From positions 1 to 37,361 of the IMG/VR virus record IMGVR_UViG_3300025132_000115: a stretch of 37,361 bases of DNA, one strand, 5' to 3'. The DNA comes from a virus. Made by a program: the position numbers and the translations under genes. Below, one piece after another: positions 1 to 37,361 of this stretch (positions within the stretch are counted from its first letter, which is position 1; each line of letters opens with the position of its first letter). Below the pieces are notes generated by a model. It saw only the letters and a list, made by a program, of their open reading frames with translations. It had not been told where the DNA came from and did not search any database.

Positions 1-2
1 TA

Positions 3-188
3 ACAGTAGCGAGTGGTGGAGAAATCATGGGTCCTGGAACACCAACCAGTGATTCTATTCCAGCTATGTTAAGTGATGGTGAGTTTGTTATGAATGCTCG
101 TGCAGTGCGCGGTGCAGGGGGTGGCGATAGAAAAGATGGTGCTAAAAAAATGTACGCTATGATGCGTGATTTTGAGCGGAGGGCATAA
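3..188 (+). CDS. C-terminal part of a phage virion protein (5' end outside window)
   Basis: Open reading frame entering from the left edge, 61 codons visible, stop at 186-188 sharing bases with the next ATG (TAATG). The text contains SDSIPAMLSDGEFVMNARAV, a motif I associate with the C-terminal ends of large tail or internal virion proteins of marine phages; the GEFVM core is frequent there. The remainder is Gly- and Lys-rich and ends in MMRDFERRA. The coupling to the next gene and the following run of virion-type genes support a structural role. No catalytic motif is visible in this fragment, and the identity of the full protein cannot be judged. Confidence 0.7.
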   Translation, partial: TVASGGEIMGPGTPTSDSIPAMLSDGEFVMNARAVRGAGGGDRKDGAKKMYAMMRDFERRA

Positions 189-1066
189 TGGCTACTGAAG
201 AAATTATCCAAAGAGAAGCCCCCGAAATTGAAGCCTATAAACTTGGGCTTATGTCCCAAGCTAAAGCCTTAACCAGTGCGCCTCCTACTGGTGGGTTGCC
301 AGCTATACAATCAGCTGGGGCAGACCCTTTACAAACACAAGCAAGCAATCTTGCACAGGCTGGTATTGGTACATACCAGCCACAATTAGCGGCGGCTCAA
401 CAGGCTTTTACAAGTGGTATTGGTAGTCTTGCTGGTTCACAGGGCATGTTTGACCCTAGCCAACAAGTAGGCCAGTTTATGAACCCTTACCAACAGGCAT
501 TGCAAAATGAAATTACTCGTGCTTACGATATACAAAGAAATCAAGCGGCAGGGCAAGCAACTCAAGCGGGTGCTTTTGGAGGTAGTAGACAAGCTATCCA
601 GCAAGCTGAAATCGGTCGTAATGAAGCTTCGGCGTTAGCTAAAGCACAAGCTGATAATTACTTACAAGCACAACAAGCCGCGATGGGCGCATTTGAAGCA
701 CAGCAAGGTAGGGCTTTGCAAGGCGCACAACAATTAGGTCAGTTTGGAGTGCAACAAGCCGCACTAGGTGAGCTTGGTAGTAATTTAGGTAGAGCAGATG
801 TACAATCATTGCAGGGCATGGGTGCAATGAACCGTGATATAGCTCAGCAACAGCTAGAAGCACAACGACAAACAGATATGCAAACTGCTTACGAACCTTA
901 TCAACGGCTTGGTTTTTACAGTGATATATTGCGTGGCGCACCAACTACGCAATCTACTATTACTGCTTCAAGTGCCGCTAACCCTAGCTTACTTAATCAA
1001 ATAGTAGGTGGCGCGGCATCAGGACTTGGTTTATATGGTGCGGCAAATAAGACGGGGCTTATATAA
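188..1066 (+). CDS. Gln/Ala-rich virion-associated protein, 292 aa
   Basis: No enzymatic motif. The protein is rich in Gln, Ala and Gly, has no cysteine, and should be mostly helical from residue 60 to 240. It carries MNPYQQALQNEI at residues 98-109 and GAFGGSRQ at 128-135, a signature I recognise from conserved, unnamed structural proteins of marine podoviruses. The C-terminus (about 266-285) is a small hydrophobic Gly/Ala segment. Start and stop overlap the neighbouring genes by one base at each end (TAATG), so it is translationally coupled within the virion operon. It may be an internal or tail-tube-associated protein; that is inference from location and composition. Confidence 0.7.
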   Translation: MATEEIIQREAPEIEAYKLGLMSQAKALTSAPPTGGLPAIQSAGADPLQTQASNLAQAGIGTYQPQLAAAQQAFTSGIGSLAGSQGMFDPSQQVGQFMNPYQQALQNEITRAYDIQRNQAAGQATQAGAFGGSRQAIQQAEIGRNEASALAKAQADNYLQAQQAAMGAFEAQQGRALQGAQQLGQFGVQQAALGELGSNLGRADVQSLQGMGAMNRDIAQQQLEAQRQTDMQTAYEPYQRLGFYSDILRGAPTTQSTITASSAANPSLLNQIVGGAASGLGLYGAANKTGLI

Positions 1067-3627
1067 TGTATGATCGTGTATTGCAGAGACGTATGTTTGC
1101 AAATGGTGGGATGGCTAATGCTCAACCACCTATGATGCAACCGCCTATGGCACAACCGCCTACTTCAGTTGGGACAGGTATTACTTCTGGTTTAGTTGAT
1201 CCTGCACAAGAGCAAATGGCCGCTGAACAAGGGTTTGCGGCGATGGCTGGTGGGATGCAAGATATGCTAGGCCAAATAGATGCCGCTGAAAGTACAGAAG
1301 AAACGATTAATGCTTTGCGCGGCAATGAAGCTAGCCTTGAAGACCGTTATTCAGAATTAGCTGAGTTGGTAGGTAATGCAGATGCAAAGAAAACCCCTGA
1401 ATCAGTTTTAGCTTTAGTACAGCCTACCTTTACAATGATGGATATGGTTCAGCAAGAAAGCCCCGCTGGTGGTATAGCTGATGCAATGCCAACGGCAGGG
1501 GGTGGACTTCTCACCGGAAATATAGACATGGCCTCACCTGTCCAAGCTCCGGGAATGGGTGAGGCTGTTACACGAATCAATGCTGGTGAACAACCTGTTA
1601 TGCGTAATATGGGTTCTTCTCCTTATGGTGAAAACCCTTTGTTAAGTAGGCCAAACATCCGCATCCCCGCTAATGTTACCCTTAATAGGCAACCAATAAC
1701 CATGACTCTGCCTAATCTTGGGGCTACCCAATTACCTAGCCAAGCAACTTTAGATCAAGATAAAGTTAGGGGTTATGCTGGTGATTATATGGGTATGATG
1801 CGGCCTTATCTAGATCAGATGACAGGTGGGGCTGGTCCTGGAATAGATAAACGTATGGAATTGCTTGCTCCTTATCTACCCAAACAAAAAACTTCTGCTG
1901 AAATAATGGGTGAGTATGATGAGTTACTTGGCACAGATAGTATGGATGATGCTCAAACTCAAGCCTATTTAGCTCTTGTACAAGCTGGTCAAAGTATAGC
2001 GGGTTCTGACAAAACATTGTTAGGCGCGGCAATTGATGCCGCTGGAGAAGCCGCCCCAACTCTTAGCAAGATAGCCGCTAAAAAATCTGCTGATGATCGG
2101 GCAAGTAAATTAGCCGCTAGGCAGGAAAGTGTTTCTCGTGAAGATGCAATTAGGTCAGCACAATTAGGTGTAGCCCAAACAGCTATTTCTGATGCCGCAA
2201 GAGCTAGTGGTACATTAGAAGGGGCAATACTGAACTCACAAAGAGCCGCTGTAGAGTATGGGTTAAAATTAGAAGGTGATGCTGTAAAAGCTGTTAATGA
2301 AACAGCCGTTAGAAACTGGTCAGCTAATAATCAATATGGTGTAACATCTACCGAAACATGGGGTAAGTACGACCCTGCAACTAAGAAAACCGACATTATT
2401 GGTGTAAGGCGTACAGCAGAGGGCGTGAAATATATTAAAGATGGTAAGTATGTACCTGTTCCAGAAGGTTACTCACCTTATAGTAAAGATGCGTTTGCGG
2501 CTAAACATGGTACAGGAGAAATTAACTTCTCAGGTGCTAAAAAAGTAAACCTACTTATTCCTGATACTTCTACCACAGCGGCTGATGGCACAGTGACTCC
2601 TGCAAGAGGTTCAAAAAGTGGTTATAACCAATTTGCTGGTTTCTTTGTTACAAAAGGCAATGATGCAGGAAGTTATTGGTACTCACCAACAGGAGACCCT
2701 AAAGATGCAATTTTAGCTCCTCCAGGATTTATTGAAGGCCAAGAAAAAGATGTTTTACAAGTAGCAGAAAAAGATGCAGTTGGTCGTGTATTTGTAACAG
2801 TAAAAGCTGGTCCTCGTGCAGGGGAAACATTCCTTTCTTCAATAGAGGGTACAGGTCCTATTCCAGGAGCGGCGTATACATTAGAACCAGCTAAACGTGA
2901 TGATAATAATGCGTTAATATCTGGCAACCCTCTTGTTACGACTATGCCTAATCCAGGAGTTAGCTATGCTAGAATGACTAATACTATGGTTAATAAAAAC
3001 CAAGAAAAAGTCGTGGTTCTTAGCCAAGCCTTACAAGCGGCTAATGAAGTTCTACCTATTATTGGTGATGCAGTTGGTCCATTAAATACTGTTAAAGCAT
3101 GGACTTCTAATATTGTTGGTTCAGTTGCTCCTGATTCTTGGGATGGCATGGTAGAATTTGCCGCTACAAAACGTGGTAGACAACGTATGAGTTTGTTTTC
3201 TAGAAACCTTGCTCGCGCATTGTCACTTTCTGATAGATATGCTGTTAAGGAACAAGAACTTATTGCAGAACTAAACGAAAATCCTGAAGGTTTTTGGAAA
3301 AACCCAGATATGTCTACAGTGCGTTTCCAAGAACTTATGCGTATTTTACAAAATGAGCTATCATTTAGCCGTGGTGTGTTAAGCGACGAAACTGAAATTC
3401 CTTTGTTGAATACTATTCCAACAGGTTCTAAAAACGATCCTCTTATGTTTAGTGCTCCAGGACAATTTGATTACTTAGCAATTAGTGCCGCAAATGCTGG
3501 TGGTATAGATAAATTAAAAGGTACATTCTTACGCATGTCAGGTGATGAAGCTCGGGCTAGGGGTATTTCAGTAGGTGCAAACCAGCCGTATATTGACCTT
3601 GAAATCGGCGTAGATATTAATTTCTAG
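1066..3627 (+). CDS. large virion protein of unknown function, 853 aa
   Basis: Starts at an ATG overlapping the previous stop. The N-terminus has MFANGGMA (residues 10-17), a short motif that recurs near the N-termini of unnamed marine phage virion proteins, then a Met/Pro/Gln-rich stretch to about residue 35. A further recognisable block, TPESVLALVQPT, lies near residue 110. The middle is Ala-rich and helical; the C-terminal 250 residues look globular. No enzyme motif was found. Its size and position between other large structural genes suggest an internal virion (ejection) or tail protein, which I infer rather than recognise. Confidence 0.7.
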   Translation: MYDRVLQRRMFANGGMANAQPPMMQPPMAQPPTSVGTGITSGLVDPAQEQMAAEQGFAAMAGGMQDMLGQIDAAESTEETINALRGNEASLEDRYSELAELVGNADAKKTPESVLALVQPTFTMMDMVQQESPAGGIADAMPTAGGGLLTGNIDMASPVQAPGMGEAVTRINAGEQPVMRNMGSSPYGENPLLSRPNIRIPANVTLNRQPITMTLPNLGATQLPSQATLDQDKVRGYAGDYMGMMRPYLDQMTGGAGPGIDKRMELLAPYLPKQKTSAEIMGEYDELLGTDSMDDAQTQAYLALVQAGQSIAGSDKTLLGAAIDAAGEAAPTLSKIAAKKSADDRASKLAARQESVSREDAIRSAQLGVAQTAISDAARASGTLEGAILNSQRAAVEYGLKLEGDAVKAVNETAVRNWSANNQYGVTSTETWGKYDPATKKTDIIGVRRTAEGVKYIKDGKYVPVPEGYSPYSKDAFAAKHGTGEINFSGAKKVNLLIPDTSTTAADGTVTPARGSKSGYNQFAGFFVTKGNDAGSYWYSPTGDPKDAILAPPGFIEGQEKDVLQVAEKDAVGRVFVTVKAGPRAGETFLSSIEGTGPIPGAAYTLEPAKRDDNNALISGNPLVTTMPNPGVSYARMTNTMVNKNQEKVVVLSQALQAANEVLPIIGDAVGPLNTVKAWTSNIVGSVAPDSWDGMVEFAATKRGRQRMSLFSRNLARALSLSDRYAVKEQELIAELNENPEGFWKNPDMSTVRFQELMRILQNELSFSRGVLSDETEIPLLNTIPTGSKNDPLMFSAPGQFDYLAISAANAGGIDKLKGTFLRMSGDEARARGISVGANQPYIDLEIGVDINF

Positions 3628-3636
3628 GAGATAATA

Positions 3637-6600
3637 ATGGCACAACCAATAAAAATTTCTCCTCCTACAGCGGCAGAAACAGAAGGGTATATTAACAGAG
3701 GTTTTTATGTAAATCCTGTAGATCCGCGTTCCGGTAGTGTAGATCCAGGAACAACCCCTGACCAAGCCCCCTTTATGGCTTCTGCGCCTATTGAGCCAAG
3801 CCGCGTGACTGGTAAACGTGACGAGGGTGTTCCTGAAGATTACTCTGGTTTAGATCTAGGTTATCTTGGCGATTTTGCCCGTGGTGCAAATGACTTAATC
3901 CTTGCTATCCCCGATATGGCTATTAATGCTGTAGCTGAAGGTTTAGAAGCCGCTGGGATTGTTGAACCTAATACTGTGGATAGAAGATATTTAGCACGAA
4001 TATTTAACAGTTCTGATTTTGAAAGCCAGAAAGTTATTATCCCTTACTTATTGCATTATGGCACAGGGGCTTTTGCTGGTCAATCTGAATCAGAAGGTGC
4101 GGGTAGTGCAATAGCTCGTGGTACAGGGCAAGCAGCAGTCGCCTCGTTACCTATTGTTGGTATGGAATTAAAAGCCGCACAAATGGCAGGGGCGGCTCCT
4201 GCGGCATTATCTGCTGATGCTGGTTTAGGAACTCGGATAGCGGATACCCTTGTAGCCCCATTTAGGTCTAGTCCTGGAACGGCTACTGCTATTGAAACAA
4301 CCCTTAGTGGGGCTAGTGGCGCGGGTGCAGTTGCAGAACAAGAAATATTTGGCACAAATACAGGGATAGGTGCTTTAGCTCCATTAGCCCCCGCTGGTTT
4401 GATTTATGGTGGGTTAAAAGTAGCGCAAGGTCCATTAGGGCGAGGGTTTAGTTTTATTAAAAATAAAGTCACAGGTATAAAAGATGATGTGGATATTGCT
4501 AAAGGTGGTGATCCTGCCGCTGGAGCTAAAGGTGAAGCCGCAACAGCTGAGCTTTCTGCAGATTTAAAAGCCGCCGCTAGTACCCCAGAAGCACAATCAA
4601 ATATAGCAAGAGCTTCAGAAATAGAAGCTACCCTTGGTGGGTATGCAGATGAGCCTATTGCGCTCAGTCCAGCTGAAACAACAATGGATATGCCCTTGTT
4701 AGTTACCCAAACTAAAATTGAAGGTGGTGGCACAGCTGATTTTACTCGTGCAAATAATGCTCGTAAAAATAATGTATTAACAGCGGTACAACGGTTTATA
4801 GATGGGAAACTTACTGGAAGTCCCGTGGACGATGCTCCATTATTCATTGTTGATGAAGCAACAGGAGCATATACAAAAACTATTGGTGTGCTAGATGATG
4901 AAGCACAAACTATTGCTAACCAGTGGGAGATGGTTACGAATGCAGAAACAGGTGTGTATCCTGCATTAGGTAGCCGCGCAGAAGTTGGTGCTTCTATACG
5001 GGATACTATTGTTAAAGCTCAAACTGCCGCAAAAGCAAGTGCAGATGAAGTGGCTAAAAAGCTAGGGGTAAATAAAGATGACCCCCTTGCTGGCCGCGAT
5101 GCTACAGCAGAAGCCCAAAATGCAGTCCGTTCAGCATTAACAAGTGGTGCTGGTGATGAAGCAATAAGTTACAAAGGATTACCTGGATTAGTAAAAGAAT
5201 TTATTGAGTTTAAATTTAAAGATGGGCAGATATCTTTCCAAGATTGGAAAAGGTTCCGTGATCAAGTTAGCCAAGGTATAGGTAAAGCTATCAGCCAAGG
5301 TGCTAGCCAAGATTTACGGTCACTTGCTATCCTTGGTGAAAACCTTGATAAAATGGGTGTAGCATTTGGTAAAACTAATAAAAACTTTGAAGACTTCCGT
5401 GCATATTACGAAGCTAATGTAATCTTACCTTTTGAAAAAAGTGGTGTTGTTCGGGTTACTTCTAAAGGTAGTGGTGGTTCAAAAGAAGCTCCCTCATATT
5501 GGTTGTCAGATGAACAAGTAGCTTCGTCATTTTTAGAAGATACAAATATGGCTCGCCAGTACATGAGTTTATTTGCTGATGACCCTGCACAAATGCGTAA
5601 TATTAAAAGTGTTGTATTAGATAAACTCAGGGCAGTAGCAGACCCTAACAGAAAAGGTGTGTTTAATCCTGATGCGGTAAATACTTACTTAAACAAAAAT
5701 AGAGAAGTATTAACAGAGCTCGGTTTATTTGATGATCTTACTAATACCACTACTATGCTAGATGATATGGTTGCGCGGCAAGCTGAGTTAGTTGCTAGGC
5801 GCAGAGTAGTAGATGGAAATATGCTAAATAAAATGATTGCTCGTTCTTTGAACAGCGATAGCCCGAATAAATTATTTGATGAAGCTATAAATAACCCAGC
5901 AAAAATGCGTGAGTTAAAAGCCGCCACTACTAAAGGTAATGATGATATATCTGCAGAAGATGCGGGTCATGCTTTCCGTGCGGCAGTTACAGAACGTATG
6001 TTGGCTAAAGCCCCTGATGTTATGTCAGACCCTGCTAAATTTAAAGAATGGATGGTTAAAAATGAAGAGGTATTAAATGCCGCTTTTGATAAAAGCCATA
6101 TTGATAATATGTACCTTATTGCAGATGCAACTGAGCGTATTTTAGCAACAGGGATTAGAGGCGGTCAGGGTGTAACTGATTCAGATATTATTAGTAAATT
6201 TACAGGGATGTTAGGAACTACCCCAGCGGGTATTTCTAACCGCTTTATTGCTGTGCAAGAGGGGCGTCTTGGTTCTAAAGCTATGGTTGGCTATATTGTC
6301 AGCCGAGCAATCAGGCAACAATCAAGTGCTCGTTCAGAGGCTTTGTTTAGAGAATCTATGTTTGACCCTAAGATTGCTAAATTACTAGCTTCAGAAGGTG
6401 GGGATGATGTAGCTGAGTTTGGTGCGAGTGAGCCAGCTAAACGAGCAATGAATGCGTATTTATTTAATCTTGGAATCAGCTATGGTGATGGGGTTACAGG
6501 TGAGGGTGATAAACGAACATATGAGTTTACACCTAATATCACAACACAACCTGTAACAGAAACCCCTCCACCAGTACAGCCAGAACCAGAACCAGTGCGT

Positions 6601-6756
6601 CCTTTCCAGTTTGCACCAACTCCTAAAATACAACCAGCTCCCGCCCCTACTCAAACATCGCAAGTAGGTATTGAAACATTGTTCCCTAATGATCCAACCT
6701 CTATAGCAATAGCAAAACGTAGGGGTGCTGGTCAGGGAGCAATGAGAACAGTTTAA
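3637..6756 (+). CDS. very large virion protein of unknown function, 1039 aa
   Basis: The AGGAG site at 3626-3630 fits the ATG at 3637. The N-terminal 120 residues include an Ala/Gly-rich amphipathic part; long helical stretches follow. Residues around 960-1005 form a Pro/Glu/Gln-rich linker, and the tail reads LFPNDPTSIAIAKRRG, a C-terminal signature I associate with marine phage structural genes. It contains no recognised lysozyme or peptidase motif. The pattern of several successive giant, helical, Ala-rich proteins resembles the internal core or ejection proteins of podoviruses, but homology was not tested. It is coupled to the next gene by a TAATG overlap. Confidence 0.7.
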   Translation: MAQPIKISPPTAAETEGYINRGFYVNPVDPRSGSVDPGTTPDQAPFMASAPIEPSRVTGKRDEGVPEDYSGLDLGYLGDFARGANDLILAIPDMAINAVAEGLEAAGIVEPNTVDRRYLARIFNSSDFESQKVIIPYLLHYGTGAFAGQSESEGAGSAIARGTGQAAVASLPIVGMELKAAQMAGAAPAALSADAGLGTRIADTLVAPFRSSPGTATAIETTLSGASGAGAVAEQEIFGTNTGIGALAPLAPAGLIYGGLKVAQGPLGRGFSFIKNKVTGIKDDVDIAKGGDPAAGAKGEAATAELSADLKAAASTPEAQSNIARASEIEATLGGYADEPIALSPAETTMDMPLLVTQTKIEGGGTADFTRANNARKNNVLTAVQRFIDGKLTGSPVDDAPLFIVDEATGAYTKTIGVLDDEAQTIANQWEMVTNAETGVYPALGSRAEVGASIRDTIVKAQTAAKASADEVAKKLGVNKDDPLAGRDATAEAQNAVRSALTSGAGDEAISYKGLPGLVKEFIEFKFKDGQISFQDWKRFRDQVSQGIGKAISQGASQDLRSLAILGENLDKMGVAFGKTNKNFEDFRAYYEANVILPFEKSGVVRVTSKGSGGSKEAPSYWLSDEQVASSFLEDTNMARQYMSLFADDPAQMRNIKSVVLDKLRAVADPNRKGVFNPDAVNTYLNKNREVLTELGLFDDLTNTTTMLDDMVARQAELVARRRVVDGNMLNKMIARSLNSDSPNKLFDEAINNPAKMRELKAATTKGNDDISAEDAGHAFRAAVTERMLAKAPDVMSDPAKFKEWMVKNEEVLNAAFDKSHIDNMYLIADATERILATGIRGGQGVTDSDIISKFTGMLGTTPAGISNRFIAVQEGRLGSKAMVGYIVSRAIRQQSSARSEALFRESMFDPKIAKLLASEGGDDVAEFGASEPAKRAMNAYLFNLGISYGDGVTGEGDKRTYEFTPNITTQPVTETPPPVQPEPEPVRPFQFAPTPKIQPAPAPTQTSQVGIETLFPNDPTSIAIAKRRGAGQGAMRTV

Positions 6757-7421
6757 TGGAACCTATATCCACAGCTTTGGCTGGTATAGCACTCTTTAAA
6801 AGTGCCGTAGATGGCATTAAAGGTGCTATAAGCACAGCTAATGATGTAAGCGATATAGCTGGCTTTATAGATAACCTTTTTGAAGGTGAGAAACAGGTAC
6901 AGCAGAAACGTAACCAAAAATCAGGAATAACCGTTGGTGATCAATTTGGTATTAAAAACGTAGCTTCTGAGATTATCGATGCCAAACTTGCTAAAGAACA
7001 AATGTATGAAATTTCTCAAATGGTTGATTTACGTTTTGGTAATGGGACGTGGAAATCTATTGTAGAAGAACGTGCTAGGCGTATACAGGCTGCTAAAGAA
7101 GCCGCCGCTGAAGCTAAACGTAAGAAAATACAAGAAGCCAGAGAGTTTGAAGAAAACCTAAAACAATTTTTTATAATTGCCAGTGCCGTTGTAGCGGCGG
7201 CAGTGTTTTTTATTATAATGATGGTTATGATAGCAAGAGCAGAAACACAATTTGTAGAATGTCGTCTTGAAGAGTATGAAAAAGTAGATAAAGAATGGCA
7301 TTGTTATTATTTAGGAGCTAACAAAACCCGCACTTCTATGGTCATTAGTGAGTTTTGTCCCAGAACTTATATGTGTGAGTATGACCCTAACTCAAAAAGT
7401 AAAATAACTAAATTTAGATAA
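6756..7421 (+). CDS. membrane-anchored protein with coiled coil and Cys-rich C-terminus, 221 aa
   Basis: Residues about 100-135 are a charged Ala/Lys/Glu coiled coil, followed by one strong transmembrane segment at 138-160. After it comes a 60-residue tail with four cysteines (169, 183, 201, 207), a layout suited to two disulfides outside the cytoplasm. The N-terminal 40 residues are Ala/Gly-rich and weakly hydrophobic. It is the last gene of the virion run and overlaps the 3' end of the convergent helicase gene by 8 bp. A role in ejection or lysis is possible; I do not recognise the family. Confidence 0.65.
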   Translation: MEPISTALAGIALFKSAVDGIKGAISTANDVSDIAGFIDNLFEGEKQVQQKRNQKSGITVGDQFGIKNVASEIIDAKLAKEQMYEISQMVDLRFGNGTWKSIVEERARRIQAAKEAAAEAKRKKIQEAREFEENLKQFFIIASAVVAAAVFFIIMMVMIARAETQFVECRLEEYEKVDKEWHCYYLGANKTRTSMVISEFCPRTYMCEYDPNSKSKITKFR

Positions 7422-8859
7422 TCCATTCTCTATACCCCTCAGCTAACACACGGCTACTAATATCAATTTTATCCCGTAAAGCGCGGATAACTTTTTCATC
7501 TACAGTTTTTTCAGCTATGATATCTATGTACGTTACTTTATTTGTTTGCCCAATGCGGTGAGCTCTATCTTCACTTTGTAACCTAACTTCAAGGTCATAA
7601 CCATTACTATAATATATAACTGTTTTAGCTTCTGTAAGAGTCAGCCCATAACCTCCTGTGCGGGGTTGTCCTACAAAAAACCGTAAAGGGTTAGCGGGGT
7701 CTTGGAATCTTTCAACAATAAGCTGGCGTTCCTCTGCTGGAGTAGCACCATAGAATAATTCTACACTGTCTTCACCATATTCTTTTGCAAGGGCTTTTTG
7801 TATAAGCTCAAGGTCATGCGTAAAGTTACCCCAAATAATAACCTTACCATCAGTTTCTTCAAGAGCAGACATTAGTTCATTGAGCTTATTTGTTGGGACT
7901 TCAACCATTCGTCCATCTTCTAATTTAGCAAAGCCAGAACAAACTTGTTGCAACCTAAGTATTTGTGTAAGGACAGTAGGCGCAGAAATTAACCCGCCAT
8001 CTTCACCTTCTACAATAGCAAGAGCCATACTTTTCATTTGTTCGTATAACTTTTTTTGCTCAGGTGTGAGCTCTACTGTTCTACGAGTGTAAACTTTATC
8101 AGGCAGGTCTAAACAATCTTCCTTACGAACACGATAACTAAATGGCTCGATAATACCATTTAACTCATCAAGGTTTTGATAGCCTACAATCTGGTTAAAA
8201 CTATGCGCTCCCATTGTACGGCGCATCATTTTAGCATACCTGTTTTGGAATGTCCAGAAACTGCCTTGCCCTAATACATAATGTTCTAAAAACTCACATT
8301 GGGTAAATAAATCTAAAGGTGATTTAGTAACAGGTGATCCTGTAAGTATCCTACGGTAAGGCGCATTTTTACCCAACTTAATCAAGTTTTTAGTACGTTG
8401 AGCAGTACGGCTTTTAATCGTAGTGCTTTCATCTACTGCAAGCATTGTTCTGTGGGTAAACAGGAATTTATCAGCTTCCTCTAAACCACGTTTCGTACTT
8501 AATGCTTCTACATTCATAAGGAATATTTGTAAGTCTTCCGTGACTTCTTTTAAGGTATCTAACTCTTTTTTCTTTTTCTGAGTTTGCTCAGGTGACCACG
8601 AAACAATATTCATTTTTATATGGTCGGGCATATGTGTGGGCAACTCTTTGCGTTCCCAATTTCTATACACACCTTTAGGCGCAATAATCAAGGCACTATC
8701 TATTTCACCTTTATCATACAACATTGCTATTGTATCAATAAGGACTTTAGATTTGCCCGTACCCATATCCATAAATAAAGCATAATAGGGTTTATCCCAT
8801 GAACGCTTTAATGCCTCAAGCTGATGCTCGTAGGGCTTAAACTTAAATTTGTACCTCAT
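7414..8859 (-). CDS. SNF2/DEAD-like superfamily 2 helicase, 481 aa
   Basis: Superfamily 2 motifs are in order: an early Q-like segment (YEHQLEAL), Walker A MGTGKS at residues 32-37, a Walker B variant AVDEST, motif III LTGSP, then a C-terminal RecA-like domain with VIIWGNF and the SNF2-type motif VI DRAHRIGQT. Length suits a minimal phage SNF2 helicase without accessory domains. It probably remodels or unwinds DNA during replication or recombination. It is the only minus-strand gene, facing away from the replication operon across a shared regulatory gap and meeting the virion operon tail-to-tail with an 8-bp overlap. Its leader has the GTAGAAAG loop element seen before many plus-strand genes, so it probably shares their control. 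Confidence 0.92.
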   Translation of the reverse strand: MRYKFKFKPYEHQLEALKRSWDKPYYALFMDMGTGKSKVLIDTIAMLYDKGEIDSALIIAPKGVYRNWERKELPTHMPDHIKMNIVSWSPEQTQKKKKELDTLKEVTEDLQIFLMNVEALSTKRGLEEADKFLFTHRTMLAVDESTTIKSRTAQRTKNLIKLGKNAPYRRILTGSPVTKSPLDLFTQCEFLEHYVLGQGSFWTFQNRYAKMMRRTMGAHSFNQIVGYQNLDELNGIIEPFSYRVRKEDCLDLPDKVYTRRTVELTPEQKKLYEQMKSMALAIVEGEDGGLISAPTVLTQILRLQQVCSGFAKLEDGRMVEVPTNKLNELMSALEETDGKVIIWGNFTHDLELIQKALAKEYGEDSVELFYGATPAEERQLIVERFQDPANPLRFFVGQPRTGGYGLTLTEAKTVIYYSNGYDLEVRLQSEDRAHRIGQTNKVTYIDIIAEKTVDEKVIRALRDKIDISSRVLAEGYREWII

Positions 8860-8862
8860 TCT

Positions 8863-8919
8863 TTCCTCTTTCTACTGGAAGTGTATTATTCTACAAAGCC
8901 CTACTTAATATGACAAGTA
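8863..8919 (-). promoter_or_regulatory. promoter-like element and YAGAAAG leader hairpin of the helicase gene
   Basis: Read on the minus strand: TACTTGTCA (complement of 8911-8919), then 19 nt, then GAATAA (8886-8891), matching the plus-strand promoter family in sequence and in the 28-nt register. Nearer the start, TTCC (8877-8880) pairs with GGAA (8863-8866) around a loop containing GTAGAAAG. The start codon follows the stem by 3 nt. Confidence 0.5.
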
Positions 8920-8934
8920 CAGTTTTATCGGCCT

Positions 8935-8949
8935 ACTTTGCTATATAGG
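8935..8949 (+). repeat. repeat element A, copy 1
   Basis: ACTTTGCTATATAGG is identical over 15 bp to 27508-27522 in the gap before terS. These are the two main intergenic regulatory gaps of the window. Confidence 0.75.
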
Positions 8950-9014
8950 GGTGAAAAACAAATTGCGATGAATTAAAATTTCAACATTTTCCGATATCAT
9001 CTTTCCACTATACA

Positions 9015-9033
9015 AACTTTGTCTGTCCGCGCG
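9015..9033 (+). repeat. repeat element B, copy 1
   Basis: AACTTTGTCTGTCCGCGCG matches 27654-27672 at 18 of 19 positions. It is a GC-rich block inside AT-rich sequence and lies downstream of element A in both gaps. Confidence 0.75.
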
Positions 9034-9072
9034 ACCACTTTTGAAAAAACTTTTGTTTACATACAATACGTT

Positions 9073-9093
9073 TTAGCCCCTACTTAGCAAAGT
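9073..9093 (-). repeat. inverted partial copy of element A plus a G-run element
   Basis: On the minus strand this reads ACTTTGCTA followed by AGTAGGGGCTAA. The first half equals the start of element A; the second differs by one base from AGTAGGGGGTAA at 27467-27477 on the plus strand of the other gap. Both gaps therefore have the order A, B, inverted A. Confidence 0.5.
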
Positions 9094-9184
9094 TGCGTAT
9101 AGCGGATATATTTAATTATTTGCTGAGCAAACTAGACAAGCATATTACAGGGATATATGTTATACCTTTAGAATAACTACAAAC

Positions 9185-9202
9185 CATGTGCAGAAAGGCA
9201 TG
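9185..9202 (+). promoter_or_regulatory. YAGAAAG leader hairpin
   Basis: CATGT (9185-9189) pairs with GCATG (9198-9202), including one GU pair, around the loop GCAGAAAG. The start ATG at 9207 follows 4 nt after the stem. The arms differ from other copies while pairing is kept. Confidence 0.6.
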
Positions 9203-9206
9203 TTTT

Positions 9207-9536
9207 ATGACTGTATTTATAACACAAGAAATGCGAGGCCGTGACATTACTGATGCCACCAGCTTCGGTGATATAGAAATACTACTTCCAGCAGGTGAGC
9301 AAGCCAGCTATTCTACCCAGCCCACTATAAGGCGTATGGGTAGGAAGCTCAGTAAGTTCACAGATGATGATTACTTGTTATTAGCAGGAGACCCAGCGGC
9401 TATCGCACTTGCGGCGGCTATGGCATCCCGCGCAAATAGCGGTAAATTCAAAATGCTGAAGTGGGATAGGCAAGAGGGTAAATACTTCCCACTTGCCGCA
9501 GACCTTAATTACCGTCCAGGAGGTACAGATGGCTGA
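9207..9536 (+). CDS. conserved phage protein of unknown function, 109 aa
   Basis: I chose the ATG at 9207 because AGAAAGG at 9192-9198 is well spaced for it; an in-frame ATG at 9186 would place that site inside the gene. The protein begins MTVFITQEMRGRDI, a start I associate with small early proteins of marine phages. It is soluble and mixed alpha/beta with no catalytic motif visible. It opens the replication operon and overlaps the next start by 8 bp, so a role in early control or replication is likely, though not shown. Confidence 0.75.
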   Translation: MTVFITQEMRGRDITDATSFGDIEILLPAGEQASYSTQPTIRRMGRKLSKFTDDDYLLLAGDPAAIALAAAMASRANSGKFKMLKWDRQEGKYFPLAADLNYRPGGTDG

Positions 9537-10080
9537 TTTTGAAAGTGCGGCTAAAAAGCTGAGCACAGTAAACGAAACTGGCTTGAGCCAAGTCAGTAAA
9601 CTTGCACATATCCAACTCAGCTTGGAAGAGCGGGTGACACAGCTTGAAGGTGAGCTAAAGCAAGCAAAGACTGATCTTAGAGCAGTGGCAGAAGACCAAT
9701 TACCAGCGGCAATGGCTGAGCATAATATTTCAAAACTGGAGTTGGAAGATGGTTCTAGTATTAGCGTGAGCAAATACTACAGTGCTTCTATACCTAAAGA
9801 TAGGGCAGAGGAAGCATATGACTGGCTTGTAGATAATAACTTTGGTGACCTGATTAAAAACCAAGTGGCAACTAATTTTGTCCGTGGTCAGGAAACACAA
9901 GCTGAAGAATTTGCAAGTGAGTTAGCTGATCGTGGCATGGCTGTAAATACTAAAAAGTGGGTAGAGCCAATGACACTAAAAGCATTTGTAAAAGACCAAA
10001 CTGAACAAGGGCAAAATATCCCACAAGAATTGTTTGGTTTGTATATCGGTGAAAAATCTAAAATCATGAAGAGGAAATAG
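9529..10080 (+). CDS. replication-operon protein of unknown function, 183 aa
   Basis: The start at 9529 has AGGAGG (9518-9523) five bases upstream; the longer in-frame ORF from 9493 lacks such a site. The N-terminal 60 residues form a heptad-rich helix (LAHIQLSLEERVTQLEGEL) that should make a coiled coil. The rest is a mixed domain ending in a basic tail (KSKIMKRK). It lies directly upstream of the ssDNA-binding protein gene with a 2-bp gap. This resembles unnamed phage proteins that travel with SSB and polymerase genes; no enzyme motif was seen. Confidence 0.75.
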   Translation: MADFESAAKKLSTVNETGLSQVSKLAHIQLSLEERVTQLEGELKQAKTDLRAVAEDQLPAAMAEHNISKLELEDGSSISVSKYYSASIPKDRAEEAYDWLVDNNFGDLIKNQVATNFVRGQETQAEEFASELADRGMAVNTKKWVEPMTLKAFVKDQTEQGQNIPQELFGLYIGEKSKIMKRK

Positions 10081-10082
10081 TC

Positions 10083-10901
10083 ATGGCTGAAGCAAAGAAA
10101 GAAGTTGTTGTTAAAGAAAACAACGCTCCAGTAGTTTATGCTGGTTTTGAAAAGTTTGGGAATAAAGGTTTTAAGGAAGTTACGGCTGAAGACCTTTCTA
10201 TTCCTTTTCTGCGTGTATTAGCACAATTGAGTCCACAGGTTAATAAACGTGACGGTGCTTATGTAGAAGGTGCTGAAGCAGGAATGCTGTTTAATACAGT
10301 GCTTAATGAAGTTTACGATGGTGAGCAGGGTGTTGAAGTTATCCCGTGCCATTACAACCGCCGTTACGTTGAATGGAAACCACGCGAACAAGGTGGTGGG
10401 TATGTTAAATCATACGAAACTACTGACCCTATTGTAAATACAATCATCCGCAATGAAGTAGGCCAAGATGTATTGCCTAATGGCAATCTGCTCGCAAATA
10501 CCGCGCAATTCTTTGTTTTGTTATTGCACCCAACAATGGGAGCGCAACGTGCTTTAATAACTATGTCATCAACACAGCTTAAGAAAGCTCGTAAGTGGAT
10601 GACCCAAGCACAATCGCTAACTGCTCAAGGTGATGATGGTGTATTCGTTCTACCATTGATGTCACAGGTCTACAAAGTAGGCACTGTGCAAGAACAAAAC
10701 GATAAAGGCACATGGTTCGGGTTTGATGTAACTAGGGTTCGTAGCCTTGACCTTGAAAACAAGGAAGATGAGTACTTGTTTAATACTGCCTTGCAGTTTG
10801 AAGAATCCATCCAAGCGGGTGAGGTAGAAGTCAAAGAAGATAAATCCGCTAATACTGCTAAAGAAAAAGGTGATGCGCCAGACGACGATATCCCTTTCTA
10901 G
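10083..10901 (+). CDS. single-stranded DNA-binding protein, 272 aa
   Basis: The protein ends in an acidic tail with the tip DDDIPF, the hallmark of SSB proteins that recruit partners through the C-terminus. The body (residues about 20-235) is beta-rich with aromatic residues suited to stacking on DNA (YNRRYVEWKP, WFGFDVTRV). A Lys/Glu/Asp-rich linker joins body and tip. It is longer than bacterial SSB (about 175 aa), as many phage SSBs are. Its position before the primase and helicase genes agrees with coating the displaced strand during replication. The call rests on the tail, composition and context. Confidence 0.75.
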   Translation: MAEAKKEVVVKENNAPVVYAGFEKFGNKGFKEVTAEDLSIPFLRVLAQLSPQVNKRDGAYVEGAEAGMLFNTVLNEVYDGEQGVEVIPCHYNRRYVEWKPREQGGGYVKSYETTDPIVNTIIRNEVGQDVLPNGNLLANTAQFFVLLLHPTMGAQRALITMSSTQLKKARKWMTQAQSLTAQGDDGVFVLPLMSQVYKVGTVQEQNDKGTWFGFDVTRVRSLDLENKEDEYLFNTALQFEESIQAGEVEVKEDKSANTAKEKGDAPDDDIPF

Positions 10902-11007
10902 TTCAACCGCAGGGGTTGATCGCCCTGTAGTTGCGGGGAGTAGGGTTTAATTGGCGACCAAGCCTTTCTTTACCTTACTCCCCACCCTATTTAGCAGGAG
11001 GTAGATT
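10902..11007 (+). promoter_or_regulatory. structured leader between SSB and primase genes
   Basis: Three nested inverted repeats were found by eye: CCGCA/TGCGG (10907-10911, 10932-10936), GGGGAGTA/TACTCCCC (10935-10942, 10976-10983) and TTGG/CCAA (10951-10961). The first two overlap, so they are alternatives. There is no T-run, which argues against a simple terminator. AGGAGG precedes the primase ATG. Confidence 0.45.
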
Positions 11008-12531
11008 ATGTCTACAGCACAAAAATTTTATGATTTATTTAAGGGTAGCGATATAGCCCACGGTACTTATGTCGTTAACTCCAGCCGTTCTAGCGATGGC
11101 AAAAAGCAAGGTCAGGCTAAAGTTATACGCGAGCCAACCACCCTTGCTATGTGGGAAGAACATCTAAAAGGAGGCACAGGGGTAGGTATTATTCCTATCC
11201 GCAGTGATAACCTTTGCCAGTGGGGTGCAATTGATATTGATGAATACGATGTCAGCCATAAAGAACTGGTTACTGTTTTAAGGGAAAACAAAATCCCCGC
11301 TGTAGTAGGTAGGACTAAATCAGGGGGAGCGCATGTTTGGATGTTTCTTACTGAGCCTGTAGAAGCAGAAGAAATGCAGAGGCGCATGACAGAATTAAGC
11401 GCGGCACTTGGCTATTCGGGCAGTGAGATTTTCCCCAAGCAAACAACTATTTTGATTGATCGTGGTGATACAGGCAACTTTTTAAATATGCCATATCATA
11501 ATGGTGATAATTCTACACGGTATGGTTTTGATGATAATGCAGAGGCTTTGGGTACAGAAGCCTTTTTAGAATACGCTCAACAATTTGTTATAGCTCCTGC
11601 TAAATTCCGTAAACTGAATATGAGTTTTGGTACAAAAGAAGGTGTTTTAAAAGAAGGACCTCCATGCCTACAGCACTTATGCAGTAAAGGATTTGGCGAA
11701 GGTTCACGCAACAATGCCCTTTTCAATCTTGGTGTATATGCACGAATGTTTGATGAAGAAAATTGGGAAGTGTTAGTCCAACGATACAACATGGATTACT
11801 TACACCCGCCCCTCAGCCATAATGAGGTAGGTGTGGTTATTCGCCAACTTAAAAAGAAAGATTACTTTTACAAATGTGAAGACCAACCAATAAAACCTTT
11901 CTGCGATAAAGAAATATGTAAGGGCAGGAAGTACGGTGTTGGACCAACAGGTGTTGGCAATGATATGTCAAGCCTTACTAAAATTGATGGTGATCCACCT
12001 ATCTGGATTCTTGATGTAGATGGTGAACGGCTAGAGCTTTCTACTAATGGTTTGACTAGCCAAGCCCAATTCCAAAAGGAATGTGTAGCCCAGATAAATA
12101 AATTCCCTGTAGTTGTAAACCAAAGAGCATGGCAGACGCGGATACAAATGTTACTGGATAATTTAACTATTGTGGAAGTGCCACCAGATGCCACTATCAA
12201 GGGAGAGTTTGAAGACCTACTCCATGCTTTTTGTTGTGAACGTGCCAAAGGTGAAGAGCGCGAAGATATACTGCAAGGTGTAGCTGTTTGGGTAGAAGGT
12301 AGGGTTTACTTCCAAGTAAAAGATATCAAAAAACACTTGTCCGTAAACGACTTTACACATTACAGTTCTAATAAGATCACATTGCGGTTACAGAATGTAC
12401 AAGCAGAAAAGATGTTCTGGCGTGTGAGAAATAAAGGTGTGCATGTTTGGTCATTACCTCAGGAGTTTTTCCAAGGGGATGATACTGATATACCGTTGCC
12501 AGAGTTACCAGTTGCTGAGGGAATTATTTAG
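11008..12531 (+). CDS. archaeo-eukaryotic-type primase (TOTE-like), 507 aa
   Basis: Residues 1-200 match the AEP primase fold: the metal-binding motif WGAIDIDEYD (Asp76, Asp78), the SGGAHVWMF motif with His109, and LIDRGDTGNFLNMPYHN as the third block. A PriCT-like helical region follows near 225-280. A Cys cluster (YKCEDQ, PFCDKEICKGRKYG) at about 288-310 may bind zinc or an Fe-S cluster. The C-terminal 180 residues are less clear. It should make primers, possibly with polymerase activity, for the PolA encoded downstream. It overlaps the UvrD-like helicase start by one base, suggesting a primase-helicase pair. TOTE-type primases were described with SF1 helicases, which fits. Confidence 0.85.
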   Translation: MSTAQKFYDLFKGSDIAHGTYVVNSSRSSDGKKQGQAKVIREPTTLAMWEEHLKGGTGVGIIPIRSDNLCQWGAIDIDEYDVSHKELVTVLRENKIPAVVGRTKSGGAHVWMFLTEPVEAEEMQRRMTELSAALGYSGSEIFPKQTTILIDRGDTGNFLNMPYHNGDNSTRYGFDDNAEALGTEAFLEYAQQFVIAPAKFRKLNMSFGTKEGVLKEGPPCLQHLCSKGFGEGSRNNALFNLGVYARMFDEENWEVLVQRYNMDYLHPPLSHNEVGVVIRQLKKKDYFYKCEDQPIKPFCDKEICKGRKYGVGPTGVGNDMSSLTKIDGDPPIWILDVDGERLELSTNGLTSQAQFQKECVAQINKFPVVVNQRAWQTRIQMLLDNLTIVEVPPDATIKGEFEDLLHAFCCERAKGEEREDILQGVAVWVEGRVYFQVKDIKKHLSVNDFTHYSSNKITLRLQNVQAEKMFWRVRNKGVHVWSLPQEFFQGDDTDIPLPELPVAEGII

Positions 12532-14048
12532 TGCAGATTGTACTCGGACCTCCAGGAACAGGTAAAACAACTAAGCTCTTAAACTTAGTTGAACAATACA
12601 TGCAGTCAGGGGTTCCACCAGACCGCATCGGGTACTTTGCGTTTACCCGCAGGGCGGCGACCGAAGCCATAGACCGCGCTTGTGAAAAGTTCAACCTAAG
12701 TAAAAAAGAGTTACCGTATTTTCGTACTTTACATAGCCTCGGATTTTTAATGTCAGGGCTGACCCATTCTCAAGTAATGACACCTGAAAAATACCAAGAG
12801 GTTGCTGATTGGTTAAAGATTGGCAAGTTCTACGGTGGGGGAACAGTTGACCAAGGACCATATAAAGATTTCGGTTATGGTGATAAATTTCTTGAAATTA
12901 TAAATGTATCCCGTATTCTGCGCCAACCATTACGCCAAGTTTACAATGAAAGCATTGTCCCCTTAAAAACAGATTGGGCAAGAGTAGAATACGTTAGCCG
13001 AGGATTACAGCATTGGAAAAAAGCATACGGCTTACAAGATTATGCTGGGATGTTAGAAACTTTTGTTGACCAAGAATTATGCCCACGATTAGAAGTAGTT
13101 TTTATTGATGAGGCACAAGATTTATCTCCCATCCAATGGGAGATGGTAAGGTTACTAGAGCAAAACAGCCAGATATGCTATGTAGCGGGAGATGATGATC
13201 AAGCCATTTTCCGTTATGCTGGCGCAGATGTAGACCATTTTGTAGGACTCCAAGGGGAAGTTACCCTCTTGAACAAGTCCTACCGCATTCCCTCCTTGCA
13301 CCATGCACTCAGCCACAAAGTTATAAAACGCATTGTAGGAAGGCGGGATAAATTCTTTGAACCCAAAGAGGGTGAGGGTAGTGTCTTGTGGCATAGGCAT
13401 TCTGAAGAAGTTGACCTTAGTACAGGTGATTGGTTACTACTGAGCCGTACTACTCGGGGAGCGCAACAAATAGAGGAAGAAGTACGCCGCCGAGGACATT
13501 TATATATTTATAATGGTTCAACCAGTATAGACAGTAAAGTATTAGAAGCAGTAAGGTTTTGGGAACATTTGCGCGAGGGCAATCGTTTAAATGCTGAACA
13601 AGTCAGGTTAGTCTACAAACATATGCTTTTGAATACACAAGTAGCCTACGGATTTAAAACTATGCCGAATGGCGATGATTCTACTTTTTATAGTTTAGAA
13701 GAATTACAGCAAGATCACGGGTTATTGCACAGTCAACCTTGGGATATAGGGTTAGGCAAAATAAATGAACGCGATCGCACTTATATAAAGGCTTGCTTGC
13801 GAAAAGGCGAAAGCCTTACGACAACCCCACGGTTACGAATATCCACTATTCATTCTGCTAAAGGAGCTCAGGCAACAAATGTAATGTTGTTAACTGATAC
13901 TATGCGTAGACCATATAGTATGTGGCGTAAAATAGATAACCAAGCAGAAGATGAAGCACGAGTATTTTATGTAGGGTTGACCCGAGCTACAGATAATTTA
14001 CATTTGATTCATCCTATGTTTAGTCAAGGGTACGGTTTACCTAGCTGA
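12531..14048 (+). CDS. UvrD/Rep-like superfamily 1 DNA helicase, 505 aa
   Basis: Starts at GTG overlapping the primase stop. SF1 motifs are in order: Walker A GPPGTGKTT (residues 6-14), motif Ia YFAFTRRAA, motif Ic FRTLHSLGF, Walker B VVFIDEAQDLSP, motif III AGDDDQAIFRY, motif IV LNKSYRIP, motif V STIHSAKGAQA and motif VI EARVFYVGLTRA. All key residues are present, so an active 3'-5' DNA translocase is expected. It is shorter than cellular UvrD (about 720 aa), with reduced 1B/2B domains. No DnaB-type helicase was seen in the window, so this protein or the SNF2 helicase may open the fork. Confidence 0.93.
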   Translation: MQIVLGPPGTGKTTKLLNLVEQYMQSGVPPDRIGYFAFTRRAATEAIDRACEKFNLSKKELPYFRTLHSLGFLMSGLTHSQVMTPEKYQEVADWLKIGKFYGGGTVDQGPYKDFGYGDKFLEIINVSRILRQPLRQVYNESIVPLKTDWARVEYVSRGLQHWKKAYGLQDYAGMLETFVDQELCPRLEVVFIDEAQDLSPIQWEMVRLLEQNSQICYVAGDDDQAIFRYAGADVDHFVGLQGEVTLLNKSYRIPSLHHALSHKVIKRIVGRRDKFFEPKEGEGSVLWHRHSEEVDLSTGDWLLLSRTTRGAQQIEEEVRRRGHLYIYNGSTSIDSKVLEAVRFWEHLREGNRLNAEQVRLVYKHMLLNTQVAYGFKTMPNGDDSTFYSLEELQQDHGLLHSQPWDIGLGKINERDRTYIKACLRKGESLTTTPRLRISTIHSAKGAQATNVMLLTDTMRRPYSMWRKIDNQAEDEARVFYVGLTRATDNLHLIHPMFSQGYGLPS

Positions 14049-14056
14049 AAACAAAA

Positions 14057-14121
14057 GAGTTATCATTTGTTATGGCTTGGGGCATTGTTAGGTTGCTGGT
14101 AACAAACAGAAAGGAGCTACC
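14057..14121 (+). promoter_or_regulatory. promoter-like element and YAGAAAG leader
   Basis: GAGTTATCA (14057-14065) then TTGTTA at 14085, in the 28-nt register of the promoter family. TTGTTA and TAACAA (14100-14105) are inverted repeats. The loop text ACAGAAAG (14106-14113) is present but has no flush stem; TGGTA/TACCA pairs farther out. Confidence 0.45.
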
Positions 14122-14382
14122 ATGCAAGTGAAATACTTTAACAAAGCGTCTCTGTTAGATGCGAACAATGAAGCTATATTATCTGAGCGTAACCGTTCTA
14201 TATATAATGAAAGCATTGTTGATATTGCAGATGACACCCTATTCCCCATCGTTTTTAGTATGCCACATAACGATGTGGAAATGCGGGTTGAACTTATGCT
14301 TGACCCCACAACAAAGGTTTGGTTAGATATGCCTTTTGAAGCATATGAAGCCTTACCTTCAGTAGATTACCCAACACAGTAA
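14122..14382 (+). CDS. small protein of unknown function, 86 aa
   Basis: Good start with AGAAAGGAG eight to ten bases upstream. The protein is acidic and soluble with an alternating hydrophobic pattern (LFPIVFSMP, EMRVELML) suggesting a small beta-rich fold; no cysteines or signal peptide. It stands alone between the helicase and DUF932 genes, with its own promoter-like leader. I do not recognise the family. Confidence 0.7.
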   Translation: MQVKYFNKASLLDANNEAILSERNRSIYNESIVDIADDTLFPIVFSMPHNDVEMRVELMLDPTTKVWLDMPFEAYEALPSVDYPTQ

Positions 14383-14399
14383 TACTCTAGAAAGGAGTA
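14383..14399 (+). promoter_or_regulatory. YAGAAAG leader hairpin
   Basis: TACTC (14383-14387) and GAGTA (14395-14399) form five Watson-Crick pairs around the 7-nt loop TAGAAAG; ATG follows at 14407. Only 24 bases separate the two genes here, so the element occurs without its own promoter. Confidence 0.65.
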
Positions 14400-14406
14400 A
14401 TGTATA

Positions 14407-15435
14407 ATGGCACATTTAGTTGAGACTATGGCGTATGCAGGACAAGTCCCTTGGCACGGTTTAGGAACCGCTGTTGATGGTAATATGTCACCCCAAGAAA
14501 TGTTGGTTGCGGCTGGCATTGATTGGACAGTTAGTAAGCGTCCTGCTTATACAGTTGATAAACCTAACTGTTGGAATATTATCGACCCAACTGGTGAGGC
14601 TGGTTTTATCCGCGCACCAGATGCACATTTCCTTGTGCGGGATAGCGATAACAAAGTGCTTTCGCATTGTGGTGATGGTTATGTACCTTTCCAAAATGCT
14701 GAAGTTATGGACTTCTTTAAAAAGTTTACCGATGCTGGTCAGATGACCATGGAAACAGCGGGTAGCTTGAAAGAAGGTAAAGATATATGGGGGTTGGCAA
14801 AGCTAACTGATAAGTTCAGCCTTGGTGGTGATGATGAAGTTAAGGGTTATTTGCTTTTGAATAACAGCCACCAAGTAGGCAAAGCGATGACTATTATGTT
14901 CACCCCTATCCGTGTTGTGTGTAACAATACTCTTACACAGGCTATGAGCATGGAGGGCAACCGCTTCCGTGTACTACATCTGCAAATGTTCGATGAAGAA
15001 ATACAGAAGGCCGCTGAAGAGGCTTTAGGTATTAGTGGTCAGCAAATGACCAAGTTCAAAGAGCAGTCTGAGTTCTTAGCAAAGAAACGTGCAAAAGAGT
15101 TTGATGTTGATAACTTTATTGCAGAGTTGTTCCAACCTAACTTGTTAATAGAGCGAGCCAAGGCATCTGTAAAAGATGACCTACCGCCTCTGCGTGATGA
15201 GTTTAAACGTACTGCCGAACTTGTTGAAGAAGCATTACATACGAGTCCCGGAGCAAACATGAACTCTGCTAAAGGTACATGGTGGGGTGCGCTCAATGCT
15301 GTGACTTATGTAGTAGATCACCAGAAACGTTCACAAGCTGAAGGTAATGCACTGCACTCTGCATGGTTTGGGTCTGGCGCGAATACAAAACGCAAAGCTC
15401 TAGCTAAAGCACTAGAATATGCTGATGCGGCGTAA
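14407..15435 (+). CDS. DUF932 family phage/plasmid protein, 342 aa
   Basis: Opens with MAHLVETMAYAGQVPWHGLG, the characteristic N-terminus of DUF932 proteins, and continues with the family pattern: a central GYLLLNNSHQ segment, TPIRVVCNNTLTQA, and a C-terminal helical region with GTWWGALNAVTYVVDHQ. The length is usual for the family. DUF932 proteins are widespread in phages and plasmids near replication and recombination genes; their activity is not established to my knowledge. Here it sits just downstream of the primase-helicase pair. Confidence 0.9.
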   Translation: MAHLVETMAYAGQVPWHGLGTAVDGNMSPQEMLVAAGIDWTVSKRPAYTVDKPNCWNIIDPTGEAGFIRAPDAHFLVRDSDNKVLSHCGDGYVPFQNAEVMDFFKKFTDAGQMTMETAGSLKEGKDIWGLAKLTDKFSLGGDDEVKGYLLLNNSHQVGKAMTIMFTPIRVVCNNTLTQAMSMEGNRFRVLHLQMFDEEIQKAAEEALGISGQQMTKFKEQSEFLAKKRAKEFDVDNFIAELFQPNLLIERAKASVKDDLPPLRDEFKRTAELVEEALHTSPGANMNSAKGTWWGALNAVTYVVDHQKRSQAEGNALHSAWFGSGANTKRKALAKALEYADAA

Positions 15436-15447
15436 CTGACAAAGTAG

Positions 15448-15514
15448 TTCTTGTCTTGGCATGGTTCGTTTACTAAAATGAACCATGCCATTTTCCATAG
15501 AAAGGGAGATTAAT
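15448..15514 (+). promoter_or_regulatory. promoter-like element inside an 11-bp inverted repeat, with YAGAAAG hairpin
   Basis: TTCTTGTC (15448-15455) and TAAAAT (15474-15479) resemble the promoter family. TGGCATGGTTC (15457-15467) and GAACCATGCCA (15480-15490) are perfect 11-bp arms around a 12-nt loop holding the -10-like box, as an operator would. TTTCC (15492-15496) pairs with GGAGA (15505-15509), including one GU, around ATAGAAAG. Confidence 0.5.
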
Positions 15515-16111
15515 ATGTTTTATGCAATATGTGAAGGGATTCCAGGAAGTTCTGGTCCAGCCTACGTTATCTACAAGTTCAACTCTTTGGAAAACATTAA
15601 AGAGTGTGAGGCAGTTAACGAATACAGCATTGTGTACAATGGCGAATCACCCCGACAGTTAGTAGAGTTTTGTTCTGTAGAAGAGCTACGCGAAATTGCT
15701 GTCGCAATAGGTGGGGATTTAACTTATATTTCCCACCAACAAGCGGCTGACTATGTGCATCAAGCAGTAGTTAAGAAAGCCAAAAACTGGAAACCCCAAG
15801 AGGAGCCTAATATGTCTACTGTTCACGTAGATCAGTTTAATAACAAAGCGCAAAAGCATGAGGCAACCGAAAAGAAAAAACAGGTTCGTACGCGTTTTAG
15901 AAACGATGCTAGAATCGAAGTTCTAAAGGATACACCTACTGTTCGCGAAGGCACAAATCGCTACCGCAATATGAAGGTGATTATGGAAAGCGCAACTGTC
16001 GGCGAGGCTATGGCAAAACTCCGCGCACTTAGTCCTGCTCCCGGATGCGGTGTTGATATTAGGATAGCATGTGATGCGGGTGTTATAAAGCTGGATTGGC
16101 AAGAGGAATAA
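15515..16111 (+). CDS. protein of unknown function with basic middle, 198 aa
   Basis: The ATG at 15515 follows AGAAAGGGAG; an upstream in-frame ATG at 15485 lies inside the inverted repeat and has no ribosome site. The N-terminal 95 residues look globular. Residues about 110-130 are a Lys/Arg-rich stretch (EKKKQVRTRFRNDARIEV), and the C-terminal 60 residues form a compact domain (ATVGEAMAKLRAL, CGVDIRIACDAG). A nucleic-acid-binding role is plausible from the charge. It is followed after 3 bp by the putative base-modification gene. Family not recognised. Confidence 0.7.
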   Translation: MFYAICEGIPGSSGPAYVIYKFNSLENIKECEAVNEYSIVYNGESPRQLVEFCSVEELREIAVAIGGDLTYISHQQAADYVHQAVVKKAKNWKPQEEPNMSTVHVDQFNNKAQKHEATEKKKQVRTRFRNDARIEVLKDTPTVREGTNRYRNMKVIMESATVGEAMAKLRALSPAPGCGVDIRIACDAGVIKLDWQEE

Positions 16112-16114
16112 GCA

Positions 16115-17011
16115 ATGTTAACCGAAGCTATAGAAAGTTACTTCGGGTGGATAAATGAGAGACACTCGATCTACCTACGCAGGAGGTCGGGTGCTCCCGC
16201 CCCTTGGACTACTGACCGTATCCTACAGGAATTTAAGTTTACAAACCCTTTCCGTGAAAACGATAGGGTTACTATTTGGATGCGTGAAAACTGGACAAAG
16301 CCAAACAACAATCGCCCTCATGGTGAGATACTGTTTAATTGTTGTTTATTCCGTATGATAGGCACAAGTGAGTTTGCCGAACAGCACGGCTGGGCAGAAG
16401 AATTTAACCCTGCTCGTACAAAAGAATTAATACAAACCAGAATTGAGAATGGTTTACGAACATTTACTGGTGCGTATATAATCACTAACCAAGGACTCAA
16501 AGCACCAAAATCAGAGGTTGTGGTTGACCATTTTCTTAAGCCTATCTGGGAAAACAAAGAAGCGTTGGCGCAGATCGCCGCCGAAACGCAGTCGCTCCAA
16601 AAAGTACATGAAGCGATGGGTTCCTATCGGGGATGGGGAGGGGGAGGTTTTATGTCATATGAGGTTGTTACCGACCTCAACCACACGCCTGTATTATCAT
16701 CGGCAGAAGACCGTTATAGGTGGGCGAACGCTGGTCCTGGAGCAGTTAGGGGATTAAACAGAATCCTTGGCTTACCTCTTAAAAAAGGTATGGGTCAGCC
16801 TATGGCTAATGATCATATGATCAAGTTGTTATCCAAAGCCCCTTTTTACATTCAACCTCATGTTCCCTTAAAAGAAGTTGATATGCGTACTATTGAGCAT
16901 AGCTTATGTGAGTGGGATAAATATGAAAGAGTAAGGTTAGGCCAAGGTAGACCGCGCAGTATTTATCGCCCTACCTTATTAACAGATACACCTAAAGGAG
17001 CTGTAGAATGA
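16115..17011 (+). CDS. 5-hmdU DNA kinase helical-domain-like protein (putative base hypermodification), 298 aa
   Basis: Residues 31-56 contain WTTDRILQEF and FTNPFREND followed by RVTIWM, which resembles the helical domain found in 5-hydroxymethyluracil DNA kinases and the related alpha-glutamyl/putrescinyl thymine pyrophosphorylase-type proteins of phages with hypermodified thymine. The usual P-loop kinase part is absent, so this is a helical-domain-only form. A Gly-rich turn (YRGWGGGGFMSYEV) and a helical C-terminus follow, reminiscent of DNA-glycosylase-like folds. The stop overlaps the glycosyltransferase start (ATGA), which argues for joint function. Recognition is from memory of the motif; a profile search against PF18723 would settle it. 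Confidence 0.55.
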   Translation: MLTEAIESYFGWINERHSIYLRRRSGAPAPWTTDRILQEFKFTNPFRENDRVTIWMRENWTKPNNNRPHGEILFNCCLFRMIGTSEFAEQHGWAEEFNPARTKELIQTRIENGLRTFTGAYIITNQGLKAPKSEVVVDHFLKPIWENKEALAQIAAETQSLQKVHEAMGSYRGWGGGGFMSYEVVTDLNHTPVLSSAEDRYRWANAGPGAVRGLNRILGLPLKKGMGQPMANDHMIKLLSKAPFYIQPHVPLKEVDMRTIEHSLCEWDKYERVRLGQGRPRSIYRPTLLTDTPKGAVE

Positions 17012-17979
17012 AAGTAGACCTTTATTATTTAAGCCCTAATCCCTATGGGGGATGGGTTACTTATACAAATCATTTAATGATAGCATTGAGGGCTTCTGGT
17101 ATTGATTGTGAGTTATTTAAAATCCGACCTAAAAGTGAACGTAAAACACGGGATTTTGGTTATGGAAAAAGATACCGTAATATTTCTATGCAAGAAGCCT
17201 TGAGTAGAAAAAACACAATTAAACTGATAGTAGCTGGAGCTAAACAATTTAAAGATGAAACAGAAACACTTTATCAGGCGGGTGCTTGTTTAATAATACA
17301 TGATCCGACAGAGTTAAAAAACTTACCTGAAAATTTAGATTTCACTCGTTGTGTGAGTATACGTCAGATAGGTGCTAGAACATTACAAGGCACAGAATTT
17401 ATTCGTCACCCTTATAAATGTTTTTCTGGGCATGCGATTACCCCTCGCAAAAAAGCAATCAGCACTTCTAGGATTGATTTCGACAAGCACACTTCTATCT
17501 TGTTAGATGCTAACCGCCTTTTGAAAGATGAAGATAAAATTGATATCCGTGGGTTTGAAAACAGGATTTTCACACGGTTCAAAATTGTACCTAAGTACCC
17601 TGAGTGGGTTCAATCTGTTGCACAGTACCCAAGGGAAGAATCTTACGCTTTTGAAATGATGACTAACTACACCTATAATGTAGATATGACACAAATTAAA
17701 GGTGATGGCGGGGGTACTCAGTATACTTGGCTAGAAGCGTGGAATGCTGGTTGTATACCGATCATCCATGAAAACTGGTTGTTAGATCAACCAGATGATA
17801 TGATTCCAGATAAAAACTGTATTGTGGTTAGTGGTGCAGAAGAGCTAGCAAAAGTTTTAACCGAAGAAGAAAACCACACTGCTTTAGCAAACATGAGAAA
17901 GCATTGCTTTGAAGCATTAGAAAAGCATGCCCCTGAACTAATAGGGCAAAAATACAAAGCCTTTTTAGAACGCCTTTAA
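17008..17979 (+). CDS. GT-B-type glycosyltransferase, candidate DNA glycosyltransferase, 323 aa
   Basis: The start MKVDLYYLSPNPYGGW, with a Gly-containing loop after the first strand, and the C-terminal block GDGGGTQYTWLEAWNAGCIP (residues 232-251) are typical of GT-B, GT4-like enzymes; Glu243 sits where these bind the sugar nucleotide. The N-terminal half also has Rossmann-like strands (IKLIVAGA, ACLIIHDP). No signal peptide or membrane segment, so it is cytoplasmic. The gene overlaps the putative hmdU-related gene by 4 bp and precedes a thymidylate-synthase homologue, so phage DNA is the most likely acceptor. Alternative: it glycosylates a protein or host glycan. Confidence 0.75.
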   Translation: MKVDLYYLSPNPYGGWVTYTNHLMIALRASGIDCELFKIRPKSERKTRDFGYGKRYRNISMQEALSRKNTIKLIVAGAKQFKDETETLYQAGACLIIHDPTELKNLPENLDFTRCVSIRQIGARTLQGTEFIRHPYKCFSGHAITPRKKAISTSRIDFDKHTSILLDANRLLKDEDKIDIRGFENRIFTRFKIVPKYPEWVQSVAQYPREESYAFEMMTNYTYNVDMTQIKGDGGGTQYTWLEAWNAGCIPIIHENWLLDQPDDMIPDKNCIVVSGAEELAKVLTEEENHTALANMRKHCFEALEKHAPELIGQKYKAFLERL

Positions 17980-17981
17980 CA

Positions 17982-18030
17982 GGCCGCTCGAGCGGTCTAA
18001 CTATGGTGGGGGTGTAAACCCCTACCACCA
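17982..18030 (+). promoter_or_regulatory. two adjacent hairpins between glycosyltransferase and TS-like genes
   Basis: CCGCTCGAGCGG (17984-17995) is a perfect 12-bp palindrome, extended by a GU and a GC pair. Next, TGGTGG (18004-18009) pairs with CCACCA (18025-18030), with further inner GC pairs around GTAA. No T-run follows, so it is more likely an operator, attenuator or processing site than a simple terminator. Confidence 0.5.
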
Positions 18031-18058
18031 ACTACTAAACACGTCTAGGAGGCGTTAT

Positions 18059-19036
18059 ATGCAATCTATTTATGCTCGCGGGGTAAGTGAAGCCCTGTTT
18101 CTAGGCAGACAAGCACTGCTTTCATCTGGTGTGGCAGTTGAAACACGCAATGGTTCAGCACTTGAGTTTCCCACTCCTGTTATTACTACCTATACACATA
18201 GCCGTGAAAGAGTTTTGTTTTATCCAGAACGCGACGCTAATCCTTATTTTCATTTAATGGAAAGCCTTTGGATGTTAGCAGGACGTAATGATGTCCCTTG
18301 GATTCAAGGCTTTAATGGTAAGATGGATACATACAGTGATGATGGTAAAACTTTCCATGGTGCGTATGGATACAGGTGGCGAAACTGGTTTGGTAAGGAT
18401 CAGCTACAAGAAGTAATGTTTCGGCTTGGTACTTACCATAATGACCGCAGGGCTGTACTTGGTATCTGGGATCCCCACCAAGATTTAGTGCAAACTAATG
18501 ATGGCAAAGATTACCCCTGTAATACCCAGATATATTTTTGGGAACGTAATGAAGATCTAAACATGACTGTGACTAACCGCAGTAATGATATGATTTGGGG
18601 AGCATACGGCGCGAATGCTGTACATATGTCCGTTCTGCTAGAGTATATGGCAGGAATGTTAGGCTACGGTGTAGGGACATACTATCAATTCAGCAATAAC
18701 CTCCATGCTTACACCAGTGTTTTAGATAAGCTGGAAGGTATGCAAGCTGATTATGAACCATACCTTACAATAGCTGATAATGGATTAAGCTATACTCCCC
18801 CTGCACTTATAGATGATTCAGATACTTTTGATGAAGAGTTGTTAAAATGGTTTGAAGATGAAGATCGTACAGAATATAATAATTCTTATCTTTCTACTAC
18901 TTGTGGCGAAATGAGAAAATCATGGCGTTATTGGAAAGCAAAGAATTTTCCTAGCGCATACCATCATGCCAATAAAATAGAAGACCGTGCTTGGCGCAAG
19001 GCTTGTATAGAATGGCTGGACAGAAGGGTAAAATAA
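18059..19036 (+). CDS. thymidylate synthase / pyrimidine hydroxymethylase homologue, 325 aa
   Basis: TS-fold landmarks: the helix HLMESLWMLAG with Glu68 and Trp71 (like the ELLWFL segment of TS), the catalytic Cys154 in YPCNTQIYF, RSNDM with Arg174 and Asp177, and NLHAY with His216 and Tyr218. Two points differ from true thymidylate synthase: the Cys is followed by Asn instead of His, and the segment carrying the dUMP-reading Asn reads GAYGANAVH, with one extra residue instead of GxPFNxxxY. Such changes are compatible with dCMP or dUMP hydroxymethylases, which make 5-hydroxymethyl nucleotides. AGGAGG at 18047-18052 sets the start. Context with hmdU-related and glycosyltransferase genes favours hydroxymethylation; substrate and product remain inference. 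Confidence 0.8.
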   Translation: MQSIYARGVSEALFLGRQALLSSGVAVETRNGSALEFPTPVITTYTHSRERVLFYPERDANPYFHLMESLWMLAGRNDVPWIQGFNGKMDTYSDDGKTFHGAYGYRWRNWFGKDQLQEVMFRLGTYHNDRRAVLGIWDPHQDLVQTNDGKDYPCNTQIYFWERNEDLNMTVTNRSNDMIWGAYGANAVHMSVLLEYMAGMLGYGVGTYYQFSNNLHAYTSVLDKLEGMQADYEPYLTIADNGLSYTPPALIDDSDTFDEELLKWFEDEDRTEYNNSYLSTTCGEMRKSWRYWKAKNFPSAYHHANKIEDRAWRKACIEWLDRRVK

Positions 19037-19401
19037 TGGAAGGGCATGAAGAGTATATGAAACGCATGGCTAAAGAAGTAGATCAAACCAATAGTGCTAT
19101 CATTCAAAAAGTTGATGTGTTGGCTAGTTTAGATACACTAAAACTAAATGAGGCAGAGCAATCATATGGCGATAGTTGGAAACAACGCGGCGGGGTGGGT
19201 GCTTTTATGATGTTAGCTCGCAAATGGGATAGGCTTGAAAAGCAAGTAACAGAACATAATTACGATGTTTTCCACGCTATTGAACAGGATGCGCGGGAAG
19301 AAGGTATTATTGATGATATCCGTGATTTGCGTAGGTATCTTTTTCTTGTTGAAGCTGAGATAGCATTAAGGAAAACAGATGGATCAGGAAAGCCCAAGTA
19401 A
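19036..19401 (+). CDS. Nmad1/DUF1599-like, MazG-like small protein, 121 aa
   Basis: The ATG at 19036 overlaps the stop of the TS homologue (TAATG); the longer in-frame ORF from 18991 lies inside that gene. The protein is helical and acidic with YGDSWKQRGG and FMMLARKWDRLE, which resembles DUF1599, also called nucleotide modification associated domain 1. The all-alpha pattern also recalls MazG-type nucleotide pyrophosphatases, but a clear ExxE metal motif is not obvious. Its place after the TS homologue supports a role in nucleotide metabolism or base modification. Confidence in the family is moderate. Confidence 0.55.
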   Translation: MEGHEEYMKRMAKEVDQTNSAIIQKVDVLASLDTLKLNEAEQSYGDSWKQRGGVGAFMMLARKWDRLEKQVTEHNYDVFHAIEQDAREEGIIDDIRDLRRYLFLVEAEIALRKTDGSGKPK

Positions 19402-19558
19402 CCTTGACAAAAAGGTTCAGGCTGAATGTGAGTGTGGTAGGGAAAAACGAATCGTCACTTTTCGTAACCTTAAAAACAGATGGCCTATTTGTAATAAATG
19501 TAAGCAACCGATGAAGGTAAAAGGTAATGCAATACCCCCTATTTCAACCACCGACTGA
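19379..19558 (+). CDS. tiny zinc-ribbon protein, 59 aa
   Basis: ATG at 19379 inside the end of the preceding gene, stop at 19556-19558 inside the start of polA; it fills the 125-bp interval between them in a third frame. Four cysteines form two knuckles, CECG (residues 17-20) and CNKC (38-41), separated by a basic stretch (REKRIVTFRNLKNRW). This is the layout of a minimal zinc ribbon that could bind nucleic acid or a protein partner such as the polymerase. GATCAGGAAAG follows the start, and no strong ribosome site was seen, so it may be coupled to the upstream gene. Confidence 0.6.
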   Translation: MDQESPSNLDKKVQAECECGREKRIVTFRNLKNRWPICNKCKQPMKVKGNAIPPISTTD

Positions 19559-21458
19559 GTGGGTTATGCCTGATGGCTATCCTGACCTTACTGGTTATAA
19601 AGAGGTTGCTATTGACCTTGAAACACGCGACCCTAATTTGACTACGATGGGTAGTGGCTGGGCTAGAAAAGATGGTCACATAATTGGTGTGGCTGTAGCT
19701 GTGGAAGGAGACCAATGGTACTTTCCCATCAGACACGAGATTGGTCCTAACTTTGATGCAAAACGAACATTAGGGTGGTTACAAGATGTATGCAAAATTG
19801 ATAGGGATTATGTTTTCCATAATGCTCCTTACGATGTTGGCTGGATGCTCGCAGAGGGTGTGCGGGTTTACGGCAGAATCGTTGACACAATGGTCGTGGC
19901 ACCTCTGCTCGATGAAAACAGATTTAGTTACGCATTAAATGCTATTGGTAGGGATTACTTACAAGAGCGTAAAAGCGAAGTTGAGCTAAGAGAAGCGGCG
20001 GCGGCTTTTGGGATTAATGCTAAGAGTGAAATGTATAAACTCCCTGCACATCATGTAGGTAAGTATGCTGAACAAGATGCCGCGCTTACCTTAAGATTAT
20101 GGAATCATTTTAAAAGTTTAATTATTAAAGAAGATATTGAAGATGTGTTTGAGTTAGAACTTAATGTTCTTAAAACAATTATCCCTATGAGGGAACGTGG
20201 TGTTTGTGTAGATGTAACTCGGTGTGAAACTATAAAGAAAGATCTGCTCTTACGCGAAAAACGGTTATTGGATAATATAAAAAGGCAGACAGGCGTTGAA
20301 GTAGAAATATGGGCGGCTGAAAGCGTTGCTAAAGCCTTTGATGCTTTAGACTTGCCTTATAATAAAACTGAAAAAACAGGTGCGCCGAGTTTTACAAAAG
20401 GGTTTCTAACTCACCACCCACATGAAGTAGCACAAATGATAGTGCAAGCTAGAGAATACCAAAAGGCGCGGTCTACTTTTGTGGATACAATATTAAAGCA
20501 TCAGGTAAATGGGCGTATCCATGCCGAGCTACACCCGCTAAGAAGTGATGATGGTGGGACAGTAACAGGCAGATTTAGTTATAGTAACCCTAACCTCCAG
20601 CAAATCCCTGCACGGCATGGCGAAATAGGTCCAATGATCCGTAGCTTGTTTATACCAGAACAAGACTGCTTATGGGGCGCGTTCGACTACTCTAGCCAAG
20701 AACCGCGCATTGTTGTGCATTATGCTAAACTCATGGGCTTCAGAGGGGCTTCAGACTTTGCTGAACAATACAACGCAGACCCCCGCACTGATTTCCACCA
20801 AATGGCGGCTGATATTGTGGGTGTGCCACGCAAACAGGCTAAAGATATCAACCTTGGTTTGTTTTATGGGATGGGAAGTAAAAAGTTAGCGGCGAGCCTT
20901 GGCCTTGAATTTGAAGATGCACAAGATTTATTTGCTACTTACCACGATAAAGTGCCTTTTGTCCGCGAATTAAGTGAATACAGCACGAACAGAGCGAGTA
21001 ATCGTGGGGTTATCCGCACATTGCTGGGGCGTAGGTGTAGATTCGATAAATGGGAGCCAAATAAGTATGGTAGTTGGAAACCAATGACCTACCAAGAAGC
21101 CTACGCTGAGCATGGTCCTGGAATTAAACGAGCATTTACATACAAAGCTCTTAATAAACTCATACAGGGTAGCGCGGCCGACCAAACTAAAGCCGCGATG
21201 GTTGCTCTAGCTGATGAAGGCATACTACCCATGATTCAAGTTCACGATGAGCTAGATATTTCTGTTGAAAGTGAAGCGCAGTCTAAACGTATAGCAGAAA
21301 TCATGGAACATTGCGTGAACCTAGAAGTTCCTTCAATTGTAGATGCAGAGTTCGGTCCTAATTGGGGCGAAGCAAAACAAACTTTCACAGAAAAGCCTTG
21401 GCTTAGAGGAGTAAAAGATGGCGGCACAGAAATGCGGCACAACACCAAACTTTCATGA
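19527..21458 (+). CDS. polA: family A DNA polymerase with 3'-5' exonuclease domain, 643 aa
   Basis: Exonuclease motifs: Asp30-Leu-Glu32 (Exo I), HNAPYD with Asp103 (Exo II) and YAEQD with Tyr180 and Asp184 (Exo III), so proofreading should be active. Polymerase motifs: A, AFDYSSQEPR with Asp387; B (O-helix), RKQAKDINLGLFYGM at 435-449; C, VHDELD with His573 and Asp574. There is no 5'-3' nuclease domain, as usual for phage PolA. The residue equivalent to E. coli Phe762 is Leu443 (codon 20853-20855). Motif A has Pro where cellular enzymes have Leu (ELR). This is the replicative polymerase of the phage. The 3' end overlaps the next gene by 41 bp. Confidence 0.96.
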   Translation: MQYPLFQPPTEWVMPDGYPDLTGYKEVAIDLETRDPNLTTMGSGWARKDGHIIGVAVAVEGDQWYFPIRHEIGPNFDAKRTLGWLQDVCKIDRDYVFHNAPYDVGWMLAEGVRVYGRIVDTMVVAPLLDENRFSYALNAIGRDYLQERKSEVELREAAAAFGINAKSEMYKLPAHHVGKYAEQDAALTLRLWNHFKSLIIKEDIEDVFELELNVLKTIIPMRERGVCVDVTRCETIKKDLLLREKRLLDNIKRQTGVEVEIWAAESVAKAFDALDLPYNKTEKTGAPSFTKGFLTHHPHEVAQMIVQAREYQKARSTFVDTILKHQVNGRIHAELHPLRSDDGGTVTGRFSYSNPNLQQIPARHGEIGPMIRSLFIPEQDCLWGAFDYSSQEPRIVVHYAKLMGFRGASDFAEQYNADPRTDFHQMAADIVGVPRKQAKDINLGLFYGMGSKKLAASLGLEFEDAQDLFATYHDKVPFVRELSEYSTNRASNRGVIRTLLGRRCRFDKWEPNKYGSWKPMTYQEAYAEHGPGIKRAFTYKALNKLIQGSAADQTKAAMVALADEGILPMIQVHDELDISVESEAQSKRIAEIMEHCVNLEVPSIVDAEFGPNWGEAKQTFTEKPWLRGVKDGGTEMRHNTKLS

Positions 21459-22242
21459 TATAGGGATTATATCAGGAGGTTTTGACCCCCTGCACTCAGG
21501 GCATTTGGATTATATTTTATCTGCGGCAAAACAATGTCATAGACTTTACATAGGTGTGAATAGTGATGAGTGGCTCATAAAGAAAAAAGGTAAGGCTTTT
21601 ATGCCCTTAGAAGAAAGAATAAACCTTTTAGAACACTTACACTTACCTTGCGAGTTTTTTGTTGTCCCTTTTGACGATAAAGACGATACCGCGAAGAGCT
21701 TAATAAAAGATGTACTAGCTTGTAATCCTAAAGATTTCATTTGTTTTATGAATGGTGGTGATAGAGATAAACAAAACACCCCTGAGCATGAACTTCTCAC
21801 AGAAATGTCTGATTCATACACACAATATCTAACATTCAACAACGACGTAGGTGGTTCTAATAAGAAAAACTCTTCCAGTGATTTATTAGATAATTGGTCA
21901 AAGGCCAAAACAACTCGTCAATGGGGGTATTACAAAGTTTTAGAACAAAAACCTACTCAAAAAGTTAAGGAGTTAGTGGTTTTTCCAGGAAAATCTTTAT
22001 CTGATCAAAAACATTTTTCTAGAAGTGAACATTGGTACATACTGTCTGGTGAGTTAATTATGCACATGGAAACAGATAAAGCTAAAACTAAACAAGTATT
22101 ATACCCACATCAAACAATAGTCATTCCTCGACAAACATGGCATCGCGCTGAAAACATTAATGCAGAGCCTTGCCATGTGATAGAAATACAATATGGAGAT
22201 GTATGCGAAGAAGAAGATATAGAAAGAAGAAACCATGAGTAA
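21418..22242 (+). CDS. nucleotidyltransferase-cupin fusion (sugar nucleotide synthesis), 274 aa
   Basis: The N-terminal domain (about 13-155) is a cytidylyltransferase-like nucleotidyltransferase: GGFDPLHSGHL with the HxGH motif at 26-29, LEERINLLEHL, and NKKNSSSDLL as the second nucleotide loop. After a short linker, residues 168-270 form a cupin like the C-terminal part of mannose-1-phosphate guanylyltransferase/mannose-6-phosphate isomerase: QWGYYKVLE, then KHFSRSEHWYILSGE with His199 and Glu204, WHRAEN with His242, and IEIQYGDV. The protein should activate, and perhaps isomerise, a small sugar or polyol phosphate. GAGGAG before 21418 sets the start. It probably supplies the donor for the upstream glycosyltransferase, though no direct evidence exists. 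Confidence 0.8.
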   Translation: MAAQKCGTTPNFHDIGIISGGFDPLHSGHLDYILSAAKQCHRLYIGVNSDEWLIKKKGKAFMPLEERINLLEHLHLPCEFFVVPFDDKDDTAKSLIKDVLACNPKDFICFMNGGDRDKQNTPEHELLTEMSDSYTQYLTFNNDVGGSNKKNSSSDLLDNWSKAKTTRQWGYYKVLEQKPTQKVKELVVFPGKSLSDQKHFSRSEHWYILSGELIMHMETDKAKTKQVLYPHQTIVIPRQTWHRAENINAEPCHVIEIQYGDVCEEEDIERRNHE

Positions 22243-22750
22243 TTCGTTAAATATAAAAACCCTGACAACAGCTTGGGATGCACAATTTTTATTAAGATAT
22301 CATACGGTTGCAATGCAATCGGAAAGGCAAACCGTGGGAGCGCATTCATACGCAGTAAGTGTTTTAATAGACCAATTATGGCCTGACAGCACTAAACAAT
22401 TAATTATGGCGGCACTGTATCATGATGTGCCAGAAATAATTTTAGGTGATATTCCTGCTACGGCTAAGTGGAATTATCCTGAAGTACAACAAGCCTTTGA
22501 AAAAGCTGAGAAAAAAGTGTTTGATGACCTTGGGTTAATATTTGTACTCAGCCCAGAAGAAAAAATACGATTGAAAATGGCTGATATGTTAGAGCTCGTT
22601 TTATACACACACCGTCATTCTCAAGGTAGCGACCAAATGAAATTGATTATGCACTCTGGTATAAGTTACCTACATCAAAAATTCTCTTCTGAGCCAGATT
22701 TTGAGCCAGTAAAGGCAGTGTTAGCTCATTACAATTTAGGGGTAAGTTGA
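22235..22750 (+). CDS. HD-domain phosphohydrolase, YfbR-like 5'-deoxynucleotidase, 171 aa
   Basis: HD-superfamily metal ligands are present: His37 (VGAHSYAV), His63-Asp64 (ALYHDVPE), then Glu67 and Asp72 (ILGDIPA), and a later Asp in LKMADMLELV. The size and the PEIILGDIPA block match YfbR-type 5'-deoxyribonucleotidases, which dephosphorylate dNMPs. In a phage that modifies pyrimidines such an enzyme could remove unmodified dCMP or dUMP/dTMP, or recycle host nucleotides. It overlaps the preceding gene by 8 bp and the next by 1 bp. Confidence 0.85.
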   Translation: MSNSLNIKTLTTAWDAQFLLRYHTVAMQSERQTVGAHSYAVSVLIDQLWPDSTKQLIMAALYHDVPEIILGDIPATAKWNYPEVQQAFEKAEKKVFDDLGLIFVLSPEEKIRLKMADMLELVLYTHRHSQGSDQMKLIMHSGISYLHQKFSSEPDFEPVKAVLAHYNLGVS

Positions 22751-23055
22751 TGAATTGTATTAAATGTGGTGCAAAAAGCAAAGTTTATGAAAGCAGAACT
22801 CATCCTTCGGCATTTGGAGAAACTATGATGCGTAGAAGGGAATGCACTAAATGCAAAACCCGATACAAAACAATAGAAATCATTATGCCTGAACAATCAA
22901 AACCAGTAGCCGTGCCTAAACCTGAAAAGAAACGCAGAAAAAAGGTAAGGAAACGTAAACCGATGTCTCTTCATCAAATTGAACCAGATTTTGATAATAT
23001 GACAGATGAAGAAATCGAAGCATGGATTACTAGAGGAAAAAACTATTATGTCTAA
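22750..23055 (+). CDS. NrdR-like zinc-ribbon protein without ATP-cone, 101 aa
   Basis: The ATG at 22750 overlaps the previous stop (TGATG). The first 45 residues copy the NrdR zinc ribbon: Cys3 and Cys6, an ESRTHP turn, then MRRRECTKCKTRYK with Cys32 and Cys35. The NrdR ATP-cone is missing; instead there is a strongly basic Lys/Arg linker (about 62-75) and an acidic C-terminus with DEEIEAWI. It may bind DNA or a host factor. A truncated mimic of the host ribonucleotide reductase repressor is an attractive but unproven idea, in line with the nucleotide genes upstream. Confidence 0.7.
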   Translation: MNCIKCGAKSKVYESRTHPSAFGETMMRRRECTKCKTRYKTIEIIMPEQSKPVAVPKPEKKRRKKVRKRKPMSLHQIEPDFDNMTDEEIEAWITRGKNYYV

Positions 23056-23106
23056 TTTGCTCTTAGTTTGTACCTATTTTATCTTAGGGCATAAGTTTTG
23101 CAGTGT

Positions 23107-23136
23107 TTAAGGCGTTATATGTATGTAACACCTTAA
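23107..23136 (+). promoter_or_regulatory. inverted repeat in gap before small gene
   Basis: TTAAGGCGTTA (23107-23117) and TAACACCTTAA (23126-23136) pair at 10 of 11 positions around TATGTATG. It lies 16 bp before the next start. It may be an operator or end the upstream transcript, but no T-run follows. Confidence 0.45.
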
Positions 23137-23152
23137 CCTAATGGAGTGTATG

Positions 23153-23332
23153 ATGGAAGAAGCAGTATGTTGTGAAGTAAGTGTATCTTTATTTAACCCA
23201 GTAGAGTTTAAAGATACTTTTATTGTAGAAACTTCAGATAGATATGAAGCTATGAAGTATGTTTTAGGGAGTTATTCTCAAGAAACACTTTCTTATTTAA
23301 CTGATGTAAAAACCAAACTTATCATTGAGTAA
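23153..23332 (+). CDS. small protein of unknown function, 59 aa
   Basis: Three in-frame ATGs occur at 23141, 23150 and 23153; I prefer 23153, which leaves 6 bases after GGAG at 23143-23146. The protein begins MEEAVCCEVSVSLFNPVEF and looks like a small alpha/beta domain. A pair of adjacent cysteines is the only notable feature. It has its own upstream inverted repeat and stands between the nucleotide block and the accessory genes. Family not recognised. Confidence 0.6.
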   Translation: MEEAVCCEVSVSLFNPVEFKDTFIVETSDRYEAMKYVLGSYSQETLSYLTDVKTKLIIE

Positions 23333-23341
23333 GTAAGAACA

Positions 23342-23395
23342 GTCTTCTACAATTAGCTATTGTATATTAGGGTATTCTGCAGAAAGGGAGTGCTT
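23342..23395 (+). promoter_or_regulatory. promoter-like element and YAGAAAG leader hairpin
   Basis: GTCTTCTA (23342-23349) is followed by TATTAG at 23365, the same spacing as before the gene at 29412. TACAAT/ATTGTA flank TTAGC-like text between them. GTATTCT (23372-23378) pairs over 7 positions, three of them GU, with GGAGTGC (23387-23393) around GCAGAAAG. Confidence 0.5.
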
Positions 23396-23908
23396 ATGAA
23401 TATCTTTATAGTTAATTGGGATCACACTATTTGTGCTCAATGGCATTGCAACAAACACGTTGTTAAGATGCCACTTGAGACTACCCAAATGCTCAGCACT
23501 GTCCACCACAGGTACAGTAATGATGGACCATTTTTACCTGTTCATCAAAAACACCCCTGTACTTTGTGGGCAGGGCAAACGATTGAGAATTACCGTTGGC
23601 TTTGGCGGTTAGGTATCGCATTATGTAAAGAGTATACTTATCGCTATGAAAAAACCCATGCTTGTGAAAGAATTCTTGCAATGCTTCGTTGTCCTCCTGT
23701 AGAATTACAAGCGAGGGGGTTTACAAAACCCGCTCAAGCAATGCCCGATGAATATAAACATTCTGATACCCTCATGGCATACCAGAATTATTACATAGGA
23801 GAGAAAGCGAGGTTAGGTGTATGGCACAAAAGGCCAGTTCCCCCCTTCATGGAGGAGATAATGTTATCCCGTTCATCCGACGAGAAAAACAATCAGACCC
23901 CATCATAG
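23396..23908 (+). CDS. phage protein, possible pyrimidine-dimer glycosylase family, 170 aa
   Basis: The ATG at 23396 follows AGAAAGGGAG; the longer in-frame ORF from 23360 lies over the promoter. Conserved-looking blocks are CAQWHCNKHVVKMPLETTQM, KHPCTLWAGQTIENYRWL, CKEYTYRYEKTH and AQAMPDEYK. I know this pattern from a common phage family that is sometimes annotated as pyrimidine dimer DNA glycosylase (PF03013). The conserved His, Cys and Glu residues suggest an enzyme, but I cannot confirm the T4 endonuclease V catalytic arrangement. If correct, it would repair UV damage. Confidence 0.6.
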   Translation: MNIFIVNWDHTICAQWHCNKHVVKMPLETTQMLSTVHHRYSNDGPFLPVHQKHPCTLWAGQTIENYRWLWRLGIALCKEYTYRYEKTHACERILAMLRCPPVELQARGFTKPAQAMPDEYKHSDTLMAYQNYYIGEKARLGVWHKRPVPPFMEEIMLSRSSDEKNNQTPS

Positions 23909-24072
23909 AGGAGAAAAATTTTATCGTGACAGAACATGAAGTAGAGATTTTGCTTTGCTCGCTCTGTGGATCGGGGTCATTTCATCTAATCTCAGGTATG
24001 GGAGGACAGATAGGATGCAAAGAGTGTGGATACCTCGTGGGAGCTAAATGGACTTCTAATATGGAAGAATAA
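23821..24072 (+). CDS. small zinc-finger-like protein, 83 aa
   Basis: Two CxxC pairs, CSLC and CKEC, lie in the C-terminal half around GSGSFHLISGMGGQIG, forming a compact zinc ribbon. The ORF starts inside the 3' end of the preceding gene (88-bp overlap); the recognisable protein may begin nearer NVIPFIRR, where GGAGGAG lies just upstream but no in-frame ATG was found, so the start is uncertain. Small zinc ribbons of this kind are frequent in phage accessory regions and often bind nucleic acid. No specific function can be given. Confidence 0.55.
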   Translation: MAQKASSPLHGGDNVIPFIRREKQSDPIIEEKNFIVTEHEVEILLCSLCGSGSFHLISGMGGQIGCKECGYLVGAKWTSNMEE

Positions 24073-24082
24073 ACAAGATATT

Positions 24083-24159
24083 ATAGGTATGGTCTATCAA
24101 TAAGTCCACACCTATATTAATAAATGTAGTTAAACAACGCTCGTAGAAAGGAGCATGAT
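24083..24159 (+). promoter_or_regulatory. inverted repeat, promoter-like element and YAGAAAG hairpin
   Basis: ATAGGTATGG (24083-24092) pairs with CCACACCTAT (24106-24115) at 9 of 10 positions; the loop holds CTATCAA, a relative of the promoter box, and TATTAATAA follows. GCTC (24139-24142) pairs with GAGC (24151-24154) around GTAGAAAG; ATG is at 24160. Confidence 0.5.
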
Positions 24160-24540
24160 ATGCAAACTATTGATTTATCTGGGTTTACTGGTACTACTGA
24201 TAAGTATGTCCATAGCCTACCAATGACCCCCGACCTGTTACTTACGGAGGGAGTTAAATACTTTGCCGAAGAAGCTGGAGCCTACTGGTTTATGGATATT
24301 GTGGCTACTGAGTTTGTTCCTAAACTCAGTGACGAAGATTATATTATCTTTATCCAAGTAACTGTTGATAGCGATAATGGTGCTGTTATTATAGGTAGCG
24401 ATGGTGATAAGGGTGATGGTCCTGTAATACTGCATACTCGCACTATTGAGTATACTGACCTGCCCACTAACTCTACTTTCAATTTCATATTGACGGTAGA
24501 TTACCAAGGTACTACGTTGCTATTACCGAGTGAGTACTAA
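24160..24540 (+). CDS. DUF6876-like protein, 126 aa
   Basis: The order LSGFTGTTDKYVHSLPMTPD, LLTEGVKYFAEEAGAYWFMD, FIQVTVD and TRTIEYTDLPTNSTFNFIL follows the pattern I know for DUF6876, a family common on plasmids and phages: a start like L-S-x-F-x-G-T, then V-K-Y-x-A-E-x-x-G-A-Y-W. It is acidic and mixed alpha/beta, without cysteine or membrane segment. The function of the family is unknown. It is the first gene of a run of small genes to 25863. Confidence 0.75.
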   Translation: MQTIDLSGFTGTTDKYVHSLPMTPDLLLTEGVKYFAEEAGAYWFMDIVATEFVPKLSDEDYIIFIQVTVDSDNGAVIIGSDGDKGDGPVILHTRTIEYTDLPTNSTFNFILTVDYQGTTLLLPSEY

Positions 24541-24541
24541 A

Positions 24542-24754
24542 ATGGTTATCGGTGGTTACTCCATGGAAGATAAGCAGTTTAACGGTGAGCGTTGTATCAC
24601 CGTTAAACAGCATGAGTCTGGGTGGTCTTTCTTTTTGCAAGGTGAGACCGCACAGGATTTTTGCCGTGAATGGGAAATCTTTAAGTTGACTACTTGTGGT
24701 CTTAGCTTTGAAGATTTCTTATACGAAAACGACTATAACCTTTGGCTCCAGTAG
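24542..24754 (+). CDS. small protein of unknown function, 70 aa
   Basis: The ATG at 24542 comes one base after the previous stop; an in-frame GTG at 24530 is an alternative. The protein is acidic and rich in aromatic residues (GWSFFLQGE, FLYENDYNLWLQ), probably a small beta-sheet fold. No motif recognised. Confidence 0.6.
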   Translation: MVIGGYSMEDKQFNGERCITVKQHESGWSFFLQGETAQDFCREWEIFKLTTCGLSFEDFLYENDYNLWLQ

Positions 24755-24764
24755 GAGGTACGAT

Positions 24765-25031
24765 ATGTACTCAGCACAAGTTTATTATAACTCGCGTGAG
24801 GGGCATTCCCTCACACCTATGTATCCTAGAATAGGATTGTTAGAAACTTATCTACATTATACTGGTTTAGTTGATAATGTTGATGATGTTAAAGAAATTG
24901 TAATCTTAAAAGGTGGGCGTCGCAAGATGCCCACTATCCACGGTTATTATGACTGGGTTAAAGGTAAACTCAAATTAGATAAGAGTAAGCCAGTTATGAT
25001 CCACAATATTTTGTATGGACTAGGGGATTAA
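24765..25031 (+). CDS. small protein of unknown function, 88 aa
   Basis: The start at 24765 is set by TAGGAGGT just upstream; the longer ORF from 24696 lies within the preceding gene. The protein begins MYSAQVYYNSREGHSLTP and is basic toward the C-terminus (KGGRRKMP, KGKLKLDKSK), so nucleic-acid contact is possible. No known family recognised. Confidence 0.65.
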   Translation: MYSAQVYYNSREGHSLTPMYPRIGLLETYLHYTGLVDNVDDVKEIVILKGGRRKMPTIHGYYDWVKGKLKLDKSKPVMIHNILYGLGD

Positions 25032-25034
25032 AAT

Positions 25035-25226
25035 ATGGTTGAGTGGGTAGATCCAAGATTGAATCTTCAAACCGTTGTACCCTATAAGGTGCAAGAAGAT
25101 GGTTTTATCTATGGTGAGTTTCATCGGTTAAAGTACGCAATCGTTTTTGCCAAAGCTCTGCAAAAAGAGTTAGGTACTGATGTGAGTATACATGGACCAA
25201 ATGGATGGGAGGAGTACGATGGGTAA
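25035..25226 (+). CDS. small protein of unknown function, 63 aa
   Basis: Begins 3 bp after the previous stop and overlaps the next start by 8 bp. MVEWVDPRLNLQTVVPYK is followed by a helix (YAIVFAKALQKEL) and an acidic end. It looks like a compact alpha/beta protein. No motif recognised; the tight packing supports it being real. Confidence 0.6.
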   Translation: MVEWVDPRLNLQTVVPYKVQEDGFIYGEFHRLKYAIVFAKALQKELGTDVSIHGPNGWEEYDG

Positions 25227-25440
25227 AGTAAAAGAGCTTTGGATGAACGAGCTTGAAAAGTTGCAAGATGATTACTGCGAGGCTAACATTACTGAAGAAA
25301 AGTTTAGACGCAGTATGGCTAGCCTTGGAGTAGATTGTATAGATATTGATTGCTATATAATTGAAGCGCAACCATTGAGGGCGGTTAATCAAGCATTTAA
25401 ACCGTTTTTTGATATAAATGGCAAATCTAAAGTGCAATAA
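25219..25440 (+). CDS. small helical protein of unknown function, 73 aa
   Basis: The ATG at 25219 has GGGAGGAG upstream and overlaps the previous stop by 8 bp; the longer ORF from 25192 has no site. Residues 1-40 are a charged helix (KELWMNELEKLQDDYC, ITEEKFRRSMASLG). Two later cysteines are not in a metal pattern. No family recognised. Confidence 0.65.
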   Translation: MGKVKELWMNELEKLQDDYCEANITEEKFRRSMASLGVDCIDIDCYIIEAQPLRAVNQAFKPFFDINGKSKVQ

Positions 25441-25609
25441 ATGTGAGCGCAAAGCAGAGGTAGAAACAAAATCTTCTCTGCTTTGTACCTCTTGTTGGTA
25501 TAAAGATTATGTAACGCTCTCTAGAAAGGAGACGCAGAATTATGGAATTAGACCTCTTAACCGTGATTATGACAGTAATCAGCGTTCTAGCTCTTTTGTG
25601 AGGAATTAA
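25418..25609 (+). CDS. possible small zinc-binding protein, 63 aa, C-terminal half doubtful
   Basis: The first 30 residues (CNKC and CTSC pairs) make a believable zinc ribbon, similar in kind to the 59-aa protein at 19379. From about residue 33 the text becomes polar and disordered. There the DNA also contains a leader element and a complete 19-codon gene in another frame (25542-25601), so the tail may be read-through of sequence under selection for something else. The ORF ends in a TAATG overlap with the next gene. No clear ribosome site was seen. Confidence 0.4.
   Translation: MANLKCNKCERKAEVETKSSLLCTSCWYKDYVTLSRKETQNYGIRPLNRDYDSNQRSSSFVRN
25518..25532 (+). promoter_or_regulatory. YAGAAAG leader hairpin
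   Basis: TCTC (25518-25521) pairs with GAGA (25529-25532) around the loop TAGAAAG. The preceding AACGCTC text also matches leaders at 24136 and 29388. The ATG of a 19-codon ORF follows at 25542. Confidence 0.55.
25542..25601 (+). CDS. 19-aa hydrophobic membrane peptide
   Basis: Reads MELDLLTVIMTVISVLALL: a short acidic start and then an unbroken hydrophobic helix long enough to enter a membrane. It is preceded by the same AGAAAGGAG leader hairpin used by larger genes here, with normal spacing (25523-25531), which is the main evidence that it is translated. It lies within a longer, doubtful ORF in another frame. Such tiny phage peptides can act on host membrane proteins, but no function can be assigned. 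Confidence 0.5.
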   Translation: MELDLLTVIMTVISVLALL

Positions 25610-25863
25610 TGGCTATTGATTATACACAACTGTTTCCTGTTGGGGATGATGTAACTCACCGCCTTTGCCCTGAATGTGCGGGTGATGGTCGCGTTGAATA
25701 TGAACGTGCTGTTATAGATTATCAAAACGGTGGTTATCTACAAGGGTATATGGATGATTGCGAAACTTGTGGAGGTTGTGGCGAAATAGAAATAGATTAC
25801 GAAAAACATTGTATTGTAGATGAGATAGGTAATCTATATTGGAAGCCAGATGAAAAATTTTGA
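25609..25863 (+). CDS. DnaJ-like zinc-finger protein, 84 aa
   Basis: Contains CPECAGDGRV and CETCGGCGEIE, two CxxCxGxG-type repeats as in the zinc-binding domain of DnaJ chaperones, spaced by about 29 residues. There is no J-domain, and the usual four repeats are reduced to two, so one zinc is expected. Similar short proteins occur in many phages. GAGGAATT precedes the ATG. Function unknown; a zinc-dependent protein or nucleic-acid contact is likely. Confidence 0.75.
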   Translation: MAIDYTQLFPVGDDVTHRLCPECAGDGRVEYERAVIDYQNGGYLQGYMDDCETCGGCGEIEIDYEKHCIVDEIGNLYWKPDEKF

Positions 25864-25874
25864 TGACAACAAAA

Positions 25875-25971
25875 GACTTATCATTATAAGTCAGTTATGG
25901 CATATTATACTTAATGGCAAGGGGAGGTCTCTTGTCATATAACAACTGACCACTCAAGAAAGGAGTAGGTT
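25875..25971 (+). promoter_or_regulatory. promoter-like element and YAGAAAG leader hairpin
   Basis: GACTTATCA at 25875 and TATTAT at 25903-25908 fit the promoter family exactly. GACTTAT and ATAAGTC (25875-25892) are perfect inverted arms over the upstream box. Near the start, ACTC (25952-25955) pairs with GAGT (25963-25966) around AAGAAAG. Confidence 0.6.
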
Positions 25972-26544
25972 ATGAACGAGAAAGTAGTTCCCGATGATAA
26001 TATGGTTGATGGTGTTTGTGCTAGTTCTGGGTTGCCTAGTGATAGCGAGGTAGATAATGCAGTATGTACTGATATTGCCGCCCGTGATGAGTTTGACCCT
26101 ACTAAGCATGTTCAACATGAACAGATAAAAGCACAAGCTCAGCGTATGAGTGATGTGCGTTCTAGGTTTGAAAACCTTGGTGCTGATATGCAACATATCA
26201 TGACTCTGCTTTATGGTTTGCAAGACCGTGTTTCACGGTTTGAACAACTGTTTGATGAAGTAGGGGCTCCTGTAAAAGGTATGTCTGTGCGTGAGCTAGA
26301 ACAATTTGAGCCTATGTATTCAGGGCAAGAAAACATGCGAGCCGCTGGTAAAACAGTTGATGATCTATACTGCCGCATTATCGACCTTGAAAATGAAGTT
26401 GAAAGTGTTCGTGAAGAAAGTATTAGCAGTAATGATTACGACCCTGATGAGTGGGTACGGCAAAGTGACCTTGCTGATGAAGTAACTAATGCTATCCAAG
26501 AGCGTGTTACTTTTAATGCTGAAATTACAGCTGAGGCAAATTAG
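25972..26544 (+). CDS. acidic coiled-coil protein of unknown function, 190 aa
   Basis: The N-terminal 45 residues are acidic and probably disordered. Residues about 45-100 form a long helix with heptad spacing (QRMSDVRSRFENLGADM, LQDRVSRFEQLFDEV), and a second helical segment lies near 130-150 (LYCRIIDLENEVESVREES). It is therefore likely to oligomerise. No catalytic motif. It is the first gene of a three-gene operon that ends in a probable DNA-binding regulator. Confidence 0.7.
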   Translation: MNEKVVPDDNMVDGVCASSGLPSDSEVDNAVCTDIAARDEFDPTKHVQHEQIKAQAQRMSDVRSRFENLGADMQHIMTLLYGLQDRVSRFEQLFDEVGAPVKGMSVRELEQFEPMYSGQENMRAAGKTVDDLYCRIIDLENEVESVREESISSNDYDPDEWVRQSDLADEVTNAIQERVTFNAEITAEAN

Positions 26545-26546
26545 TC

Positions 26547-26819
26547 GTGGCTACTTACAGTGATGTGAGGGGGGCTGTTTCACATCTACTAAAAATTGCC
26601 GCAAGAGAATGGGAACTTGAACAAATTCTCGGTAATGTCCCCCCTAAACCTTTTGGAGATGACCGTGCTTACGGTCTTCTCGCCTACTCCCTTGCTACCG
26701 TCTGTTTCCGCAGTCCTGAAGCAAGGGTAATACTGGAAAGCATGATTGCTAACAAAGCTAGAGAAATAGCTTTAATGGAAGAAAGGACCAAAAAACATGG
26801 CAGATCCAGAGCAGTATAA
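26547..26819 (+). CDS. small helical protein of unknown function, 90 aa
   Basis: Starts at GTG two bases after the previous stop. Helical and Ala-rich (VSHLLKIAAREWELEQIL, YGLLAYSLATVCF), ending in a basic tail (ERTKKHGRSRAV). It overlaps the next gene by 23 bp. The basic tail might contact DNA. No family recognised. Confidence 0.6.
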   Translation: MATYSDVRGAVSHLLKIAAREWELEQILGNVPPKPFGDDRAYGLLAYSLATVCFRSPEARVILESMIANKAREIALMEERTKKHGRSRAV

Positions 26820-27273
26820 ATCGGTATCACTTGACCTTGATACCTACAATCTACTTAAAGCTGTGGCAGAGGCTGAGTGTCGTAGTATTGGGTTGCAGAT
26901 ACGATGGATGATTAAAAACGGTATGGTAAATCCAACCAGCCCTAATGTATCGCCATCTGCACTTATCCCCGCACACCAGCCGATTCCTTCAATAAAAGCT
27001 GTGCAGCGACGTAAAGGTAACAAGAAATTATTTACCTCGGGTGCGACATGTGAGATTTTGTTGAGGTTGTTCAGTACAAATGCAACACTGACTGCGAGTG
27101 ATTTCGTAGATACAGATATAGAAGACCCAAGTCATGCTTTATATAATCTGTATAAGCGTGGTGATGTGCAACGTCTTGGTGAGGGTAAACCTTATCGATA
27201 TCATATTGCCGTCCAAGGTGTTGCTAAAGCTCGTGAAATTTTACGCAGGAGGGAACGAGAGGATGCGGCGTAA
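26797..27273 (+). CDS. probable DNA-binding regulator: ribbon-helix-helix plus winged-helix-like domain, 158 aa
   Basis: Residues about 7-42 (YKSVSLDLDTYNLLKAVAEA and the following helix) fit a ribbon-helix-helix fold: a short beta strand, then two helices. After a Pro-rich linker comes a basic segment (VQRRKGNKK), and residues about 80-150 (EILLRLFSTNATLTASDF, HALYNLYKRGDVQRLG) look like a winged helix-turn-helix. The two-domain layout is unusual. It is the last gene before the terminator and the repeat-rich gap at 27385-27763, so it is a good candidate to bind the repeats shared with the gap at 8920. Confidence 0.6.
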   Translation: MADPEQYKSVSLDLDTYNLLKAVAEAECRSIGLQIRWMIKNGMVNPTSPNVSPSALIPAHQPIPSIKAVQRRKGNKKLFTSGATCEILLRLFSTNATLTASDFVDTDIEDPSHALYNLYKRGDVQRLGEGKPYRYHIAVQGVAKAREILRRREREDAA

Positions 27274-27352
27274 AAATAGGGCTTTGGGATAAAGTAACAC
27301 TTATGCTAGAGTTTTAAACGTCAGTTAATGACATATTCCTCCCTTAGACTAA

Positions 27353-27384
27353 ACCCCCAATCAATACTGGTTGGGGGTCTTTTT
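27353..27384 (+). terminator. strong intrinsic terminator
   Basis: ACCCCCAA (27353-27360) and TTGGGGGT (27371-27378) form a perfect 8-bp stem with a 10-nt loop, followed by CTTTTT. It ends the operon of the putative regulator. Confidence 0.93.
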
Positions 27385-27506
27385 ACCACTAAACACTATT
27401 CATGACCTAAAAAAGAGGCCGCTCAGACGCCGCTCGATGCCCTCAAAGCACATGGGTAGGGGGTAAGTAGGGGGTAAATTTTGACCAATAAACATGGTTT
27501 CTGAGC

Positions 27507-27525
27507 CACTTTGCTATATAGGACC
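27507..27525 (+). repeat. repeat element A, copy 2
   Basis: CACTTTGCTATATAGGACC; 15 bp inside it are identical to 8935-8949. It also forms an inverted pair with 27716-27734. Confidence 0.75.
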
Positions 27526-27653
27526 AAAAGACGGATGCAGTAAAATCTGTTTTTTAAGGTTGGATAATATACAATATCTGACTATACACATATCTTCAAT
27601 GAGTTAGCACATGAATTACGAAGATTGATCCAATATCTTGTTCAATAGACAGT

Positions 27654-27672
27654 AACTTTCTCTGTCCGCGCG
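27654..27672 (+). repeat. repeat element B, copy 2
   Basis: AACTTTCTCTGTCCGCGCG differs from 9015-9033 at one position. A GC-rich core in AT-rich surroundings. Confidence 0.75.
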
Positions 27673-27715
27673 GTTTTGATTAGAAGGAAAATTTAATTTT
27701 ATGTTTTTCGTTTTT

Positions 27716-27734
27716 GGTCCTATTATACAAAGTG
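27716..27734 (-). repeat. inverted copy of element A
   Basis: Its complement matches 27507-27525 at 15 of 19 positions, with the outer parts perfect. The pair encloses about 190 bp including element B. Confidence 0.65.
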
Positions 27735-27763
27735 TCCCATGTTAGAAGAGGAGAACATGCAAA

Positions 27764-28300
27764 ATGGCTCTAGCCAAAGCTACTCACAAACCCACGATTG
27801 AAGTCGTCGCAAATCCTAGAAAAGAAAAACAGATCACGCCCAAGCAAGAAGAATTTGCACGATTATATGTTTGCGAGGATATTTCACAAACAGAGGCCGC
27901 TGTCCGTGCTGGGTTTAGTGTGAAGTCAGCCCATGCTATTGCCTCACAATTACTCAACGGTGTGCGATACCCCCATGTGGTTGCAAGAATCCGTGAGTTA
28001 AAACAAGAGTTGTCTAAAAAATACGAGGTCAGTTTTGAAGGTCACGTCAAAAAACTTGCTGAGATCCGCGATGCCGCGATGACTGGAGGAAATTTTGCCG
28101 CCGCCGTCGCTGCCGAAAAATCACGAGGCCAAGCCGCAGGGATCTATATTGATCGTAAAGAAATCCTGCATGGTAAAATTGACCAAATGAGTCGCGATGA
28201 AGTAATGCGTGAAATCAAACGAATTCAAGAAGAGTTCCCAGCTCTCGCGGTAGTTGCTGAGGGAAATATGATGATAGAGCATGATGAGGGTGATAAGTAA
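27764..28300 (+). CDS. terS: terminase small subunit, 178 aa
   Basis: Contains the terminase small subunit pattern KQITPKQEEFARLYVCE followed by a helix-turn-helix (ISQTEAAVRAGFSVKSAHAI, about 40-62), which recognises the packaging site, and a helical oligomerisation part with YEVSFEGHVKKLAEIRDAAM. Length is normal for the Terminase_2 family. The gene is separated from the large subunit by about 3.7 kb of small genes, which is uncommon. The repeat-rich gap immediately upstream could include the packaging recognition site. The ribosome site GAGGAG lies 10 bases before the ATG in a small hairpin loop. Confidence 0.88.
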   Translation: MALAKATHKPTIEVVANPRKEKQITPKQEEFARLYVCEDISQTEAAVRAGFSVKSAHAIASQLLNGVRYPHVVARIRELKQELSKKYEVSFEGHVKKLAEIRDAAMTGGNFAAAVAAEKSRGQAAGIYIDRKEILHGKIDQMSRDEVMREIKRIQEEFPALAVVAEGNMMIEHDEGDK

Positions 28301-28301
28301 A

Positions 28302-28393
28302 GAGTTATCATAAAAACTCAAATATGCCATAATAAGTATGGTAGTAAATGAGCTACCTCTATATGTCAAACCACTCTAGAAAGGAGCGATGAC
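28302..28393 (+). promoter_or_regulatory. promoter-like element and YAGAAAG leader
   Basis: GAGTTATCA at 28302 and TAATAA at 28330-28335 fit the 28-nt register. CTC (28374-28376) pairs with GAG (28384-28386) around TAGAAAG, only 3 bp. An outer stem ATGTCA/TGACAT (28363-28368, 28390-28395) would cover the start codon. Confidence 0.5.
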
Positions 28394-28666
28394 ATGAACT
28401 ACTTTAAACAAACTAGCGACGCCGTATTAGACGGTTGGGTTGACTACCACGCAATACAGCCGACACACCTTGAGGTAGGTGATGACAAAGTATTGTGTTG
28501 CCTTGATGATTTGAGGGCAATAAGCATAGTTGGTTTTGAGCATGAGACGCACGTCACTATTACTAACACTAATGCGTTAGACGGTTGTGTCACTTGTGAA
28601 CACTCAACAATAGTTGCTGAGGAGCCGCACTTATTTACACTCAAGCAGTGGCTCAAACAGTATTAA
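28394..28666 (+). CDS. small protein of unknown function, 90 aa
   Basis: Clean start after AGAAAGGAG. Several His and Cys residues (LCCLDD, CVTCEH) could bind a metal, though spacing does not fit a known finger. The rest is beta-rich (HVTITNTNALDG). It sits alone between two promoter-like elements in the terS-terL interval. No family recognised. Confidence 0.65.
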   Translation: MNYFKQTSDAVLDGWVDYHAIQPTHLEVGDDKVLCCLDDLRAISIVGFEHETHVTITNTNALDGCVTCEHSTIVAEEPHLFTLKQWLKQY

Positions 28667-28674
28667 ATAAACCC

Positions 28675-28760
28675 GACAGCAAACGAAAACAAAAGACTTA
28701 TCGTTTGCTGTCAGCCCTGCTACTTTATAATTATAGCAATACTCACAGAAAGGAGCCGCT
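28675..28760 (+). promoter_or_regulatory. 12-bp inverted repeat, promoter-like element and YAGAAAG leader
   Basis: GACAGCAAACGA (28675-28686) and TCGTTTGCTGTC (28701-28712) are perfect 12-bp arms. The loop and right arm cover GACTTATCG (28695), which is in register with CTTTATAAT at 28723-28731. CTC/GAG (3 bp) flank ACAGAAAG (28745-28752). Confidence 0.6.
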
Positions 28761-28976
28761 ATGATAAAACCTAAAGCTGAAACCCACGAGTTCAATGATG
28801 GTAAATCTCAAACCATATTGGACTTTTCCCGCGTCAATGAAGCATGGCTCGTGTGGCGTCAGGATCCCGGAAGTCAGGGTAATGTAAAAATCCACCCTAG
28901 TTATGATGAGGCCAAGCGCGATTACGATAACCGCGTTGATGCCATACAAATGATGGAGGCACACGATGTTGTATGA
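28761..28976 (+). CDS. small protein of unknown function, 71 aa
   Basis: Starts after AGAAAGGAG. Contains LDFSRVNEAWLVWRQDPG and a charged helix at the end (DEAKRDYDNRVDAIQMM). No cysteines. It overlaps the next gene by 11 bp, so the two are co-translated. Family not recognised. Confidence 0.6.
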   Translation: MIKPKAETHEFNDGKSQTILDFSRVNEAWLVWRQDPGSQGNVKIHPSYDEAKRDYDNRVDAIQMMEAHDVV

Positions 28977-29154
28977 GTGGACAAAAAAGCTAGGTCAGCA
29001 ACACTGGTCTATTCCTGGATCCCATGAGGGTACTCTCTGTGGGATGCCGATGCTCGGTAACAATTATGCAAAGCATATAGATGAGGAAGACAAAACACCT
29101 TGTCCGCAGTGTGCTCACCAAGCGCAGTTGTATCGGTTAGATGAGTCAGCTTGA
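28966..29154 (+). CDS. small His/Cys protein, possibly zinc-binding, 62 aa
   Basis: GGAGG lies a few bases before the ATG. Potential ligands are a His and Cys in HEGTLCG and CPQCAH near the C-terminus, plausible for one zinc. It overlaps the following gene by 14 bp. No family recognised. Confidence 0.6.
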   Translation: MLYEWTKKLGQQHWSIPGSHEGTLCGMPMLGNNYAKHIDEEDKTPCPQCAHQAQLYRLDESA

Positions 29155-29338
29155 TTACATAGTGCAGGACACCCAGACGGGCAAAAAGTTCGTCTGGGGT
29201 TTACGTCGTGTACTGAAAGAAATTAATCGAGACAGGTCGGAAGACTGGACAAACTACGATGAGACCGATTGGACAGAAGGATGGAGCCATTGGGTTGATG
29301 GTTATAAAATAGTCGGCTTTGTCAGTAAAACAAGATAA
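29141..29338 (+). CDS. small Trp-rich protein of unknown function, 65 aa
   Basis: Starts inside the end of the previous gene. Rich in Trp (WGLRR, DWTNYDETDWTEGWSHW) and mixed in charge, with a beta strand near the end (YKIVGFVS). The ribosome site is weak, so coupling to upstream translation is likely. No known family. Confidence 0.55.
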   Translation: MSQLDYIVQDTQTGKKFVWGLRRVLKEINRDRSEDWTNYDETDWTEGWSHWVDGYKIVGFVSKTR

Positions 29339-29343
29339 CAAAA

Positions 29344-29411
29344 GAGGTGTCTTCTATTGTCTGCACTGCTACTTTATAATTACAACAACGCTCGCAGAAA
29401 GGAGCTGACTA
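29344..29411 (+). promoter_or_regulatory. promoter-like element and YAGAAAG leader hairpin
   Basis: GAGGTGTC at 29344 and CTTTATAAT at 29372-29380, in register; the GCTACTTTATAATTA block also occurs at 28719. GCTC (29390-29393) pairs with GAGC (29402-29405) around GCAGAAAG. Confidence 0.6.
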
Positions 29412-29717
29412 ATGATACAGTTTGTAGATATGAATGAAGATGGTGATATGGTGGTTACTAACGAAGACCCTAGCCGCCTCATGTTGTTAACGACTTTGTG
29501 GTTTACGGACACCACTATGGTTGATGGCACACCATTTACACCTGAGCCTGAGGTACACATGGTATCGTGGACAGATGAGTTAAGGCAACGTGCCGAGTTG
29601 GCAAATCGCATCAATGCTCATAACGAGTGGGCAAGTGAGCAGGATGGTAGGCCAGTTGTCAAGTTTGCCAAGCAACAAGTCGTGCTTATCACGCCAACTA
29701 CGACGGAGCTTGTGTAG
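29412..29717 (+). CDS. small acidic protein of unknown function, 101 aa
   Basis: Clean start after the leader hairpin. Acidic and beta-rich in the first 60 residues (EDGDMVVTNEDPSRLMLL, FTPEPEVHMVSW), then a helix (DELRQRAELANRINAHNEW). Stop overlaps the GTG start of the nuclease gene by one base, so the two may work together. Family not recognised. Confidence 0.65.
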   Translation: MIQFVDMNEDGDMVVTNEDPSRLMLLTTLWFTDTTMVDGTPFTPEPEVHMVSWTDELRQRAELANRINAHNEWASEQDGRPVVKFAKQQVVLITPTTTELV

Positions 29718-30160
29718 TGGCGACTAAGCCTGAGTCCACGCTGTGGAAAAATCTCCGTGAGGGGACTAAAGACCTAGGTGTGTTTTGGACACGCCTAGAG
29801 TCTTGGTCTAGTCCTGGAGTGCCTGACTTGCACGGTATACTTGATGGTCATGCTTTTTGGCTTGAATTGAAAGTCCACAGGTTAAACTCACTAAAGAAGA
29901 TTACGCTTCGTCCCCACCAAATTGCGTGGCAGATAAGATATAGCGGATATTCTGGAAACGTCTGGAACTTGGTTAGTCATCCTTCGTGCCGAACTATAAA
30001 TATATTTCACGGTTCGAGGGCGATGGAGATTGCTGGACAAACGGAGGATAAAGGACCCATGATTCCGGACTGGAGTTCGGGAGTTCCTTACGATTGGACG
30101 GGAGCCATCAATCATATTCTATCATCATCTCGTCCCTTCATAAAGGAGAGAGACCTCTAG
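29717..30160 (+). CDS. VRR-NUC-like PD-(D/E)xK nuclease, 147 aa
   Basis: GTG start overlapping the previous stop. The core reads SPGVPDLHG (Asp37) then FWLELKVH (Glu50, Lys52), the D-ExK triad of the PD-(D/E)xK fold, followed by LRPHQIAW, a helix motif common in VRR-NUC and related phage resolvase-like nucleases. The length fits a single domain. A tail of about 60 residues is less conserved in appearance. It may resolve branched DNA before packaging or cut foreign DNA; its position between the terminase genes favours the first. Confidence 0.8.
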   Translation: MATKPESTLWKNLREGTKDLGVFWTRLESWSSPGVPDLHGILDGHAFWLELKVHRLNSLKKITLRPHQIAWQIRYSGYSGNVWNLVSHPSCRTINIFHGSRAMEIAGQTEDKGPMIPDWSSGVPYDWTGAINHILSSSRPFIKERDL

Positions 30161-30312
30161 TTTCGTCATCTTTCATCTTCTATTTAGATACCCTCGTCAT
30201 CATTCTTCGTCATTCATTGTCAGTAGAAGATAAAAGACGATTCGCGAGGTACGATCTTTTGATGATGAAAGATGATGACACCGACAATTAATGAGGTTAA
30301 TTGATAATTAAA
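30161..30312. other. low-complexity non-coding interval with nested inverted repeats
   Basis: Dense in CGTCATC- and GATGATG-type short runs. CATCTTTCATCTTCTA near 30167-30182 is largely complementary to TAGAAGAT and AAAGACGA near 30224-30240, and also to GATGATGAAAGATGATG near 30261. A 65-codon ORF crosses it but looks like a product of the repeats. No gene accepted. Confidence 0.45.
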
Positions 30313-30394
30313 GACTTGTCAATAAAACTCGGCCGTGCTACTCTTACATCATAAGCAATGCAGCTTATGGACTATGTCGTAGAAAGGACATATC
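30313..30394 (+). promoter_or_regulatory. promoter-like element and YAGAAAG leader hairpin
   Basis: GACTTGTCA at 30313, and CTCTTACAT at 30341 in register. TATGTC (30373-30378) and GACATA (30387-30392) form six Watson-Crick pairs around GTAGAAAG. Here the usual GGAG is changed to GGAC and the 5' arm has changed to match. Confidence 0.65.
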
Positions 30395-30814
30395 ATGACA
30401 ACTAAAACTGTAAAATCTTCTCCTAAGGCAAAAGCCGTCGTTAAATCTGCTGAGCTCATTGTCACTGACAAAGAGATCACCTATCCCGAAATATGGGCGT
30501 TTATCCAAGAGCATGCTGGTGGCAATGAGGCGAACGTCAAAATTGTGCCTCTTGCAAATGTGGATACCGACAGCACCACTCCTGTCCCGTTCGGCTATGG
30601 TGGCAAGGCGGGAGGCGTCAGGCAAACCATACAAGACTGGATGCTCAAAGGCGTTGATGGCGACACATCGTTAAAGGCCGCGCTCAACAAGGCCGCGCCT
30701 CTTGGTCACTCACGCAAAAAGCCGACGTGCTTGCATGCTTTGATGCACGGTGGTTATTCACCCTCTAGCAAATACTGGATGACACCATACGTCAAGCTCG
30801 TCGTCCAAGGTTAA
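30395..30814 (+). CDS. conserved protein of unknown function, paralogue 1, 139 aa
   Basis: The first 25 residues are Lys/Ala-rich and likely disordered. Then follow EITYPEIWAFIQEH, VPFGYGGKAGGVRQTIQDW and CLHALMHGGYSPSSKYW. From EITYP onward it shares about 70 of 111 residues with the protein at 31262 (counted by eye). No known catalytic motif; conserved Trp, Cys-Leu-His and GGYSPSS suggest a defined binding site. It has its own promoter, leader hairpin and terminator, so it is an independent unit. Its codon and base composition seem more GC-rich than those of the paralogue. Confidence 0.75.
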   Translation: MTTKTVKSSPKAKAVVKSAELIVTDKEITYPEIWAFIQEHAGGNEANVKIVPLANVDTDSTTPVPFGYGGKAGGVRQTIQDWMLKGVDGDTSLKAALNKAAPLGHSRKKPTCLHALMHGGYSPSSKYWMTPYVKLVVQG

Positions 30815-30823
30815 CTCACATAG

Positions 30824-30852
30824 ACGGGACGTCAGGAGGGCGTCCCGTTTTT
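30824..30852 (+). terminator. intrinsic terminator after paralogue 1
   Basis: ACGGGACG (30824-30831) pairs with CGTCCCGT (30841-30848), 9-nt loop, followed by TTTTC. Confidence 0.9.
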
Positions 30853-31099
30853 CTCCCATCCCATCCCTGAGGACGAGGGATGATGATTCCCATTCCTGAG
30901 GACGATCCCCATAGGTATGTACTCATACCTATGTATCATTCATCATCTATCATACTCAATCGTCGTCGTCAATCATCCTCGGTCTCGGTTGACGATAATA
31001 GACGATCCTGGGAGAACAGCGGATTAAACAAGACTGGTCCAGCTGGTGTTGCTGGTGTTAGGCAATAATTATAGCAACCGCATAAAAGGAGGCATGGGT
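30853..31099. other. repeat-rich non-coding interval between the paralogues
   Basis: Contains two copies of CCTGAGGACGA 29 bp apart (30866, 30895), the inverted pair ATCCC/GGGAT (30863-30881), a 9-bp stem ATAGGTATG/CATACCTAT (30911-30932) with a 4-nt loop, and many GTCGTC/GATGAT runs. A 62-codon ORF at 30880 shows biased repeat-derived text and is not accepted. Confidence 0.5.
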
Positions 31100-31171
31100 A
31101 TGTGGCTATTTGTAATAGCTATAGTATTACTAGGCTTAATAGGCTTAATGGGGCTAAATAAAAATAAATAA
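31100..31171 (+). CDS. 23-aa hydrophobic membrane peptide
   Basis: MWLFVIAIVLLGLIGLMGLN followed by KNK: one transmembrane helix with a positive end. AAAAGGAGG at 31084-31092 gives 7 bases to this ATG, an excellent site; an in-frame ATG at 31094 would be too close. Positioned between the two paralogous genes. A small membrane effector or holin-like peptide is possible; nothing more can be said from sequence. Confidence 0.6.
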   Translation: MWLFVIAIVLLGLIGLMGLNKNK

Positions 31172-31177
31172 AAATAA

Positions 31178-31261
31178 CGCTTGTTATTGACATTTAGCTG
31201 TGGCATAAACTAGGTATACCCCACAAGGGGCAACGCATAAACCGTAGAAAGGGTTTACAAA
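31178..31261 (+). promoter_or_regulatory. promoter and YAGAAAG leader hairpin
   Basis: A TTGACA box at 31187-31192 with TAGGTATAC 18 bases later resembles a sigma-70 promoter; CGCTTGTTA at 31178 and TAAACT at 31206 also fit the 28-nt family. CCCC-ACAA-GGGG is a small hairpin at 31219-31230. TAAACC (31238-31243) and GGTTTA (31252-31257) form six pairs around GTAGAAAG. Confidence 0.7.
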
Positions 31262-31708
31262 ATGCAAAACACTAATAAAGGTAAGGCAACCAAAAATGCC
31301 GCTTCGTCAACCGCAGTAGCTACTGTAGCTGTACCTACCTTACAGCATACAGGTACTGAGGTCACCTACCCGCAGTTGTGGGCGTTTATAAACGAGCAGG
31401 GTGGCGGCAACTTGCATAACGTGCAAGTAGTGCCATTGCCTAATGTGCAACTTGACCAAGCGCAACCAGTGCCGTTTGGTTTTAACGGTAAGGTAGGCGG
31501 CGTTCGCCACCAAATACAAACATGGTTGCTAACTGGTGTTAATGGTAACACTAGCCTAGCCGCTATACTTAGTGCGGCTAGCAAGTTAGGCCACAGTGCA
31601 AAACGGCCTAACTGTTTGCATGCAATGCTAAACGGTGGCTACAGCCCTAGCAGTGCTACATGGGGTACAGGCTATGTTAAGCTAGTGGTACAGCCGCAAG
31701 CCAAGTAG
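31262..31708 (+). CDS. conserved protein of unknown function, paralogue 2, 148 aa
   Basis: A 33-residue Ala/Thr-rich, likely disordered N-terminus precedes the domain shared with the protein at 30395: EVTYPQLWAFINEQ, VPFGFNGKVGGVRHQIQTW, CLHAMLNGGYSPSSATW, ending GYVKLVVQPQAK. The N-termini are unrelated, while the domain is conserved. It has a strong promoter-like region, the best-formed leader hairpin, and a terminator, which suggests high and separately controlled expression. It could be a decoration, DNA-binding or host-takeover protein. Family not recognised. Confidence 0.75.
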   Translation: MQNTNKGKATKNAASSTAVATVAVPTLQHTGTEVTYPQLWAFINEQGGGNLHNVQVVPLPNVQLDQAQPVPFGFNGKVGGVRHQIQTWLLTGVNGNTSLAAILSAASKLGHSAKRPNCLHAMLNGGYSPSSATWGTGYVKLVVQPQAK

Positions 31709-31745
31709 CAACGCAACCTAGGGGGGCTACGGGTCCCCCGCCACC

Positions 31746-31773
31746 AAGCCCCGCCACAGTGCGGGGCTTTTTT
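31746..31773 (+). terminator. intrinsic terminator after paralogue 2
   Basis: AAGCCCCGC (31746-31754) pairs with GCGGGGCTT (31761-31769), loop CACAGT, followed by a run of T. Confidence 0.95.
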
Positions 31774-31994
31774 GATGACCCCCCGCGAGACGACCCCTTT
31801 ACCCATGGTAGTGGGTAAAACCAAGTTTTGGACAAATCATGTGGTCCGTAGAAAGTTTTTATGGTATTGACTTTTACTCGACTAAAAGCCGAGACGACAT
31901 ACCCCTGTTTCTGTAGAATTGTCATAGGTTCATTGCCCTAGAAAAATTTTCGATATATTTTAAATATATTCGCATTAATGAGGAACCATTGCCC
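31774..31994. promoter_or_regulatory. leader region of terL, no gene accepted
   Basis: Holds TTTACCCA/TGGGTAAA arms near 31798-31819, a lone GTAGAAAG without stem (31848-31855), and ATATATTT-T-AAATATAT (31953-31969), a palindrome. AATG/CATT (31977-31980, 31987-31990) flank the loop AGGAAC just before terL. A 26-codon ORF at 31861 lacks a good ribosome site. Confidence 0.45.
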
Positions 31995-33458
31995 ATGGAC
32001 TTTCAGCTAGTACCTGATGAGCAGTTAAAAAAGTATGCCCATTTATTAGACCGCGCTAAAGAGATTACCCAAGCGGAGGCGGCGAAGAATGATTTTATGG
32101 AGTATTGTAAAACGGTTTGGCCTGAGTTTATTAATGGACGCCACCATAAAATAATGGCTGAGAAGTTTAACCGCATAGCTAGTGGAGAGTTAAAGCGGTT
32201 AATTGTTAATATGCCGCCCCGCCATACTAAAAGTGAGTTTGGCAGTTATTTATTGCCTAGTTGGTTAATGGGTAAAAACCCTAAATTAAAGATAATGCAG
32301 ACAACGCATACGGCAGAGCTTGCTTTTAGGTTTGGCCGAAAGGTGCGTAATTTGATGAATAGTGGAGAATACACTAAGGTTTTTGAGGGTGTAGAATTGC
32401 GAGCGGATAGCCAAGCGGCGGGTAGATGGGAGACGAGTAAGGGTGGAGAATATTTTGCGGCTGGTGTAGGTGGCGCGGTGACGGGTCGTGGAGCGGATTT
32501 GTTGATAATAGATGACCCCCATAGTGAGCAAGATGCTTTAAGCCCTACGGCATTAGAGCATGCTTATGAGTGGTATACATCTGGTCCGCGTCAACGTTTA
32601 CAGCCCGGAGGTGCGATTGTGATAATTATGACTCGTTGGGCAGAGAATGATTTAACGGGAAAATTATTAAAGCAACAGGGTAGAGATATATTAGCAGATA
32701 AGTGGGAGGTTGTGGAATTCCCTGCATTGATGCCTGAGAGTGATGAACCTTTATGGCCTGAGTATTGGAAAAAGGAAGATTTGTTAAGTGTTAAGGGTAG
32801 TTTGTCGGTTGGTAAGTGGGAAGCCCAATGGCAACAAAACCCGACGGGCGATGTAGCGGCGATACTTAAACGTGATTGGTGGAATGTGTGGGAAAAGGAA
32901 GATATCCCGCCATTAGAGTATATAATGCAGAGTTATGATACGGCGTATTCTAAAAAAGAGAGTGCGGATTATAGTGCTATAACAACGTGGGGAGTTTTTT
33001 ATCCTAAAGAAGGTGGACCACCAAACATTATTCTATGTGATGCAAAACGTGGTAGATGGGATTTCCCTGATTTGCGGCGTATGGCATTGGAGGAGTATAA
33101 GTATTGGGATCCCGAATGTGTGTTAATTGAGGCAAAAGCTAGTGGTATGCCATTAACGCAAGAGTTGCGGAATATGGGGATTCCCGTTATGAATTACACA
33201 CCTAGCAGGGGTAATGATAAATTTACAAGAGTGAACTCTATTGCGCCATTGTTTGAAAGTGGTTTAGTATGGGCTCCAGATACACGCTGGGCAGAAGAAG
33301 TTATTGAAGAGTGTGCGGCGTTTCCTGCGGGGGAGCATGATGATTATGTGGATACGGTCACTCAAGCATTACGCAGATTTAGAGAAGGCGGTTTTATCCA
33401 GCATCCTGAAGATTATGAGGATGAAGAATCAGTTCCTGTACAGAGGATTTATTACTAA
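31995..33458 (+). CDS. terL: terminase large subunit, 487 aa
   Basis: The ATPase domain shows a Walker A-like loop PPRHTKSE (residues 74-81), Walker B LLIIDDPHSE (169-178) and the TRW coupling segment (213-215). The nuclease domain has Asp315 in QSYDTAYS, Asp325 in SADYSAITTW, LIEAKASG, and HDDYVDTVTQAL near the C-terminus. All motifs needed for packaging motor and headful or site cleavage are present. An in-frame TTG at 31989 could add two residues; I prefer the ATG at 31995, which clears the small stem around AGGA. The stop overlaps the portal start (TAATG). Confidence 0.96.
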   Translation: MDFQLVPDEQLKKYAHLLDRAKEITQAEAAKNDFMEYCKTVWPEFINGRHHKIMAEKFNRIASGELKRLIVNMPPRHTKSEFGSYLLPSWLMGKNPKLKIMQTTHTAELAFRFGRKVRNLMNSGEYTKVFEGVELRADSQAAGRWETSKGGEYFAAGVGGAVTGRGADLLIIDDPHSEQDALSPTALEHAYEWYTSGPRQRLQPGGAIVIIMTRWAENDLTGKLLKQQGRDILADKWEVVEFPALMPESDEPLWPEYWKKEDLLSVKGSLSVGKWEAQWQQNPTGDVAAILKRDWWNVWEKEDIPPLEYIMQSYDTAYSKKESADYSAITTWGVFYPKEGGPPNIILCDAKRGRWDFPDLRRMALEEYKYWDPECVLIEAKASGMPLTQELRNMGIPVMNYTPSRGNDKFTRVNSIAPLFESGLVWAPDTRWAEEVIEECAAFPAGEHDDYVDTVTQALRRFREGGFIQHPEDYEDEESVPVQRIYY

Positions 33459-35827
33459 TGGCAATTAACCCACGGCCTAGCAATATTGATCGCAGTTTAC
33501 TACAAGCCCCTAATGATACAGTTAGCGAGTTAGAAGAGAACCTCCTTGCTGATGATATTTCTATAGAGATAGAACCTGATGATGAAGGTGGTGCTGAGGT
33601 AGTTTTTGGTGAAGATGATGACCTTGGTGAGCCAGAAAATTTTTATGATAATTTAGCAGAATTCGTTAGTGATGAAACATTAGCAGATGTAGCTAGTTAT
33701 GTAAGCCAATCAGTAGATGATGATAAATCTAGCCGTGAAGATTGGGTAGATACATATACAAAAGGTTTAGAATTGTTGGGTTTAAAGTATGAGTCCCGCA
33801 CAGAACCGTTTGATGGTGCTACAGGTGTTATCCACCCAATATTAAATGAAGCTGTAACTCAATTTCAGGCTGGTGCGTATAAAGAGATGTTGCCAAGTGG
33901 CGGTCCTGTGCGCGGTAATATTGTAGGTATAGCTACCCCTGAAGTAGAAGCCCAAGCTCAGCGCGTCCAAGATTACATGAATTATAAAATTATGTATGAG
34001 ATGGAAGAGTACGAACCTGAGTATGACCAGATGCTGTATTATTTGGGTTTAAGTGGTAGTGCATTTAAGAAAATTTACCGCGATGATGTATTAGGTCGGC
34101 CAGTAAGTAAATTTGTACCAGCTGAAGATGTTGTTGCACCTTATACAGCAACTGACTTAGCTTCAGCAGAACGAATCACACATATACTCCGTATGTCTAG
34201 TAATGAGTTACGCAAACTCCAAGTAAATGGTTTTTACCGTGATTTAGATATTATGGAGGATAGCGAGCGTGGCGAAGATGAAGTAAAGGATGCTTATGAT
34301 AAGCTAGAAGGGCGTTCTTCTACTGGTGATACAGATGAAGCTACTTTGTATGAGTGCCATTGTTATTTAGATATTGAAGAATACCCAGATGTTGGCGAAG
34401 ATAATGAAGAAACAGGGATAAAACTGCCATATATTGTCACAATTAGTGCTGATAGTGAAGAAGTTTTATCTATTCGTAGAAATTATGACCAAAATGACCC
34501 GATGAAGAAGAAAATTCCTCATTTTGTTCAATATAAATTCACTCCTGGACTTGGTTTTTATGGTTTTGGCTTAATTCATCTGCTCGGAAATTTGAGCCGC
34601 ACGGCTACAGCTAATTTGCGCCAGCTTATTGATTCTGGAACGCTTAGTAATATGCCAGCGGGATTTAAAGCTCGCGGTTTACGGATAGCAGACGAACAAA
34701 CACCGATTCATCCAGGAGAATTTAGGGATATTGATATTCCTGGAGGTGATATTCGCACAAGTTTGATGGCTTTACCGTATAAAGAGCCTTCTGGAACGCT
34801 TTTTCAGCTTATGGGCTTTGTTATTGAATCTGCCCAGCGGTTTATTGGCACTACAGATATAGGAGTAGGTGATGGCAGACAAGAAATGCCTGTTGGTACT
34901 ACTATTGCGTTGCTGGAACGTGGCGCAAAAATCATTAGCGCGGTACATAAACGCCTCCATGCCAGTTTAAAACAAGAATTAAAGATGTTAGGGCGGCTTT
35001 TTGCTGAAGATCCTGCCCCATATCCTTACGAAGTTGGTGAAGATGCCCAGATAAAATCAGCAGATTTTGATAATAGGGTAGATATTGTCCCTGTAAGTGA
35101 TCCAAACATCTTTAGTATGTCCCAAAGAGTAGTTTTAGCTCAAGAACAGTTAAAATTGGCTACTGCCGCACCCGAAATGCACAATATGCACGAGGCTTAT
35201 CGGCGGGTTTATGCGGCTTTAGGTGTAGATAATATCGAACAAATTTTAAAACCTGAGCCACAACCTCAGCAAATGGATCCTGCAACAGAAAACCAGTTTG
35301 CTAGTCAGGCGGCAGGGGGGCAGGGTAAATTGCAATCTTTCCCCGAACAAGACCATGATGCCCATATTGCTGTGCATATGGCTTATATGAATAGTAGAGT
35401 GGCGCAAATGCAACCACCTATTTTGCTGACATTAGAAAAACATATTTATGAGCATATTGGTATGAAAGCTCAAGTTATGTTCCAGCAACAAATGCAAGCT
35501 GACCCGAATATGCAACAACAACCACCAGAAGCTCAAGCGGCGGTAGTAGCCCAGATGCAAGCACAGCTTATGGCTGAGTTCCAGCAAAAAATGCCACCAC
35601 AACCCCAAGGTGATCCACTGGTAGAAATTAAAAAGCAAGAGTTAGCGTTGCGTGAACAAGAAATGCAGATGGATAACCAGACTGACCAGCAAAAAATGCA
35701 GTTAGATGCACAATTCCGTCAAGAAAATGTAGATATTGCTCGTGAGCGTATAGGTTCTACAGAAGATATAGCTCAAATGCGAGCGCAAATTGCTCGTGAA
35801 AGACAACAACAGAATAGGAGTGGCTAA
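33458..35827 (+). CDS. portal protein, P22-like, 789 aa
   Basis: Placed directly after terL, and of the size expected for P22-type portals (about 725 aa). Recognisable segments: an acidic N-terminus, WVDTYTKGLELLG, GATGVIHPILNEAVTQFQAG, FVPAEDVVAPYTATDL, and a long alpha-helical domain about 420-560. The C-terminal 170 residues are Gln/Met-rich (QMQPPILL, MQQQPPEAQAAVVAQM) and end in a coiled coil, which resembles the barrel region of P22-like portals. It forms the dodecameric DNA channel at the capsid vertex. The identification rests on position and pattern rather than a search. Confidence 0.88.
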   Translation: MAINPRPSNIDRSLLQAPNDTVSELEENLLADDISIEIEPDDEGGAEVVFGEDDDLGEPENFYDNLAEFVSDETLADVASYVSQSVDDDKSSREDWVDTYTKGLELLGLKYESRTEPFDGATGVIHPILNEAVTQFQAGAYKEMLPSGGPVRGNIVGIATPEVEAQAQRVQDYMNYKIMYEMEEYEPEYDQMLYYLGLSGSAFKKIYRDDVLGRPVSKFVPAEDVVAPYTATDLASAERITHILRMSSNELRKLQVNGFYRDLDIMEDSERGEDEVKDAYDKLEGRSSTGDTDEATLYECHCYLDIEEYPDVGEDNEETGIKLPYIVTISADSEEVLSIRRNYDQNDPMKKKIPHFVQYKFTPGLGFYGFGLIHLLGNLSRTATANLRQLIDSGTLSNMPAGFKARGLRIADEQTPIHPGEFRDIDIPGGDIRTSLMALPYKEPSGTLFQLMGFVIESAQRFIGTTDIGVGDGRQEMPVGTTIALLERGAKIISAVHKRLHASLKQELKMLGRLFAEDPAPYPYEVGEDAQIKSADFDNRVDIVPVSDPNIFSMSQRVVLAQEQLKLATAAPEMHNMHEAYRRVYAALGVDNIEQILKPEPQPQQMDPATENQFASQAAGGQGKLQSFPEQDHDAHIAVHMAYMNSRVAQMQPPILLTLEKHIYEHIGMKAQVMFQQQMQADPNMQQQPPEAQAAVVAQMQAQLMAEFQQKMPPQPQGDPLVEIKKQELALREQEMQMDNQTDQQKMQLDAQFRQENVDIARERIGSTEDIAQMRAQIARERQQQNRSG

Positions 35828-36546
35828 TGGCTGATCCTGGAGGTGGCGGTCCGGGAGGATCTGGTGGATCCTCTGGTGCTGGCGGTGGTGCTGGCGGTGG
35901 TGCTGGTGCTGGTGATGCTGGCGAAGAGGGCGGTGGCTACAGTGATGCTGATGTAGGTGTTGGCTACGGAGGGAGTAGTGGAAGCACTTCGGGTGGTCAT
36001 GGGGGAACCGGACAAGGCCGACAAGATGGTCCCGGAAGTGTAACTGAAGGTAATCAATTTGGTGGAGGCCAAGGCACTGCTTCAGAAGCTGGGTTAATGG
36101 ATGCTATTAACTCGGCGATTGCTCGAGGTGTAAACCCTTATTCTGACACTTTCAACAATGTTATTGCGGCGGGGATGATAAGTGGCAAGTTTGGGAACCC
36201 TGCTAGTTTTGGTATTGGCAATGTTGATATGGAATCCCCTGAGGTTGCTGGGTTTGTAGATCAATACAGCGGGCAAAATATTGGAGAAAAAGCATTAGGT
36301 GCGTTTGGTTACAATACGAATAAAAGTATTGGGCAAAATATTTTTGATACGATTACTCCAGGAAAACAAACGCCATTAGGTATAATATCAGCAGTTCCTA
36401 GTATGCTTGGTATGAATCCCGCGACACAATTAGGGATAACAGCCGCTAATAAGGCTTTAGGGATAATGGGTATTGGTGTTGAAAAAGATACTACAATGTC
36501 TTCCATTCAAGACACTATAAACGATATGAACAGTAAGTTATATTAG
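35827..36546 (+). CDS. Gly-rich virion-region protein, 239 aa
   Basis: The first 85 residues are almost entirely Gly, Ser, Ala and Asp, an extended flexible region. The rest is a helical domain with INSAIARGVNPYSDTFNNVI and small hydrophobic segments (IISAVPSMLGMNPATQLG). Starts inside the portal stop codon (TAATG). The Gly-rich part uses GGT/GGA-rich DNA and may vary in length between relatives. Role probably structural; no family recognised. Confidence 0.7.
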   Translation: MADPGGGGPGGSGGSSGAGGGAGGGAGAGDAGEEGGGYSDADVGVGYGGSSGSTSGGHGGTGQGRQDGPGSVTEGNQFGGGQGTASEAGLMDAINSAIARGVNPYSDTFNNVIAAGMISGKFGNPASFGIGNVDMESPEVAGFVDQYSGQNIGEKALGAFGYNTNKSIGQNIFDTITPGKQTPLGIISAVPSMLGMNPATQLGITAANKALGIMGIGVEKDTTMSSIQDTINDMNSKLY

Positions 36547-36555
36547 GAGAGAGTA

Positions 36556-36915
36556 ATGTCTAAAGATGAAGTAGAAGTAATTGAAGTAGATTCTGACCAA
36601 AAACTTCGTGAAATATTTTTTGAAGAAGGTTTTGACGATACAATGTCATTTGAAGAATTTAAACAGCAAGGCCGTGGTACTCGCCGTAACCGTAAAAAAG
36701 GTTCACCTAAATCTGGTGAAGTTAAAGGGTTCCCTGATTTAACAGGTGATGGGAAAGTAACCCGCAAAGATATTTTAAAAGGCCAAGGCGTAAAAGGTTT
36801 TTCTGGTGGAGGAGAAGCACTTATGGATGCTACTAGCAACCGTGCAACAAATGGGGATATTTCCCGTGGCGGTGGTGCGGCATTGCGGGGTATTAAATTT
36901 AAAGGTGTGCGTTAG
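36556..36915 (+). CDS. head-region protein with EF-hand/dockerin-like loop, 119 aa
   Basis: The centre reads FPDLTGDGKVTRKDILKG, which follows the calcium-binding loop pattern D-x-T-x-D-G-x-V-x-x-x-D seen in dockerins and EF-hands. The N-terminus is acidic, then comes a basic stretch (GRGTRRNRKKGSPKSG). The end, RGGGAALRGIKFKGVR, is a C-terminal signature I associate with marine phage structural-region proteins. TAGGAGAG precedes the ATG. It may stabilise the capsid through calcium, which is inference. Confidence 0.7.
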   Translation: MSKDEVEVIEVDSDQKLREIFFEEGFDDTMSFEEFKQQGRGTRRNRKKGSPKSGEVKGFPDLTGDGKVTRKDILKGQGVKGFSGGGEALMDATSNRATNGDISRGGGAALRGIKFKGVR

Positions 36916-37256
36916 TGGCTCAAAAAAAGCTTCAAAAAGATAGTGCTTATCAGCATCTTGATACAAATAATGATGATACGCTTTGCGATGATGAAATTTC
37001 TATGGCTTTGGAATTTAAACGCAGAGAGTTAGAAGATGCTGATGCACGGCGCGACAGTATGCGATATATGACATGGTTTGCTTTATTTGGCACTCTAAAC
37101 TACCCAGCCGCTATATTAATCACTTCAATGCTTGGTTATGAAAATGCGGCAAAAATGATTACAGATATTGCGCCTACTTATTTTGTCGCAAACAGCGCAC
37201 TCGTGGCGGCTTATTTTGGAGCAAATGCTTACGCAGATAAAAAGTCTAAAGAATGA
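36915..37256 (+). CDS. membrane protein with N-terminal EF-hand loop, 113 aa
   Basis: GTG start overlapping the previous stop. Residues about 16-27 (DTNNDDTLCDDE) match the 12-residue EF-hand loop, with Asp, Asn, Asp and final Glu in place. A charged helix (ALEFKRRELEDADARRDSM) leads to two hydrophobic helices, about 50-70 and 82-103, so it is probably a two-span membrane protein. This arrangement recalls small phage proteins near lysis genes, but I do not recognise a holin family. Its stop overlaps the next start by 4 bp. Confidence 0.7.
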   Translation: MAQKKLQKDSAYQHLDTNNDDTLCDDEISMALEFKRRELEDADARRDSMRYMTWFALFGTLNYPAAILITSMLGYENAAKMITDIAPTYFVANSALVAAYFGANAYADKKSKE

Positions 37257-37361
37257 TCCATGCGTTTTTGTTGGTAGTTATATTGGGGGGTAAAGTGCAG
37301 AGTCAGGATATGTATTTTAGATCTGTTACAGATTGTAATTATTTTGCATCCCAGATAACTA
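37253..37361 (+). CDS. small secreted or membrane-anchored protein, 5' part only
   Basis: ATGA overlap with the preceding gene; the frame stays open to the window edge (36 codons). MIHAFLLVVILGGKVQSQDM looks like a short signal peptide or membrane anchor, and the following text (YFRSVTDCNYFASQIT) has one cysteine. I have seen similar starts next to head genes of marine phages. The complete gene is outside the window. Confidence 0.6.
   Translation, partial: MIHAFLLVVILGGKVQSQDMYFRSVTDCNYFASQIT

Follow-up and report, generated by a model that had tools for sequence, protein, structure and literature searches.

A Kinase-Free, Putatively Glycosylating Variant of the M6 Thymidine-Hypermodification Module in an HTVC023P-Type Marine Phage

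Gene Content of the Locus

The window, i.e., the whole stretch of 37,361 bases that was analysed, corresponds to one complete IMG/VR record and represents a fragment of a tailed phage. Based on TerL and PolA it belongs to the HTVC023P-type marine phages: HTVC027P TerL is 63% identical to that of the window, PolA is 50–56% identical to the proteins of the HTVC027P/HTVC023P group (56% to PolA of 023Pt_psg01), and with both proteins this group comprises the best named relatives. The same phage is also represented by a longer record of 53,380 bases (99.98% identity over 16.9 kb). Scanning the window for Rfam families and tRNAs yielded no match.

The genes considered here are all encoded on the plus strand. 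The first ORF (16115–17011) encodes a helical protein, hereafter HEL, which is also annotated as aGPT-PPlase1. An earlier note, made from the sequence alone, had described it as similar to the helical domain of hmdU kinases, and the profile search agreed: HEL matches PF18723 (HMUDK_hel) with an E-value of 2e-50 over profile positions 1–276 of 281. It is the orthologue of gp55 of phage M6 (35% identity). The stop codon of HEL and the start codon of the following gene for a GT-B glycosyltransferase (GT, 17008–17979) share the overlap ATGA. A TS homologue with proposed dUMP 5-hydroxymethylase activity is located at 18059–19036 (PF00303, 7.6e-20; phrog_5131, 1.4e-102). PolA (19527–21458) is a family A DNA polymerase with a 3′-5′ exonuclease domain (PF00476, 2.3e-60; PF01612) and 37% identity to M6 gp62; DpoZ, the aminoadenine polymerase, achieved the top NCBIfam score for this protein, yet its 336 bits fall short of the cut-off of 500, and this assignment was rejected. 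The ORF at 21418–22242 encodes a nucleotidyltransferase-cupin fusion (NT-cupin), a candidate sugar-donor enzyme, in which a CTP_transf_like domain (PF01467, 8e-12) is followed by a MannoseP_isomer cupin (PF01050, 7e-22). The last gene (22235–22750) encodes a YfbR-like HD nucleotidase (PF12917, 2.4e-10; PF13023), a homologue of M6 gp59. By profile, the TS homologue, PolA, the fusion protein and the HD nucleotidase are what they had been taken for. The Nmad1 label given to the small ORF at 18991–19401 was withdrawn: PF07659 matched neither in the window nor in its relatives at E-values up to 1, and no Pfam family scored above cut-off. The gene is strongly conserved within the module, with more than 100 ORFs in related loci.

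Identity and Exchange of the Glycosyltransferase

Although the GT has no family match in Pfam, PHROG or NCBIfam, its AlphaFold model (pLDDT 70.6, i.e., of middling confidence) matches GT-B enzymes, in line with the original annotation. The comparison with the PDB gave 60 matches at E ≤ 0.001, and all 50 matches listed are of the GT-B type, mostly GT4 types. The model comprises two Rossmann-like domains with a GT4-like C-terminal motif. T4 alpha-glucosyltransferase (AGT) is among the matches (E 5e-5), including its complexes with hydroxymethyluracil DNA. Sequence searches against phages and the PDB retrieved no match, neither to the T4 GTs nor to another known DNA GT, which would count against a role in DNA glycosylation. 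Other acceptors are the usual targets of GT4-like folds.

Comparison with two close relatives, L005 and L004, whose flanks on either side of the GT share 91–97% identity with the window, revealed that the GT gene alone was exchanged: similarity ends at position 17012 and returns at 17983. Upstream of the GT start codon, the window and L005 share the same junction (GGAGCTGTAGAATGA). A second break (21453–22250) corresponds to the NT-cupin gene, which is present only in the window and its near-copies. GT and NT-cupin constitute the large gene-level differences within the approximately 17.5 kb compared; smaller ones are about 170 bases near 25031–25201 and the diverged gene at 18991–19401 (73–75%).

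The cupin PF01050 was found in six of the nine records with a window-type GT and in none of the 35 others (p 1.2e-5), the FkbM methyltransferase PF05050 in five of the nine and in one of the 35, and at least one of the two genes in all nine and in one of the 35 (p 1.4e-8); these p values overstate independence, because the records are related. Absence of the cupin from three of the nine counts against the link to a sugar donor. NT and cupin are encoded by two adjacent, overlapping genes in L094, and in G032 (L097) TS and the small conserved gene flank the cupin gene. The association supports, without proving it, that the cupin and methyltransferase genes may make or tailor the sugar of the GT. 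The proposal in the earlier note that the fusion enzyme supplies this sugar gains strength from the gene-exact presence and absence and from the co-occurrence of the cupin, while the case for it is still circumstantial.

Relation to the M6 Module

Pseudomonas phage M6 (Yuavirus, 5-NedU) carries orthologous HEL, the TS homologue, HD and PolA in one cluster, as does the window. The window proteins are 35–38% (HEL) and approximately 42% (TS) identical to those of M6 and Stenotrophomonas phage Sonora. The gene order in M6, Sonora and Pseudanabaena phage Pam3 (the latter taken from its annotation) is amino acid:DNA transferase, PF18748 kinase, PF18723 HEL, Nmad5 and TS, followed by PolA. An HD gene is located 3′ of TS in M6 and Pam3, and genes of the PLP, radical SAM or oxidoreductase-like type occur near the module. 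In contrast to M6, the window lacks the PF18748 kinase, the PF18724 transferase, PLP, the M6-type radical SAM gene and Nmad5, and carries the GT between HEL and TS. Likewise, tblastn with the M6 kinase, transferase, PLP, radical SAM and Nmad5 proteins retrieved no match in the window or in 80 close loci.

The lack of a P-loop DNA kinase, already remarked upon from the sequence, was borne out by the profile searches: none of the 44 whole records (the window and 43 relatives) contains the PF18748 5-hmdU DNA kinase, and the same search did detect the kinase in M6 and Sonora. The amino acid:DNA transferase PF18724 gave no match in the window and none above cut-off in the 44 records; sub-threshold scores in seven relatives derive from frames of about 300 aa, and that of G039 falls inside HEL by its coordinates. 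The records compared are mutually related and some are fragmentary. HEL is absent from four sequenced HTVC023P-type phages (HTVC023P, HTVC027P, 023Pt_psg01 and DSL-LC04), and in these a helicase gene adjoins PolA without the module.

Fold and Role of HEL

The structure model of HEL (pLDDT 91) matched, within BFVD, the helical proteins of phiRSL1 and PhiW-14 and a 637-aa protein of SP10 annotated as 5-hmdU DNA kinase; amino acid:DNA transferases were weaker matches (E 4.7e-4). Neither by sequence nor by fold was a significant match in the PDB obtained. The DNA glycosylase MagIII was discarded as a relative, its TM-score of 0.3 being a mere hint.

HEL is kept where the kinase and the transferase are gone and therefore does not serve those two alone. 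In the simplest reading, which we infer from this pattern, HEL would act as a subunit whose task is to recognise 5-hmdU within DNA, or to flip it, on behalf of a partner enzyme. Alternatively, HEL itself might be catalytic, for instance as a transferase related to the amino acid:DNA transferases (ADDT), adding a linker to 5-hmdU after activation by a host enzyme or an unrecognised phage enzyme, and the GT would then glycosylate this linker. The weak fold similarity to the transferases, the PF18724 score in the C-terminal half of HEL in G039 and the high conservation of HEL in the absence of the kinase are consistent with this explanation. It is nevertheless unlikely, as the M6-based searches revealed no kinase or PLP gene and the direct comparison of HEL and ADDT profiles was non-significant, so that this relationship was dropped. 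Glycosylation of the mononucleotide before incorporation, instead of glycosylation of DNA, has no support specific to these loci and appears most improbable: the HEL family is tied to 5-hmdU modification in DNA, forms part of the annotated SP10 kinase and is retained in every locus considered.

Genes Between HEL and TS

Within the 80 close loci the slot between HEL and TS is filled by four families: the window-type GT-B; a further GT-B family (GT4-type), whose GT4 matches are weak; TAGT (PF20691), the DNA glucosyltransferase family of T2/T6, which is accompanied by a radical SAM/SPASM partner; and CL5, a family of about 335 aa that is not recognisable as a GT. A kinship of CL5 with the T4 beta-GT, based on collinear motifs seen by eye, was rejected, since 54–139 of 500 shuffles reached the score. 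The window-type and GT4-type enzymes are distantly related (hhalign probability 94, E 1.5e-7); like the window GT, the GT4-type showed no match in sequence searches against phages. Whole-record searches detected TAGT in 14, the window type in nine and the GT4-type in 19 of the 44 records, without any overlap, and the remaining two (G041 and G042; L077 and L078) carry CL5 in the slot. Two loci (L063 and L070) have a seemingly empty slot and a GT4-type GT about 6 kb upstream of HEL, and in four loci without a GT label (L026, L028, L049 and L074) the sequence ends soon after HEL.

By means of an alignment led by the Pam3 HEL, 80 distant loci were added, and the whole set was analysed with six-frame profile searches. 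A slot family without kinase or transferase was present in 118 of the resulting 161 HEL loci and a kinase without slot family in 32; 11 contained neither and none contained both. Three of the four slot families in these 118 loci are recognisable GTs. After removal of near-copies, 62 slot-family and 30 kinase loci remained, again with none carrying both. HEL was the only criterion by which loci were retrieved, and hence neither the kinase nor the GT label was selected for. The Fisher test gave 1e-24, a value that ignores the relatedness of the loci. The slot is filled by swappable genes, and kinase and slot family are mutually exclusive beside HEL. On the HEL tree about four changes between kinase and GT suffice, and therefore independent kinase/GT events were few; GT types, in contrast, were exchanged repeatedly. 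The slot labels require seven changes on the PolA tree compared to 35 in shuffles; the window-type GT requires four, at least three being forced by well-supported branches. A wider HEL tree, calculated by a quick method and containing long branches, requires 16 changes.

These patterns bear on the question whether the GT acts on DNA at all. GT4-like folds are common and phages carry such GTs, so that the enzyme might modify, for example, a host surface glycan and owe its place in the module to chance or to co-expression. That four different families fill one slot in mutual exclusion with the kinase, and that one of them is TAGT, known from DNA glucosylation in T-even phages, renders this explanation quite improbable.

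Nature of the Predicted Modified Base

Asp179 of T4 dCMP hydroxymethylase is a key determinant of the preference for dCMP over dUMP (PMC6400193). At the corresponding position, Asn instead of Asp was found within the motif GA.GANxVH or a close variant in the window, M6, Sonora, Pam3, AIIMS-Plu-RaNi and eight relatives, i.e., in all relatives aligned; this line-up needs a shift of one residue relative to T4 and agrees with the TS alignment. With 42% identity to M6 gp58 and the same Asn-containing motif, the TS homologue may be regarded as a putative dUMP hydroxymethylase of the M6 type within the TS superfamily. A derivative of 5-hmdU is present in M6 DNA (PMC6449724). Because Asn replaces Asp179 of T4, the modified pyrimidine is most likely uracil.

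Glycosyl-5-hydroxymethylcytosine as in T4 would fit the fact that TAGT and the T4 enzymes AGT and BGT act on 5-hmC DNA. Besides the Asn residue, the closeness of the TS homologue to proteins of M6-type phages and the membership of HEL in 5-hmdU systems argue against cytosine, which we hold to be very improbable.

Discussion

The best reading of the window is that it contains the core of the M6 thymidine-hypermodification module in a kinase-free, glycosylating variant, and it is probable that this variant yields the predicted glycosyl-5-hmdU DNA. We infer the chemical steps, as well as the identity of the sugar, as follows. The TS homologue would form 5-hydroxymethyl-dUMP, the HD nucleotidase would clear competing nucleotides, and the phage PolA would incorporate the modified nucleotide. 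HEL would then bind the DNA and present 5-hmdU to its partner, which would be the adjoining GT-B enzyme and not a 5-hmdU DNA kinase, so that a sugar, activated with the help of the NT-cupin protein, would be joined to the hydroxymethyl oxygen. The product, glycosyl-5-hmdU, would chemically resemble base J and may keep nucleases and 5-hmU glycosylases from attacking the genome. A route of this kind, leading from the synthesis of a hydroxymethyl-pyrimidine through its incorporation into DNA to glycosylation, with no P-loop kinase involved, had been proposed in the earlier note; kinase absence, slot GTs, gene swap and exclusivity support it well by comparison, and its chemistry is a prediction.

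Several known systems share elements with this module. DNA glucosylation in T-even phages (dCMP hydroxymethylase, alpha-GT, beta-GT, TAGT) likewise combines a TS-superfamily hydroxymethylase with a DNA GT, the latter being predicted here; TAGT itself fills the slot in relatives and not in the window. In contrast to the T-even system, the window has the uracil-type residue and HEL, and its GT has no sequence match to the T4 GTs. Base J of trypanosomatids (glucosyl-5-hmU) carries a sugar on 5-hmU, like the product predicted here. It arises by oxidation of T in DNA (JBP1/2), whereas 5-hmdUMP is here proposed to be made before replication. Yersinia phage YerA41 provides a precedent for a large, probably glycosidic substitution of thymidine of about 1 kDa, which is not a plain hexose (PMC9023294).

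In HTVC023P-type pelagiphages, the same phage type with a gene set overlapping that of the window, TS, aG/PT-PPlase1, 5′-deoxynucleotidase and a putative glucosyltransferase were already read as M6-like DNA hypermodification (PMC9599517). The gene association in these phages is thus partly published. The passages of that article considered here do not report the absence of the kinase, the exclusivity of kinase and GT, GT swapping or sugar genes, and the first two together with the exchange of GTs and the type-linked sugar genes appear new relative to the literature searched.

To judge from their gene content, these marine phages seem to attach a sugar in place of the amino acid that related viruses add. 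We tentatively extend this, in a proposal that is nearly evenly balanced, to PF18723 as an interchangeable adaptor which presents 5-hmdU to a P-loop kinase in M6-like phages or to any of several unrelated GTs in marine phages; in that case, glycosyl-5-hmdU, with sugars that vary, would be widespread in phage DNA in the sea. That kinase and GT exclude each other next to HEL offers a direct handle on the function of HEL. If HEL is the recognition subunit, the M6 kinase, which acts at TG (PMC6449724), and these GTs should have a common sequence preference. The GTs could also serve as tools for labelling 5-hmU in DNA. That almost identical phages have swapped GT types points to selection for a variable sugar coat, probably as a defence against enzymes that read one modification.

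Further Genes of the Window and of Related Loci

In three of the related loci the glycosyltransferase (GT) place is occupied by CL5, a protein family of approximately 335 amino acids (L077:8889-9905, L078:8889-9890 and L082:2339-3337), and the distant locus L171 also scored for a CL5 relative. CL5 had no match in Pfam or PHROG and is possibly a so far unrecognised GT. Four carriers of the GT4-type enzyme (G011, G013, G018, and G023) encode a stand-alone CTP_transf_like nucleotidyltransferase downstream of the DNA polymerase PolA (L098:8027-8455; L099:6809-7237), a possible further sugar-donor gene.

A small protein encoded at 18991-19401 of the window has a highly conserved core, SYGDSWKQRGGVGAFMMLARKWDRLE, and is found in the GT loci and in some loci carrying the 5-hmdU DNA kinase; no known family was matched. 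On the opposite (minus) strand lies an SNF2-type helicase gene (7414-8859), whose product scored best in PADLOC against ZorD and DpdE, in both cases over their helicase portion; this probably reflects general helicase similarity.

The protein encoded at 23360-23908 matched phrog_624 (DNA binding) strongly and Pyr_excise weakly. Its homologues are located directly upstream of the PF18723 helical protein gene (HEL) in a distant clade with the glycosyltransferase TAGT, so that, judged from this gene order, it may be part of the module. The protein encoded at 22747-23055 is assigned as an NrdR-like zinc-ribbon protein through its similarity to L011:8906-9199 (PF22811); in the TAGT loci its homologue is placed between HEL and TAGT instead.

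Within the slot between HEL and the thymidylate synthase homologue, TAGT is followed by a gene for a radical SAM/SPASM protein in 28 close loci (L011:9196-10966 and about 27 others). This arrangement suggests that a DNA-bound sugar may be tailored by radical chemistry in these loci.

Follow-up and report, generated by a model that had tools for sequence, protein, structure and literature searches.

A conserved 19-codon frame nested in a marine-phage gene behind a covarying leader hairpin, a candidate translational operator

In phage lambda, the gene Rz1 is nested out of frame in Rz, and its product is a lipoprotein with a lipobox cysteine. MS2-type operators are hairpins near the ribosome site that are read by a protein. 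The embedded sgl genes of ssRNA phages are described as short, unannotated ORFs that lie within a larger gene but in a different frame, often +1, carry their own Shine–Dalgarno (SD) sequence and encode one hydrophobic segment (PMC7693330). Over 2 million small phage genes, function unknown, are known (PMC11323111). According to the account in PMC3014915, the gene 43 operator of T4 and RB69 is a small hairpin at or near the ribosome site in which letters of the loop are read by a protein, and it serves one autoregulated gene. The same account describes RegB of T4, the one phage factor that handles the GGAG ribosome-site motif shared by early messages; secondary structure is inhibitory at RegB sites, the strong ones of which extend to GGAGRAYARAA (PMC3014915).

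We analysed a virus record of 37,361 bases, hereafter the window, in which a preliminary description had proposed a 19-codon membrane microprotein nested in another frame and preceded by a full leader. Such an ORF is present, from the ATG at 25542 to the TGA ending at 25601, in the +1 frame of a 63-codon ORF (25418–25609). The locus comprises the following features.

25418 to 25609, + strand: 63-codon ORF with the pattern CxxC...CxxC; purifying selection over codons 1–33 and none over the tail that overlaps the microprotein gene
25518 to 25532, + strand: leader hairpin of the microprotein gene, TCTC-TAGAAAG-GAGA; invariant in 12 haplotypes; predicted RNA fold −7 kcal/mol, z −2.06
25525 to 25531, + strand: SD sequence AAAGGAG of the microprotein gene, part in the hairpin loop and part in the 3′ arm
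25542 to 25601, + strand: microprotein gene, 19 codons, MELDLLTVIMTVISVLALL; start and hydrophobic peptide kept in 12 of 12 haplotypes; dN/dS 0.14
25609 to 25863, + strand: next gene, 84 aa, with CxxCxG repeats; its ribosome site (GAGG) and the stop of the microprotein overlap

The two CxxC pairs of the 63-codon ORF are zinc-ribbon-like, and its best matches in Pfam were far under the cut-off. The ORF ends in TAATG, so that its stop overlaps the start of gene 25609. The window holds four ATG ORFs of 15–40 codons with a strong SD, and two of the four have a GRAVY of at least 1.5; in 60 dinucleotide shuffles, a mean of 2.3 such short SD-preceded ORFs was obtained and none reached this GRAVY.

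The leader had been described as identical in type to those of larger genes, and this held. The exact sequence AGAAAGGAG occurs eight times on the + strand of the window and not at all on the − strand, compared with 0.24 copies per strand expected under an order-2 Markov model. Every copy precedes a start codon, seven times that of a larger gene and once that of the microprotein. With one mismatch allowed, AGAAAGGAG was not enriched (16 matches versus a shuffle mean of 10.1; reached in 8 of 100 shuffles). At the microprotein, 10 nt separate GGAG from ATG, the longest spacing among the eight exact leaders (5–9 nt at the other seven), and initiation may for this reason be weaker than at the other leader genes.

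By its DNA polymerase, the phage is related to the HTVC023P-type podoviruses, a group described in PMC9599517. The nearest named phages (023Pt_psg01, DSL-LC04, HTVC027P and HTVC023P) are 50–56% identical in this protein, with 50–52% for HTVC023P and HTVC027P. Neither blastn with positions 24500–27300 nor tblastn with the 84-aa and 63-aa neighbours found a relative among 50,697 phage records. One GTDB contig matched, from a Flavobacteriaceae MAG, which is weak evidence on the host. The window also encodes a 5-hmdU DNA kinase helical domain (16115–17011) and a thymidylate-synthase-like protein (18059–19036), which suggests hypermodified thymine in the phage DNA.

We searched viral contigs for relatives with two neighbouring proteins and the phage DNA polymerase as baits, and in addition with the conserved N-terminal part of the 63-codon ORF as a profile and with the leader as a DNA pattern. 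Profile and leader pattern reached the same 17 contigs, a set that is partly conditioned on the leader because one of the two peptide patterns of the profile search covers leader codons. An extra contig obtained with the leader pattern (L124) was unrelated and was dropped. With the independent bait 25972, 16 of 18 loci reached the site, and the leader was present in all 16.

Stops or indels in relatives had been named beforehand as the sign of a spurious frame. None disrupted it: all 17 contigs with the 63-codon ORF keep the SD leader, the ATG, M-E and a hydrophobic peptide of 18–23 residues. They fall, window included, into 12 distinct haplotypes with seven distinct peptides (18, 19, 21 or 23 residues). 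The ATG is invariant across the haplotypes. All homologues start with M-E, have a GRAVY of 1.67–2.15 and contain no K, R or H, and Cys is absent from all seven distinct peptides. Among eight relatives of gene 25609, two distant ones (L008 and L009) were without the leader. PolA-anchored loci that have a neighbour homologue and are without the zinc-ribbon gene yielded no homologous hydrophobic micro-ORF between the flanking genes in a scan restricted to AGGAG-like SDs; L072–L075 have other hydrophobic small ORFs there. The 21- and 23-residue homologues matched no PHROG family, and the 21-residue homologue matched no Pfam family at E≤1; these scans require at least 20 residues, and the 19-residue peptide of the window falls below this limit.

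The check proposed in advance was a synonymous-site bias in the nested frame. We counted substitutions in three independent close pairs (window–L006, L020–L118 and L014–L024). The 99 bases before the leader carry 46 substitutions, of which 23 hit third codon positions of the 63-codon frame and 21 are synonymous in it. Over the microprotein, none of the 20 substitutions lies at a third position of the larger frame and all 20 are nonsynonymous in it, whereas 13 are synonymous for the microprotein and none is at its codon position 2. All seven amino-acid changes in the microprotein replace one hydrophobic residue by another, so that the changes are synonymous or conservative in this frame alone. 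This pattern indicates that the constrained frame switches at the leader (upstream versus overlap, Fisher p 3.6e-5, a test that rests on 20 substitutions in three lineages). Nei–Gojobori dN/dS was 0.14 for the microprotein; before the leader it was 0.22 for the larger frame and 0.83 for the +1 frame. In a random-placement test, the synonymous excess in the microprotein alone was modest per pair (P 0.042 and 0.017). Taken together, conservation and frame-specific selection, both read from sequence comparison, support a real microprotein and the view that evolution protects a hidden 19-codon frame inside a larger marine-phage gene.

Across all 11 full-length haplotypes, synonymous changes are absent from the leader codons for LSRKE and YG, and the invariant Cys and Tyr codons upstream of the leader do vary synonymously. 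The invariance of UCUC-UAGAAAG-GAGA in the 12 haplotypes freezes the LSRKE codons of the other frame. We considered whether nothing is translated from 25542, so that the conserved block would consist of the hairpin and the zinc-ribbon C-terminus (LSRKETxxYG) and the hydrophobic frame would be a by-product. The leader block is indeed invariant and in frame with the larger ORF, and synonymous recoding of the tail gave an open hydrophobic +1 frame in 6–35% of trials per haplotype. This explanation is, however, difficult to reconcile with an overlap in which every change is nonsynonymous in the larger frame and none falls on its third position, with the invariant ATG, or with the six-fold degenerate codons among the invariant leader codons, and we regard it as very improbable.

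The preliminary description had also taken the second half of the 63-codon ORF to be non-coding. With regard to protein-level constraint this was correct (0 of 20 changes synonymous), but none of the 12 haplotypes has a stop of the larger frame within the overlap; the frame ends 2–16 bases past the microprotein. Most hydrophobic codons have T in the middle. In the other frame this T falls on the third position, where it rules out stops, and the openness is therefore partly automatic. When the peptide was recoded at random, the larger frame was open in 23–100% of trials, depending on the haplotype. The openness thus mildly exceeds what the peptide imposes, and the larger frame is probably still translated through; such read-through perhaps serves coupling to gene 25609.

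Coupling could also be the main purpose of the short ORF itself, as a leader ORF for gene 25609 with re-initiation at the adjacent ATG and an incidental peptide. The microprotein stop lies 0–17 nt before the next start in 11 of the 12 haplotypes, the larger frame likewise stops at or near the start of gene 25609, and several relatives have little SD ahead of the next gene. In L006 and L007, however, a tRNA-Leu(UAA) gene (3408–3491 in L006) separates the microprotein from gene 25609, whose start in these two relatives has a TAGGAG of its own. The peptide is unchanged in both, which argues against a mere coupling ORF. Coupling would moreover leave unexplained why no change falls on codon position 2 and why replacements are hydrophobic only. 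We consider this role for the short ORF unlikely.

As a rule, +1 frameshifting of the ribosome depends on an SD close to the site of the shift. A programmed +1 frameshift with AGAAAGGAG as stimulator, joining the N-terminal part of the zinc ribbon to the hydrophobic tail, would be in keeping with the internal SD-like sequence upstream and with the co-occurrence of both parts in 12 of 12 haplotypes. At the junction, however, ATG-GAA is conserved and a conserved slippery codon is lacking, and the leader is identical in type to the leaders of true start sites. We give this possibility very little credence, and return to independent initiation at the ATG of the microprotein.

The preliminary description underestimated the leader, which is more than an SD. 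It forms a predicted RNA hairpin (also written C(GUAGAAAG)G) directly before start codons, whose loop, RYAGAAAG or NAGAAAG, is conserved and whose stem of 4–6 bp covaries, and it is common to many genes of the clade. Besides the hairpin of the microprotein, the window contains the following leader hairpins.

14383 to 14399, + strand: TACTC-TAGAAAG-GAGTA, gene 14407 (DUF932)
15492 to 15509, + strand: TTTCC-ATAGAAAG-GGAGA, with one G-T pair, gene 15485
24139 to 24154, + strand: GCTC-GTAGAAAG-GAGC, gene 24160
25952 to 25966, + strand: ACTC-AAGAAAG-GAGT, gene 25972
28374 to 28386, + strand: CTC-TAGAAAG-GAG, 3 bp, gene 28394
28742 to 28755, + strand: CTC-ACAGAAAG-GAG, 3 bp, gene 28761
29390 to 29405, + strand: GCTC-GCAGAAAG-GAGC, gene 29412
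30373 to 30392, + strand: TATGTC-GTAGAAAG-GACATA, compensated stem and weaker SD, gene 30395
31238 to 31257, + strand: TAAACC-GTAGAAAG-GGTTTA, compensated stem and the same loop as that of gene 30395, gene 31262

Seven leaders of the window pass the hairpin criteria, compared with a mean of 0.03 and a maximum of 1 in 100 simulated windows. These seven hairpins span 14,383–31,257, the replication and accessory region; none of them precedes the portal, terminase or large left-end genes. The 6 bp stems of genes 30395 and 31262 are fully compensated. ORF 15485 probably starts at the ATG at 15515, behind a hairpin that was overrun by the mechanical ORF call.

Two further observations concern the same region. 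A diverged 49-base repeat (GANAACAAAAGANTTATC...) at 14047, 25865, 28292, 28685 and 29334 lies upstream of five genes with the AGAAAGGAG leader and is perhaps a promoter or operator element. A second micropeptide, MWLFVIAIVLLGLIGLMGLNKNK, is encoded at 31100–31171 behind AAAAGGAGG in an otherwise gene-poor gap, and was found identical at six places in the retrieved loci, the closest relatives among them.

Covariation was examined in leaders of the related loci, excluding reverse-oriented duplicate loci and the HTVC027P and 023Pt_psg01 stretches. The loci are related, so that the counts are not independent events, and the permutations keep the make-up of each column and not relatedness. CTC occurs at most 10 bases upstream of 114 of the 160 AG-AAAGGAG leaders, of 4 of 108 AAAGGAG leaders without AG and in 13 of 359 cases in a control stretch. 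In 120 unique CTC/GAG leaders, pair 4 is Watson–Crick in 82 (A-T 41, G-C 21, T-A 20) versus 41 expected. In the window list of this comparison, the microprotein leader appears twice, in two CTC registers. Pairs 5 to 7 of this subset were without covariation, as were eight unique CTC/GAG leaders with a 3-base gap (1 versus 0.75).

When CTC/GAG was not required, leaders with the RYAGAAAG loop also showed the stems GTC/GAC, ATC/GAT, ACC/GGT, TCC/GGA and TTC/GAA. Among 215 RYAGAAAG leaders followed by an ORF of 30 codons or more, 87 have at least four Watson–Crick pairs; the corresponding numbers are 7 of 83 for RYAGAAAG copies with no ORF behind them and 2 of 251 for leaders that carry one of six control loops. 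If G-U pairs are counted, the stem reaches 4 bp or more in 127 of the 215. When the 3′ arms were shuffled 500 times, the maxima for pairs 1–4 were 154, 118, 89 and 82 versus 168, 176, 161 and 144 observed, and pair 5 equalled the shuffle maximum (89). Sliding one arm by one base abolished pairs 2–4; pair 1 survived a slide of −1, where the neighbouring base is also G. The NAGAAAG loop class, to which the microprotein belongs, is weaker (20 of 366 leaders versus 8 of 326 non-leaders), and its covariation rests on the CTC/GAG set with a gap of 1 (24 of 29 versus 13 expected). Being invariant, the hairpin of the microprotein contributes no covariation of its own.

In 80 PolA-anchored loci (1.24 Mb), 295 hairpins were found on the coding strand and one on the other, counted whether or not an ORF followed, and 78 of the 80 loci have at least one leader hairpin. 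The stretches of HTVC027P (28,162 b) and 023Pt_psg01 (27,248 b) have none; 023Pt_psg01 has one hairpin without a start behind it. A pattern scan with one version of the hairpin matched 31 stretches and gave 27 new loci (L137–L163), five of which showed no leader hairpin on re-scan. L152, L155, L156, L160 and L162 have hairpins and no similarity to the 41 window proteins tried. Leader-like hairpins that combine the AGAAAG loop with other stems were seen in L152, L153, L154 and L156, none of them close to the window clade. Distant homologues of window proteins occur in L153 and L154, and L152 comes from a 107-kb contig without a match among the 41 proteins.

In leaders with an altered stem, GGAG is lost (GGAC, GGGT) but base pairing and loop persist, so that it is structure and loop that are conserved. 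The loop presents the AAAG of the SD. An RNA element is favoured here over a DNA operator, since the loop comes in two lengths, G-U pairs are tolerated and the position before start codons is fixed. In the simplest mechanism, a phage or host RNA-binding factor would bind the hairpin, which is thus a candidate translational operator. Through this shared element, the microprotein would be translated along with a group of small accessory genes. A 5′ stabiliser, or display of the ribosome site without a binder, are possible alternatives. We put forward tentatively, at slightly less than even odds, that this marine phage clade has a genome-wide regulon in which one trans-acting RNA-binding factor acts via the SD-displaying RYAGAAAG-loop hairpin, with the nested 19-residue micropeptide among its targets.

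Other identities were compared with the leader. The look of the leader prompted a comparison with T7 and T3 promoters, and a T7-like phage promoter was dropped: the stem covaries, and no RNA polymerase was among the proteins scanned in the window, which is a fragment. For a sigma-70 promoter, TATA-like boxes were seen by eye before two leaders, and promoter-like sites were at chance level (32 versus a shuffle mean of 42). Because GGA/GGAG varies among the leaders, CsrA-type and RegB-type sites were also discarded. Rfam gave no match in the window at the gathering score, and at E≤5 six weak matches in 24000–31400, none overlapping a leader hairpin. The hairpin did not appear in the literature on operator hairpins as searched, which covered few subscription papers.

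Our preferred reading, to which we assign a probability of about three in four, is that 25542–25601 is a real, independently started gene for a 19-residue membrane micropeptide on a disposable zinc-ribbon tail, with a phage-wide hairpin as its ribosome site; operator function of the hairpin and a membrane role of the peptide are what we infer. The peptide carries no positive charge; it has an acidic head and a hydrophobic core of ~12–15 residues (by eye), rather few for a segment that spans a bilayer. It would most likely insert in the inner membrane of the host and act there. It may act in host takeover or superinfection control, which would fit the place of its gene among accessory genes.

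The main alternative for the function of the peptide is that it depolarises the membrane as a toxin or acts in lysis, like the products of embedded phage lysis genes or type I toxins. Type I toxin peptides have an antisense RNA as antitoxin; promoter-like sites did not exceed chance and pointed to no antisense RNA or antitoxin. The gene sits among small accessory genes upstream of the terminase, and its product has neither basic residues nor Cys. Hydrophobicity, an own SD and +1 nesting do match the criteria for embedded single-gene lysis as given in PMC7693330. On balance, a toxin or lysis role seems improbable to us, and we retain the reading of a micropeptide that would act at the inner membrane.

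Frame-specific selection thus reveals a conserved hidden gene of 19 codons, in a size class outside the family scans used. The leader hairpin is a compact candidate for a phage post-transcriptional regulon and may be of use as a marker for true starts and micropeptides in uncultured phages. Neither hairpin nor peptide was found in the literature on embedded lysis genes and small-gene catalogues as searched, in which few subscription papers were covered.

Like sgl genes, the microprotein lies in the +1 frame of a larger gene, has its own SD and is hydrophobic. Unlike them, it belongs to a relative of tailed phages, has 18–23 residues (ORFs over 25 were screened in the sgl study, as described in PMC7693330) and is conserved in relatives. 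As with lambda Rz1 in Rz, one phage gene is nested out of frame in another, but the seven distinct peptides contain no Cys and hence no lipobox cysteine of the Rz1-type o-spanin. Unlike the entries of the small-gene catalogue, the microprotein is below the 20-residue scan minimum and lies inside another ORF.

With the RegB/GGAG system, the leader shares a ribosome-site motif that is common to several phage genes. Unlike in RegB sites, the stem is conserved here and GGAG can change (GGAC, GGGT); in place of the unpaired GGAGRAYARAA of the RegB consensus, the microprotein has GGAGACGCAGAA, partly in the predicted stem. In form, the leader resembles the gene 43 and MS2 operators, which are also small hairpins at or near the ribosome site with conserved loop letters. 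Unlike the gene 43 operator, the hairpin described here stands at 7–10 genes of a single genome, with varied, covarying stems and one loop.
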